This document shows, piece after piece, positions 1 through 64,000 of a stretch of 64,000 nucleotides of DNA. Every line of letters begins with the position of its first letter. The first letter of the stretch is position 1. The notes under the pieces are model-generated. The model was given only the letters and a program-made list of their open reading frames with translations, was not told where the DNA came from and made no database searches. Position numbers and translations under genes: made by a program. The DNA comes from Lutraria lutraria (lineage: Eukaryota > Mollusca > Bivalvia > Venerida > Mactridae). The stretch is taken from the NCBI GenBank assembly GCA_964023205.1, contig OZ026844.1, forward strand, positions 24,402,934-24,466,933. The letters are read 5' to 3'.

Positions 1-25
1 TATACATTGATCGATTAACTGTATA

Positions 26-140
26 CAGTCACACCTGTTAACAAAGGTCACCCTTGGGAAAGACATAACGTGGTCTTTTTCTACGGGTGGTCTTTATTTA
101 GATTTAATTTTGTTTTAAACAATAAACGACAGTTATTAAA
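26..140. repeat. Dispersed TACAGTCAAACCTGT-family repeat, copy 1
   Basis: This stretch reads 'cagtcacacctgttaacaaa' followed by a 'ggtcacccttgggaaagaca' block. The same arrangement occurs about a dozen times in the window. Fuller copies (for example 54249-54430) begin with TA-CAGTCAAACCTGT, contain GGCCACCCTTTGGGAAAGAC, and end with the mirror image ACAGGTTTGACTGTA, so the family is a short element with terminal inverted repeats. No coding capacity is visible. This copy is partial and diverged. Confidence 0.6.
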
Positions 141-231
141 AGAATGGCCTATATTTATAGGTCGACCTTTAATCGGAACTGGTCGCTAAATAGGGTTGAC
201 TGTACTGAGTACATGGAACAATTGCTGTACT

Positions 232-1741
232 TGTTAATCTAGGAACACTCAACCTTAATCTAGGAACACTCAACCTTAATCTAGGAACACTCAACATTAA
301 TCTAGGAACACTCAACCTTAATCTAGGAACACTCAACCTTAATCTAGGAACACTCAACCTTAATCTAGGAACACTCAACCACTCAACCTTAATCTAGGAA
401 CACTCAACCTTAATCTAGGAACACTCAACCTTAATCTAGGAACACTCAACCTTAATCTATGAACACTCAACATTAATCTATGAACACTCAACCTTGAACA
501 CTCAACCTTAATCTAGGAACACTCAACCTTAATCTATGAACACTCAACATTAATCTATGAACACTCAACCTTGAACACTCAACCTTAATCTAGGAACACT
601 CAACCTTAATCTAGGAACACTCAACATTAATCTAGGTACACTCAACCTTAATCTAGGAACACTCAACCTTAATCTATGTACACTCAACCTTAATCTAGGT
701 ACACTCAACCTTAATCTAGGAACACTCAACCTGAATCTAGGAACACTCAACCTTAATCTATGTACACTCAACCTTCATCTAGGAACACTCAACCTTAATC
801 TAGGAACACTCAACCTTAATCTAGGAACACTCAACCTTAATCTAGGAACACTCAACCTTAATCTAGGAACACTCAACCTTAATCTAGGAACACTCAACAT
901 TAATCTATGTACACTCAACCTTAATCTAGGAACACTCAACCTTAATCTAGGAACACTCAACCTTAATCTAGGAACACTCAACATTAATCTATAAACACTC
1001 AACATTAATCTAGGAACACTCAACATTAATCTATGAACACTCAACCTTGAACACTAAACATTAATCTAGGAACACTCAACCTTAATCTAGGAACACTCAA
1101 CCACTCAACCTTAATCTAGGAACACTCAACCTTAATCTAGGAACACTCAACCTTAATCTATGTACACTCAACCTTAATCTAGGAACACTCAACCTTAATC
1201 TAGGAACACTCAACCTTAATCTAGGTACACTCAACCTTAATCTAGGAACACTCAACCTGAATCTAGGAACACTCAACCTTAATCTATGTACACTCAACCT
1301 TCATCTAGGAACACTCAACCTTAATCTAGGAACACTCAACCTTAATCTAGGAACACTCAACCTTAATCTAGGAACACTCAACCTTAATCTAGGAACACTC
1401 AACCTTAATCTATGTACACTCAACCTTAATCTAGGAACACTCAACCTTAATCTAGGAACACTCAACATTAATCTATGTACACTCAACCTTAATCTAGGAA
1501 CACTCAACCTTAATCTAGGAACACTCAACCTTAATCTAGGAACACTCAACATTAATCTATGAACACTCAACATTAATCTAGGAACACTCAACATTAATCT
1601 ATGAACACTCAACCTTGAACACTCAACCTTAATCTAGGAACACTCAACCTTAATCTAGGAACACTCAACCACTCAACCTTAATCTAGGAACACTCAACCT
1701 TAATCTAGGAACACTCAACCTTAATCTAGGAACACTCAACT
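232..1741. repeat. 21-bp minisatellite (about 70 copies)
   Basis: The unit is CTCAACCTTAATCTAGGAACA (21 bp) repeated head to tail, with recurrent variants (attaatctatgaac, aatctatgtac, a short ccactcaacc junction). Because 21 is a multiple of 3, the minus strand stays open over several hundred bases and reads as a repeating heptapeptide of the type LSVPRLR. There is no codon-level sign of a gene. The variants are ordered: the block containing 'accttcatctagg' at about 772 recurs at about 1298, giving a higher-order repeat of about 526 bp. This fits unequal exchange of multi-unit blocks. Confidence 0.93.
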
Positions 1742-3635
1742 TATGGAAACAGAAATACTTCGCTTTTTCTTAAGTTGTTGTAAGTTGTTTTTTTACTGTA
1801 TTTAATGGTAAAATGGTCTTTGTAATTGTGTGATTTAAAAAAAATATTTTCTCATTACGTTACACAAATTTCCAACAAATTAAATATTTAGGCTTTTTAT
1901 ATCTATCTACGATTGTGCTTAAAATAATGACTCGGAAGAAATTCTTCTCAAATCGTTTGTATAAAACACACACAAGCACTGGTGTAACAAGTAATACGTT
2001 CATTACTGTTTGTAATTAAAACCAGACAACGATGAAGGAGAAGTAAAACAATAGAATGATCAGAATAAACCAGGAAAAGTTTCCAGTAATTGTTAAACAA
2101 GTCTATTGTTGTCAACTACAATTGTCTATCCCAAGTCTAATTCCAGTAGAAGGTTTACAGCTGTGAGAGAATTTCTATGGTTTATGTTCATTTTGAGTTA
2201 TACTCCATAACTTAGTGAATGAATGTTTAATATCAAAATTACACTATTTGATAGAAATTGAAATATGGTTTACAAATAAGTGAGCATGTTTAAATTTGGA
2301 GAAGAAATGAAAAAAGTGAAATCTACGAATTTCGAGGACAACCGTCGTACCACATGAATTTTGTAAAATTTTTAAGGTGATTTTTTTTGTCAATTAGTTT
2401 ATGTTTTGATGGCAGTGTAATCGGACGAAATTCCCACAAAACAGAGTATAAACAAACCCCTGTGGTTAGTCTTTATATCTTAATGCAACGTACCTGTTTG
2501 AGATTCCGGTGTATTCACAGAGTTCTTCTGTCGTTTCCATTCCTCGCACGATATGCACGTGTACCTATTCTTTCCTAGTTTTGTCTGAAACCATAACATT
2601 AAAACGCAGACATGAATAGATGCAATTTAGTTATTTTTTTGCAATTAACGTCCATCATATCTGATTCATTGAGATTTTAACGCTTTCATTGCGTCTATAA
2701 TGTGCAATAATGGCTAATAGGCTTAAAGTGTTCGCCGCCTACGATTGTTCACAAAATAATGAAACAATGGACAACTTTATACAGATTTAAATTGAAAATG
2801 TTAACCACGGTTTTATATGCAGATAACTACATTATTAACAAATTAGTCTGGCATATTACATTATGTTATATTGGCTATAATCCGTATGTGGCTAATTCAT
2901 GTTGAGAAAAGGTACCATCAAGTCATTCTATCTCCAAAATAATGACCATGGTTATTGATTTTCATTTTGTATTGACTTAAACAATACAGACTTATCAATG
3001 GGAAATGAATCATATGGAAAACGATCTAAGATTTGTGGAGATAATTCAACTGAAATAATAATGTTTGGTGAACGTAGCAAATTTCCTCTCTCAAGAAACT
3101 CTGTCACGGTAAATACATGTTTAAGAAACAAATAATACATTACAAAATTGTAACGTGACAGTGCTGTGTTTCAGGGAAAAATAGTTATAAATAAATGGTA
3201 CCAGACACTTACAAGTCACACATAGTTTTGTACAAAAGTTCATTCACATTATTGAAACATTTTTATGTGCAATCTATTACAAGTCAAGTCAAATATGTCA
3301 ATTATTTTATGGCTTATATATTATGGCTTTTGACTGTTCAGTTGATCGCCAAACAAAGTATATACGAGTTTAAGTTCATTTTGTGTTATACACTGTAGAA
3401 CTTTTTGAATCAGAATCAGAATTAACCTGGGAAAGTTTCCAGTAATTGTTAAACAAGTTAATTTTTTTGTTTATAAATGTTGTACTTTTTTAAACAGGAG
3501 AATTTTCGTACATAGCACAATGATGGCGGTAAAAGATTACACTATTCAACATATGGATAGAAAAACAAAGTACAAAATGTATAATGAAAATATAAGTTTA
3601 ACTACAAATAATTTCATGTACAATCAAACTAAGTT
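1742..3635. other. Unassigned AT-rich sequence
   Basis: I see no convincing exon here. A short sequence, 'gaaaagtttccagtaattgt' at about 2076, recurs near 3431 followed by the same 'taaacaagt'. It is a local or dispersed duplication of roughly 45 bp. Short open frames at 2387-2578 and 3195-3398 show no recognisable domain and no splice context. Confidence 0.5.
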
Positions 3636-4045
3636 AGTGGTCACCTCAGAATAAAGGCCACCCTGCAAATAAAGGCCATCCTTTTAAATATTTAAATACC
3701 GTTATTGATTATTAAGAACAAAAAATGACCCCGAATAAACTCCACCTGTCAATAAAGGCCACATTTTGTCTTTCCCAGGGAAGGCCTATTTTCATGGATT
3801 TGACAACATATTTGATGATATAAATGAATAATATAAGAGATAAAAAATAAAGATTTACTTATTTCAATTGATACATAAACCAGAAGCTGCAGTCAAACCT
3901 GTGAACAAAGGCCACCCTTTGGAAAGACAACATTTACATTTCTTCGAGAATTGTTCTATACGTACCAATGTTTCTTCGGTGTACCCCTGGCCAATATCAG
4001 TACAACATGTGTCAGGTGTTGACAAGCTTTTCTTCCTTACAGGGC
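3636..4045. repeat. Two adjacent TACAGTCAAACCTGT-family repeats
   Basis: Positions 3636-3800 contain 'ggtcacctcagaataaaggc' followed by 'cctgtcaataaaggccacat' and a 'ctttcccagggaaggcct' end. Positions 3886-4045 contain 'cagtcaaacctgtgaacaaa' followed by 'ggccaccctttggaaagaca'. They are two copies or halves of the same short inverted-repeat family in a row. The overlapping open frames on both strands at 3864-4155 are by-products of the repeat. Confidence 0.6.
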
Positions 4046-4845
4046 CACCACAAACATTACTTTTCCGTCTGTACTTTTTAAAACAGGAGAATTCTCCTAT
4101 GAATATAACAAAATTCATTTATTCAACATACATAGCAACCGGTACGGGCATATAAATAAATGTCACCTATTTGAACATTAAGAAAATGGTATCATGTGGA
4201 CGAGTGCTAGAAGTTGAATGCTATATTTGACAACCATATACATAGCCGTAGGAAACAGAAACAGAAACTAATAGCTATTTTATCATGGAATACAGTTTTA
4301 CTCATTTTTATTTGTGTTAAGAAACATTGATATTGGTAAGATGAAAAGACAATAGAAGATTACAAATGTATAGCTCAATCAGCAGTGATGTTCAAAGTGG
4401 ATACATATTAATCGTTTCTTACTGTTTTATCTTACTTTTATTGCTGATATTAAGTATAGTGTGCACTTTTACATTGGGAAATTTTATATACTTATCGGAG
4501 CAAATTATAGGCATTTATGGTAACAAAAAGTGCAAAAATGTAATGGGTTCATAGATACAATCTGTGAAGGATTTTTTTCTTCACTCATAATGAAAAATCC
4601 GTAATTCTAAACTTAATAAAAAAGTGAAGCCCAAAATAAAAATTCACACTTTCTGTTTCGTGTTAGTATATATTTTATATACATGTATGTTTAAGTCGAA
4701 TTTCTTCTCATTTCTGTTACACTTTTCTCAGCAATAAATTTTCCCAACAATTTCTTTTTAACTGTCATATATTTCGCCTGAGAATTTCATGTAAATATCG
4801 AATGTTACTCAGAAATAAATTTAGTACAATTCAAAAAATATGCAG
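4046..4845. other. Unassigned AT-rich sequence
   Basis: No supported gene. One 62-codon open frame (4366-4554, plus strand) has a hydrophobic Leu/Ile-rich middle, but no homology I recognise, no splice signals and no coding-like composition. I treat it as chance. Confidence 0.4.
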
Positions 4846-4847
4846 TA

Positions 4848-5100
4848 AAACCTCAATCATTCGAATTCCTTGGGTCCGAATAAATTATTCGGATAAACCA
4901 TGGTTTCGAATAAACCTCGATTATTTGACAACCGCTTATCCGAATACCTAGTTTTGTCCGAATAAGATCAACGGTCCCGATTGTGTCTCTAGTATATTTC
5001 AAGTACAACGAACCACGGTTATACAAATTGGATTTTACAAATACCTGATGCAACCCTAATATAATATTTGATGCAAAACATACTCTACTGATACGCAAAG
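4848..5100. mobile_element. Pogo/Tigger-like element, terminal fragment
   Basis: The sequence starts GCAGTAAAACCTCAATCATT and then has several TCCGAATAA/TTCGGATAA motifs, and a 'cggtcccgattgtgtctct' block. The same order of motifs is at the left end of the better-preserved element at 33668-36708. No matching right end was seen nearby, so it is a truncated or solo copy. The superfamily call rests on the CAGTAAAACC-type terminus and the TA flank of the complete copy. Confidence 0.5.
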
Positions 5101-5764
5101 GCCAAAAATTGTTTTTATCTGTTTACTGTCAGATGACAAATAAAGAAGTAAATTATCAGTAAACGTGGGACATTTCTCATTTTCTGATCATCAAATCAAC
5201 CGTTGTCTCATGGGAAATACAAATGAATTACACACTATTGGTTTGTATATTGGATGTATGGATAACACGTGGCATGGTTGAGATAAAGTAGACAACAATT
5301 ATTTGTGACACAAGTCGCTGTAATTAATTAATATGAGTTGCCTATGGTAGTTGTTTACGGTTTTACATCCATAATATCCAAAGTTAGTACATCAAATCGG
5401 AATGGACAGATTTTGGGAACCGTCATGATTTTTGTAGTTTTAAAGTCTCCTTTTTGTAGCCAGTTTTTCAAATTTTCAAAAAGATGAAAATCCATTTCAA
5501 TGAAAACTCACGCTAAAAAGATGCGGAAACACAGTATCACCATCTAATCCAATAAAGAAAAAAATGGTCACAGTGCAATATCTTCAGAAATTGATATTTT
5601 TCTAATGTTCGACAAGGGCAGCAACTCTTACAAAATTTTCAAAATGTGTTTGTGTAAACACTGGTAGGGGACTAAAAATGGAATGTCGAAATTAATGTAA
5701 CAAGATAATAATGTTTATTACTTAATACTTTATTTATCCGTTCAAAAATAGCATTTTGAGGAGC

Positions 5765-7156
5765 TTTGTTGCAACCATTCTTGTAATAACAAGAAAAACT
5801 ACATTTTTGTATAACAAAACGTTATAGGTAGACAAATTACAAGAAGCATATTGCTTTATGCTTTTTGTATGAAGTTGCTTTTTTCATAAAGGATATTGAC
5901 TGTATATTTTATTCAATCCTACATTAAGGAGAGTATAAAATATTTACATGATATGAGTAATACACATTATAATGACAATCATGAGTATTTGACAAATAAA
6001 TAAATGCATGCATATAGTTCACAAGCACATGGTAATATCATACCCTACATCAATCAAATAGAATCAACCCTAAATGTTAACGAATTCATCATAAATCTGA
6101 GCACTATCATACAACCACATTGAACTTCAAATAGCCACTGGCACAACAACTTATCTAGGCAATGCCTTCATGATTTACTTATCTGTCAACTATTAATAGA
6201 TTCAGTCATCACCATTAGCCAATCAAATGGCCAGGATTAGCCAAACTAGTAATAGACACTACACTATATACTCGCAAACAACTATAATACACTAATACTC
6301 ATAGGTATAATTCGTCTAGAAAACCAAACTTGTAATTGTACGGCGGCCGAACTATGATGCTTATTTTTAACTGGCAATGCAAAATCGCAACTTCTTGCGC
6401 GAAGCAGATTAGTGACAGTGCCCGAAATATTCCGAAATATCCGCAATGGTCATCACGTGATATAAACAAAACAGAAATAGAGCGAGGTCACGTGTTACTC
6501 ACACCAACTAGTGTTAGCTTGATGACGCAGTCGCTATTCTTGTAATAATCAAAGCTCTGAAGGTTCTGATGTTGTTCGGAACTACAAATCAGTCAAAAGA
6601 TGATTTCTATGTAGGGTGAGTTTTGGAAAACGAACGATAGTTCGCGCATGAATTTAATGCAGACATAAGTACTACGAACGCTTTTCTACACTTTACAGTT
6701 GTTCCCGTTCAATGTGCTTTCAGTACTTTGATTTATGTTTCCCATCTGATCACCAAAAGTAGTTCAGCAATTAGCATAATATTATATATAGTTTACATTA
6801 CCTGCCTCTTTGAATACCGTCAACTTATGCAGAATGTAATATGTCATACATGAAGACATGCTCGAAGAAAAAGGTTAAACGTTATAAGCATTAAATTAAT
6901 CGATTGAAACTTCCCGATGAATCACTTTTTTAAATATCTGGCTGACTCACAGTTATCATCGCATCGTCCATGAATATCGGAACTATATTCTTAGGCGGAA
7001 GCTAGGTTAATTGAAGCTGTTCGGTATGCAGGAAAAGTGAAAACTGAGCGATTTTTGAAATACGGTAATAACTTTATTGTTCGTACCGAACAACAAAAAC
7101 CAAACTTGTATCAATTATTAATTTGGTTTTTATTACAAGAATAGTTGCAACAAAGT
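5765..7156. mobile_element. Possible element with 25-bp inverted ends
   Basis: CTTTGTTGCAACCATTCTTG at about 5764 is mirrored at 7132-7156 (reverse complement CTTTGTTGCAACTATTCTTG), followed on both sides by TAATA. A related 'tattcttgtaataa' is at about 6534. The interior is AT-rich and non-coding as far as I can see. Similarity does not extend beyond the ends and no target-site duplication is clear, so this is tentative. Confidence 0.3.
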
Positions 7157-7537
7157 TTCGTTACAAAAATCTTATTCGGATTCAATTTTCTATCATGTTT
7201 GTATGGATGAATTCGTTCATATGATATATGTCAAATACTGATTTGTAAGAAGAAATTTCGTGATATCTCTAACAACATTCTCTTCATCAAATTTGTAAAC
7301 AAATAATTCAATTTATTTGGGACGTCTCAATATGTTCATTGTTATCCACTAACGAGATCAATATTTCTTACGCTAACTCGGCTTGACTGAAAGGAAAGTT
7401 CCCTGTATACAAAGCAATACAATTGCCATGTGGTATATAGACTCATTGTCCGAGCTATGTTGTTCATAAAGTATGTCATTCTCTAACATTCAAAATTCAC
7501 ATGATATGTTAGTCAGCGTTTATACGACTGTGAGTGT

Positions 7538-7862
7538 ATGATCGGTGGTCTAGTGGTAACGCGCAGTGGACTACAGAACAAAAGGTCTTTGGTTCGAATC
7601 TCGGCTCTGTCTTCCGGATTTCTCAGGGATCCTTTTCCAGTGTCCAATCACAACTGCTGAACCAAACACTGTGTCTAGAAAATCACAGAAAAAGGGGCGA
7701 GGCGTGTATCAGTGCTTTACACGAAAAAATATTCGATATAATTTTATAGAGTAGGGATACAAATGCCCGGTTCTCCCGTATCTTCTCTACCTTCTATCTG
7801 GGGCTTTGCCGCTGAAATGACCATAGCTGTCGAATGGGTCGTAAAACAACAAATAAACAAAC
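7538..7862 (+). repeat. tRNA-derived SINE (plus orientation)
   Basis: The head resembles a tRNA with RNA polymerase III boxes: A-box-like TGGTCTAGTGGTAACGCG at about 7546 and B-box GGTTCGAATCTC at 7591-7602. A non-tRNA body of about 230 bp follows, containing 'ggatacaaatgcccggttct' and 'gaccatagctgtcgaatggg', and the end is rich in AACAAATAAACAAAC. A second copy with the same body is in reverse orientation at 38637-38945. The match of head and body between two distant copies makes a SINE family much more likely than a functional tRNA gene. Confidence 0.8.
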
Positions 7863-8748
7863 GTATGTACATGTGATGCGCGCTGTCCATGAAAACAACA
7901 TGAAGAATAAGTATGAGAAATTAAGGATAGAAAAGTAATAATTCTTAAAAGATAATATTCATTTTCATGTCTTATTTCCATGTGTATCATCGGTTCCATT
8001 GACTTCGCCACTGGGTTAGAATGTTCATAGCTCGTAAATTCACATCACATGGTCCCCTACGGAACCTTATTGTTAAAAGCACATACTGAAGCATTGGTTA
8101 GTGGCTTTGTACAGCGCATGCATGCTTTCAAATGCCAGTCTAGGATAAAGACTTTTTATTACAATATAATTGACGATATGGGTCAGTCATCTCTTGAGAT
8201 CCGTGTGGTCCCTGTAAGTTAATTGATTCTCGTCCAAAAACTTCAGTGATTCCACTTCGTCTGATGTTCCAAAATTGAATCTGCTGAATCTATGGTATAC
8301 ATATTGTTGATTATAACCGTCACCAGACTAATGTAATAAACTATTCTGTTCCTCCAAAATTTGTCTGTGAGAGAAAACCTTGTTTGAGAGAAATGCCGTC
8401 TGCTTTTTGACAGACAAGCCATCAATGATTTTTTTATCGCCACACTTCTGATAAAACTATTGTAACTGTGGCAGATACACGCAATCATTGTCATTAGACA
8501 GAAAAATAGAATGCTCCTGTTTTTATTTGTCAGTAAGACATGAACGATGGATAGGCCTAACCGACAATGTTGTTTATTTTATAGCTGTTTAGTTACTTCA
8601 TGTTCGGCTGCTTGTTTATTTTGAACACGTGCATGTTACTTGTCATTTACAAGATGAAACACATTCATGTGGTAATCTATCCACGTGTTGTACAAACATA
8701 CAAAACCATTTGGTTTATCAGTTCTACAGAACGTCAGCGTCTGAAAGC

Positions 8749-8890
8749 ATACTTAACAATACAGTCAATCATGATTGTACTTATAGCACGCGCACATGAA
8801 ACTGATAGTTTACACGAAAGCTGGTATTACTATCAGTTTCATGTGCGCGTGCTATAAGTACAATCATGATTGGTTGTATTGTTTAAGTAT
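8749..8890. repeat. Long near-perfect hairpin (about 60-bp arms)
   Basis: Positions 8749-8809 pair with 8829-8890 around a loop of 19 bases. The inner 43 pairs are perfect, then two G-T appositions and one single-base bulge follow. The arms also contain the internal palindrome CAATCATGATTG. It could be a young foldback insertion or a source of hairpin small RNA. No protein is implied; open frames here are mirror images of each other. Confidence 0.9.
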
Positions 8891-9561
8891 ACGATCACGA
8901 CATAGGCCTGCAACGCAACATCATAAACTAGAGCTTGTCACAGACGTGACAAACACCCCAACACGCCGCTTTGATACAGACGTGTTTAATGTTATGTTCG
9001 CACTCATCACAGTAAAGGGATGTATTTTTTTGCCACTTGCCATTAACAATAAAGAAATTGGATTCCTTTCAACAAGCAATTGAGTTGCAGCCTAGACAAA
9101 GCAAACCTAATATTTGACATTTGACCTTCAAGTGTGACCACCTGGTCCTTACGCACAACACACTGTCTTTATGTAGGTGAACAATCATGCCAAATTGTCT
9201 TGAAATCCATCAGTGAACAACAATGATATAGCCCTGGAAAGAAAGGGAACGCGACGGGACATTTTAGATGGTTCCAGTATAGCCCGCCCCCACCACTGAT
9301 AGTGGATGGGGTATAATTACAAGATAATGCACGTGAGTACATTTTGTGACCAGACCATGTCATTAGAATGTCACTGTGCTTTAATTTCAATATCAAGAAA
9401 CTGTGAATTGTCAAAATAATAGCTTAATTGACAACTTTTAATTTCAAATTAAATGCACGTTTTAACTTTACAGCGGATCGTCAATACGATAATTGTGTAG
9501 TTAACGTTCAAACTGCCTCAATAACTTGTATTTCACTTTTGTAAATTTGTATGATAATAAT

Positions 9562-9936
9562 TAGGGCTGTGGATCGTTGGGTAAGTGGCGATCCGATCCA
9601 ATCCACGATTCAACACTTCCGATCCACAAATCGAATCACGAATCTTTTGTTATCAAGTAACCCATCTAAAACTTCAACATTGCAGTCCTGAAGACAGTTA
9701 AATTAAATTTTCTTTTAGGAATAATGAAGTAAATCAATATTAAACTGTTCTAAAAGTAGTCCATGATGAGACGGTATGTATTCAGAGAAATGGGATTTTT
9801 AAGAACAAAAATGCCCTATTATGTTAAACAAAAACAAGATCGCGAACCACGAATCTTAGTAATGACGATTATTCGAACTCGATTTTTCAACTTGATTCAT
9901 GATTAACCGAGTACTAAGATACTCGCCACAGCCCTA
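9562..9936. mobile_element. hAT-type MITE with 8-bp target duplication
   Basis: The element begins TAGGGCTGTGG and ends CCACAGCCCTA, and is flanked by an exact 8-bp direct repeat ATAATAAT (9554-9561 and 9937-9944). An 8-bp duplication with this terminus is the hAT pattern. The interior (375 bp) holds repeated 'cgatccgatcca'/'cacgaatc' motifs and no transposase remnant. It is a non-autonomous copy. Confidence 0.8.
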
Positions 9937-10075
9937 ATAATAATTGTATCTTAAATGACGAAAAACCATACATAAATTTGCTGACTCTAACTGTGACTAT
10001 AATATTACCATACAATAGTTGATCCACGTATTATAGGATGGCTATATAAACATTTGGTCGTATCTTTGTCGCACG

Positions 10076-10212
10076 CAAAAATATACGGAGGCGTAAAGGG
10101 GACAAAGGAAAGACATGTATTTTATTCATCGCGTGCGCACGTAGTAGCTATAGCATGCCCACGCGATATATAAAATAGTTCCTATGTCCCCTTTATGTCA
10201 CCGTAAAAATAA
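10076..10212. repeat. Imperfect foldback repeat
   Basis: The left arm contains TACGGAGGCGTAAAGGGGAC and the right arm the mirror image GTCCCCTTTATGTCACCGTA. Both continue inward to ATCGCGTG/CACGCGAT-like tips. The arms are about 55 bp, imperfect, and separated by a short spacer. It is a small foldback MITE or an inverted duplication. Target duplication was not resolved. Confidence 0.55.
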
Positions 10213-10214
10213 CA

Positions 10215-12860
10215 TACATAACATAGAATTCGAGTGTGTGTGATTGAACAGTGTTTGTTTGATATAATTATGTACCTCTCCCAGAAATGCATACATATTT
10301 TATCCTCCAAAATCAATTCTTTTTATATGGTTCTGTTATAGCTACAATTAGTTCGTTCTATTTTCCATACAACAGACTATTTTTCTGCCGACCCGAAACT
10401 TTTGGACCAAGTCAATTTCTGTCTTGCTCATATATTCAATTTAATTAAATGAACTACATCTTCGAACGAGCAATTATGGTTGAAAAAAGTTCTGCGGACC
10501 CACGGACGCTACTTTGGGGGGGGGGGGGGGGTAGAGGAATTTGGGGCATTTTCGTTTATTTAGCCTGTATCAAGATATATACGTCCTTGCCTGCATGTAA
10601 ACATAAAATAAATGCAACCAATTTAATTATAATTTACGTATAGGCTACCACACACAAATGTACCTGTGGGACAAAAAAGCTCTTCACGTGGTTAAACAAT
10701 GACTGTGTTTTTTTCATTATCTCCCACATCGTAAAACAAAATGTATTTAATTTACCTTGTTTATTTTCAAACGAAACCGAAACTTAATTTAGGCTGCGTC
10801 AGATAACTGAATTAACCTTTCGATCCTCCCTATGCTGATGCATGTAATATTTGATACATTCAACTGAGGTCAAAATACAACCTGATACGCATTTTTATAA
10901 TTTAAAAAAAAATGACACGTATACAAAATGTCCTTTAAACTTTCATTTCATAAAAACGACGTAAAGCGAAACTTGCTGTGGTTGTTTTTACTCCCAGTTG
11001 TTTCGTGTGTTCAGTAAACAGTGTATTGAGTTTTACGAGAAGAAAATACTTATCTACTCGAGACTGAAGTATGGTGATCCGTAAAATGTGTTCTCATTAA
11101 TCTCATTATCATATTATCGACCATAATCTCGCGCAATTACCGAATACTATTTAATTAGTAGAGTTATATAACTTCTAAGTAGTAATAAAAATGTCATCTA
11201 AATGAATGAACGCTTGATGCCAAACTATAGACAAAGAGAATCATTTTTCGAATCGAGTCCCTCCGTAGAATGGGTTACTATAATGTTAATTTTATTAGCA
11301 TTTCATGATAATTTTCTAGCAGCTATGTTTAAATTCTTTTTACTAAGCACGCCACATTAAAAAGTTCATTTAACGCACATGCGTTTTTTTATCTAATCGA
11401 ATCATAATGTAAGAATTAAACAAAATATTTAGGTACAGTGTACTTGAATTACAAAAAAGTATTTCAATTCGCTTCTGTTATATGTTATTATCAGACAAAG
11501 GTAAGCTATATTTGCCGCCACTTGGATATATTGAAGTCTTTAACATTTTTGCAGAGAATCAGATTTTATGGCTGTAAATTAATTAATGTAAATATTATTG
11601 TCAATCCCGTAGCTTTCTCCATTAAACTAACAACACCAGATTTACATTTAAGTTACAATTAATAGTAATACTAGACAGTCAGTTACAGAGTTTTTCTCTG
11701 TTTCACTTAATACATGATCAGAGCTTTGGTGGAGTTTAAATAAGAACAGCTCAGTATGAAACCTTTTTAACGGTCTGCATCAATAACAGGTTTCATGGGT
11801 TATATTGAAAGTTCAGGAGAACTTCTCGCTATTTAAAATGTACTTAATCAGGTCGGTAAATGTTTTTAGTTTAGTCTGGCGTGTTTTTTTTTGTTTAAAT
11901 AAATCCGTGAGCGAAACATTTTTGTTTATTATTGTATTATTTATTTCAGTATAAAAAGCATATAAAACATGGTACATACATCACAGACATTAGATTGCCA
12001 AAAAATGAAAACATAGAAATATAAATGAATATAAATCTAAAAATATTGTATTTAATATAAATATCATCAATTAACTATAAAAGAAAAAAATCAAATTTAA
12101 TAAATAGTGGTAACCATGATTGTCAACTTTACCTACCAAGGATGACACAATAAAGGGGAAAACAAGGAGAGGCATGCTTACAATTATATCAGTTAAACGG
12201 TTGTAAATGACAGAGAGAGATATGTTAGATCCGGGTTGGTCTGGTCCGTGAATAAAAGGCATCAGTATCTGTCAATGAGGGAAGGGCGAACAGGAACCAG
12301 TTCACTAGTTAAAGCTTAATAATCTGTAAAATGTACTTCTAAAATGACAATCATTGTATTCTAATCATGTTCACAACTAAATCCCATATGAAACATCAGT
12401 ACGTTTTTTATTTCTTTTAAAAAACATGACAATATTTGGCGTATTCATTTATTTCTTTTACATTTATCTTAAAAGTAGTATTAAGTGCGGTGGCACAGAG
12501 GTAACGTGTGTGTGATTTCATTTCGTTTAAGTTATGTGCATGCACGAGATAACTGTGTCACTGTAAGTAAGAGCTAGAGGATAAGACAAATGTAACACTA
12601 CCATCCATTAAAGATTCCACGTTCTATAAACGCATTTGCCCCGAGTAGCAGCTTGACTTAACCAAGTACGGACGGACACACAAACAATGCAATTACAATC
12701 AGTCCCAGCATCATTTGAATGATTGAATCATGATAATGACACTATTGTACAAGTTGGTTTCTACAAATTATCCTGTTTCATCGTTAAAACAAACAACTTG
12801 ACTATTAACAGTTATAACAGACAACATTGTCCTTGCTATATGTTATAACCGAGGCGAACA
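10215..12860. other. Unassigned AT-rich sequence with a poly-G tract
   Basis: No gene is supported. A G run of about 17 bases lies at about 10517. The open frame at 12071-12262 (minus) overlaps a degraded 'ataaaaggcatcagtatctg' repeat and I do not consider it coding. Confidence 0.45.
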
Positions 12861-12870
12861 CAACAAAGTA

Positions 12871-13045
12871 CAGTGCAACCTCTCTAAAGCAAACTCGTTG
12901 GGAGTAGCAAAGTGATGTCGCTGTTGTTTAGAGGATCTTGCTCTAGAGAGGTTAAAATAATAGATAAATCATACAATGGTAAAAATCATGCTGTTGTTGG
13001 AGAAAGGTTGTTGAAAGTGAGGGCCGCTCTGTAGAGGTTGCACTG
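12871..13045. mobile_element. Pogo-like MITE with TA duplication
   Basis: The ends CAGTGCAACCTCTCTAAAG and the mirror CTCTGTAGAGGTTGCACTG bound a 175-bp non-coding element flanked by TA on each side (12869-12870 and 13046-13047). TA duplication plus a CAGTG-type terminus fits pogo/Tigger-like non-autonomous elements. An adjacent degraded TACAGTCAAACC repeat lies at about 13105-13165. Confidence 0.7.
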
Positions 13046-13734
13046 TACAACATAACACGAATTCGCGAACTACGTACTAGTACGTACCACAGTATTCAGT
13101 CTGTATGTACAGTCAAACCATGAATAAAAGCCATCAGATAAATAAAGGTCACCATTAAATGTCTGATGTTTGAAAGAAGAACGATAGTTCAACTTTCCAT
13201 AGTCGTCAGCGCACAGGAATTTTTTTCGTACCGAAGTACTACGTTTACTGAATCCGCCATACAATTGTTAAACTAGTTCCTGTTACATGTTGCAGTGCAT
13301 GTAAGTTCATATCCCATTAGTATACTTTCAGTACTTTAATATAGTTTTTAATAACGATCACGAAATGAAGAGACAAAGATTGCATTTATGCCCAGTATTC
13401 AGAGGTGTGAGTTTTGTTCACACTTGGTGTGTTTTCTCCTGAAGGTGGTCGTTAGCTGAAGTTGCATCGTATTTCAGGGTAAATCAATTTATAAAGTAAA
13501 ATTCTTATCAAGGTCAAGGTTCACATTAAAGAGTAAAAAATTACGATCGGAAATAGTAACTTGGTCGTCTATTGAACGACTTGATGTATAGAGATAGTTT
13601 ATGATATGGAATGTGATGAATCATTTTTCACTCAATGACCATCTACTATCATCATTTCCTACTATCATACGATATACCATCAACACATGGAGACGTATTC
13701 ATTTGAATGTTTTAAAATATAACATGAAATACAA

Positions 13735-13935
13735 AATCAATCAATAATTCAATAAATCAATTACCCAATAAATCAATCAAGCAATCAATAAATCAATCAA
13801 TCAATTCATCAATCAATCAAATCAATTATTAAATGAATGAATGAACGAACGAACGAACGAACCAACCAACCAACCAACCAACCAATCAACCAATCAATCA
13901 ATCAACCAATCAATAATTATTCAATTAATCGTTCT
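13735..13935. repeat. Compound tetranucleotide microsatellite
   Basis: The tract moves through imperfect AATC, then AATG, GAAC and CCAA repeats, then back to AATC. It is ordinary simple-sequence DNA with successive unit changes. Confidence 0.9.
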
Positions 13936-14375
13936 ATCAATTAATCTAACAAACAAAGTCAAACAAATACAAATAGATCTCCACGTGTTAGTAATCTAAC
14001 AAATAATCAATTAATTATTAATATTAGTAAAACACATCAGTTCTTTAGAATATAAACAGAAAGTGACGAATAAGAAAAGAACATTCTCGTACACATAGAA
14101 TACTGTTCCTATCAGGTATGCATGCATGTGGTATGAATTGATTAAAGAAAACAAAATCTGACATAATCAGTTACTTAACAAATATCTTGAGAGTTTTATG
14201 TATGTTGTAATACTTTGTTGTATATCTAGAACACAGGTTAGTCATTAATCATACACACAGAACGTATAGATGTACATTCAAAGCATTGTTTCTGTCTAAC
14301 ATTGTTTGATATGCTGTCAGAATAAAGCGGTGATAATTATGATGTATTGTACTGCATCTTGTCTTCATATAATAT

Positions 14376-14633
14376 AGTCAAACACGGTTGTGACGAATTC
14401 CTGAGGACCCCGGTAAATTACTTCAATATAACCATGTTTTAATAAAGATGGGCATGTTTGTGCGTAAATGTGTTTGTTTCTGGAACCCGACATACCCTAA
14501 TATCCCCCTGTGACCATAAACTTTGATTAGGCCCGAGGAACGGCGCATCCACTTTCAATAAACTTTTTTTCAGGCCTTAGAGAAGAATCAATTCTTTACA
14601 GAATCAGAATTTTCACTATAACCGTATTTTACT
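14376..14633. mobile_element. Possible pogo-like MITE
   Basis: The left end AGTCAAACACGGTTGTGACG resembles the reverse complement of the right end (CAGTAAAATACGGTTATAGTG). The interior contains 'ctgaggaccccggtaaatta' and has no coding signal. Similarity of the ends is imperfect, so the boundaries are approximate. Confidence 0.45.
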
Positions 14634-14666
14634 GTACAATTAAGCGTATATACAAAAAGAACTCAC

Positions 14667-14730
14667 CTTGTACAAAGCAACAATGTAATCCAGCAATCAG
14701 GAATAACACAATTAAAAAGTCCCGTTTCAT
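14667..14730 (-). CDS. Candidate first exon of a secreted protein (signal peptide)
   Basis: On the minus strand an ATG at 14730-14728 opens 21 codons reading MKRDFLIVLFLIAGLHCCFV-Q. It then runs straight into a consensus 5' splice site, AAG|GTGAGT (exon end 14667). The peptide has a charged N-terminus (KRD), a hydrophobic core of about 11 residues and small/Cys residues near the end, which is the plan of a signal peptide. About 55 bases upstream in the transcript direction there is a TATAAAG (plus 14783-14789 region), a plausible core promoter. The exon ends in phase 1. I could not find a convincing second exon at lower coordinates, where MITEs and microsatellites intervene, so the protein family is unknown. 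A short hydrophobic open stretch next to a splice-like site can arise by chance. Confidence 0.38.
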
Positions 14731-14779
14731 TGTTCACTTTTATTAATTATAAAATACAATACAGCTTAAATAATCTACA

Positions 14780-14792
14780 CAGCTTTATAAGT
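14780..14792 (-). promoter_or_regulatory. Possible TATA box for the candidate secreted-protein exon
   Basis: The minus strand reads ACTTATAAAGCTG about 50-60 bases before the ATG at 14730. This is the right distance for a TATA box with a short 5' leader. The support is positional only. Confidence 0.25.
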
Positions 14793-14989
14793 GTCACACT
14801 ATACAGACATGTGGTTCCGTTGAGTTCCCACTATAATAACAACAAATCCTCACTATTTCAGTTATTGGTGTTTTTTCTGCTGAGTAAACCAATCATATTC
14901 CACTAGATAATTTTATACCCATTAAAATATTAATCCAAAACACATTGAGTAGTTCCCACGATGTAGTATCATGAATGAATCGCTAAGGA

Positions 14990-16720
14990 CTTGTTTCCCT
15001 ATGCCTCTCGAATTTCGATGTTATAACAAAACGCATATTTTGCAATACCTGTATCGTTCACAATGTCATAAAACAGTCGCATATAAAACATGAAGTTAGA
15101 TATTTTTTGTTCAATTTTATACCGTCCTTACTGTCCCAGTTTATACATCCTACGCAGGATTTATACACAGACATTTATTTACATAAACAAACAATTCTCC
15201 ATCTCGTGAATCATCCCTTCTCGTGCAGCGATGACAGTAATTGGGGTAACTAATAATGGCCGAGCGTTTTTGTACTGTCATGCTAACGTATAACATCAAT
15301 TGTCCAGCGAATGCTATTTCATACCGTTATCTTAATACGTATAATCATGCAGTCTACAAGATAATCAGTATTTATTCAAACCGTTCTGCTATCATAAAAT
15401 ATGCCACGATTTATAGACGGTAGATAAATACTAGTAACTTACATAGATATTGTTAATTCAAATTGACTGTATAAAGTTGATATTCCATCCGATTTTTACA
15501 ACAATTTCACATGGTTGTTATCATTTTGGTATTAATATTCGTTTCTTAATTACATGAATTATTGTCACGAACATCTGGCAACAAACCGCTCAAATTACAA
15601 TAAAAACTGATGCTCTAAAATTTCCATGACTACATTAATGTAACATAGCATTAAACAGGAAAAAAATATTTGATACAACCACTAATTTTTATTCGTATCT
15701 TCAGAATATCTAGAGTCAGTGTCTAGTGTTAATCCTTTAAAGTACATGCAAAGTTTGTTTTGTGTGTGTAAGAAAAAATAGTAAAATCAAGTTAAATATC
15801 TAATTATTAATACATGCACTCGATGTTTAAAATCTGTTAATACAAACGGGATCCAACCAAAAAGTTCAGTATTTTACTTAAAAACCACAGTGCGCCGTTT
15901 TTTAAATGTTCAACAAATAAACCACATTTATACATGTATAATATTAATTTTGTTTCTTTAATTCAATGAATCAAATCGTCCAAAGAGGGATGATGACATA
16001 TCTGGTCTGGGTGATGATGTTATAATCAGAACCATAACCCCGCGACCTGGCCCTCTCCCATTATCTACCTTCCTTTCAACCCCGTCAATATCTTAACATG
16101 ATAACCGCACTAAGTTAAATATAGACCAGAGAACTGATTCAATGAATCGTGTCAATATGTGTAGGTTTATCAGTGAATCATTTGATATCGAACCATTTAA
16201 GGAGGTATATCAATTGATAACGTATTGTAAAAATCTTAGTATACCATAGTCCCGGATGTATCATTATACAGCAAACCTTGGTTTCTTTCGTGGTGAACAT
16301 CTGGATTAAATACTGATTGAAAAACAATATCCTCAATGTGATACTTATCTAGGTGAGCTTCACTGGATAGTAGAACTTCTGAATAATCTGGTTAAAGGCG
16401 GAACACGTCAAGGGGGAATAACTACTACCTGAATTTTTCACTAAATTAATCGAGTTATTTCCCTTTCACAATGTCGTTAAATTGGTTCCCGCTCCAAGCT
16501 GCAGTGTGGGATCCTATGTATCTATACCAGATCACACCCTTTCGAGTATTTTGTGCAAGTGCGCGTCAGTGCTAGACATTTTTAAAAGAAGAAATGTACA
16601 GGAGAATTAAATATATACATAATGTATGTGTGAGAATGGAAACAAATCTGATAGTGTTAATTATAGATGAAATGTACAGTTAAAAGATTAAAAACAGCCT
16701 ATAACCACTCAGAAATGATG
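14990..16720. other. Unassigned AT-rich sequence
   Basis: No open frame of note, no clear repeat family and no splice-bounded exon were seen on either strand. Confidence 0.45.
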
Positions 16721-16724
16721 GCAC

Positions 16725-18075
16725 AGTTTAGTTACTCCCTGTCTAAACTAGTCCAGGGTTGGTGCCTGTGCAATATCAGCTGGCAAAGAATTCCAAAGTA
16801 TGATGGTAGCTGGGTAAAAGGAAAACTTATAATAGTCACATGAAGTTTGAATGTGTCTAAAGGAAAAGAGGTGCGTGTGTCTAGTAAGCCGGTTTGGTGG
16901 TAGAACATAAGAAGGCATTGGTACAGCAACCATTCCATGAACACTTTTGTAAAATATCAGTAGTCTGGCTTCCGATCTTCTGTTTCCAAGGGAACGCCTC
17001 TTTAACTGTTCTAGTATGTTTAATTGTTATAGGGGGAAATAATCATTTGTAACCCATCGAGCAGCTCTACGCTGTACCATCTCGATTTCATTTATGTTAT
17101 TTGTGTGCGGACTCCACAATGAGCTACAGTACTCAAGTACTGACAAGGATTTTATAAACAAACTCCGTGATGTTTTGTTGCTTGGTGGGGATGTTGCGCT
17201 TAATAAAGTTGAGTGTTTTGCTAGCTGTTGAGGTAACCTGGTTGACATGTTTATTCCAACTGAGGTCTAAAGAAATGTTAACACCAAGGTATTTTGCATC
17301 ACTTACTGTTGCTAGTGTTTGGCCATGTAGGCTGTAAGTGGATTTGTAGGGGTGTTTTGACCTAGTGATGTTTATTGTTGTGCATTTGGATGGGTTGAAT
17401 TCCGTATCCTATTTGTGTTCCCACAGTTGTAACCTGTCTAAGTCCTCTTGTAGAACATGACTGTTGCTGTGAGCTGCTGTTGACTGTGATATATACAGCA
17501 GTGTCATCAGCGAATAACCTGTCCTGTGAAACAATGTTTTCAGGCAGGTCATTTACATATAGAGCAGGAAAATGAGTAGGTAGGGGACAGAGCCCTGTGG
17601 TACACCTGATGTAACAGGTACCTCGTCTGACTTATCACCATTGACTAAGATAGACTGTAGGCGACCTATAAGAAAGGATTTGACCCATTCCAGAGCTTTC
17701 GACCTTAACTGACCGACTGAGTTACTATAAGTAGAATCCAAGATGGCGCCCGTTTGTTTACCTCTAAAGAGACCCCTATACTACTTGCCTGTAGTTAACT
17801 ATTTCTGAAAAAGTTTGGTGACCAAAGGGGCAATTTGTACACTAAGATGTTTTAGGATTGCTGGTTTGAGGTTGTCCGAGCCGCTAGCTTTACCATTCTG
17901 TAAAGTGGATACAAGCTTTTGGACACCGTTTACACTGATGGAGATTTCAGGTATTTTGGGGCAATTGGGACGTGGAGGGATAATTGAACAGGTTTTTTGT
18001 TTTCATAAGACATAGCTGATATAATTCTAAGCGATTTATTGGGGTGAATACAGACTGAAATTGACGATTAAGGGC
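16725..18075 (-). pseudogene. Degraded CR1/Jockey-like non-LTR retrotransposon (reverse transcriptase)
   Basis: Read on the minus strand from high to low coordinates the parts of a non-LTR reverse transcriptase appear in order. LNRQFQSVFT (about 18060) is followed by GVQKLVSTLQNGKASGSDNL (about 17920-17860) and APLVTKLFQK (about 17815). Then come ALEWVKSFL...VPVTSGVPQGSV (17735-17590), the catalytic FADDTAVYI box (about 17515-17485), EFNPSKC and KYLGVNISLDLSWN. The connection domain YCSSLWSPHTNN...VQRRAARWV lies at about 17130-17040 and the C-terminal tail ending SLPADIAQAPTLD at about 16800-16750. Stops and frame changes break it into at least four pieces. About 80 residues including palm motif A (the DFSKAFD region) are missing at about 17740-17815, so it is catalytically dead. 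No endonuclease domain is visible. Confidence 0.88.
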
Positions 18076-18599
18076 GTTATAGACTGGTCCGTACTATTTG
18101 TGATAAGTTTACAATTTTCTCAATCGGAACTCCTTGGCGTTTATCTAAAGTGCCTCGCCCGCCATTTTGTTGTTGTGCACGGGCTATTTCCATTATGGTT
18201 GAGTCTGGGAATCCAACGATAGACACTCTTTCAATGGGAACTTGATGCTAATTTTATCAATCGCGAACTATAAAGATGTTCGAAAGAATGAGCACAGGTC
18301 TAGTGTTGAAAAAATATAGTAACCGGAAACTGCATCATCAAAATCAGTTGTAACACTACACTTCACTATGATGTACGAGTCGTTACGGAAATTCCCGAGT
18401 AGTTACGATTGTGTAGAGTTACTGATATTAGTTATTTAGATCCTTATACATAGATACAGAGTTAGAGGAATTAAGAGTTAATTAATTGTAATGTAGGCCG
18501 CAGTATCATCAGTAAAGAGGCGGATTTGAAATTTAGAGACAGAGGAAGAATGATCAGAACTCTGTCTGTCTGTCTGTGGTCAGTAACTCTGCACAATAT

Positions 18600-18790
18600 A
18601 AGTCATCCGGATGTAAACCTGGGAGAAAGAGTGGGATATGGAGTTTAATCCATCTAAATGCCAGGTCCTTTATACAACCAGAAATAGAAAATTCATAAAA
18701 AACAGTACTTTCTCCATGACCAAGTCTTATAACATCTGTACAAAGTGCAAAATATATTGGTTTAGACTATTGCACAATACACACATCTCA
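18600..18790 (+). pseudogene. Non-LTR reverse transcriptase fragment, opposite orientation
   Basis: The plus strand encodes WEKEWDMEFNPSKCQVLYTT followed by a TMTKSYNI...KCKIYWF-like stretch. This is the segment just after the FADD box in CR1/Jockey-type reverse transcriptases, and the same segment is found on the minus strand at about 17390. It is a short orphan piece lying head-to-head with the larger relic, ending about 15 bp before a perfect palindrome. Confidence 0.7.
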
Positions 18791-18803
18791 AGTATATCAT
18801 CAA

Positions 18804-18845
18804 ATCAAGGACTTATATACATACGTATGTATATAAGTCCTTGAT
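18804..18845. repeat. Perfect 42-bp palindrome without spacer
   Basis: Twenty-one bases mirror exactly around the point between 18824 and 18825 (centre ATAC|GTAT; arm tip TCAAGGACTTATATACATAC). Perfect spacer-free palindromes usually come from a recent inverted duplication or hairpin-repaired break. It sits at the edge of the plus-strand RT fragment. Confidence 0.92.
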
Positions 18846-19584
18846 CAAATGCATGCAAAACAAAACTTTATGATTCATCAAAAGAAATATTAACACAAAA
18901 ATGAAAATGTAATACAAATAGCCTACAAGTTAAATGTTTGTACGGCGCAAAATCGCATCCGGCAATTCAATACTAGAATGTGGCCTATGTAACATTTTTT
19001 ATCAGGATGTGCAAAGTTTCAGATCAAACGAATTTGTTATTTTGACTTAACTGATCCCGAAACTAAAGTGATCATCTACCCATCAAAAATACAAGCCGTT
19101 GATGTTTCATGAATCTCATGAATCTGGTCATATGGTTCTACAGTTCACGAGGTACTCTATATGTAGTCCCTGTTTCCACCCTAAAATTAAAATCAGGGGA
19201 AACTATCATCTCGATGTATCAGACGTTGCAATATCTGCTGGAATGCATATAAAATATTTAAATAAAGTCTCAAAAAATAATATACTCCGTTGTCTGAGGG
19301 TACGTTGTCGTAAAAACCTGGTATAACGGTCCCAAACATAGATTTTCAACTGTAAAGTGACCATCTATATCGAACCATAAAGTGACCGTCTATGTCGAAC
19401 CAATTAAGTCATCATTTCTCACCTGATCGGACTTTTTTTGTATTGAGCTCCGAAATCGATAATTAATTAATGACAATTGCGTAAACAAGTCAGTGTCCAC
19501 GCTCGCGATTATAAAATTAGTCTGTGTGAATATGTTTATAATGTTTTGTTTATTTGCGACATGTTGCTAAAATAAATACATCGA

Positions 19585-20482
19585 AAGTTTTTCAGCCAGA
19601 TAGTTTAAAAAATATATGTTACTGTGTTTTAAACATGATGTTACGGCTTTCTACAATAAAAGCCATATTACGACAACTCATCGTCTGTTATATTTTTTAA
19701 AGCTACAAGCTTCTCCAGTCTCCATCACCACGACACAAATAAATACCGTGTTCCGTATCTTATAACACGATTAAATGATTATTACAACATACCGACGATC
19801 GCTCCAAAATGTAATAAACACAGTGAATTTCTCTAATAATTTATACATCGAAGTTCATTTAGATCGAACAATTTTCTTAAGTCCTTTGACATAAAGAGTT
19901 TCGGCTGCATTTTCAAGAGCACGACCATTCGGGCTACCAAATAGCAAGATGCACTAGACTGGACCAGTCAGTCCCCTTTATCGTCAGTGACCGCAATGCA
20001 GGAACTTGCCAGGAAGTTCTTGGCTGGCGTTCTTTTGAATATACAGACTCATAATGTTTTTTTTAAATCTACCACAATTTAGTAGCAACTATATCTAACC
20101 ATCTAGAACAACTAGACATGTGCACCCCCTGTCTCTAAGACAATTACAAGTTGCATCAGATAGTCACACTTGATCGTTCTTCCCCCACTGTACCACCCTC
20201 TCGAGCCAATTTCCGAGTTACATTGCTATCCTGTCTAACCATTTCAGGCAGGCAGTGGTTAAAATACACTATTAGTTGACACGTCGTGTTTTTATTCTTG
20301 ATATATTCTTCACTATTACTAATCGGTTTTTTTTCAGCCAGGTAGTTTAAAAATATATGTTATTATGTTTTTAAACATGATGTTACGGCTTTCTACAATA
20401 AAAGTCATTTTACGACATCTCGTATATTCTGTTATATTTAAAGCTACATGCTTCCCCTGTCTCCATCAACACGACACAAATA
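19585..20482. repeat. Direct duplication of about 150 bp (two copies, 750 bp apart)
   Basis: Positions 19585-19735 and 20333-20482 share a common order: 'cagccagatagtttaaaaa', 'aacatgatgttacggctttc', 'tacaataaaagccat', 'aaagctacaagcttctcc', and 'catcaccacgacacaaataa'. There are substitutions and small indels between the copies. Neither is coding. The region around 19310-19400 ('aacggtcccaaacatagatt') also recurs inverted at about 43500-43560, so this is part of a dispersed repeat complex. Confidence 0.75.
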
Positions 20483-21853
20483 AAAAACATTTTAACAATG
20501 AGTTGATCTTCTTCCAAGTCTTTCACTGTCATGATAATATTCATTATCAGGATTTATCTTTCACAATATTCACTAACAATTCCGACATGCACTTATCCTG
20601 CCTACAACACTCGTAAGAGCTAGGGGTTGGCAGTATCCAGGGATAGATTTTTAGATTTATACTCTGCAGGCTTACTCAGCTTTTTCTTTACTTTACTTAT
20701 CTTTCCCACAGAAAATGTACGCTATCGCCCCGAATTTACGTTATAAATATTCCCAAAATTTGCCTCTTGGTGAATTTTCCCCCTTTTCTACCACTGCCCA
20801 ACGTCTTTTCCAAAACAAACCCTAGCTGGTATTTGATAAAAAGTTTCATGCAGACCGACTTAACATTTACATATAATATATACTTACATTGCTATTTTGT
20901 GTAAAGTGTAAGTCCAAACGATTACACAAGAATTCGCCCTGTTATGTCAACATAATGTCAAAAAGGCACAAAACACATACATCGATGGTAGATTATTGCA
21001 AATGCATGCATACGTCTGTAGTGAAATTACTGACCCATCGAACGAAAATCGAAAGTAGAACTATTTTTATGGAAAAAATGATATACAAAACAGCAACACT
21101 TAGGCGCGCTATTTCATTGACTAATAGTGGATACGCAGGTTTAATTCTACGCATTTGAATATGTCATTTATTTTACCGACATACACTTATTTAAACACAT
21201 GACACTACACTACATGTGTTTTCAATAAACTGATTTGAAATATATTTAGATCAGGAAATATACCAGGTACATCTGTATATTCACACTATTTAGTTGAGAT
21301 ATATTTTCTAGTGCGGCTTTCCTTTCAACCAATTAAGCTGTTGTGTGGTCTAGGGACGCTCTCTGCCTGGTGATAACATAGGAATGTGATAAATCACCTT
21401 CTTCCAAAAACAAGCCATATGATATTGTTTTTTCAGTTTTTTTGTATTTTTGGGAATTTGACACATACACATGGGATTGGGAATATCAGTGGAGTTTTGC
21501 TAAAAATTGGGTAAAAATATGCATGACTGCAATGGAATGGTCAGGTGGAAATGTGATAAATTGTCGTCTTCTACTAATTGTATTCTTCTTGTAACGATTA
21601 ATTAATTTTAAACGTGGTTGTTTATAACAAATAAACGAGAATTGTACAAATCCTCCTTTTAAACAAATTTTTTTTTTTGAAGACGTGAAATGGTGCATTC
21701 TGGTGAGTTTTGGGTCCAAGTGCTTTAGTATTGAATTATCAGTGAATGCTATTTCATTGAATGATATTTCGATCATTACAGTCTATTTATGGTCGGGGAC
21801 TTGTTACAACAGAATCCACCAGTGGAAACCATTCACCTTAACAGCTGCTACAT

Positions 21854-23090
21854 ACGAGGGTTGTTCAATAAATAATGAATCTGAATGAATACTTGTATCT
21901 CAAGATTCACACATTTTTCAGGTGTCAAAATTCTTGTGTGTAACATGTCACTTTTTATACATACATGCTGAAATTTTGGTTGCGATTCGATGATATCGTT
22001 GGAAAACGTTCTCCTAAATCAATTGAAATACGGGCGTATATCAAAGGGAGGCGTTTCCTTGGAGTATGTCCAATGTATATTGTTTTGCAATTATGTAACA
22101 TTTATGGACATAATGAAGTATATTTTATGACAGTTACACGTTGGTTTAACAGATTTCACGACGGCCATGAGCAGGTACAAGACAACAAACGTAATGGAAG
22201 GCCACCAAGTGCCTTGACCAAAAGAAGCATTAAAATTATTCTAGACCTTTTGCAAGAAGATTCACGACTGACTATCAGTCAGTTATCTAAACATTCAGGG
22301 ATTAATTTGGGAAGTGTTCATTTTATTCTTAAGAAACATCTTAAAGTTAACAAAATTTGTACTCGATGGATACCGCATCTGTTGGATGATGGGAAAAAAC
22401 GCAACCGTGTTTTAAACGCTAAACACTTGTTGAAAATGCTTCCCGCGTACACCACTAGGAAGTTTTTTTAATTTCCTAACGGGGGACAAAACCCTGGTTC
22501 ATTACTTTGAACCGAATACCAAACAAGCGAATTGGGTATTGGCAAGTAGAAACGCACGAAGACCCGTAATCACAAAAAGAACACAATCTATGAAGAAGAT
22601 GATGTACGTTATTTTCTTTACTTATAAAGGTTCGGCGCTTTAGATACCCATTCTAAAGGGTAAATCCGTGACAGCAAAGTTCTGCAAAATGTTGTGCTAA
22701 AAACCTTGATTAGTAGTTCTTAAATCAAAGATCAAGCACTGGCATGAAATACATATACCTGCTACAGGACAATGCCTCACCACATAAGGCAAATATTGTA
22801 GTCTTTTCTCGGAAGGATAAAAAGGTCACGGTTCTTGACCATCCTGCATATTATCCAGACCTGGTCCCGTGTGACTATTCTTTATTTCAGTAATTGAAAT
22901 CTTACCTGGCAGGACGAAGATATAGGTCACACAAAGCCCTTGAAACTGCTGTATTTAAATGCCTTAAGTGTATACAGTACCTCGTTCGGACTACCGGACA
23001 TGCTGTCAGGGGTGAATTAAACCTTTGGAAAAGTGTGTATCATGTAAAGGGTACTTCTTTGAAGGATTGAAATGAACCATTTGTGCATCT
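21854..23090 (+). pseudogene. Dead mariner (DD34D) transposase
   Basis: A mariner-type terminus GAGGGTTGTTCAATAAATAA begins at about 21857. The frame at 21965-22471 has VTRWFNRFHDGHEQVQDNKR-NGRPPSALTK, the mariner DNA-binding and linker signature. It also has a second helix-turn-helix (DSRLTISQLSKHSGINLGSV) and WIPHLLDDGKKRNRV. A frameshift at the T run near 22466 moves it to FLTGDKTLVHYFEP, with the first catalytic Asp, and ARRPVITKRTQSMKKMMYVI. Stops follow, then LLQDNASPHKANIVVF, with the second Asp, and HPAYYPDLVPCDYSLFQ, with the third Asp 34 residues later, then a C-terminal GRRYRSHKALETAVFKCL. All catalytic positions survive, but frameshifts and stops abolish the protein. I found no matching 3' terminal repeat, so the right end is truncated or very diverged. 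Confidence 0.93.
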
Positions 23091-23241
23091 CTTAAAGTAA
23101 ACATGAACATCATCTGAAGGATGGTGATGCTGTAGAAGACATAAGAATTATCTTACCTGTAAAATAAAGAAGCCGAAAGTATAATCTGGGCAATATTAGT
23201 ACTCTCTCTCGCTTCATTTATTAGAGACAGATTTCTGACTA

Positions 23242-23815
23242 AAAACTAGAAATGTGTCCGTAGGACACGGATGCCATCGCCATTTCACACTGAACACAGA
23301 AATGAGTGTTATGTGGCAATAATGTGAATACAACATAGAGCTGGTTGCTAGGGAATGCTGCCCATAGAGGGAGGTAAAGATCACCTAAGGGTGGTAAACA
23401 CACAACTACATGTACTTTCACTATTTCAATATAAAGAATGAACGAAAATATTTAAGTGTCCACTGTAACCGTGACCTTTGAGTAAGCGACACAGACTTTG
23501 CGCATGACACGTCGTCTTAATACGATGAACATTTGTGCCAATTTATTTCAAAATCCAATCATGCATGATAAAGTTATGAGCCGGACACGAACATACACTT
23601 TCACGATATCCATAATAATATGCACATACTTTGAACGTCCACTGTGACCTTGACCTTTGAGCAAGTGACACAGTTGATGGGCATGACACGTTGTCTTGTT
23701 ATGATGAACATGTGTGCCAAATTATTTCAAAATCCAATCATGCATGACAAAGTTATGAGCCGGACAGGAAAATGCCGTAACCCCCCCCCCAGGATATTTT
23801 TCACATAATAACAAC
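23242..23815. repeat. CTAGAAATGTGTCC-family element, shorter copy
   Basis: It starts AACTAGAAATGTGTCCGTAG and carries two tandem internal monomers of about 175 bp. Each monomer contains a 'gacctttgag' block, 'atgaacatgtgtgccaaatt' (or variant) and 'ccaatcatgcatgacaaag', ending 'gccggac'. The longer copy at 28209-29452 has four monomers. The copy ends near a C-run and an 'acaacaacaac' tract. No protein is encoded. Confidence 0.75.
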
Positions 23816-23819
23816 AACA

Positions 23820-24460
23820 ACTACAACCAGTGGAATGTTTTATTGATTATACAGTACACAGTTGTCATCAAGAATCACACACTATCTCCAGGAATTAACC
23901 ATCATATGGGAAATAACAATTTTATGATAAGGTTTCTTATGCTGTTACATGTATGTTCATTTATATGAAATCAAAGAACTACAACTTTGATTCGAATTAC
24001 TGAATTGAGTACTGAGGAAAATACCAGATCCATATGTATAAGAGCCACATAGTATTAACCATAAGGCCCCCCTATGGTATTAACTGCTAAATGTGAACCC
24101 AGATATATACAATAAATCATTAACAATAATGTAGAGAATAGAAAAATATACATGTGATAAATATTCCAAAATAATGCATTTGTATAATCCGGGGTTTTCT
24201 TTATTATACAGTTGTAGCCCGTAAGGGTGCCTTCACTTCTGAAATTTTCTTTGAAATGATGCAAATTTCCCAAATTTACCTGTTTACTCTTTGAAATTTA
24301 ATTCAAAAAATTGATTTCAGGCGAGATTTATTCCCCAAAAGAGGCTTCAGCCTGCTATTTCATCCCCATATTAAGGGCTTGGGCGCATTCCCCAAAACAT
24401 GAAGGAAACCCCTGTTAATACAAATCACACATAATATACATTAGTGATATAAATATGAAT
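23820..24460. other. Unassigned; possible distal 3' region of the fucosidase gene
   Basis: No coding signal. On the minus strand there are AATAAA motifs at about 24327-24332 and 23838-23843. Either could be a distal polyadenylation signal for the fucosidase transcript ending at 26972 if its 3' untranslated region runs through the intervening repeats. No nearer canonical AATAAA was noticed on that strand. This is weak evidence. Confidence 0.2.
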
Positions 24461-24466
24461 AACAAA

Positions 24467-25599
24467 AACAAGAGGGCCAAGATGGCCCTATACCGCTCAC
24501 ATGACAATCACTTTTCACTCATTAAAACATTGTTTTGCACCGGTGACCTAGTTTTTGACCCCAGATGACCCATGTTAGAACTTGTCCTACATATAAATAA
24601 GACAAACATTCTGACAATATTTGGTGAAGATCCAATCAAAACCATGAAAACTACAGCATAGAAAAGGTTTTCCTAAGATTTGACCTTGTGACCTAGTTTT
24701 TGACCCCAGACGACCTATGTTCGAATTTGTCTTACATATCATTAAGACAAACATTCTGACTAGGTTTGGTGAAGATACGATCAAAATTTGACATCTACAG
24801 TGTTAATAAGGTTTTCCTAAGATTTGACCTTGTGACCTGGTTTTTGACCCTAGGTGACCCATATTTGAACATGTCCTTAATATCATTAAGACAAACAATC
24901 TGACAAGGTTTGGCCAAGATCCAATTAAAACAATGACATTTAGAGCTTTCACAAGATTTTTACCTAAGATTTGACCTGGTGACCCAGTTTTTGACCCCGG
25001 CTGACCAATGTTCAACCTTGACCACATATCATTGAGGCAAACATTCTGACAAGGTTTGGTGAAGATCAAATAATAACTGTGAAATCTACAGTGTTAACAT
25101 GGTTTTTCATAAGATTTGACCTAGCGATCTAGTTTTTGACCCAAGATGACCCATGTTCGAACTCGTCTAAGATATTATGAAGACAAACATTCTGACAAGG
25201 TTTCATGATGATCCAATCAAAACAGTGACTTCTAAAGTGTTCACAAGTTTTTTCAGCAATTTACCCTAGTGACCTAGTTTTTGACCGGAAATGACCTATT
25301 ATCAAACTTGACCTACATATGATTGAAATAAACATTCTGACAAAGTTTCATGAAGATCCAATCAAAACAGTAAATTCTAAAGTGTTCACAAGGTTTTCCC
25401 TTATTTGGCCCTGGTGACCTAGTTTTTGACCCCGAATGGCCCAATATCGAACTCGTCCGAGATTTTGTCGATATTAACTTTCTGACCCAGTTTGTGGCCC
25501 CTAGTGTTTTTATAAGGTAAAAGTTTGACGACGCACGATGCCGGACGAAGACTGATCACAAAAGCTCACCCTGTCACTTTGTGACATGTGAGCTAAAAA
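24467..25599 (+). mobile_element. GAGGGCC...GTGAGCTAAAAA element, CTCACATG subfamily
   Basis: The 5' end is AACAAGAGGGCCAAGATGGC, with palindromic GGGCCAAGATGGCCC, followed by CGCTCACATGACA. The 3' end is a hairpin-forming TCACTTTGTGA then CATGTGAGCTAAAAA. The body is a tandem series of about 150-165-bp monomers built around 'gacctagtttttgacccc', 'aagacaaacattctgacaag' and 'gtttggtgaagatccaat'. There is no coding capacity. A second copy in the same orientation is at 55189-56606. Short inverted subterminal motifs, a 3' hairpin and tandem internal monomers resemble bivalve Pearl/Helentron-type non-autonomous elements, but that placement is inference. Confidence 0.8.
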
Positions 25600-25878
25600 G
25601 CACTTGGTGAAAAGATTTACAAACATACAATGCCCTACTAAATACCAGGAAATCAACATGTAGAGTCCCTGTAAATACATAGTAGGAACTGTGTTGTCAT
25701 AGTGTAACAAATTCAGATAAATAATAATCCCACATCAAATTATAACTACCAGTTAGTACATCTTTTAACAATAAATAAATCATATCACAACACAGCAGGT
25801 TGATCAAACCCTATATGTACAATATGTAAACCCAGTATATAACAACCTAGCATTGGTTTATAAAGATCTATGTTTGGA

Positions 25879-26336
25879 AACAAACGGCCCTTGATCGCTC
25901 ACCTGAGAACAAAGACACTATACTTAATAACCAGACAATACAGTTTCCATCTCGTCATTAAGTCTAAGTCAAGGGCCCATTACTCTTGAAGTTCTGGTCT
26001 GATTCCGCCCATAATCAAACTTGTCCAAGATCTTTTGGTTATACACATTTACTGAAAAAATGATTAGGATTGGTGAATAAATGAATGCGCTAGAGTGTAA
26101 ACAAACTCAAATATAGCAAATTTTGTAATTCAAGGGCCCATAACTCTAGAAGTTATTGTCTGATTTTGCCCATAATCGAACATAGCCGAGACATTGCAGC
26201 CATATACATTGTGAGCAAGTTTAATCATGATTCGTTAAGAGCTGCGGTTGCTAGAGTGTAAACAAACTAATTGTGGCCGGACGCCGGACATTCAACAATC
26301 CTAAAAGCTCACCTGATGAATCAGGTGAGCTAAAAA
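25879..26336 (+). mobile_element. GAGGGCC...GTGAGCTAAAAA element, CTCACCTGA subfamily
   Basis: The 5' end is worn ('aaacggcccttgatcgctca' then CCTGAGAACAAAG). The 3' end is AGCTCACCTGATGAATCAGG-TGAGCTAAAAA, a hairpin with an 11-bp stem directly before the terminal TAAAAA. The body contains 'caagggcccataactctaga' and 'gctagagtgtaaacaaact' repeats. It is related to the copy at 49454-50052 and is non-coding. Confidence 0.75.
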
Positions 26337-26644
26337 GAAACGAAAATTCTGTAGTTACTGTGTTAATAGTGAAGTTAGACCAGTATTAATTTTCTGACTA
26401 AAACGGTTCCACACCAGTCACTGTTGTTTCAAGAAACTAAATACTTCTTTAATTAATTCTAAATTGTTCTGAAGTCAGTGATTGTGATAGCAATAAATAG
26501 AACATCACAATGTCCATGCAAATAATCCATTTTACTCTGACTTTTCAAAACATTTGGTTATGTGGTGATATCTAAACACAAACTGTTAAAAAACACTGAA
26601 TTAAGAGAATAAACAAGTTCAGTGTTATACATATCAAATGAAGT

Positions 26645-26891
26645 CTTTGAATATCAGCACTGAAGTCAACCAGAGGCTGACTAATGTTTGAATATCAGCA
26701 CTGAAGTCAACCAGAGGCTGACAGATGTTTGAATATCAGCACTGAAGTCAACCAGAGGCTGACTAATGTTTGAATATCAGCACTGAAGTCAACCAGAGGC
26801 TGACTAATGTTTGAATATCAGCACTGAAGTCAACCAGAGGCTGACAAATGTTTGAATATCAGCACTGAAGTCAACCAGAGGCTGACTAACA
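26645..26891. repeat. 41-bp minisatellite, 6 copies
   Basis: The unit contains TTTGAATATCAGCACTGAAG followed by TCAACCAGAGGCTGAC-TAATG. The six copies are nearly identical and differ mainly at the last bases (taatg, agatg, aaatg). The array lies about 80 bp past the fucosidase stop codon, so it may be inside the 3' untranslated region of that transcript. Confidence 0.93.
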
Positions 26892-26971
26892 ACTGATAAG
26901 AGAATTAATAGTTTCAGAAAAGTAAGAAGTAACACAAAATTATGTATTACTAATGCAGTATAAAGTAAAAC

Positions 26972-27230
26972 TCAAACTAAATTTTCCATCTTGAAGACCC
27001 AAGCATAATTACATGGCATCTGGTTGAAAGGTATTGCAGGTATTGTAAGGGATATACCCTTAGAGGATCCCTTCTCCCATTTGATAGAACTTGGGTACCC
27101 TAAAAGGGTTACCTTGGCATTGGACATAGGAGATGGGCTAGCTAAGTAAAACTGGCCTGGATTTGGCCACTGCAGGACAATTGCATAAACATCATATCCA
27201 CCACCTGTCATTGACTTCTTAGCTGTGTAC
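26972..27230 (-). CDS. FUCA: Fucosidase last coding exon (C-terminal beta-sandwich)
   Basis: The acceptor is TTTACTTAG|GTACAC, completing a Trp codon. The exon encodes [20 protein letters not shown] then [14 protein letters not shown] and [20 protein letters not shown], ending [16 protein letters not shown] (TGA 26974-26972). This corresponds to the C-terminal domain of animal fucosidases, ending within a few residues of the usual length. Confidence 0.96.
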
Positions 27231-30200
27231 CTAAGTAAAAAAAAAATAGAATCAATAAAGTAATTTCCTTCTTATTCATTTTGTATATTGTCAAGAAATA
27301 GGTAGACCAATAAATATCATGATATCAAATAATTATCATTATTTATAACAAACTTATTGTATTTGTAACTACGTCCCACTGTTTTAAAAATACTTGTACA
27401 GACAGTTTAAAAGTACTTCAATTAAAAGGATTGTTCTTTGTTGTCTTGACTGGTAAAAAGACAGTAACACAGAGGGATGGACATCAAGTGAGCATGTGTG
27501 AAAATATGTTAACAAACTCACCAAACATGTTCAGTTTCAGTATCATTCTGAAATCTCCAAGGTATTGTGGAATATATAGCTTCACCATTCACATCGAGCC
27601 ATTTACCTAGACTTAGCAAACGTTCTTGAAATACAGGGATAAGTCGTCCATCATGGGTAGGTCCAACGTTAATCAGTATATTACCACCACAGCTGTAGGA
27701 AAGACAGGAACTGCAGCATTTGTCATCAAACAAGGTTTTCAATAGTTTAAACTGTTTTCCTATTTTTAGTAACAATGACATGAACTTGACCCAAGAAACC
27801 CAAGATACAATCTCAAGCAAGTTCTACATGACAACTTGCTATATACCAAGTTTGGCTGTAATAGGTCAATTTAATTCAAGATAGAAACCAATTGTTTGAC
27901 CCCAATCTAATAACCAGGCTGCATATTCAAATCTTGGAAATTTACAGGCAAAGATTAAACATACAATTACAATAATGCATTATATGAATTTAGATGTACA
28001 ATTAATAATATTTTTTATTATATTATGGTTACCTAATATATATATATATATCTTATATACGGACATGTACAGATGTTTTGTTTCTGCTTCACAAGCCTAG
28101 ATATAGCCAATTCTGTGTAAGTGGCTACCTCCAAATAAAGCTAAAAGGCCACGTTTTGTCTTTCCCACGGATGGCCTATTTTAACAGGTTTGACTGTAAT
28201 TGTTAAAAAAAACTAGAAATGTGTCCGTAGGACAAGCATGCCCCCGCCATATCACACTGGACACAGAATAAGTGTTTGTGTGGCAAATATGTGAATACAA
28301 AATAGAGCAGGTTGCTTGGGAATGCTGCCTATAGTGGGAGGTAAAGATCACCTAAGGGTGGTAAACACACAACTACATGTACTTTCACTATTTCAATATA
28401 AGGAATGAATGTAAATATATAAATGTCCGCTGTGACCTTGACCTTTGAGTAAGCGACACAGGTTTTGCGCATGAGACGTCGTCTTAATATGATGAACATT
28501 TGTGCTAATTTATTTTAAAATCCAATCATGCATGACAAAGTTATGAGCCGGACACGAAGATACGCTTTCACTATATCCATAATAATATGCACAAACTTTG
28601 AACGTCCACTGTGACCTTGACCTTTGAGCAAGTGACACAGTTGATGCGCATGACACGTCGTTTTGATATGATGAACATTTGCGCCAGTATATTTTAAAAT
28701 CCAATCATGCATGACAGAGTTATAAGCCGGACACAAACATATACACATAATGCTTTAAGTGCCGACTGTGACTTGACCTTTGAGTAAGCGACACAGTTGT
28801 TGCTCATGACACATCGTCTTGATATGATGAACATTTGCGCCAGTTTATTTCAAAATCCAATCATGCATGACAGAGTTATAAGCCGGACACAAACATATAC
28901 ATATAATGCTTTAAGTGTCAACTGTGACCTTGACCTTTGAGCAAGCCACACAGTTTTTGCGCATGACAAATCGTGTTGTTATGCTGAACATTTGTGCTAA
29001 ATTATTTCAAAATCCAATTATGCATGACAAAGTTATGAGCCGGACACGGAAATCCGTAACACACACACACACACACACACCCACGCAAACTTTTTTTACT
29101 ATCTTTCCGAGGTTTTCCATTATAAAATGTACCTCACTTTGTTTGCCAAAAACATAGAAATTTAACCGAGGTATACCTCGGTATGTACCTCAGGTCCCCT
29201 AAAAACCCCTTTTTTAGGGGGGAATTGACTGGCAATGACTTATAGACAACTAATTGAGATCTAACCCTAACCCTAAACCCTTGTAAAACCTTGTAAATGG
29301 TACCCTTAAAATTGTCACATAATTTCATGACCAAAAATCTACCTCATCCAGATAGTAATACAAACCCACACACACACACCCACTCATGCACACACCAACG
29401 GACAGGGTAAACCCTATATGCAATCCGCCATTTCATGGCGGGGGCATAAAAATTCCTTCATACCAGAGTACAAGGAGTGTTTCAGCAGAAGTTAAACAAG
29501 TACTCAGTAAATTAAAATAAATACTAGTAGAGAATGAAAATCGGAAAACAATTACACCTAAATGTTTACTAATTATCACAAACTGCACCAGCATAATGTA
29601 CAACAAGAAATCTTACTGTTGGCATGAATTTCATAACACCCCTTGCTTACAATCAATATATCAATAGAGAAAGAAGACTGATATATAGGCACAATACAAC
29701 CAAATAATATTACAATTTTTGCAGGTATACATATTAAATTTTGAGATTTCAGCTTGAAAGAAAAACGTGTTTTTCTCAAATATTGACCAGTTTGGTTCCA
29801 TAGATTAAAATATTCACAAGAATTCTGTTGTTACTGTACAGAAACAATACAAAAGCCATTGTCAGATTATCCAATCAAATTATAACAGATTCAGATTTTC
29901 AATTTGTTCTATTGTTACATAACTATGAATGAGCCTAGAATAAGGTTCCACTACCTGACAGTTTCTGCTAATGTTGCAAGAAGTTCTTCCATGGTTAACA
30001 TATCTGATATGTGAGCATCGCGTCTATAACCCCAGGAACCTTTATCAATTGTCATGGCATTCTCCCACTTCCTCTTCTGTAGGGTTCCTAAAATAGTAGA
30101 ATATACAGTCAAACCTGTGTTAGCAGCCATCTCTAAATAAAGGTCACCCTCTGAAAAAAGGCCAATCATTTTTTTAAAAACTTTCAGTGATTATTTACAA

Positions 30201-33200
30201 CAAATGACCTCTTAAGGGTGATCACTAGTGAGATCGAAAAATTTCATTGTAACAAGGATGTTTTGATTCTTATTTTCTTTTGAAGAATAACATGTTGTCA
30301 TTCAGTTTTTAGTGTGAAAAGTATATGTCCATGATTTAACTTTTTCGTGATATACCCAAAATCGGTAATTTTCCTAATAATGGTTTTGAAAAAGGGGTGT
30401 GGGTAGATAATTAACCAAATATTTCAGTAAATATTAACCAAATCACTTAAACAAGAGGGCCATGATGGCCCTATAAATGCTCACCAGGAGAAAAGGTTAT
30501 TTGGAGATGAACATTGTTGAAGTTTTCTATACGAGTCCAAGTAAGATCAAGTGACCCATCTGGGCCGTTTTTTATCCAATGACCATTATATGAACAGATT
30601 TAAAAGAGGTCCATTAGACAAAGCTAGATACCAAATATCTTAGCTCTAGGCCTTGTGGTTTCGGAGAAGAAGATTTTTTAAATTTTCCTATATGAAATAG
30701 AATAAACCCCAGGGCAGGGCTAATTTTGACCCCGGGGCCATAATTTGAACAAACTTGGTAGAGGTCCACTAGACAATGCCACATACAAAATATCTAACCT
30801 CTAGGCCTTGCAGTTTTGGAGAAGATTTTTTAAATTTTCCTATAAAAGTCTATATAAATCAAGTGACCCCCGGGGCGGGTCCAATTTTGACCCTAGGGCA
30901 ATAATTTGAACAAACTTGGTAGAGGTCCACTAGACAATGCTACATACCAAATATCAAAGCTCTAGGCCTTGTAGTTTCGGAAAAGAAGATTTTTCAAATT
31001 TTCCTATATAAAATAGAATAAACCTCAGGACAGGCAAAATTTTGACCCCAGGGCCATAATTTGAACAAACTTGGTAGAGGTCCACTAGACAATGCCAGAT
31101 ACAAAATATCTAAGCTCTAGGCCTTGCGGTTTTGGAGAAGAAGATTTTTTTAATTTTCCTATATAAGTCTATATAAATCAAGTGACCCCCGGGGTGGGGC
31201 CAATTTTGACCGTAGGGCAATAATTTGAACAAACTTGGTAGAGGTCCACTAGACAATACTACATACCAAATATCTTAGCTCTAGGCCTTGTGGTTTCGGA
31301 GAAGAAGATTTTTTAAATTTTCCTAAATAAAACAGAATAAACCCAAGGGCAGGTCTAATTTTGACCCTGGGGCCATAATTTGAACAAACTTGGTAGAGGT
31401 CCACTAGACAATGCCACATATAAAATATCTGAGCTCTAGGCCTTGCGGTTTCGGAGAAGAAGATTTTTTAAATTTTCCTATATAAGTCTATATAAATCAA
31501 GTGACCCCTGGGGCGGGGTCAATTTTGACCCTAGGGCAATAATTTGTATAAACTTAGTAGAGGTCCACTAGACAATGCTATATGCCAAATATCTTATCTC
31601 TAGGCCTTGTGGTTTAGGAGAAGAAGATTTTTCAGATTTTCCTATATAAAATAGAATAAACCCCAGGACAGGGCCAATTTTGACCCTGGGGCCATAATTT
31701 GAACAAACTTGGTAGAGGTCCACTAGACAATGCCACATACAAAATATGAAAGCTCTAGGCCTTGCAGTTTTTGAGAAGAAGATTTTTTAAATTTCCTATA
31801 TAAGTCTATGTAAAATCAAGTTACCCCCGGGGCGGAGCCAATTTTGACCCCCAGGGGAATAATTTGAACAAACTTTGTAGAGTTTCATTAGACAATGCTA
31901 CATACCAAATATCTCAGCTCTAGGCCCTGTGGTTTCGGACAAGAATATTTTTTAAGTTTTTTCTATTTGTTGCCATAGCAACCAGAGTGTTAATGAAATT
32001 TAATTTTTTGAACAACTTTGAAAGGAGCACCCAAGGATCATTTCAGCAAAGTTTGGTTGCAATCTGCATAGCGGTGTAGGAGGAGATGTTGTTTTAAGTA
32101 AACATTGACGCCACTTCACGACGAACGACGCACGATGGACGCAGGGCGATCACAAAATCTCACCTTGAGCACATTCGTGCTCTGGTGAGCTAAAAATGTA
32201 CTGGTTGTATCACAGCCTGAATGTAAAAGAAACGTAAAGCATTAAATGTCCACTTTATGCCAATTTCTTGACTGTGTACTATTTCTAACACTGTGTTATT
32301 TACCAAATTAAGATCTATAAAATGGCTAAACAAGAGGGCCATGATGGCCCTATAAATGCTCACCAGGAAAAAAGGTCATTTGGAGACGAACATTGTTAAA
32401 ATATTTCTAAACGAGTCCAAGTAAAATCAAGTGACCCTAAGGTCAGGGTCAATTTTTACCCCAGGGCCATAATATGAACAAATTTGGAAGAGGTCTGCTA
32501 GACAATACTACATACAAAATATCTTAACTCTAGGCCTTGTGGTTTAGGAGAAGAAGATTTTTCAAATTTTCCTATATAAAATAGAATAAACCCCAGGGCA
32601 GGGCCAATTTTGACCCTGGGGCCATAATTTGAACAAACTTGGTAGAGGTCCACTAGACAATGCCACATACAAAATATCTAAGCTCTAGGCCTTGCGGTTT
32701 CTGAGAAGAAGATTTTTTACATTTTCCTATATAAGTCTATATAAATCAAGTGACCCCCGGGGCGGGGCCAATTTTGACCCTAGGGCAATAATTTGAACAA
32801 ACTTGGTAGAGGTCCACTAGACTATGCTACACACCAAATATCAAAGCTCTAGGCATTGTAGTTTTTGACAAGAAGATTTTTTTTATTTCCTATATATAAG
32901 TCTATGTAAAATCAAGTTACCCCCGGGGAGGAGCCAATTTTGACCCCAGGGGAATAATTTGAACAAACTTTGTAGAGTTTCATTAGACAATGCTATATGC
33001 CAAATATCTTAGCTCTAGGCCTTGTGGTTTTGGACAAGAAGATTTTTTAAGTTTTTTCTATTTGTTGCCATAGCAACCAGAGTTTTTAATGAAATTTAAT
33101 TTTTTGAACAATTTTGAAAGGACCACCCAAGGATCATTTCAGCAAAGTTTTGTTGCAATCGGAATAGCGGTGTAGGAGGAGATGTTGTTTTAAGTAAAAA

Positions 33201-36200
33201 TGGACGCCACTTCACGACGAACGACGCACGATGGACGCAGGGCGATCAAAAAAGCTCACCCTGAGCACTGGTGAGCTAAAAATAAGGGGTTATGAATAAA
33301 GTTTATACATTTTTTACATATTGAAGGAGTAACAAGGATTTTGAATGACATTGATTATGCTGAAGTAGGTTAAACACCAATTAAAAATATGACATGAAAA
33401 GTACATGTCCATGTTCATATAAGAAAGTTATCATGTGAAATGTTAGGTCTCTTAGTTTTTCTTTTCAGCAAAAACTGGATATTTCTTAGTTAATGACCTC
33501 TTTAAAACCACTGCATGTTGCATAAATAAGCACTTATGCATATCAGAAACTATATTTAATGGACTTGTGTGCATTTTGGATGAAAATATTTCAACGGATA
33601 TGTGTTCATAATGCTAAACTTGATGAAAACTTACCCCACCCACCGTTTTACAACAGTAACTAATTTACAGTAAAACCTCGATTATCCGAAAACAGATTAT
33701 CCGAATACCCGGTATTATCCGAATAAAATCTACGGTCCCGATTACGTCTCTATATATTCCAACTGCAACGAACCCCAGTTATATGAATCGGATTTTACGA
33801 ATACCTGGTGTAATCCGAATACATTATTTGGTCCCTAAAGTTACGAATGCGCGTATTTTCACACCTATTATTCGAAATCGTCAATTGATAACAATGGCTG
33901 ATTGAGAATCAAATGTCGTGTGACAAACAATGTGTGTTCGATCTAGGATTTAGAAAGTAGGGGGAACTTTCCCCCCTACCTTAAACAAGAGGGCCATGAT
34001 GGCCCTATAAATGCTCACCAGGAGAAAAGGTCATTTGGAGATTAACATTGTTGAAGTTTTCTAAGTAAGATCAAGTGACCCATCTGGTCCGTTTTTTATC
34101 CCATGGCCATTATATGAACAGATTTAAAAGAGGTCCATTAGACAAAGCTAGATACCAAATATCTAGGCTCTAGGCCTTGTGGTTTCGGAGAAGAAGATTT
34201 TAAAAAATTTTCCTATATAAAATAGAATAAACCCCAGGGCAGGGCTAATTTTGACCCCGGGGCCATAATTTGAACAAACTTGGTAGAGGTCCACTACACA
34301 ATGCCACATACAAAATATCTAAGTTCAGGCCTTGCAGTTTCGGAGAAGAAGATTTTTTAAATTTTCCTATATAAGTCTATATAAATCAAGTGACCCCCGG
34401 GGCGGGGCCAATTTTGACCCTAGGGCAATAATTTGAACAAACTTGGTAGAGGTCCACTAGACTATGCTACACACCAAATATCAAAGCTCTAGGCATTGTA
34501 GTTTTTGACAAGAAGATTTTTTTAATTTCCTATATAAGTCTATGTAAAATCAAGTTACCCCCGGGGCGGAGCCAATTTTGACCCTAGGGGAATAATTTGA
34601 ACAATCTTTGTAGAGTTTCATTAGACAATGCTACATACCAAATATCTCAGCTCTAGGCCCTGTGGTTTCAGACAAGAAGATTTTTTAAGTTTTTTCAATT
34701 TGTTGCCATAGCAACCAGAATTTTTAATGAAATTTAATTTTTTGAACAACTTTGAAAGGGGACCACCCAATGATCATTCCAGCCAAGTTTGGTTGCAATT
34801 GGCATAGCGGTGTAGGAGGAGATGTTGTTTTAAGTAAACATGGACGCCACGTATTCGTAACGACGCACGATGGACGCAGGGCGATCACAAAAGCTCACCC
34901 TGAGCACATTCGTGCTCTGGTGAGCTAAAAACATTACGTCTTCGATTCTATAATTGTTTTAGAATGTGACGATGGCGATGCCTAGTCGATCGTTAGTAAG
35001 TGAAGTGAGAATGACAAATATTGTGTCGGATTGTGTTATGCATAATCCATAAATGCGCGGTTTTTATTTAACAAAAATTATTGTTTCATTTGTTAACTCA
35101 TATACATTCATAAAACAAGGATAAACTAGAACTATCACTAAAGGTGATGAATACCCCCAGCTGCGGCCTTGACACAGTTATTGTTACATTTTACAGAGGG
35201 AAATATAATACATTTTAATTTTTTTAATACCTGCAAATTGTTGCTTAGATATATCCTGACCAGTTTCTAAATATACATTATATAAAAAATAACAAAGGGC
35301 CATAACTCATTAACATTTACTTGGACAAAACCTATTGTGGACATGCACAACAACATGCAAACTACTTATCACTTCTAAGAAGTTTAACTGAATTCCTGCA
35401 TGTAGTTGCTGAGAAATGGTACGGGCAAAATTTGCCTAATTGTATAAAACAAAGGGCCATAACTCAGTGAAATTAATCCAAACAAAACCTGGTTATTGCA
35501 TGCACAACTTGGCTTACTTTTTATAACTTCTGTGAAGTTTCATTGAATTCCTATGAGTAGTTACTGAGATATTGTATATACACTGTATAAAAAACAACAA
35601 AGGGCCATAACTCAGTGAAAATTTAACCAACCAAGACAAGCTTAATGGATGCACAACTAGGCTAACTACTTATCACTTCTGAGAAGTTTTGCTGAATTCC
35701 TGGCAGTAGTCAATGAGAAATAGTCAGGACAAAATTTGCCTATTGTATATACTGTAGAAAAAAACAAAGGGCTATAACTCAGTGAAAATCAATCCAAATG
35801 AAAAATGATTTAAGCATGCACAACTAGGGTAACTACTTATTACTTCTGTGCAGTTTCGTTGAAATCCTGAGAGTAGTTGCTGAGAAATTGTCCGGACAAA
35901 ATTTGCCTATTGTATATACTGTATAAAAACAACAAAGGGCTATAACTCAGTGAAAATTGATCCGAACAAAAAATGCTTTAAGCATGCACAACTAGGCTTA
36001 CTATTGATCACTTCTGTGAAGTTTCATTGAGAACCTGTGAGTAGTTGCTGAGAAATTGTCCGGACAAAATTTGCCTTTGTATATACTGTATAAAAACAAC
36101 AAAGGGGTATAACTCAGTGATAATTAATCTGAACGAAAATTGCTTTAAGCATGCACAACTAGGCTTACTACTAATCACTTCTGTGAAGTTTCATTGAGAT

Positions 36201-39200
36201 CCTGTGAGTAATTGCTGAGAAATTGTCCGGACAAAATTTGCCTATTGTATATACTGAATAAAAACAACAAAGGGGTATAACTCAGCGAAAATAAATCCGA
36301 ACGAAAAATGCTTTAAGCATGCACAACTAGACTTACTACTGATCACTTCTGTGAAGTTTCATTGAAATCCTGTAAGTAGTTGCTGAGAAAATCTCCGGAC
36401 AAATTGTGTCTACAGACGCACGGACCGACCGACCGACCGACCGTCAAGCGTGAATCCAATATAGCCCCCATATATTTCATATCTGGGGGTATAATAATAA
36501 GTGTTTGTTATACATTTTATTTTATTCTTAATATCACTCAAGTAACGTCATGTTTGCATACGAGAGTTAACTCCCTTGCAATATACGGACAGTACGGAAT
36601 TTATCATTTCCAACCAGTACATCATGCTGAAATGGATTATTCGAAACCATGGATTATCCGAATGATTTTTGAGGGCCCAATGACATTCGAATAATGGGGG
36701 TTTTACTGTAATATAAATATTAAAAAGAAATAAACAATGTTTTTACAATTTTTAAGAACACTGATGAAACAATATATTTGCAAACCAGGTTATATAGATG
36801 TATTCTTACAAAATTTAACAACCTTTAAATGATAAATACTGAACGGCATATTGTTGTTGTATATATACAGACAAACTAAATTGACTGCCGTAATCTGGTC
36901 GGATGTCGTAAAAGCAGTAAAAATTTGCGATGAAGAAAATGCCACTTTGAAATTATTTATGCATTTTAATTACATTGTTGACTGCATTAGATGATAAAAA
37001 ATACAATAATTTCAACTTCAAATTTTATGACATTTAGCTAGACTGCTTTGTATTACAAAAGCTCATGAGTGATCACCCTTAAAAAGGCAACCTGTCAATA
37101 AACAGTGTGGGGAATCCACGTGACCTTGTGACGTCGCAATGTTATCGTTACAAGCGCGTTTTCTGTCAATTAAACTAGGAAAACATCACGTAAGTGTATT
37201 ATTTTTCGTTTTCTTCTAAAGCCACGTAACTGTTGCAACTCCTTACATAAAGGGCTACCTCCGGTTCCGATTTTTGTCACTGTAGGCCCTCTACTTTTTT
37301 GCTTTTCTTGTCCAAACCGTTTGACAGTGTTATGAAAATGAATGTTATTTTTACAAGAAAATTTTAGAAAACGGTTTGGACAAGAAAAGTGAAAAAGTAG
37401 AGGGCCTTCAGGGACAAAATTCTGAACCAGAGGTAGCCCTTTATGTAAGGAGTTGCAACAGTTATGTGGCTTTAGAAGAAAACGAAAAATAATGCACTTA
37501 CGTGATGTTTTCCTAGTTCGAATGACAGAAAATGCGCATGTAACGATAACATTGTGACGTCACTAGGTCACGTGGATTCCCCACACTGATAAAGGCCACA
37601 TTCTGACTTTCCTGATGTTGGCCTTTGTTCATAGGTTTATCTGTACTATGATATCAGTCATGATGGATTTAAATGGATTCCTGGTGACCCGACAAGCTGC
37701 AAAACTTCATTTTAATTCATGATTTTAATGTATGTAAAAAGTCATTTTCTGTAATTTACAAGAACCTCCTGACCTTTATATTGCAATGTTAAGCCATTTA
37801 TTAGAGAACATACAAACTTAAAATGAAAAACTTTTTGTACAAAGTCTGAAATTCTTTTTTATTAATTTAGGTTTGTAAACTGATCTAAATAAAAGGAACT
37901 GATGTCATTTTTCTTAATGAAATCCATGTTGGGTCTGAATGTGATAATCATAAATTCACCAGGAGGAAGATAAGCCCAGCAATTTTAATATTACATGATC
38001 ATCCAGCTTAGATTGATATCATACAAATTAATCCCACACATCAGTTAAATGTAATTATCATTGCTCAGATTTAAATCCCTCTGGTGAATAGAGAGCCAGA
38101 CATGATGTTAGATCTATTGAAATCTCAGTATGCAAATGTTTATACTTTATGAGGGAGGAAAATATTATTCATAGTTACAACACTTTAGGCATAATAAAAC
38201 TATAAATTGTTTCTTATTACCGACTTTTTATCAGCCTGAGAATGGAATATCGATTTTCGAACTTTTTGTACCTATTCTCAATCTTTCAAAAAAACGCCCC
38301 ATCCTACCTACCCTATTTTTTAACGAGCATGTAACCAGAAAAAAACAAATTTAGGCCTTTTTCTTATTAAAATTGGTAATGAATGTACTCCTTACCTGGA
38401 TTATACCTATCAGAGCATGTAAAATATCCACCATGGTGACATGCGATTCCTTTTCCCCATCTATCATTAGTCACAACAGTATCCTTCACTGGACTGGTAG
38501 ATAAAATAAAATTCAATTATCATTATGTATGATGTAAGAAGTTAAGTATTTCCGATTTCTCTGATATTCTTTCCTTTTCTACCTATGCCACAAATCATGC
38601 TGACTGATGTTTTAATTTCTAACAAAAATGTTTATCTGGTGTTTAACAGCCCATTTAACAGCTATGGTAATTTCAGGGTAAGCCCAGAGGTCAGGGAGAG
38701 AAGATACAGGAGAATCAGCTATTTGTATCCCTACTCTTATTTTGAATACCTAGGTTTTCCTGGTTCTTTATTCTGCCTGGTGTAAAGCTCTGATACACGC
38801 TGCTTTCTTGTGATTTTCTTCACACAGTACTTGGCTCGATAGTAGGAATATGGACACTGAAAATTCGAAAGGCTGCGCCGAGATTTGAACCCATGACCTT
38901 TCTTTCAGTAGTCCAGCATGTTACCACTAGACCACTAATCATCCCTTCTGACAGAAATCAAGGCAGTATCTTAACAAGCGTTCAATCATGGAAAAGACTT
39001 ACAGTGTTCATGGTTACAAGTCAAAAGGATCTTGACTGAACATTTTATCCATAAAAACTGACAAGCTCTAGAAAGATTTGTTTGAATTGAACCTCTTACA
39101 GTCATAGTGACTCTGATATGTTACACATGTGACATAATATTAACTAATGACAACCTAACTAAATGGTAACACTTTATTAAGACTAATTAATCAAATACTG

Positions 39201-42200
39201 AATTTATCTTAAAAAGCATGTCTATCAAAACTGGACTTAGGTTAAACAAGTGAAGGAATACAAATGTATGGAAGGTAATTTAGTATTCTAGTGATTGGAT
39301 TTGATGTAATTTTGATTATATTCAAGAGCACACAATGACTTGGACAAATGCATGTTATAGAGGACTGACTGTAAGCAATGTTATATATATGGGTAGGACA
39401 GCATTATGTATGAAAAATACAGAATACAAACAAATAATGGACAAACATGTAAATCAACAAACAAATAAATGGCCAGACATGTAAATCAACAAACATGTAA
39501 ATCAACAAAACAAATAAATGGACACAAATGTAAATGGACAAACAAATAAATATACAAACATGTAAAGAGACAAACAAACAAATGGACAAACATGTAAATC
39601 AACAAACAAATAAATGGGCATACATGTAAACAGATAAACAAACAAATGGACATACATGTAAATAATGGACATACATGTAAATCAACAAACAAATAAATGG
39701 GCATACATGTAAACAGACAAACAAATAAATGGACAGACATGTAAAGGGACAAACAAATAAATGGACAAACATGTACAGTATATGGAAAAACATAAAAGTG
39801 TTTGAGTTTGTATAGTATTTACACAGTATTAGAGTTGATGGTGAAATGGATGGCAAAAATTGGAAACAAATAGAGTACCTGTCATTATACAACCAGGCTA
39901 AGAAATGTGTAGAATTCCAGTAGACATCACTACCTGCATCTGTACCATCTGACCAGATTATTTCTGGTTTATATTTGTTAACTATCTCATATAGTTCTGG
40001 CATAGTTTTGTGCTTAAAATCAGAGTGATAAATGAACACTATGGAATATTACTCCACAAACATGTACAAAGGTGAACTTAAAACATTGCTAGATTTCTTT
40101 CACATAGTTGTAATATTGATTCTATATATACAATGTAGTAGACATGAGATGAATTTCTTTCAAATATCAATTTTTCTCCCAGATTCAATATCACACAGCC
40201 AGAGTCATATGGCAACTTGTTCAGCTTTTACCAATGTGTAGAACCACCGACCATCTGTCAGCGACCTGGATAGCTTCCTTATATGTGAAATTTTGTCCTG
40301 GGTAGGATTCAAACTCACAGTGGTGAGGAGCTTGTGATTTCTAGCCAGAAACCATAACCACTAGACGACAGAGGTGTCTTGTCGACTACACTAATGGCAT
40401 TCATTTTGCAGACTTATTTAAATCATATAAATAATGAAATAATCTACCTTTGAAATCTTATATTTTTTTAGTTTATTTCTTCTTTTATTATTATCATCAA
40501 CAACACCACTTGCAAAAAGTCATAAACTTACTCTTTTGAGATTGTTTAGCAATTTAATTGATTAGTAAATAAGTTATCAAATGCATAATATTAAATAAGC
40601 ATAAGATATATTACTAACTATCAAAGCATTTTTTTCTAATTAAATGATTGACTAAAAGCACTTTTTCTAATTAATGCAATAATTTATTTTTTAAATTAGC
40701 ACTTGCTAATGCAATGAATGACTTAAAGCACTTTTTCTAGTGAAATAAATTATTTTGAAGAACTACTGATACACAATTACAGATAATTATTATTAACTGT
40801 AATTACATAGCAAGACCTGACTACAGGGTATCTGTCATGTAGATTTTAACAGGACTTAACTTGAATAAAGTTGGTGTTTAGACAAATTCACTCATATTCT
40901 GTATTCCGAAAAGTATAAACAATAAATGTTGACGGCCAAGTCAAGAAATGTGCCAAGAATAAACTAGAAGCCCAAGGGCAACATGTCGAGCCCCTGTTTA
41001 GCCAGCTTGTGATCTTGACCTTTGAACTACAAGTATGGGTGATATTCATGACACATCATTTCATTGAAGTAAACTTTTATACCAATTTATTTAACAAGAG
41101 GGCCACATTGGCCCTTTATCGCTCACCTGAGAACAAAGGCCAATAATCATTGACCAGGTAATATAGTTTCTATCTCGTAAAACGCATTGTTTTATGGCAA
41201 GTCATTTTTAAATAATTCAATGCATAAGGGAGACACAGCCCTGACAAGGTGTATAATGCTCATTTTTGATGTTTGACCTCTAAGTGTGACCTTGACCTTT
41301 GAGCTAGAGACCTGGATTTTGCGCACTGCACACTGCCTCATGGTGTTTAACAATTATGCCAAGTTATCTTAAAAGGTTTCTATGCATAAGGGAGATACAG
41401 CCCGGACAAGGTCTATACTGCTCATTTTTGACGTTTGACCTCTAACTGTGACCTTGACCTTTGAGCTAGAGACCTGGATTTTGCGCACTGCATAATGGAC
41501 AAGGATCCGGACTCACTCACTCACTCACTCACTCTCACTCACTCACTAACTCACTCACTCACTCACTCACTCACTCACTCACTCACTCACACACTCAAAA
41601 ATTAGCTAAATACGCTTTGAAAGTCAAGTTATACCATACATAGATATTTACTATACACAAGTAACAACTACCGGTACATTAAAACCTCACTAGGTAACCA
41701 CTGCATTATCAAGACCATCAGATTATGACAACCATTTCTAGTCAAACTAGTTTTTAGCATTGTCTCAACATCTTATCGTGATTATCAGACCACCTAAATG
41801 TCAGACTATATTTTGGGTCCAAATTTGGTCTTACTACAGAGGTTTCAAAGTACATGTATATAACAAACTAAATTTCTACATCAGACAGACACAATTAAGA
41901 AGCAGGATACATGTACAAGGACGATCAAAAAGTAGTTAATATTGGAGTCTGAAAAATCTATATTAGTTTGGATATTAACTTAATATCCAAACTAATATAG
42001 ATTTTTCAGACTCCAATATAAAGTACTAAAAAAATTAAATTAAATTCCAAACATACTGAAGAAATAAGTCCAACAAGCAATGGAGACTTAGCAATTGATG
42101 AATGTAAAATATGTGAAGAATCATGTATGTTTTAAATTCACCTTCAAAAACACCAAGTTGACCATAAATTTATTTAAAACAGAGAAAAAATCCACATGCC

Positions 42201-45200
42201 TATCGTTATAAAGCCAAGCAAGAAAATCAGTAGAATTCCAGTAAACATCCTTAGCTTCCCAGTCACCATCCGACCATATGACCTCAGGCTTGTACTTGTT
42301 CACTATCTCATATAACTCTGGCATTGCCTTAAACTGAAGCATAAGAAAGTATATGACAACATTTCAGCAGCCAAAAGTGACTTTGAACATACTTATTATC
42401 TTACATCTTAATATATACAGCTTTAAATGATTCTAATAGGAAATCAAGGATCAAAAAGCTAGGCTAAACTTCAGTCATTTTCGCAATTACAATGACACTG
42501 TAAATAAGACTTTTGCATTTTTCAACAAAATGTCCAAGATACTCCAACTACACATCCTATCAATCTAAATAAACTGAATTACACAGTCAAGTACAAACCA
42601 AGGTCAAACAGTTGTACATCAGTTCTATAGAACTTGTTAGTGCTTACAAATACTGTCAAACCTGTGGACAAAGGCCATCCATGGGAAATATGAAATAAGG
42701 TCTTTAAGGGCCAGACAAAATTTTGTTCTATGTAGTCAACAACTGTTTTTAACAGAATGAACTTTCTTCACAGTGTGGTCTGTATCTGGAGGTGGCCCAA
42801 AACACAGGTTTGACTGTTTTTACATATCATATATAAAATGCTACTGTAAGATATGGCGTAAAACTATTAAAGATGCAGTGAGATTACTTCAGATATATCG
42901 AACTAAAACAAATTAATGTAGAACATCCTCCCCATTCCAAATACAAGCCCCCCCCCCCCCCCAATGACAAAATGGTCATGTGGATGCACTTGCCTCTCAA
43001 ATGGTAAATGTCCACTAGAAAATTAAGCTCTACAGGAGGATGTCCTACCCACCATTTCTACTGGTACAACCATTATTTATAGGGAAGCGAATGTCCAGTT
43101 CTCCACAAAACAAAAAGTTATATATCTAATTAAAACTGAACTGACCCCAAAGAACTGAGAAATACCCATATAACAAAATGTAAAGAAATATAACACCAGA
43201 AAATATTCAAAATTTGTTCATTCCATATTTATTTCAGAATTGAAGTAAAACATTTAATTGATAATAAGGAGTAAAAAAAGTTTGTTTCCTGTTTCTACCT
43301 AGCGAATGGTTCACTTTGGTCACAGACATTGAAGTTTCCGTGCCCAACAGGTTTTAATTGGGGATTTTCTGCATTTTGAACTGTGTGGGATGAGGCCAAA
43401 TCAAAAGTGTCTCGACATCACAAACAGTCTAATTAGTTGGACTAAGGTGCTTGTCCATGGAAAAGGTGTGAACATTTGTTTTGTTAGTTGGTGACTTACT
43501 TAAATTGGATCGACACAGATGGTCACTTACATTTGAAAATCTATGTTTGGGACCAAAATACCAGGTTTTTACAACTGCATTTTTCATCTTTACTTTCCAG
43601 TATGTAAAATTTACTTCGTAGGCAAGCAGACAGCATTAAAATATCAAAAAGCCTTCTGCAATTCGGGTTTTCTTCTTGTGTTATATTATTAAGCAATAGT
43701 TCTGTTAACATTTCTAAACATTTTTTCTCGTTTTATGACTTGGTCTAGCAACTATGAGGTCAGGTCTACTGAAATTTCAGACTAACAAGACCACTGGTCT
43801 AGCTGTCAAAAAAGTTAATGTCAAACCCTGTCAATTCATTAACAAGAGGGCCATACGGCCGGCCCTATAACCGCTCACTAAAAAAAAGACCTTTAGAGAA
43901 GAACATTTTTCACTTTCTTACTATATGAGCCTATGTAATGTAAAATCAAGTGAAACCCGAGGCAGGGCCAATTTTCAACCCGAGCCATAATTTGAACGAA
44001 CTTGGTAGAGGTCTGCTAGACAATGCAACATTTGAAATATCTAAGCTCTAGGCCTTGTGATTTCAGACAAAAAGATTTTTAAAATTTTCCTATATTAGTC
44101 TATATAAATCGAGTGAACCCCAGTGCAGGGTCAATGTTGACCCCGGGGCCATAATTTGACCAAATTTGGTAGAGGTCTGCTAGATAATGCTACATCAGAA
44201 ATATCAAAGCTCTAGGCCTTGTGGTTTCGGACAAGAAGATTTTTTAAATTTTCATATATAGGCCTATATAAAACAAGCTTACAGTCAGTATTGCATGCAA
44301 TACAAGTCCCCTGCCAGCACATATCATTGGAATGTTAGCTGCTGTTTATACAGCACCATCTGTCTAGATTTTTTAATGATGACAATTTTGTCTAAATGTG
44401 CGAGCCAGCTTAAGTTATCATCCGGAAACCAAATTTCTATTTTTAGTAACAGTGACCTAGATATTTGACCTATTGACCCCAAATGTAATCCTAGTCCAGG
44501 TTATCCCCTAAGCTATCCCAGGTAGTTATATTAACGGTAGATGCAACTAAAAATCCGGTCGAAACACTTGTCGTTATCCACGCGCGCAGTCGCATTGAAA
44601 AGAATGGACATATAGTAAAACTTTTATTGATTTATGCCGTATCAATACTTATCTTCAGAAAATATTTATGGTATAATGTAATATATAAGTACTTTGAGAT
44701 TAAGCATGCATGAATAATTTTGATGTATCGTCTTGTAATTAGGCTAAATTAATGGGAAAAAGTTTGACATTGCCGATCGAGTATTTTGAAAAATGGTGGA
44801 AAATTGGCGGAAAGACTTGAATAAGTGGTAAATTGGTGCAGAACAGGCGTAAAGACCGATGGATGCATTTGTTCAAAATCAATGTTTTTCAATGATTGAT
44901 ACATTAAAGAATCATCTGCATTGATTTGTAAGGCGATTTTGTTGACAATGTTTCCTCTGTGTAGTTGTGAAATTTCTCTAAAAAGGGGTCGAATTGACAA
45001 CTTTTAAAAAATGTATGCCTCTTACTGCGACATACATGAAGTGGTTTTCCTCACTTCTTATACCAAAAATGATACTGGGAACACTTACTGCACACAATCT
45101 TCTGTTACTTCCAATATTTATTAAATGTTTTGGTGAAAAGATAATGATCATTTAACTAAAACATGTGCACAATGTCGGGCATTTTTTTCACCACGGCGCG

Positions 45201-48200
45201 AAAAACGAAAAAAAAAATCTCATTAAACTTGTCATTTCTCAATCAATTTATAAGATAGGGAAACAATAAGTACATTTCTAAAATCAGCTATCTTTCAGCT
45301 TTTTAACATGGTTACTTAAAAAACAATCGGTTAATGATTGACAAAAACATGACAATTTTATTTGAACATGTACACAAAGTCGGGCATGTTTCCACCACGG
45401 CGTGATAAACGAAAAAAAAATGAATCTCATTTAACTCGTCATTTCTCGATCAATTTATATGATAGGGAAAAAATAAGTACACTTCCAAAATTGGCTATAT
45501 TTCAGCTTTCTAACAAGGTTACATTTAAAAGAATTAGTCCATAATTAATAAAACAACAGCCACTTTAATAACAGGCATATAATACTCTCCCGCTATGCTA
45601 CGGTACTACATCGCTAAAACAATAGTATTAAATCATCTATACACCAGCTAGGCGACGACACCTTATGTTAATACATATACGATTATCGAGGAAGTTGCAT
45701 CTACCTCTAAATACAACTACCTGGCTATCCATACACCAACTTTCATTCAAATTCATCACCCCTAACTGAAGTTATCATCCTGAAACCAAATTTCTATTTT
45801 TAGCAACAGTGACCTAGATATTTGACCTATTGACCTTAAATGCAATCCCACACTAGGTTATCCCCTAAGCTATCCATATACCAACTTTCATTGAAATCAG
45901 TCATCCCTAACTGAAGTTATCATCCGGAACCAAATTTCTATTTTTAGTAGCAGTGACCTAGATATTTGACCTATTGACCCTAAATGCAATCCCACTTTAG
46001 GTTATCCCCTAAGCTATCCATACACAAACTTTCATTGAAATCCGTCAATTCTAACTGAAGTTATCATCCGGAAACCACTTCGGACAGACAGACGGAGGGA
46101 GGGACAGACGGACGGACTAATGACGACAAACACTATAGTCCCCTCCGGTACGGCAGGGGACTAACAAGTAACCCCCGGGATGGGGCCAATTTTGACCCGG
46201 TGTAGCAGTCTATTTTTTCCCCCGGCCAGTTTTCCCCGGGGAAAAATTGGCCTAGGCCTTTTTTCCCCAGGGAAAGATTGGCCTAGGCAATTTCTTCCCC
46301 CCCCTTAGCAACTTTTTCCCCCTAATAATAACAGTATTGCATTATGATTCTAGGCCATTTCTTCCCCCCTAGGCCACTTTTCCCCCCCTAATAATAACAG
46401 TATTGCATTATGATTCTAGGCCATTTCTTCCCTCCCTAGGCCACTTTTTCCCCCTTAATAATTTACAGTATTGCATTATGATTCTAGGCCATTTCTTCCC
46501 CGCCCTGGGCCACTTTTTCCCCATTATAATAACAGTATTGCATTTTGATTCTAGGCCATTTCTTCCCCCCTAGGCCACTTTTTCCCCCCTAATAATAACA
46601 GTATTGCATTATGATTCAAGGCCATTTCTTCCCTCTGGGCCACTTTTTCCCCCCTAATAATAACAGTATTGCATTATGATTCAAGGCCATTTCTCCCCTC
46701 TGGGCCACTTTTTTCCCCCTAATAATAACAGTATTGCATTATGATTCTAGGCTATTTCTTTCCCATCTAGGCCACTTTTTCCCCCAATATAGTAACAGTA
46801 TTGCTTTATGCATTATTGGCTAGTTTTTCCCCTCCTGGCCACTTTTTCCCCCTGTCTTCAGAAATACTATACATTATTGGCTAGTTTTTTCTCTCTTAGC
46901 CACTTTTACCCTTGTTTTCAGAAATACTATACATTATTGGCTAGTTTTTACCCTCTTGGCCACATTTTCCCCTCTCTTACCAGTAAATTCTAAAATAAAG
47001 CTAACCATTATATTAATTGGTTACATTTTTGGTCACTTTTCCCCCTCTTGGCGACTCAGAAATATGAACATGAAGACATAAGTTTAAATTCAGAAATATG
47101 AACTTACAGACGTAAGTATACTCTCAGAAATATAGACAAAAAGACGTAAGTATAAACACAAATACATGAACATAAAGACATAAGTATAAACTCATAAAAA
47201 TGAATATTCAGAAATAAATATAAAGTCAGAAATATGGACTATAGAAGTAAATATATACTCAGAAATATATATGTACAGACGTAACTATAATCTCAGAAAT
47301 ATGAAATTACAGACGATAGTATAAACTCAGAAATATGAACATAAAGACATAAGTATAAACTCAGAAATATGAACTTACAGAAGTAAGTATAAACTCAGAA
47401 ATATGAACATTCAGAAGTAAGTATAAACTCAGAAGTATGGACTATAGAAGTAAATATAAACTCAGAAATATGGATGTACAGACGTAAGTATAAACTCAGA
47501 AATATGAACATACGGAAGTAAATATAAACTCAGAAATATGAACATACAGAAGTGAATATAAATTCAAGACTTAAGTATAACCTCAGAAATATGAACAAAC
47601 AGACATTAAGCGAAAGATGTAGATATACAGATGAAAAAATAGGGGGGAAAAAGTGGCCTAGAGGGGGAAGAAATGGCCTAGGCCACTTTTTCCTCGGGGA
47701 ACAGATGGCCAGGGGGGAAAGAATGGCCTGTTACACCGGGGCCATAATTTGAACAAACTTGGTAGAGGTCCGCTGGACAATGCTACGTACCCGTACCAAA
47801 TATCTAAGCTCTAGGGCCTGCAGTATGTGTCAAGAAATTCTTTTTAATTTTTCCTATTGTTTTTAATGAAATTTAATTATTCGAACAATTTTGAAAGGGG
47901 ACCACCAATCAATCATTCCAGCAAAGTTTGGCAATCGGCACAGTGATGTAGGAGGAGATGTTGTCTAAAGTAAAAGTTGAACACTTCACGACGCACGCAA
48001 GCCAATCACAAAAATAGGGACGGTAGGTCATGAATTATTGGCTCTAGAATGTCTGTGGAGAGGTGTTCATCAGGCCTAAAAGTCTAGGAAACTATAAGGT
48101 AGGTCAGGTAACCAGAAATAAACAATTTTTATGTAGGTCTGTAAGCTGACAAGTGCATATGAAATTAAATGACTAAACTAGGAGCTTAATCATCACTAAC

Positions 48201-51200
48201 TTATAAATTCAGTTAAATTCAACAATCAATTGATAAACAAAAATCAACATCAGATTTCTAGATTTTCTTCAACACTATACTAACATTGACAATATTATTG
48301 TTGTAATCTTATATCATTAACATACAGTACATGTATACTTTATATCTGATTTGTAACGTGCCAGCAGGAAAATACAGACACTTAGTAAAAATGTATTTAT
48401 GACACAACATCTTAATGCAAAAAAAAAAAACTTTCATTAAGTTGCAGATCATTTACAGATTATATTTCTAGCTTTAAGCCTGTATTTCTATGTATATTGA
48501 TTTAATACTGCACCTTCACGAAATCGTTGGTTTCGAAGTTATTGGACTTGTCCTGAAGGTAGAGTGGGTTATACCATTCAAATAAAGAGTGGTACAATCC
48601 AAATCTAATATCAGTCTTGTTTCTAATGGAATCAGCTAGAGAACCTAGAAAACAAACAGAGATATGATAATATAAGCACACTTGATAGCATTATGTAACA
48701 GAGATATGATAATATAAGCACACTTGATAGCATTATGTAACAGAGATATGATAATATAAGCACACTTGATAGCATTATGTAACAGAGATATGATAATATA
48801 AGCACACTTGATAGCATTATGTAACAGAGATATGATAATATAAGCACACTTGATAGCATTATGTAACAGAGATATGATAATATAAGCACACTTGATAGCA
48901 TTATGTAACAGAGATATGATAATATAAGCACACTTGATAGCATTATGTAACAGAGATATGATAATATAAGCACACTTGATAGCATTATGTAACAGAGATA
49001 TGATAATATAAGCACACTTGATAGCATTATGTAACAGAGATATGATAATATAAGCACACTTGATAGCATTATGTAACAGAGATATGATAATATAAGCACA
49101 CTTGATAGCATTATGTAACAGAGATATGATAATATAAGCACACTTGATAGCATTATGTAACAGAGATATGATAATATAAGCACACTTGATAGCATTATGT
49201 AACAGAGATATGATAATATAAGCACACTTGATAGCATTATGTAACAGAGATATGATAATATAAGCACACTTGATTGCATTATGTAACAGAGATATGATAA
49301 TATAGCACACTTGATAGCATTATGTAACAGAGATATGATAATATAAGCACACTTGATAGCATTATGTAACAGAGATATGATAATATAAGCACACTTGATA
49401 GCATTATGTAACAGAGATATGATAATATAAGCACACTTGATAGCATTATGTTGAACAAGAGGGCCAAGATGGCCCTAGGTCACTCACCTGAGAACAAAGA
49501 CACCATAATTAATGACCATGTAATATGGTTTTCATCTCGTATAACCCGTTTTTACATAGATTTTGATCAAAACCAACTCTCATTTTCACGAATACTGGAT
49601 GTAGGGAAATGTACATTCTGTGTAAATACGATTATGATAATATGTTCAGGATTGGTGAAGAATTGAAGGCGCTAGAGTGTAAACATTTCTATTCAAAGGG
49701 CCCGTAACTCTTAAGTTGTGGTCCGATTACACCCATAACTGAACTTGTCCAAGACCTTAAGGTCATACACATTCATTGAAAATATTATCAGGATTGGTGA
49801 AGAAATGAAGGCGATCGAGTATAAACAAACTCAAATACAGCAAATTTTAAAAGTCGAGTGCCCATTACTCTAGAAGTTCAGGTCCGATTCCACCCATAAT
49901 CAAACTTAGCCGAGACATTGTGGCAATATACATTGTGAGCAAGTTTAATCACGATTTGTTAAGAGCTGCAGAAGCTAGAGTGTAAACAAACTAATTGTGG
50001 ACGTACGACGGACGCCGGACATTCAACGATCCTAATCAGGTGAGCTAATAAATAGATATCAATATTTGGGTGAGTCAAATCAATATTTGGAATAGGGACA
50101 CTGAAAAAGCATCCATAAGAAATTCGAAAGGTGGAGCCAATCTACACATTGTAATAAATCCTGGTACTAAATAGTACCCACGTAAAAAGTTGAAAGTGAG
50201 GTAAACCTTTCTTTTTCTAAAATAATGAAATTGTCTTGTAATCCATATTTCAATGCATTTGTGATTCTAATTAAAGGATGAAAATATAATTAAGACATTC
50301 GAAATTAAATTACTATTCAATGTTCATCTTCAAACAGTTTTCTTCATTATTTTTTTGTATATTCATAAAACAATGGGAACTTCAAGTAGTATGCTATTAT
50401 TTATATTTTCAATAAAAGCTTTATCATTTTATACTCATCCAATTAAAGATATAATACTAATAAATTATGATTAAGATACCTTTAGAATATTTTAGCTAAA
50501 CCAACTTTTCAAAAAGAAAATTGAATGAATTTTATACTTTTCATGATTTTCAGAATGTATCAGGTCTATAACAATTAATCCATCCTGTCATCAGTGTCAT
50601 CCAATCATTAAGTATTTTGGAAAAAGAAAGCAGCGTGTCGCCAATTAACAGCTAAGCAATATAAGCATAAGAATTTACTCAAAATAATCCAGATAAGGTT
50701 TTGAAAGTTTGCTAGTATTTAGAGTACATTAAACAATAACAAGAAACGCGGCAGTGCCACGAAACCAGGTTTTCCAAGGCTTTAATACCACAGTACTCTA
50801 GAATTCTTCGCTAAGGCTTCATCAGTGGTTCAGTTTCCAGTGCTACTAATAAGTTAACATAGACCTTTAACCTACTGGCATAGAATGCAATCCCAAGCTT
50901 GGTTTCTATGTAAGCTACCTCCACACAAAATTTTATCGCAATGTCTAAATCCTTAATTAAGTTATTCTGCAGATTTAGAAACAGTGACCATGCATGACCA
51001 AACTGACCCTAAATACAATTCCAAGCTAAGCTTTCATGCAAGGTTGTTAAATACCCAGTTGAGTCAAGATTAGTCATTCCAAACTTAAGTAATTGACTGG
51101 AAACTGATTTCTATATTTAGTAACAGTGACCTTGACCCTACTGGCCCTTAATTCAATACAAAAGCATGGACTGGATGTAAGCTACCAACACACAAAATTG

Positions 51201-54200
51201 CATCGCAATATCTCAATCCTTACTTAAGTTATTGACCAGAAACTGATTTTCTATTTTTAGTAACAGTGACCTTGACCTTACTGAACCTAGATGCAATTCA
51301 AAAGCATGGACTGCATGTAAGCTACCTACACACAAAATTTCATTGCAGTATCTTAATCCTTGATTAAGTTATTCACTGAAAGTTGATTTTCTATTTTTAG
51401 TACAGTGACCTTGATCCCAGACACCCCAAATACAATCCCAAGCTAGGTTTTGATTCAAGGATGCTAAATACCAAGTTTAGTCAACATTGGTCATTCCAAA
51501 CTTAAGTTATTGACCAGACACTGATTTTCTATTTTTAGTAACAGTGACATTGACCTTGATCCCACAGACCCCAAATAAAATCTCAGGCTAGCTATTCATT
51601 CAAGGATGCTAAATCCCAAGTTTAGTCAACATTGGTCATTCCAAACTTAAGTTATTGACCGGACACTTATTTCTATTTTTAGTAACAGTGACCTTGACCT
51701 TGATCCCACAGACCCCAAATACAATCCCAGGCTAGCTTTTCATTCAAGGATGCTAAATCCCAAGTTTAGTCAACATTGGTCATTCCAAACTTAAGTTATT
51801 GACCAGACACTGATTTTCTATTTTTAGTAACAGTGACCTTGACCTTGATCCCACAGACCCCAAATACAATCCCGGGCTAGCTTTAATTCAAGGATCCTAC
51901 ATACCAAGTTTGGTCAAGATTGGTCCATCAGAACTTAAGTTATTGACCGGACACCGCCTGTTTGACAATCGCCTGCCCGCCCGCCATTTTCGGCACTCTT
52001 ATAACCAGGTTTCACTTTGTGAAAACCTGGTTAAAAAAATAAATGGAAGTATAAGTATAAAGAGGGCAAAAATAATTTGTATGAACAAAAAATGATGATA
52101 ATATTGATTATGAATGAAGTACAAGTATCCTGTATGGTAGAGTATCCTGATTAGTGTATCAGTTTACTGAAAAGTCTTATCTCCCTAATATACGCAACAA
52201 CTGCTTCTGCAAAGGGGGCATACAAGTTGCTGTCCACATTTATCTATCTGTAAGCCAGTCAATTAGAATTTAAGGTACACATGTACTTAGTTGTGCATTG
52301 CACAGAATACATTTTAGGGCATACCATCTCTGATGAGATTGATCATGAATGACTAGTTCTGCATCTAGTGATCTTTACCTTTTCTTGATGACTGGATCTG
52401 TAAACAGGGAGCCATTTACCAAAAATTGACTTGACTGAGTATAAGGAATCTTTATATTGGTAAGGTTAAAATTTAAAAGGATTTAGTAAATAAACATTCG
52501 ATAAAATCTTCTATGGATCCACTGAGACAAGAAACAGCTACAGCTGCAACAGTATCACTGTCAATAGAACTATGGGTTTATGGGTTTATATGGGTTTATA
52601 TGGGTTTATGGGTTGGGTATTCTTCATAAATTTCATGGAATTCAGTTTTGAGTTTCTGACATTTTATCACAGTAAAATAAAATAGAAGTTCTACTAATTT
52701 TCAAAGGTCCGGGGTGGGCTATATGGAACTTTGTTTTAATTCTGCTATTGATTATACATATTCACATGAAGATCTTCAACAATTGGTGGGATTGCATTTG
52801 AATTACGTTCAAAAGCACATCTAAACAAGGAGTTAATAACAAGAACTTCTTAAGTTTCAAAATGCACTGAAGAAATAAAGGGATTGTTTGGTTTTTAGCC
52901 TTGATTAACATAAAAACTTTTTACAGGGAATGCTCTAATTATTTAATATTATGATTATGAAGAGAATCCAGCATTTTCAGTATGACTTCCTAGCTGATAC
53001 ATATAAAATATTTGTAATATAGTTGTGAACCACTAACAGCAATAAGAGAATAGTGTATAGGGACTTTTCTATCAACTCCCTAATCTGAGTATGGAACAAC
53101 TTTCAGAAGCTTGAGGGCCTTCTCTCATTTCTTCTTGATTGATATGTGGAAGAATTTAAAGTTACTATAAACTATCATGCCAATTAGCTGTTTGTTAGAT
53201 GTTTGGTAAAAGCATGTTTGAAGAAATATTTTCTATGGTGCTCAAGACAGATTTTGATTTTTATAATCGGAATTAAATTGGTAAAGTACGCATTTGTTGA
53301 TTTTGTCCTTAATTTACATTATTTTGTTGAATAGTTCATGAACTTTAAGCATGAAAATATGTCTTACTTGACATAGTAACATAGTTTTGCAATAAGACCT
53401 TTTCAATAATTAATTAATTTTCAATGCAAAACTATATCCAACTTAACATATTTATAGTTCTGCACAATTTTTTTTTTTGGATATATCACTATTTTCAGTG
53501 CAAAACTATTGCTAACTCGAATAAATGATTTAAAACACTTAATTAAGAATTTCACACAAAAATTAGTATGATCTTTATTCTTCAAATATTAATTAGCAAC
53601 AAATATAAAAGAATTATTGTAAAATGTCAAAAAGGGAAAAAAATAGACAGTTTTTCCTCTCTCCTGAAAACTTTCTGAAAACAGAGTTAGCATAGTTTTG
53701 CGCTGAGCTGTCGAATTAATATGTGTAGATTCTATATGATTCAATTTAAACTATATTTTTGTGTTCGAAATATGTAGTTTGTTACAATTAATGCAAAAAA
53801 ACCAGAGAACTTGATTTATTTGGCATTGTCTATTGATAAATTTCCCAATTTGACAGGACCCAAACCCATTCCCAAAGAGATGAAAAAATCCATTCTTTGA
53901 AAAATGGTCATGGACTATTAAGAACAAACGAACCTCCAAACAAAGTCCATCTGTCAATAAAGGCCACATTTCAGAAGATCACAACTCTGATCGATCTGAC
54001 GGATCGATCCACAGACCAACCCCCTTTTCTTTGAAGGGGGCATAATAAGATCAAATCAAGCCTCATCCATACAAGATCGTGACTTCAGGGAATCATTAAT
54101 TTCAATCAGTCAACAAGATAAAAGTTATATAACTAGACTACATGCAGTAAACTCCTTGTCAAAGGGGTGTATGATATAAAGAAAAGTATTATATACATAC

Positions 54201-57200
54201 AGAAAATTGGCTCTTTTCAAAATTAAAACATCAATAAACATAGTTTATAGTCAAACTTGTAACAATGGCCACCCTTTGGGATGGACAAAATATGGCCTAT
54301 CTTGACAGGTGGGCTTTATATGGAGGTCCTTTTGTTCTAAATAATCAATTATAGATTTTTCATAGAATGACCTTTACTCACAGGGTGGCCTTTATTCAGA
54401 GGTCACTGATAAATAGGTTTGTCTGTACATAAATTTAAGTACAGTTTAACATTGAAATCTTTTTAGTAAGATAAATCATGTGAATTCACAGTGCATTCAA
54501 TGCTCCAACTGTCAAGGTTTGTGATTTTATGACATCAGTGTATACCCACAGGGAGCTTTAATATTTAACTTTATAAACATTTGTACATGTATCTGATAGA
54601 GATCTACAGTATACATGTACTGCTCAGTTAGGATAATTATAGAGTGACGCAGTGGTCGAGTCCACTTTTAGGGTGTAAAACCGTTGTCATATTGTATAAA
54701 TTATCATTAGACAAGTAGGCTGACTATAAAGTTTACAAATTTCGTTTAGTACTTCAACTGCCGGCGTAGCGCAGTTGGTAACAATGGTGTCTCTTGATAC
54801 ATTTGTTGTGAAAATATCAGTGTGACACCGCGATAGTACTTTTTCACAAATTATTTTCTATTTCTATATATTTGTTTTTAAAAAGTTTTTATTTCGTAAG
54901 GACTATACTAGATCTAGTAATTCTGGTAATTATGATTGGTTCGCTTTTAAAAGTCCATCTATTTTCAGCCATATTCAGCTAGTTGACCTTCATGCAGATA
55001 AGTTGGCACGAAATACTTGTGCACGGTACTATAAATACTTCAAGTACTTAATTGTGCACTACACACTTCACGTTACACAGGACAGTAATGCATTCTTTTT
55101 CTTTACAGTTTACTACTAAAATATTATAACAAACCTACCCATGTACAACAATTTATTTGCGTCTGAGGTAAAGTTGAAAAAGAAAATGAAACAAGAGGGC
55201 CAAGATGGCCCTATATCGCTCACATGACAAACACTGTTCACTCATTAAAACATTGTTTTGACCCAGTAACCTAGTTTTTGACCCCAGATGACCCATGTTA
55301 GAACTTGTCCTACATATAAATAAGACAAACATTCTGACAAAATTTGGTGAAGATCCAATCAAAACCATGAAAACTACAGCATAGACAAGGTTTTCCTAAG
55401 ATTTGACCTCGTGACCTAGTTTTTGACCCCAGACGACCTATGTTCGAATTTGTCTTACATATCATTAAGACAAACATTCTGACTAGGTTTGGTGAAGATA
55501 CGATCAAAATTTGACATCTACAGTGTTAATAAGGTTTTCCTAAGATTTGACCTTGTGACCTGGTTATTGACCCCAGATGACCCATATTTATACTTGACCG
55601 TTATATCATTAAAACAAACGATTTGACAAAGTTTGATGAAGATCCAATAATAACTGTGAAATCTACAGTGTTAACATGGTTTTTCATAAGATTTGACCTA
55701 GCAACCTAGTTTTTGACCCAAGATTACCAATATTCGAACTCGTCCAAGATATTATGAAGACAAACATTCTGACAAGGTTTCATGATCATCCAATCAAAAC
55801 AGTGACTTCTAGAGTGTTCACAAGGTTTTCCAGCAATTTGCCCTACATATCATTGAGGCAAACATTCTGACAAGGTTTGGTGAAGATCCAATTAAAACTG
55901 TGACATCTACAGTGTTAACAAAGTTTTCCTAAGATTTGACCTTGTGACCTAGTTATTGACCCCAGATGACCCATATTTATACTTGACCGTTATATCATTA
56001 AAACAAACGATTTGACAAAGTTTGGTGAAGATCCAATAATAACTGTGAAATCTACAGTGTTAACATGGTTTTTCATAAGATTTGACCTAGCAACCTAGTT
56101 TTTGACCCAAGATGACCCATGTTCGAACTTGTTCAAGATATTATGAAGACAAACATTCTGACAAGGTTTCATGATCATCCAATCAAAACAGTGACTTCTA
56201 GAGTGTTCACAAGGTTTTCCAGCAATTTGCCCTAGTGACCTAGTTTTTCACCGGAAATGACCCATTATCAAACTTGACCTACATGTTATTAAAATAAACA
56301 TTCTGACAAAGTTTCATGAAGATCCAGTCAAAACAGTGATTTCTAAAGTGTTCACAAGGTTTTCCCTTATTTGGCCCTGGTGACCTAGTTTTTTACCCAA
56401 AATGGCCCAATATCGACATCGTCCGAGATTTTGTTGATATTAACAGTCTGACCCAGTTTTGCTAAAATTGAGCTAAAAATGTGGACCCTGGTGTGGTCAC
56501 AACATAAAGTTTGACGACACACGACGCACACCACACGACGCCGGACGCCGGACGGAGAGTGATCCTAATAGCTCACTTTGTCACTTTGTGACATGTGAGC
56601 TAAAAAGACAACCTGTGAGGTTCGAACTCGCGATAAAATTTTCGTTCCCGAGCAATTCTAAATGCTTTACCAACTGTGCCAATCAGACATCTACAATTTC
56701 CTTGCTAAACTACAATACTTTATTCGTTTCTTATAAACCCATTTTACCCATTCAGACAATGGTTGTAAACTTTTGTGTACACATAAAATGAAATGTCACT
56801 ATCACATTATCCTAACTGAACAGTATCTACAATATACAGGCCAGAAATAGATTGTGTTAACGATCACACAACTCTGAGTCACCCAATTTTTTGCAATAAC
56901 CAAAACGTTTCTAACAGCTAAATCCAAGTATAAAAATATTAGGGGACAAATAGTACCTCTTATTCTCACCCAGGTATGTTTAGAAATAAACCTTAGATAA
57001 GTTTTTAGACCTATAAACATTAAATCTTTTAGTCCAGAAATCTCTTATTTTCTAGCCATATTTATAAACAAGAATTCAGGCAGATAAAATTTGGTTTGCA
57101 TCAACAACATTTACCAGTACCTGCATTCCAAAGACTGACTTTAATTCTCATTGGCAATCACGACAAAGCACCGAGCCCTATGGAATGACATTAGTGAAAA

Positions 57201-57683
57201 GGCATGCGATCGGAACTTCTGCAGCTGGTAACACTATTGTTATGTTCATGTTAACGATACCGACCGAGAATATTCAACCAAGATTTTTTCACAGTTATTT
57301 CCGGTATAACTCAGCAATAATCTCTACCCAGAGCAACTGTTCCTTCTGTACTCTGTGTAGAGATTATACTTGTAGATGACTAAAAGTACTGATATACACT
57401 ATTTCACGTACTCAGCTGACAGATTTTCAAAGATGTTAGTTTTTAAGCAATATGTAATGCAAGAGAAAAAGTTAATTTTTATCTTTCATTTATATCCTAC
57501 ATATTTTTTATCTATCATTTATACCCTACATATTATGATATTAGTCTAATTACATTCAATTCTATGTTATACTTACCAACAAGATCTTTGTTAGGACCGA
57601 CATCCATGGAGTTCCAGGAGAATGAATACTTAGACGGCCAGTTGGTGAAACCTTCATGATGCTTGCTGGTTAACACAACATAC
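26972..57683 (-). CDS. FUCA: Alpha-L-fucosidase, GH29 (5'-partial, multi-exon)
   Basis: This gene encodes a glycoside hydrolase family 29 exo-enzyme that removes alpha-linked L-fucose from glycoproteins, normally in lysosomes or after secretion. Coding exons in transcript order are 57683-57577, 48644-48514, one of 42333-42200 or 40012-39879, 38493-38396, 30087-29955, 27692-27522 and 27230-26972. They join in phase (107+131+134+98+133+171+259 bp), giving 343 residues and a TGA stop. Family landmarks in order are [48 protein letters not shown] (nucleophile Asp), VVTNDRWG...[27 protein letters not shown] (acid/base region), [20 protein letters not shown], and a C-terminal beta-sandwich with WPNPGQFYL. 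It starts at about residue 130 of animal homologues; the signal peptide and the HWG-type N-terminal motif lie beyond 64000. FUCA1 and FUCA2 type cannot be separated here. Confidence 0.95.
27522..27692 (-). CDS. FUCA: Fucosidase exon: [10 protein letters not shown] segment
   Basis: The acceptor is TTTCCTACAG|CTGTGG and the exon reads [20 protein letters not shown] then [20 protein letters not shown] and [17 protein letters not shown](split). GGN.L.N.GP..DG.I is a GH29 hallmark at the end of the barrel. The donor is GTTTG|GTGAGT. The sequence NDT gives a possible N-glycosylation site. Confidence 0.96.
28209..29452. mobile_element. CTAGAAATGTGTCC-family element, four-monomer copy
   Basis: It opens AACTAGAAATGTGTCCGTAG with 'catgcccccgccatatcaca', and closes with the mirror-like GCCATTTCATGGCGGGGGCA-TAAAAA. 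Four internal monomers of about 155-178 bp lie at about 28430, 28608, 28767 and 28922. Each carries TGACCTTGACCTTTGAG (one is worn), 'atgaacatttgcgccagt' and 'ccaatcatgcatgaca', ending 'gccggacac'. An (AC)n tract and an 18-bp palindrome ACCGAGGTATACCTCGGT (about 29165) lie in the distal part. It sits in a fucosidase intron and does not code for protein. Confidence 0.8.
29955..30087 (-). CDS. FUCA: Fucosidase exon: WEN...SWGYRR (acid/base region)
   Basis: The acceptor is TATTTTAG|GAACCC, completing a Gly codon. The exon encodes [20 protein letters not shown] then [23 protein letters not shown] and ends AG|GTAGTG. KWE is at the position of the conserved Glu of animal enzymes (KWEMC), proposed as acid/base or substrate contact, and SWGYRR is a GH29 signature. 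Confidence 0.95.
30449..32196 (+). mobile_element. GAGGGCC...GTGAGCTAAAAA element, CTCACCAG subfamily, long copy
   Basis: The 5' end is AACAAGAGGGCCATGATGGC-CCTATAAATGCTCACCAGGAG. The 3' end is GAGCACATTCGTGCTC (hairpin) then TGGTGAGCTAAAAA. The body has about eight tandem monomers of about 165 bp built from 'aatcaagtgacccccggggc', 'gccaattttgaccctagggc', 'acttggtagaggtccactag' and 'agctctaggccttg'. The number of monomers differs between copies, so arrays expand and shrink within the element. It lies in the large fucosidase intron. Confidence 0.85.
32329..33282 (+). mobile_element. GAGGGCC...GTGAGCTAAAAA element, CTCACCAG subfamily, short copy
   Basis: Ends and monomers are as in the neighbouring 30449-32196 copy, in the same orientation, but with about half the monomers. 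The 3' hairpin is reduced (GAGCACTGGTGAGCTAAAAA). The two copies are separated by only about 130 bp of unrelated sequence, which indicates two insertions or a duplication of the whole element. Confidence 0.85.
33984..34931 (+). mobile_element. GAGGGCC...GTGAGCTAAAAA element nested in the pogo-like element
   Basis: CTCACCAG subfamily, with 5' AACAAGAGGGCCATGATGGC and 3' GAGCACATTCGTGCTCTGGT-GAGCTAAAAA. There are about five monomers. It interrupts the pogo-like element, so it inserted later. Confidence 0.85.
35147..36495. mobile_element. ATACCCCCAG element with seven tandem monomers
   Basis: It is bounded by AATACCCCCAG at the left and CTGGGGGTAT at the right. The interior has seven monomers of about 165 bp beginning near 35285, 35448, 35590, 35762, 35930, 36096 and 36264. 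Each carries 'aacaaagggccataactcag', 'aagcatgcacaactaggctt' and 'gagtagttgctgagaaattg', followed by 'tccggac'. A (GACC)n tract lies at about 36420. The architecture matches the other monomer-filled elements here although the sequence is different. It does not code for protein. Confidence 0.78.
37103..37588. mobile_element. Foldback element with about 215-bp arms inserted in a repeat
   Basis: The ends CAGTGTGGGGAATCCACGTG and CACGTGGATTCCCCACACTG begin arms that stay complementary for about 215 bp, with mismatches and small indels. The centre is an unpaired part of about 50 bp ('gtgttatgaaaatgaatgtt'). ATAAA flanks both sides (37098-37102 and 37589-37593). The insertion splits a TACAGTCAAACCTGT-family repeat (37062-37102 and 37589-37650). 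Transcribed from the fucosidase intron it would make a very long double-stranded hairpin. Confidence 0.88.
38396..38493 (-). CDS. FUCA: Fucosidase exon: NDRWG...CHHGGYF segment
   Basis: The acceptor CTACCAG|TCCAGTG completes the AG-T Ser codon left by exon A or B. The exon encodes [20 protein letters not shown] then [12 protein letters not shown], and ends CCAG|GTAAGG. The NDRWG and CHHGG motifs match animal fucosidases; the paired Cys residues probably form the conserved disulfide. Confidence 0.95.
38637..38945 (-). repeat. tRNA-derived SINE (minus orientation)
   Basis: The reverse complement shows GTGGTCTAGTGGTAACATGC (A box, 38922-38935 region) and GGGTTCAAATCTC (B box, about 38880-38892). 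The body matches the SINE at 7538-7862, including a counterpart of 'ggatacaaatagctgattct' and 'accatagctgttaaatgggc'. It lies in the same orientation as the fucosidase transcript, 144 bp before exon 38493-38396. Confidence 0.82.
39420..39775. repeat. Short-unit minisatellite (about 32-36 bp)
   Basis: Imperfect units contain ACATGTAAATCAACAAACAA followed by ATAAATGGACA. Open frames on the minus strand with repeating [14 protein letters not shown] peptides are a by-product. The array lies in the fucosidase intron about 100 bases after the version B donor. Confidence 0.9.
39879..40012 (-). CDS. FUCA: Fucosidase nucleophile exon, version B (duplicate)
   Basis: The length is 134 bp, exactly as in version A, with the same phases. 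The acceptor is CTGATTTTAAG|CACAAA (weak pyrimidine tract) and the donor GACAG|GTACTC (normal GT). It reads [18 protein letters not shown] then [19 protein letters not shown] and LAWLYND. Of 44 residues 35 match version A; five of the nine differences are consecutive, DWEAK in A against TDAGS in B, right after the nucleophile. Nineteen of the 35 shared residues use different codons, so the duplicate is old and its protein has been conserved. Using A and B together would shift the frame. Confidence 0.92.
40190..40385 (-). repeat. tRNA-derived SINE of a second type
   Basis: The reverse complement has GTCGTCTAGTGGTTATGG (A box, about 40352-40369) and GAGTTTGAATCC (B box, about 40305-40316). It is followed by a body containing 'ctggatagcttc' and 'accgaccatctgtcag' (plus-strand reading). 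The body differs from the SINE at 7538. It lies about 180 bases before the version B exon in the transcript. Confidence 0.7.
41093..41610 (+). mobile_element. GAGGGCC-type element with (CACT)n tract, CTCACCTGA 5' end
   Basis: The 5' end is AACAAGAGGGCCACATTGGC-CCTTTATCGCTCACCTGAG. There are two monomers with 'gtgaccttgacctttgagct' followed by 'agagacctggattttgcgca'. A (CACT)n microsatellite at about 41512-41594 has replaced most of the 3' part, leaving only a weak ATTAGCTAAA end. It lies in the intron between the two alternative fucosidase exons. Confidence 0.7.
41685..41852. mobile_element. Possible pogo-like MITE
   Basis: The left end TACATTAAAACCTCACTAGG and the right end (reverse complement TACTTTGAAACCTCTGTAGT) resemble each other and the other CAGTAAAACCTC-type termini in the window. 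It is about 165 bp and non-coding. The assignment rests on terminal similarity only. Confidence 0.4.
41939..42019. repeat. Perfect 40-bp-arm hairpin between the alternative exons
   Basis: Positions 41939-41978 and 41980-42019 are perfect reverse complements around a single C at 41979. Weaker pairing continues a few bases outward. In the fucosidase pre-mRNA the hairpin forms 180 bases after the GC splice donor of version A and about 1.9 kb before the version B acceptor. It is not part of any repeat family I can see. Confidence 0.95.
42200..42333 (-). CDS. FUCA: Fucosidase nucleophile exon, version A (GC donor)
   Basis: The acceptor CTTATGCTTCAG|TTTAAG is strong. Forty-four codons read [18 protein letters not shown] then [19 protein letters not shown] and LAWLYND. 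The nucleophile Asp is the D of WSDG, and NST is an N-glycosylation sequon. The exon ends in AG, followed by GCATGT, so an in-frame join to the next exon (starting T-CCA-GTG) requires a GC-AG intron. The nearest GT downstream (after AGGCAT) would break the frame. Version A keeps the Trp-Glu after the nucleophile that other animal enzymes have, so it is probably the ancestral form. Confidence 0.93.
42652..42825. repeat. TACAGTCAAACCTGT-family repeat
   Basis: It starts CTGTCAAACCTGTGGACAAA with 'ggccatccatgggaaatatg' and ends with 'aacacaggtttgactgtttt'. It is a full-length copy with both inverted ends. A poly-C run of about 18 bases lies just beyond at about 42946. Confidence 0.65.
44278..46163. 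mobile_element. AGTCCCCTGCC-ended element inserted in the GAGGGCC element
   Basis: It carries AGTCCCCTGCC at about 44304 and the mirror GGCAGGGGACT at 46152-46162. It is flanked by the direct repeat ACAAG (44273-44277 and 46164-46168; possibly AACAAG). The body has tandem monomers with 'aacagtgacctagatatttg', 'acctattgaccctaaatgca' and 'gaagttatcatccggaaac'. It is itself interrupted by the element at 44519-45723. No coding. Confidence 0.75.
44519..45723. mobile_element. CAGGTAGTT-ended transposon with 7-bp target duplication
   Basis: The ends are CAGGTAGTTATATTAACGGT and, reversed, CAGGTAGTTGTATTTAGAGG, both followed by AGATGCAACT, giving an imperfect repeat of about 30 bp. Exact direct repeats GCTATCC flank it (44512-44518 and 45724-45730), and removing it restores 'ctaagctatccatacac' of the host. 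The interior has a local duplication of about 220 bp (45140-45330 resembles 45362-45540: 'gtcgggcatg', 'ttgtcatttctcaatcaatt', 'ataagatagggaa'). No transposase is seen. Superfamily uncertain; CAG-type ends with a 7-8-bp duplication would fit hAT-like. Confidence 0.85.
46197..47739. mobile_element. CCGGTGTARCA foldback element with two internal minisatellites
   Basis: The left end is CCGGTGTAGCAGTCTATTTT; the right end reversed is CCGGTGTAACAGGCCATTCT. Both are followed by related TTCCCC...GGCC...AAAAA...TGGCCTAGGCC sequence, so the inverted repeats are at least 60 bp and imperfect. Inside are a 66-bp minisatellite (about 46280-46800, unit with 'ttctaggccatttcttcccc' and 'aacagtattgcattatgat', worn copies to 46990) and a 34-bp one (about 47050-47600, unit with 'cagaaatatgaacataaaga' and 'cataagtataaact'). 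It does not code. Confidence 0.85.
48514..48644 (-). CDS. FUCA: Fucosidase exon: [12 protein letters not shown] segment
   Basis: The acceptor is TTTGTTTTCTAG|GTTC. The exon continues the split Gly codon and reads [20 protein letters not shown] then [23 protein letters not shown]. The donor is AAG|GTGCAG, a weak match to consensus. The exon ends in phase 0, as needed by both alternative next exons. The acceptor sits only 12 bases from a 42-bp minisatellite. Confidence 0.95.
48657..49449. repeat. 42-bp minisatellite, about 19 nearly identical copies
   Basis: The unit starts GAGATATGATAATATAAGCA and continues CACTTGATAGCATTATGTAACA. Nearly all copies are identical; I see one single-base deletion (about 49304) and one A-to-T change (about 49274). 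Such homogeneity means recent expansion, so length polymorphism is likely. Both long minus-strand open frames (215 and 221 codons) are due to the unit being a multiple of 3 without stops. The array begins 12 bases outside the acceptor of the fucosidase exon at 48644. Confidence 0.97.
49454..50052 (+). mobile_element. GAGGGCC...GTGAGCTAAtAAA element, CTCACCTGA subfamily
   Basis: The 5' end is AACAAGAGGGCCAAGATGGC-CCTAGGTCACTCACCTGAG and the 3' end ATCCTAATCAGGTGAGCTAAT. Internal monomers contain 'gtccgattacacccataact' and 'gctagagtgtaaac'. It directly abuts the 42-bp minisatellite, whose array may have started at the insertion edge. Confidence 0.8.
50748..52038. mobile_element. AACCAGGTTTTCC-ended element with about seven monomers
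   Basis: The left end has 'cgaaaccaggttttccaagg' and the right end 'cactttgtgaaaacctggtt', an inverted pair. Tandem monomers of about 125-150 bp repeat 'tttctatttttagtaacagt', 'gaccttgaccttgatcccac', 'ccaaatacaatcccaggcta' and 'ccaagtttagtcaacattgg'. It lies in a fucosidase intron and does not code for protein. Confidence 0.78.
52040..53880. other. Unassigned intronic sequence
   Basis: Mostly unrecognised. A short octamer tandem (ATGGGTTT and variants) lies at about 52572-52615. I see no exon; the fucosidase intron spans this stretch. Confidence 0.5.
53880..54430. repeat. TACAGTCAAACCTGT-family repeats (one partial, one complete)
   Basis: A partial copy lies at about 53880-53985 ('ccatctgtcaataaaggcca'). 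A complete copy lies at 54249-54430, starting TATAGTCAAACTTGTAACAA with 'ggccaccctttgggatggac' and ending 'ataggtttgtctgta'. The complete copy defines the family length of about 180 bp. Confidence 0.65.
55189..56606 (+). mobile_element. GAGGGCC...GTGAGCTAAAAA element, CTCACATG subfamily, second copy
   Basis: The 5' end is AACAAGAGGGCCAAGATGGC-CCTATATCGCTCACATGAC and the 3' end CACTTTGTGACATGTGAGCT-AAAAA. Over its first 370 bp it is almost identical to 24467-25599. Further on, a block with 'gacaaagtttgatgaagatc' and 'aatctacagtgttaacatgg' is repeated (about 55560-55840 and 55960-56230), so this copy gained an internal duplication the other lacks. Confidence 0.85.
56612..56690 (-). repeat. tRNA-like sequence (SINE head or tRNA relic)
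   Basis: The reverse complement shows TGATTGGCACAGTTGGTAAA (A-box-like, about 56668-56687) and GCGAGTTCGAACCTC (B box, about 56617-56631) about 40 bases apart. No folded tRNA with matching acceptor stem is evident, and the element directly follows the end of the preceding repeat. It may be a truncated SINE. Confidence 0.45.
57577..57683 (-). CDS. FUCA: Fucosidase exon: HHEGF segment
   Basis: The acceptor is CATACAG|G at 57684 and the donor GTTG|GTAAGT at 57576. The exon encodes [20 protein letters not shown] then [14 protein letters not shown]. The HHEGF motif is an invariant part of the GH29 active site, with His residues contacting fucose. The exon begins with the last base of a codon and ends with the first base of a Gly codon. 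It is the most 5' exon I can find; the upstream intron is longer than 6.3 kb. Confidence 0.95.
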
Positions 57684-57814
57684 CTGTATGGTATATAATA
57701 ATGATCTTGTAAGTTTGTCAAATAAACATACATAGTACATCATGATAGTGCTGATATTACGTTCATTAACATTTTTTACAGATATATACATGTATTTATA
57801 AAATGAAAGGAGTA

Positions 57815-59377
57815 CAGTGTAACTTCTGAAATCCGGACCCTCTGAAATCTGGAAACTTCTGAAATCCGTACGATTTGCTTGGTCCCAAAATTTCTCCCTC
57901 TTTTTCAATGTAAATTATACTTCTGAATACCGGAACTTCTGAATTCTGAACGATAATTTCAAAAAATTTGGTTTAAGTCAGTGCAGTTTTACTTCCAAAA
58001 TCCGGACAGAGCAGAAAGTGTCAACCTTAATTAGTCCTGTGATTATCAACCCTGAGGCAAAATGTCATTTTCCCCTCTTTTAATTGTTTACCAATCAGCG
58101 GTGTTAGTTTATTTTGAAATGCATTAAAATCACAATATGTCAAATGAATACAAAAATATAACAAATAAATGTTCACACTATAAAACTTGTTGGTTATACA
58201 TTGTCAAATATTAGGGCTGTCCCGATATGGCAGCGTACCGGTACGTACCGGTACAGTGCTGGACGATATGCGTATCGTATCGGAAGGTCTCGTATCGGCC
58301 GTATCACGGTTTTTTATTTATATCAAAAAACTCTTAGAATGTTGAACAACTGAACTAGATTTGCGAATTTACTCTCATATCATCATCCACAATGCTTACG
58401 CAACTTATATCCGGGATTCCATGCTCCATTTACAGACATTAGCAGCGTCAGTTAATGCTAGACAACGAATTCGATTTGAATATTCAGATTTTGTCATGTA
58501 GATTATTATTGACTTATAAATTGTATTACATTTAATACCATTTAATTTTACATACAGTATGGCAGCATTTTTTCTTTGCTGGTTAATGAAACAAAGAAGC
58601 ACGTATATAGTTGTCTGTAAGAAGTGTCAACGCGATGTCAAGTATAGTGGTGGCACTAGCAACCTTAGAACACGTATATCTCATCATCATAACATCCAAG
58701 CTGAAGGTTACAGAAGTTCATTACTACTTGTAATTTAGTATTGTTAATCAATTTGACAATCATAACCCTGATTCTTTAAACAATTGTATATGGCTTAAAA
58801 GTACTATACTTGATATAAGGCAATTTATGGGACAGGGATAAAAACTTGCTAATATTTCCCATAATTATTTAATTTCCACAATATAAACAAACATATGTGT
58901 GAATCAAATTGATGACTTTAAGTACAAGAAGAATTCAGTTGTACGCCTTTTTAACAGTTAATTAGGACTTTCTAGCACCATACAAATGTTCAGAGTTCCC
59001 CAAAACACTAATATTTTAACTTTGAAATATTGTAATATCGTATCGTTGATATCGCATATCGCTAGTAACGTATCGCAATGCGTATCGTATCGGCTGAGAT
59101 CTGTATCGGGACAGCCCTATCAAATATAATATATAATTATATTAGATTTTGACTAATAAATCTTACAAATGTTTAGCATCATGTCTCAGTGATTATAACA
59201 CCATAATTATGCATAAACAATGATGTCCCTATTTCACAATAAAGAATCCCTGGTGTTTATCATCTGTACTGTCACAGTACTTATTCAGATAATTTCAGAC
59301 TTCTGAATTCCGGAAACTTCCAAAATCCGGACATTTTGTCCGGTCCCATGGGTGTCCGGATTTCAGGAGTTACACTG
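57815..59377. mobile_element. Pogo-like element with TA duplication and nested hAT
   Basis: The ends are CAGTGTAACTTCTGAAATCC and, reversed, CAGTGTAACTCCTGAAATCC, followed on both sides by repeated CCGGA/TTCTGAA motifs and a 'ggtccca' block. TA flanks both sides (57813-57814 and 59378-59379). The element's own sequence is about 655 bp once the nested hAT (58212-59119) is removed and shows no transposase. It lies in the first fucosidase intron visible here. Confidence 0.78.
58212..59119 (+). mobile_element. hAT element relic with BED zinc finger, 8-bp target duplication
   Basis: It begins TAGGGCTGTCCCGATATGGC and ends ATCGGGACAGCCCTA. An exact 8-bp direct repeat TCAAATAT flanks it (58204-58211 and 59120-59127). 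Subterminal 'cgtatcgtatcgg' motifs are repeated at both ends. At about 58611-58702 the plus strand reads VVCKKCQRDVKYSGGTSNLR followed by TRISHHH, the Cys-Cys-His-His pattern of the BED finger at the N-terminus of hAT transposases. The catalytic part is missing, so it is an internally deleted, non-autonomous copy. Confidence 0.88.
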
Positions 59378-59429
59378 TATAAGGATATAGAAACGGGCAT
59401 ACAGAATGTTTGTAAAATATTTACTAGTA

Positions 59430-60963
59430 AGGCCACACCCATTTAATAACTTGTTCATCGGATTTTTTTTCTGAAAAGAGCAAGCGAGCGAGCGAAATAT
59501 TTTTATTAATATTATTTTTTACTTTTCCAATTTGACCGAGCGAGCGAGCAAGCGAAAAAATAATTTTAATATTTTTTTTTATTTTCCTTCTTTCAAAACA
59601 AGCGAAAAAAAATCTAAAAAGCTTTTCTATTTCAAACAAGCATGTGATCAAGCAAATATAGAATCTGTATTTTTATTAGTTTCAATAACCCTTAGGTTTA
59701 CCCTTGAAAACACTTTTAATGTCTTTATTCTATTCTTTTTTTATATGAAAATTGATAAATCACCCATAAAGAAACACACAAAAAATAGATTAAACTTACA
59801 GAACAATACCATGTATACCATATTCTTGTTACAATTACTAAAGTAAAACGACATAATATTGTATACTGGATCTATCACTGGAATGACACTGTACACAACT
59901 TGGACACAAGATATAACTGTTTAATTTTGGAGACATGTTTTTAAAGAATTTACCCTTAATTCCTATATAAACTAGAACCATGAGTGAAGGATAGACCCAC
60001 ACCAAATATTCTAAGATATCTTCAGTATACTGGTATACTTAAATCGATAGAAATAACAATAATCTGTGTGAATGAGCCATAAAATTCGGTGTCAAAAGTC
60101 AAATTTTTAATATTGAACTTAAAATTTTAATTTGCATGTTAATTTGACCACAGAAGTAATAACAGATAATTCCGTGATTTGACTACTGATAACCGATGTC
60201 AACGAACTTTAGCCACTCCGTGTACAACTACCGTCTGAACAGTGCTATTCTAAATCGTTCTTTACAATGGGTACCGTGGGCTAACGAAAGTTGGTTTAAG
60301 TTTAACTTGTCAACGTTTCGTTGACGTGTCATGTAAACTCAGATTATTTGAAAAAGCGAATTTTCGAGAATAGGCGATTTTTACCATGACACCGGCAGTT
60401 ATTCACCATTGCATCAGTTTCGTTTTCCAAACGGGTTTTAATGTGTGATTTTTCCACACACAACAAATTAAATATTCAGTTTTTGAAGGCTGGTCAAAAT
60501 CGAAAGAGTCTCGCTGTCACAAACAGTTGGACTGACTAGGCGACGAGCGCTACCATCTTGGGAACTAACATCACCCGTATTCCTATTCCTCGCTACATTA
60601 TATTTTCTATGGTCTTATCTACGATAATCGACGTGTTTCTGATTGTCTATGATATCGCGTGCAGTTAACATTCTTCTTAGGTTTAAACATTTGGAATTAC
60701 CGAATAAATTCATTTAAAAAATCAGCTACGATATTATACTATCTCGGTATCGTAAAGAGAGCCGCATATATAATGGAGCAACACCGCAGAATACAATTTT
60801 GTAGTGATAAAATCCGGGACACCGTACCGTTCCGGATTTTTTTTAAAGATGTCGGCACGAGCAAGCGGTCGGAAGCAAAAAACAAAAAATAATATTATTT
60901 TTCTAATTTTGATAAAAAACGAGCGGCAAATCCGATGAACAAGTTATCAAATTGGTGTGGCCT
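59430..60963. mobile_element. 1.5-kb element with 36-bp inverted ends (AGGCCACACC)
   Basis: The left end is AGGCCACACCCATTTAATAA then CTTGTTCATCGGATTT; the right end reversed is AGGCCACACCAATTTGATAA then CTTGTTCATCGGATTT. Next to both ends are GAGCGAGCG- or GAGCGGC-type motifs. The interior contains a plus-strand frame at 60659-60892 that I do not recognise. A segment at about 60440-60545 resembles 43340-43450. The target duplication is unclear. Confidence 0.75.
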
Positions 60964-60964
60964 A

Positions 60965-62755
60965 AGTGACTATTTCATTCAATACAACTTCAAAGACTGT
61001 GAAACCTCAATAAAACATAGAGAATTACTGGCCTTCATGTCTTTCCATTTTTAGTAAACATTTAAATCAATACATTATTTAGACCACTTGACAGACATGA
61101 TCTGGACCTATTCCATCGCATACTGCATATTACCATACAAACTACATTTTAGGTCAGTCTTCCCTTACACTAAGACCACTCCACTATTAAAACCAGATTT
61201 TCAAAGAAGCATAGATGGTCTTATTAGTAGGGGTTCAACTGTAGTTCATTCCCTTTCACATTCACTCTACCAGAATGAATATTATCTTTTAAAATCCTTA
61301 CAGTCAACAAATATGAGATACATTGTACATAACTTGATCATAATAATTATAATGATACTTTATTAAATCAATACTGCGTTTTAATATTGACTGAATATCA
61401 AAGACAAAATATCACTCATATTGTACAATGGTCTAACAGTAAAATATCTATCCAAATGTTAGCAGAAATGAACAATCTCATTGACTTAAGAATGTATAAA
61501 CTTAAAAAATGTTGACAATACTTGAGCTATTCTGCCAACATTTGTTTTTGACATCAATTATGACAAACTTAAATCACGCTTTGTTTACATGAAGTCATAA
61601 CTAAATAGATGATCAAACAACACAACTTAAAGTAAATGAGCACTACAGAATTATTGAATGTTTAACAAGACTAAAAAGACATTGCACAGATGTATCACAA
61701 GGAAAAATTATGGCATTCCGTTATACTATCATATGCTTCATGTACAGAATACATGTACAGTCAAACCTGAGCTGACTCCTCCAAATAAAGGCCACTCTGC
61801 AAATAAACTCCATTCTTTTAAAAAAAAAAACAGTATGCTGGATTCTCGTTCTATCGGGGTACTTAACGTTCACAATAAAATCTAAATAAAATAAAGCAAC
61901 TAACATCGATCTTTTACTGGTCCGTGGCTTTAAATTTCCTCTCTGTTTATTAGAACAAACTCAAAATACATGACAAAAAAGTTTATATATACAAAATCCC
62001 GCTGATTAGTGGCCATGTTAAATTGACATGACATTGTCAAGAGTTGTTTCCCTTTCTATCTGTGTAAATTTAAAAATGTGCCAACTATGGAACGCCAGAT
62101 ACATAATGATTTGATTATTATTGAATGCGTTTAACATAGGAATAGTAAACAATTTTAGACAAATTTCAACAGTTAGTTCAATACACCAAGTTGGCTCAAC
62201 TCATTCCAACTTTGAAATAAGATATATTTCACGTACTGAAACATGAATCTAACCCCTAGTAAAATCTTCAACAAGTACAAGATCTTACTCAAAAACTGCA
62301 TTAAGAGCAGTAAAAATAGGTTATAGGTGTGTATATGAATAATATATAAGTGATAGACCCACATTTAGAATGTTCAAAATCGACAGGTGTCCGCTTGTGT
62401 ATCATTCAAATTTGTTCATTGTTTTTATTGCAAAATATGACCTTAATGGCTTGCCATACTTTCAGTTCCCAGAAGTGTTACTAAATTTAGAAATTATTAT
62501 ACTTTCTGTTTGGTGACGTCACAATATATGTCAGACAAACTTTTTCACTAGCGATTTAAAAACATTAACATTTCATTTTTGTTTACAGAAAATATAGAGC
62601 GTTTTATAAACATAGGAGTAGGCATCATTCGAAGAAAATCATATTTCACCTGATTTTGTGTAAAATCGTAAGTAAATCACCAGTATTTCAGACATTTTTA
62701 GGAAAAAAAGTTTGTTACAGGCGAGTGACTTCTGGGTTAGGCTTAAATTAAAATT
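60965..62755. other. Unassigned sequence with one short repeat
   Basis: A partial TACAGTCAAACCTGT-family repeat lies at about 61753-61815. Otherwise I see nothing supportable. Short open frames lack domain or splice evidence. Confidence 0.45.
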
Positions 62756-62759
62756 AAGG

Positions 62760-63127
62760 TTGCTTGCCCTTTACCAACCGACCCGAAAAAATCATGCCGA
62801 CTCAAAAAATTTTATTACAAAATCTGGGAGAACTTTATTTTTATACTTGGAAAAATATACATGTATACACTCAGTGCTTTTGATGGACATTTAAAGTAGG
62901 TATCATTTGAAGAAATGAAGGAAAACAATAATGAGTGTACATGTTTATAGTTGATTAAAGCGCACAATAAATGGTTGTATGGTAGCAGAATACATAAAAT
63001 TAATATAGAATGCATCTAGATAGAAGTCTAATTTCATGCTAGGTAAAGGTCAAATGTAGAAATAAAATAAAATGTTTTCCTACCTACCGACCCTCTTCTA
63101 AAATTCAGGGTCGGTAAAGGGCAAACA
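62760..63127. mobile_element. Small MITE with GCCCTTTACC inverted ends
   Basis: The left end is TTGCTTGCCCTTTACCAACC-GACCC; the right end is GGGTCGGTAAAGGGCAAAC. The interior is AT-rich and non-coding. Target duplication was not resolved. Confidence 0.6.
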
Positions 63128-63284
63128 AATATATTCTGAATTTAGGCCTTATTGAAGCGGGAACGTAAACAACCCATAGACGACCAAGGTTGAAACCTCG
63201 CAAGAAAAACTTTTTACACCGATAAAATGGAAGCCCCGATAGAATGAGAACCCACTATACTGCTGATTATTTAGATTAAAATTA

Positions 63285-63370
63285 CCTCAAAATAAAGGCA
63301 TCTGTCTATAGAGGCCACATTTTATCTTTCCCAAGAGTGGCCTTTGTTCACAGGTTTGACTGTATAATGA
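63285..63370. repeat. TACAGTCAAACCTGT-family repeat, 3' half
   Basis: It reads 'ttacctcaaaataaaggcat' then 'ggccacattttatctttccc' and ends 'gttcacaggtttgactgta'. This is the mirror-image right end of the family. Confidence 0.65.
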
Positions 63371-64000
63371 TTATCAGTTAGATTTTACAAGAAAATCTTG
63401 CTCTGTATGAATCATTTTCCCTAAAATTCAATATTACTGAATAGTTTCACAATGCAAGTTAACAATTTGCTAAACCTACAAACAGCTGTTGCAATATTCA
63501 TCATACAGGACAGTTACTATTGGGACAGATATCATTCTACTATATAAGCCAGCAAATATATTGCAGAGAAATTTCTCACAACAAATAAATTTCCTTCAAT
63601 TTTACTCAATTTTCCCTCAATCAGATATAATAGGGTTTGTTGGATAACATAAAAGCATTTTTTAAATATGCTTAAAAGTGGGCTCTTCAAGTCAGTTCCC
63701 TGGTGGTCTTATATATCCATGGTTCAGCTTAGTCCTACAAATTGGACAGTTTGTGACGACAATTAAGATACTTCTCAGTCTTAGAGGATGGCCGTTTCGA
63801 ATTCATTTAAGAAATTGGCAAACCACTTCTGCTGCAGTTGTAATGATCTTAATTTAAAGCAAAGGCATACAATAAAAATGACAATGAAAACGTCTGCAAA
63901 TGTTCTATCTCACCGACCAGAGTTTGACCGAATTATTTTGTGTCCTGTAGGAATAAACTAAGTGCACAAACCTCGCACCGGATGCTTTAAATACTTTCGC
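63371..64000. other. Unassigned sequence at window end
   Basis: No exon is supported. I looked here on the minus strand for the missing N-terminal fucosidase exons (HWG motif region) and found only interrupted frames. Confidence 0.4.

Follow-up and report, generated by a model that had tools for sequence, protein, structure and literature searches.

Splicing can reportedly switch the substrate specificity of an enzyme, as in the exon choice of CYP4F3, a cytochrome P450. In coq-2 of Caenorhabditis elegans, helminths, annelids, and molluscs, the internal exons 6a and 6e, each 134 nucleotides (nt) long, are mutually exclusive; one is of the pan-eukaryotic type, and the other differs at residues that lie next to the substrates, according to the published account (PMC7434440). 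Exon 10 of oyster AOX is a tandemly duplicated enzyme exon in which the functional sites are kept and one copy has novel residues adjacent to them, and one of the copies is reported to be the more conserved (PMC5589949). The fatty-acid gate exons of ACSL6 and ACSL1 are described as mutually exclusive and exchange a short motif where the substrate enters (PMC1543647).

Here, we analyzed a 64-kb stretch of DNA from the bivalve Lutraria lutraria (the window), in which a preliminary description had proposed that a catalytic exon of an alpha-L-fucosidase gene occurs in two mutually exclusive versions, called A and B below. Like the coq-2 exons, A and B are internal and 134 bp long, with one of the standard type and the other with altered residues, and, as in oyster AOX, one copy is the more conserved. 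The pair differs from coq-2 in that the latter encodes a polyprenyl transferase and was established by RNA and genetics (PMC7434440), while the case for A and B is made from sequence. It differs from oyster AOX, whose copies are terminal exons with their own stop codons and were shown with RNA to be joined by alternative 3' splicing (PMC5589949), and from the ACSL6/ACSL1 exons, which are vertebrate, encode a 26-residue motif, and are reported also to occur in forms that exclude both (PMC1543647).

Results

The gene was rebuilt on the minus strand of the window with profile and similarity searches. In the direction of transcription, the gene model contains the end of an upstream exon that is cut by the window edge (63972..64000; placed by its frame and its likeness to what we take to be the FUCA2 sequence, with a tblastn E value of 8.6 on its own), an exon at 57577..57683, a 131-bp exon shared by both isoforms (48514..48644; donor AAG/gtgcag), exons A and B, and a shared 98-bp downstream exon (38396..38493). 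These are followed by the exon with the equivalent of FUCA1 Glu289 (29955..30087), an exon at 27522..27692, and the last coding exon with its stop codon (26973..27230). The PF01120 domain was found on six of the seven gene pieces, the shared upstream exon included, and the C-terminal domain PF16757 on the last coding exon. Residues 2 to 350 of isoform A match human FUCA1 with an E value of 8.6e-140. By alignment, both isoforms have equivalents of the FUCA1 nucleophile Asp225, acid/base Asp276, and supporting Glu289, with the last two encoded in exons common to both isoforms; the acid/base Asp lies in the 98-bp exon, in TCSDRYNP, and is among the catalytic residues reported for FUCA1 (PMC9548408). 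By its domains and catalytic residues, this is an animal GH29 subfamily A alpha-L-fucosidase gene. Neither isoform matched NCBIfam at an E value of 0.001, nothing within the window reached the Rfam gathering threshold, and ARAGORN found no tRNA there. The window is rich in repeats.

Exons A (42333..42200) and B (40012..39879) are both 134 bp long, begin in phase 0, and break off after the second base of a codon (GAT AG/T in A and GAC AG/T in B) that is completed by the exon starting at 38493. Each matches PF01120 above the cut-off of 25.2 bits (42.6 bits for A and 37.2 bits for B), and a tblastn search of A against B gave an E value of 4e-23. Both have the nucleophile Asp within IWSDG as well as the NST sequon, and they differ at five consecutive residues that adjoin the nucleophile, which read DWEAK in A and TDAGS in B. 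The two exons share 35 of 44 residues; a comparison of the 44 whole codons found 16 identical, 19 with silent changes, and 9 with residue changes. On the lengths, phases, shared residues, silent changes, retained motifs, and swapped residues, and in the junction coordinates (48514, 42333, 42200, 40012, 39879, and 38493), our results agree with the preliminary description. A and B also resemble mutually exclusive exons as defined in a study of fly genes, in length, sequence similarity, reading frame, and splice compatibility, and, in the gene model, in being adjacent internal exons flanked by others on either side (PMC3228551). Exons with such features are reported to be rarely other than mutually exclusive, as the features are shared by 0.56% of other exons on the fly X chromosome (PMC3228551).

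The 39 base differences between A and B (of 134 positions) fall mainly at third codon positions (9, 6, and 24 at the first, second, and third positions, respectively). By the NG86 method, pS is 0.95, so silent sites are saturated, and dN is 0.17, although a dN/dS estimate from 44 codons is rough. When 39 random substitutions were placed on A in 20,000 trials, at most 27 of the 44 residues were kept, compared to the observed 35, and the frame was free of stops in 16% of the trials; the likeness is not due to chance. The saturated silent sites and the dN bear out the earlier proposal that B has long been under selection at the protein level.

With either exon alone, the exons of the window read as a single open frame, while products with both exons or with neither reach a stop within ten codons, as predicted from the frame incompatibility first described. 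Since these early stops arise whenever both or neither are included, the pair is best read as mutually exclusive. The donor at 48514 would very probably join either A or B, nonsense-mediated decay would presumably remove the wrong products, and it is likely that both isoforms would be made. Because both exons are old and intact and the frame permits only one per transcript, two enzymes with different active-site rims are probable.

The swapped loop corresponds to residues 227 to 231 of human FUCA1, by human residue numbers. After the nucleophile, D-G-[DE]-W is found in exon A, in human FUCA1, and in 80 of the 80 prokaryotic relatives that were aligned; this motif is empirical and taken from the present alignment, with no published definition. 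Exon B reads D-G-T-D and departs from this motif, with the catalytic residues retained. The overlap between the swapped residues and the conserved motif had been overlooked in the preliminary description. The alignment to FUCA1 and the motif comparison support its claim that the cassette exchanges residues adjoining the catalytic nucleophile. FUCA1 has EWECP at the swapped positions, with a Trp, and FUCA2, of the same family and with the same catalytic residues, presumably has DGGAP, without one; the TDAGS of exon B differs from the FUCA2 sequence. Thus, Trp-plus and Trp-minus rims are found in two genes in humans, whereas here a single gene would provide both by exon choice. No role for a Trp three residues after the nucleophile is given in the GH29 papers examined. 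A likeness of B to WNDGSDRG in PDB 5k9h (E value of 0.28) was treated as a coincidence, as VWFDGANGG, which we take to be the nucleophile strand, precedes it in that chain.

The two isoforms would share the nucleophile, the acid/base Asp, and the supporting Glu, and the difference between them would lie in the loop that follows the nucleophile. We consider it an even chance that isoform A is an ordinary fucosidase and that isoform B, also a fucosidase, has an altered aglycone rim or prefers other linkages. Isoform B is probably still active, with its rim altered, and is less likely to be a non-cleaving form, though the absence from B of a motif that is otherwise invariant in our sample could mean that activity was lost. 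A non-cleaving isoform B, having lost the rim Trp and the acidic residue, would be a fucose-binding or tetramer-modulating partner of A. FUCA2, whose sequence we take to lack the Trp as well, would be a precedent, and the invariance of D-G-[DE]-W among the 80 prokaryotic relatives points the same way. Published accounts describe very limited evidence of activity for FUCA2 (PMC12427801) and a FUCA1 homotetramer in which Asn236, encoded in the equivalent of exons A and B, lies near an interface of catalytic domains (PMC9548408). We nevertheless regard a non-cleaving partner as unlikely, since isoform B retains all three catalytic residues and its residues outside the five-residue loop are conserved as in A, with matches to FUCA1 at 30 of 39 positions for B and 29 of 39 for A.

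Both exons have AG acceptors, and their donors, GC for A and GT for B, are both U2 compatible. The donor of A (TAG/gcatgt; 42191..42202) has a predicted U1 duplex of -2.9 kcal/mol, the weakest of the eight donors, while that of B (CAG/gtactc; 39870..39881) has one of -7.1 kcal/mol; the other seven donors of the gene within the window are all GT. The GC donor of A had been missed in the preliminary description. Use of a GT donor four bases downstream of it was rejected, as the resulting 138-bp exon would put the next exon into the frame that opens with SSEGYCCD and runs into a stop, which is also the frame of the product that skips both exons. A near-perfect inverted repeat lies in the intron between A and B (41931..42027, 173 nt past the A donor; -58.3 kcal/mol, z score of -15.5), and no second copy of it was found within the window.

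In C. elegans let-2, a GC 5' splice site also lies beside an alternative exon; that site follows exon 10 and is reported to be needed for regulation (PMC2490688, PMC7242645), whereas in the fucosidase gene the GC site comes after A, the first exon of the pair, where a regulatory role is putative. By analogy with let-2, the weak GC donor is the likeliest regulatory handle of the pair, a suggestion that we make tentatively, and it may reflect decay instead of regulation. If it did, only one exon might be in use now, with A fading through its weakened donor or, conversely, B only ever rarely included, as its acceptor, which ends in AAG in place of CAG or TAG, might suggest; the pair would then be a relic at an early stage of its loss. 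This is quite improbable, because the intact frames and saturated silent sites indicate that both exons were under selection until recently at least, and because GC donors are functional and, at less than 1% of sites, are reported to be enriched in alternatively spliced genes (PMC2490688).

The 200-bp flanks of A and B are 33% identical on each side, with no detectable homology, and this, together with the saturated silent sites, shows that B is old and selected and rules out an allelic or assembly duplicate. A tandem gene copy was also rejected, since no other exon of the fucosidase gene is repeated within the 64-kb window. Other matches to A or B in the window were weak (best E value of 0.38, with a stop), so a third copy of the exon was rejected. 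Outside animal genomes, no relative of exon B was found in the collections searched, and a scan of genome contigs with the A/B alignment gave 45 pattern matches, none of them a relative. Despite the repeat-rich window and the many fucosidase genes of mollusc genomes (eight reported in a scallop [PMC5159873]), it is highly improbable that B comes from another fucosidase gene or an assembly error and that no single gene has both exons, since, besides the saturated silent sites, the unrelated flanks, and the single copy of every other exon, its phases fit the neighbours of A exactly. More probably, the exon with the nucleophile was duplicated in tandem long ago within an animal GH29 alpha-L-fucosidase gene, and the pair arose in this way.

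Discussion

Overall, the sequence favors A and B being a mutually exclusive exon pair of old tandem origin that would give two isoforms. It is possible, if somewhat doubtful, that exon choice at the weak GC donor lets the gene alternate between a standard fucosidase and another form, which would either act on a second substrate or linkage or bind fucose without cleaving it. The earlier remark that no described case was known holds for fucosidases, as no fucosidase with such an exon pair was found among the matches listed in the literature searched, but not for active-site cassettes in general, which are on record for other enzymes, also in molluscs (coq-2, PMC7434440; oyster AOX, PMC5589949). 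The kind is thus already known from coq-2, oyster AOX, and ACSL6 exons near active sites, as those reports describe them, and the fucosidase example is new within the literature searched.

The pair would join coq-2 and oyster AOX among the cases in which an enzyme exon was duplicated and retained for alternative use. With the two isoforms, nature would have done a swap experiment at the positions adjoining the GH29 nucleophile, with a bearing on linkage choice in this family and on the activity of Trp-minus forms such as, presumably, FUCA2. If the gene does switch in this way, a rim motif kept from bacteria to human FUCA1 has been discarded in one isoform, and splicing would achieve here what in vertebrates may be the task of two genes, FUCA1 and FUCA2. 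Splicing would then select the catalytic exon of a glycosidase, whose specificity could be adjusted to tissue or food with no need for a new gene.

Two versions of the nucleophile exon in a fucosidase gene

The GH29 alpha-L-fucosidase gene was rebuilt by tblastn with human FUCA1 and FUCA2 queries, combined with reading of splice sites. On the minus strand, its exons lie at 64000-63972 (an exon end at the window edge), 57683-57577, 48644-48514 (the shared upstream exon), 38493-38396 (the shared downstream exon), 30087-29955, 27692-27522, and 27230-26973, the last coding exon, which is followed by a stop codon; the N-terminal exons are beyond the window. Between the shared exons are exon A (42333-42200, minus strand, 134 bp), which is the standard-type nucleophile exon, and its variant duplicate, exon B (40012-39879, minus strand, 134 bp). 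With either A or B, the exons in the window form a single frame of 353 residues. In agreement with the preliminary assignment to the fucosidases, residues 2 to 350 of isoform A, the predicted product containing exon A only, match human tissue alpha-L-fucosidase (E 8.6e-140), with 56% identity to human FUCA1 and 58% to the presumed FUCA2 sequence. A second copy of any other fucosidase exon was not found by tblastn in the 64-kb window.

Our recount of the coordinates, lengths, phases, and residue and silent changes of the two exons reproduced those of the preliminary description. Exons A and B differ at 39 of 134 bases, 24 of these differences being at third codon positions. By codon, this amounts to 16 identities, 19 silent differences, and 9 residue changes. 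At a Nei-Gojobori pS of 0.95, dS was no longer finite; dN was 0.17, and the upper bootstrap bound on dN/dS was 0.095, a rough value at 44 codons. When an equal number of substitutions was placed randomly, 35 residues were kept in 0 of 20,000 simulated trials, and no similarity was found between the introns flanking A and those flanking B. From these comparisons we infer that the duplication is old and that the copies, taken together, have been under protein-level selection; the long selection claimed earlier thus held for both copies jointly. Outside the rim, the five residues after the nucleophile that are exchanged between A and B, identity to human FUCA1 is 30/39 for B and 29/39 for A, so that B shows no general decay. 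The difference between the exons is focused on this run of five among the nine residue changes (P 0.004 under random placement).

Changed residues beside the active site

In human FUCA1, Asp225 is reported as the nucleophile and Asp276 as the acid/base, with Glu289 supporting the acid/base loop and Asn236 bearing a glycan near the interface of two catalytic domains (PMC9548408). The five changed residues, DWEAK in A and TDAGS in B, align to FUCA1 227-231 (EWECP), and the NST sequon of each exon aligns to Asn236. The alignment places the counterparts of the acid/base and of Glu289 in exons common to both isoforms. Relatives were collected from prokaryotic contigs with two patterns from other parts of the protein, VLT[ST]KHHE and Y[HY]SL[FL]EW[YF], which matched at least 593 stretches and gave at least 566 relatives. 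The motif D-G-[DE]-W, starting at the nucleophile position, was present in 80/80 of the best 80 of these 566, a set ranked by likeness to isoform A, itself a carrier of the motif. Among the matches listed (5 of 50 PDB matches), the Trp is kept in the Thermotoga maritima fucosidase (1hl8 and 2zwy, D-M-G-W), in its mutant 2wsp (N-M...), and in 7xsg (D-G-G-W). Exon B has D-G-T-D at this position, and human FUCA2 presumably has D-G-D-G.

Because its catalytic residues are kept, we favor the reading that isoform B would be catalytically active, its aglycone rim being altered. For AlfC, a bacterial fucosidase, an aromatic subsite adjoining the active site is described as accommodating GlcNAc in 1,6-linkage (PMC7718225), which relates to the rim Trp by analogy only; our search of the GH29 literature found no published role for this Trp. 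The main rival is that isoform B would be a non-cleaving form. Very limited evidence of activity is reported for FUCA2 (PMC12427801). The FUCA2 rim presumably also lacks the Trp.

Splice sites and exclusivity

The 5' splice site of exon A, TAG/gcatgt, is a GC donor, which the preliminary description missed. A depends on this GC donor, since splicing at the GT four bases downstream would disrupt the frame. By a simple estimate of duplex energy, U1 pairing was -2.9 kcal/mol for the A donor compared to -7.1 for the B donor and -5.3 to -11.5 kcal/mol for six other donors. GC donors are reported to make up <1% of donors and to be enriched in alternatively spliced genes (PMC2490688), and developmental regulation of Caenorhabditis elegans let-2 is described as requiring a GC donor, with GT replacement abolishing it (PMC2490688, PMC7242645). 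We propose that the A donor would be the regulated step; alternatively, A may simply be losing its donor.

The preliminary claim that both exons or neither would break the frame was borne out: A joined to B reads ten residues beyond A's last whole codon and then stops, and skipping of both gives eight residues and then a stop. Transcripts with a stop upstream of exon junctions undergo decay, and since both stops are upstream of several junctions, decay of these products would be expected. At 2,187 nt, the A-B intron is far too long for crowding of donor and branch point to cause exclusivity. Given this length and the U2-type ends of both exons (by eye), regulation plus decay would be left as the means of enforcing it. 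We infer expression, exclusivity, and activity of isoforms A and B from sequence.

The A-B intron also contains a near-perfect inverted repeat (41931-42027; 48-nt arms, 96% complementary) 173 nt beyond the A donor, with a predicted hairpin of -58.3 kcal/mol (z -15.5) and no further copies in the window. This hairpin may be left over from a mobile element or may influence splice-site choice. At 48655-49451, 19 copies of a 42-bp unit form an array that stops ~10 bases short of the shared upstream exon's acceptor and could influence how this exon is spliced.

Other elements in the window

Minus-strand tRNA-like box motifs at ~38870-38945 and 40290-40385 resemble, by eye, tRNA-derived short interspersed elements; ARAGORN found no tRNA in the window. 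A 175-residue open frame at 21944-22471 (plus strand) has helix-turn-helix matches, including a Mos1-type HTH_48 below its cut-off, and looks like a piece of a mariner transposase. Three open frames at 16748-17631 (minus strand) resemble reverse-transcriptase remnants by eye, with no Pfam match at E 0.01, and a tandem array at 234-1740 has a 21-bp unit (~69 copies across 234-1670).

Relation to known exon swaps

The preliminary description knew of no described case of such a cassette. For fucosidases this stands within the literature searched, as no example with swapped exons was found in searches with sparse coverage of subscription journals; for enzymes generally it does not. In helminths, annelids, and molluscs, coq-2 is reported to have two mutually exclusive exons that, like A and B, are 134 nt long; one is standard, and in the other residues adjacent to the substrates are altered (PMC7434440). 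In oyster AOX, the terminal exon is described as tandemly duplicated, with functional sites kept, novel residues beside them, and an isoform balance that changes under stress, according to its authors the first stress-adaptive case of this kind in a mollusc (PMC5589949). In ACSL6, a substrate gate is reported to be swapped (PMC1543647). Mollusc fucosidases are otherwise reported to have diversified via gene duplication, one scallop having eight genes, seven of them seen in hepatopancreas (PMC5159873). Active-site exon swapping was thus already established by coq-2, oyster AOX, and ACSL6, and the fucosidase pair would add to these precedents.
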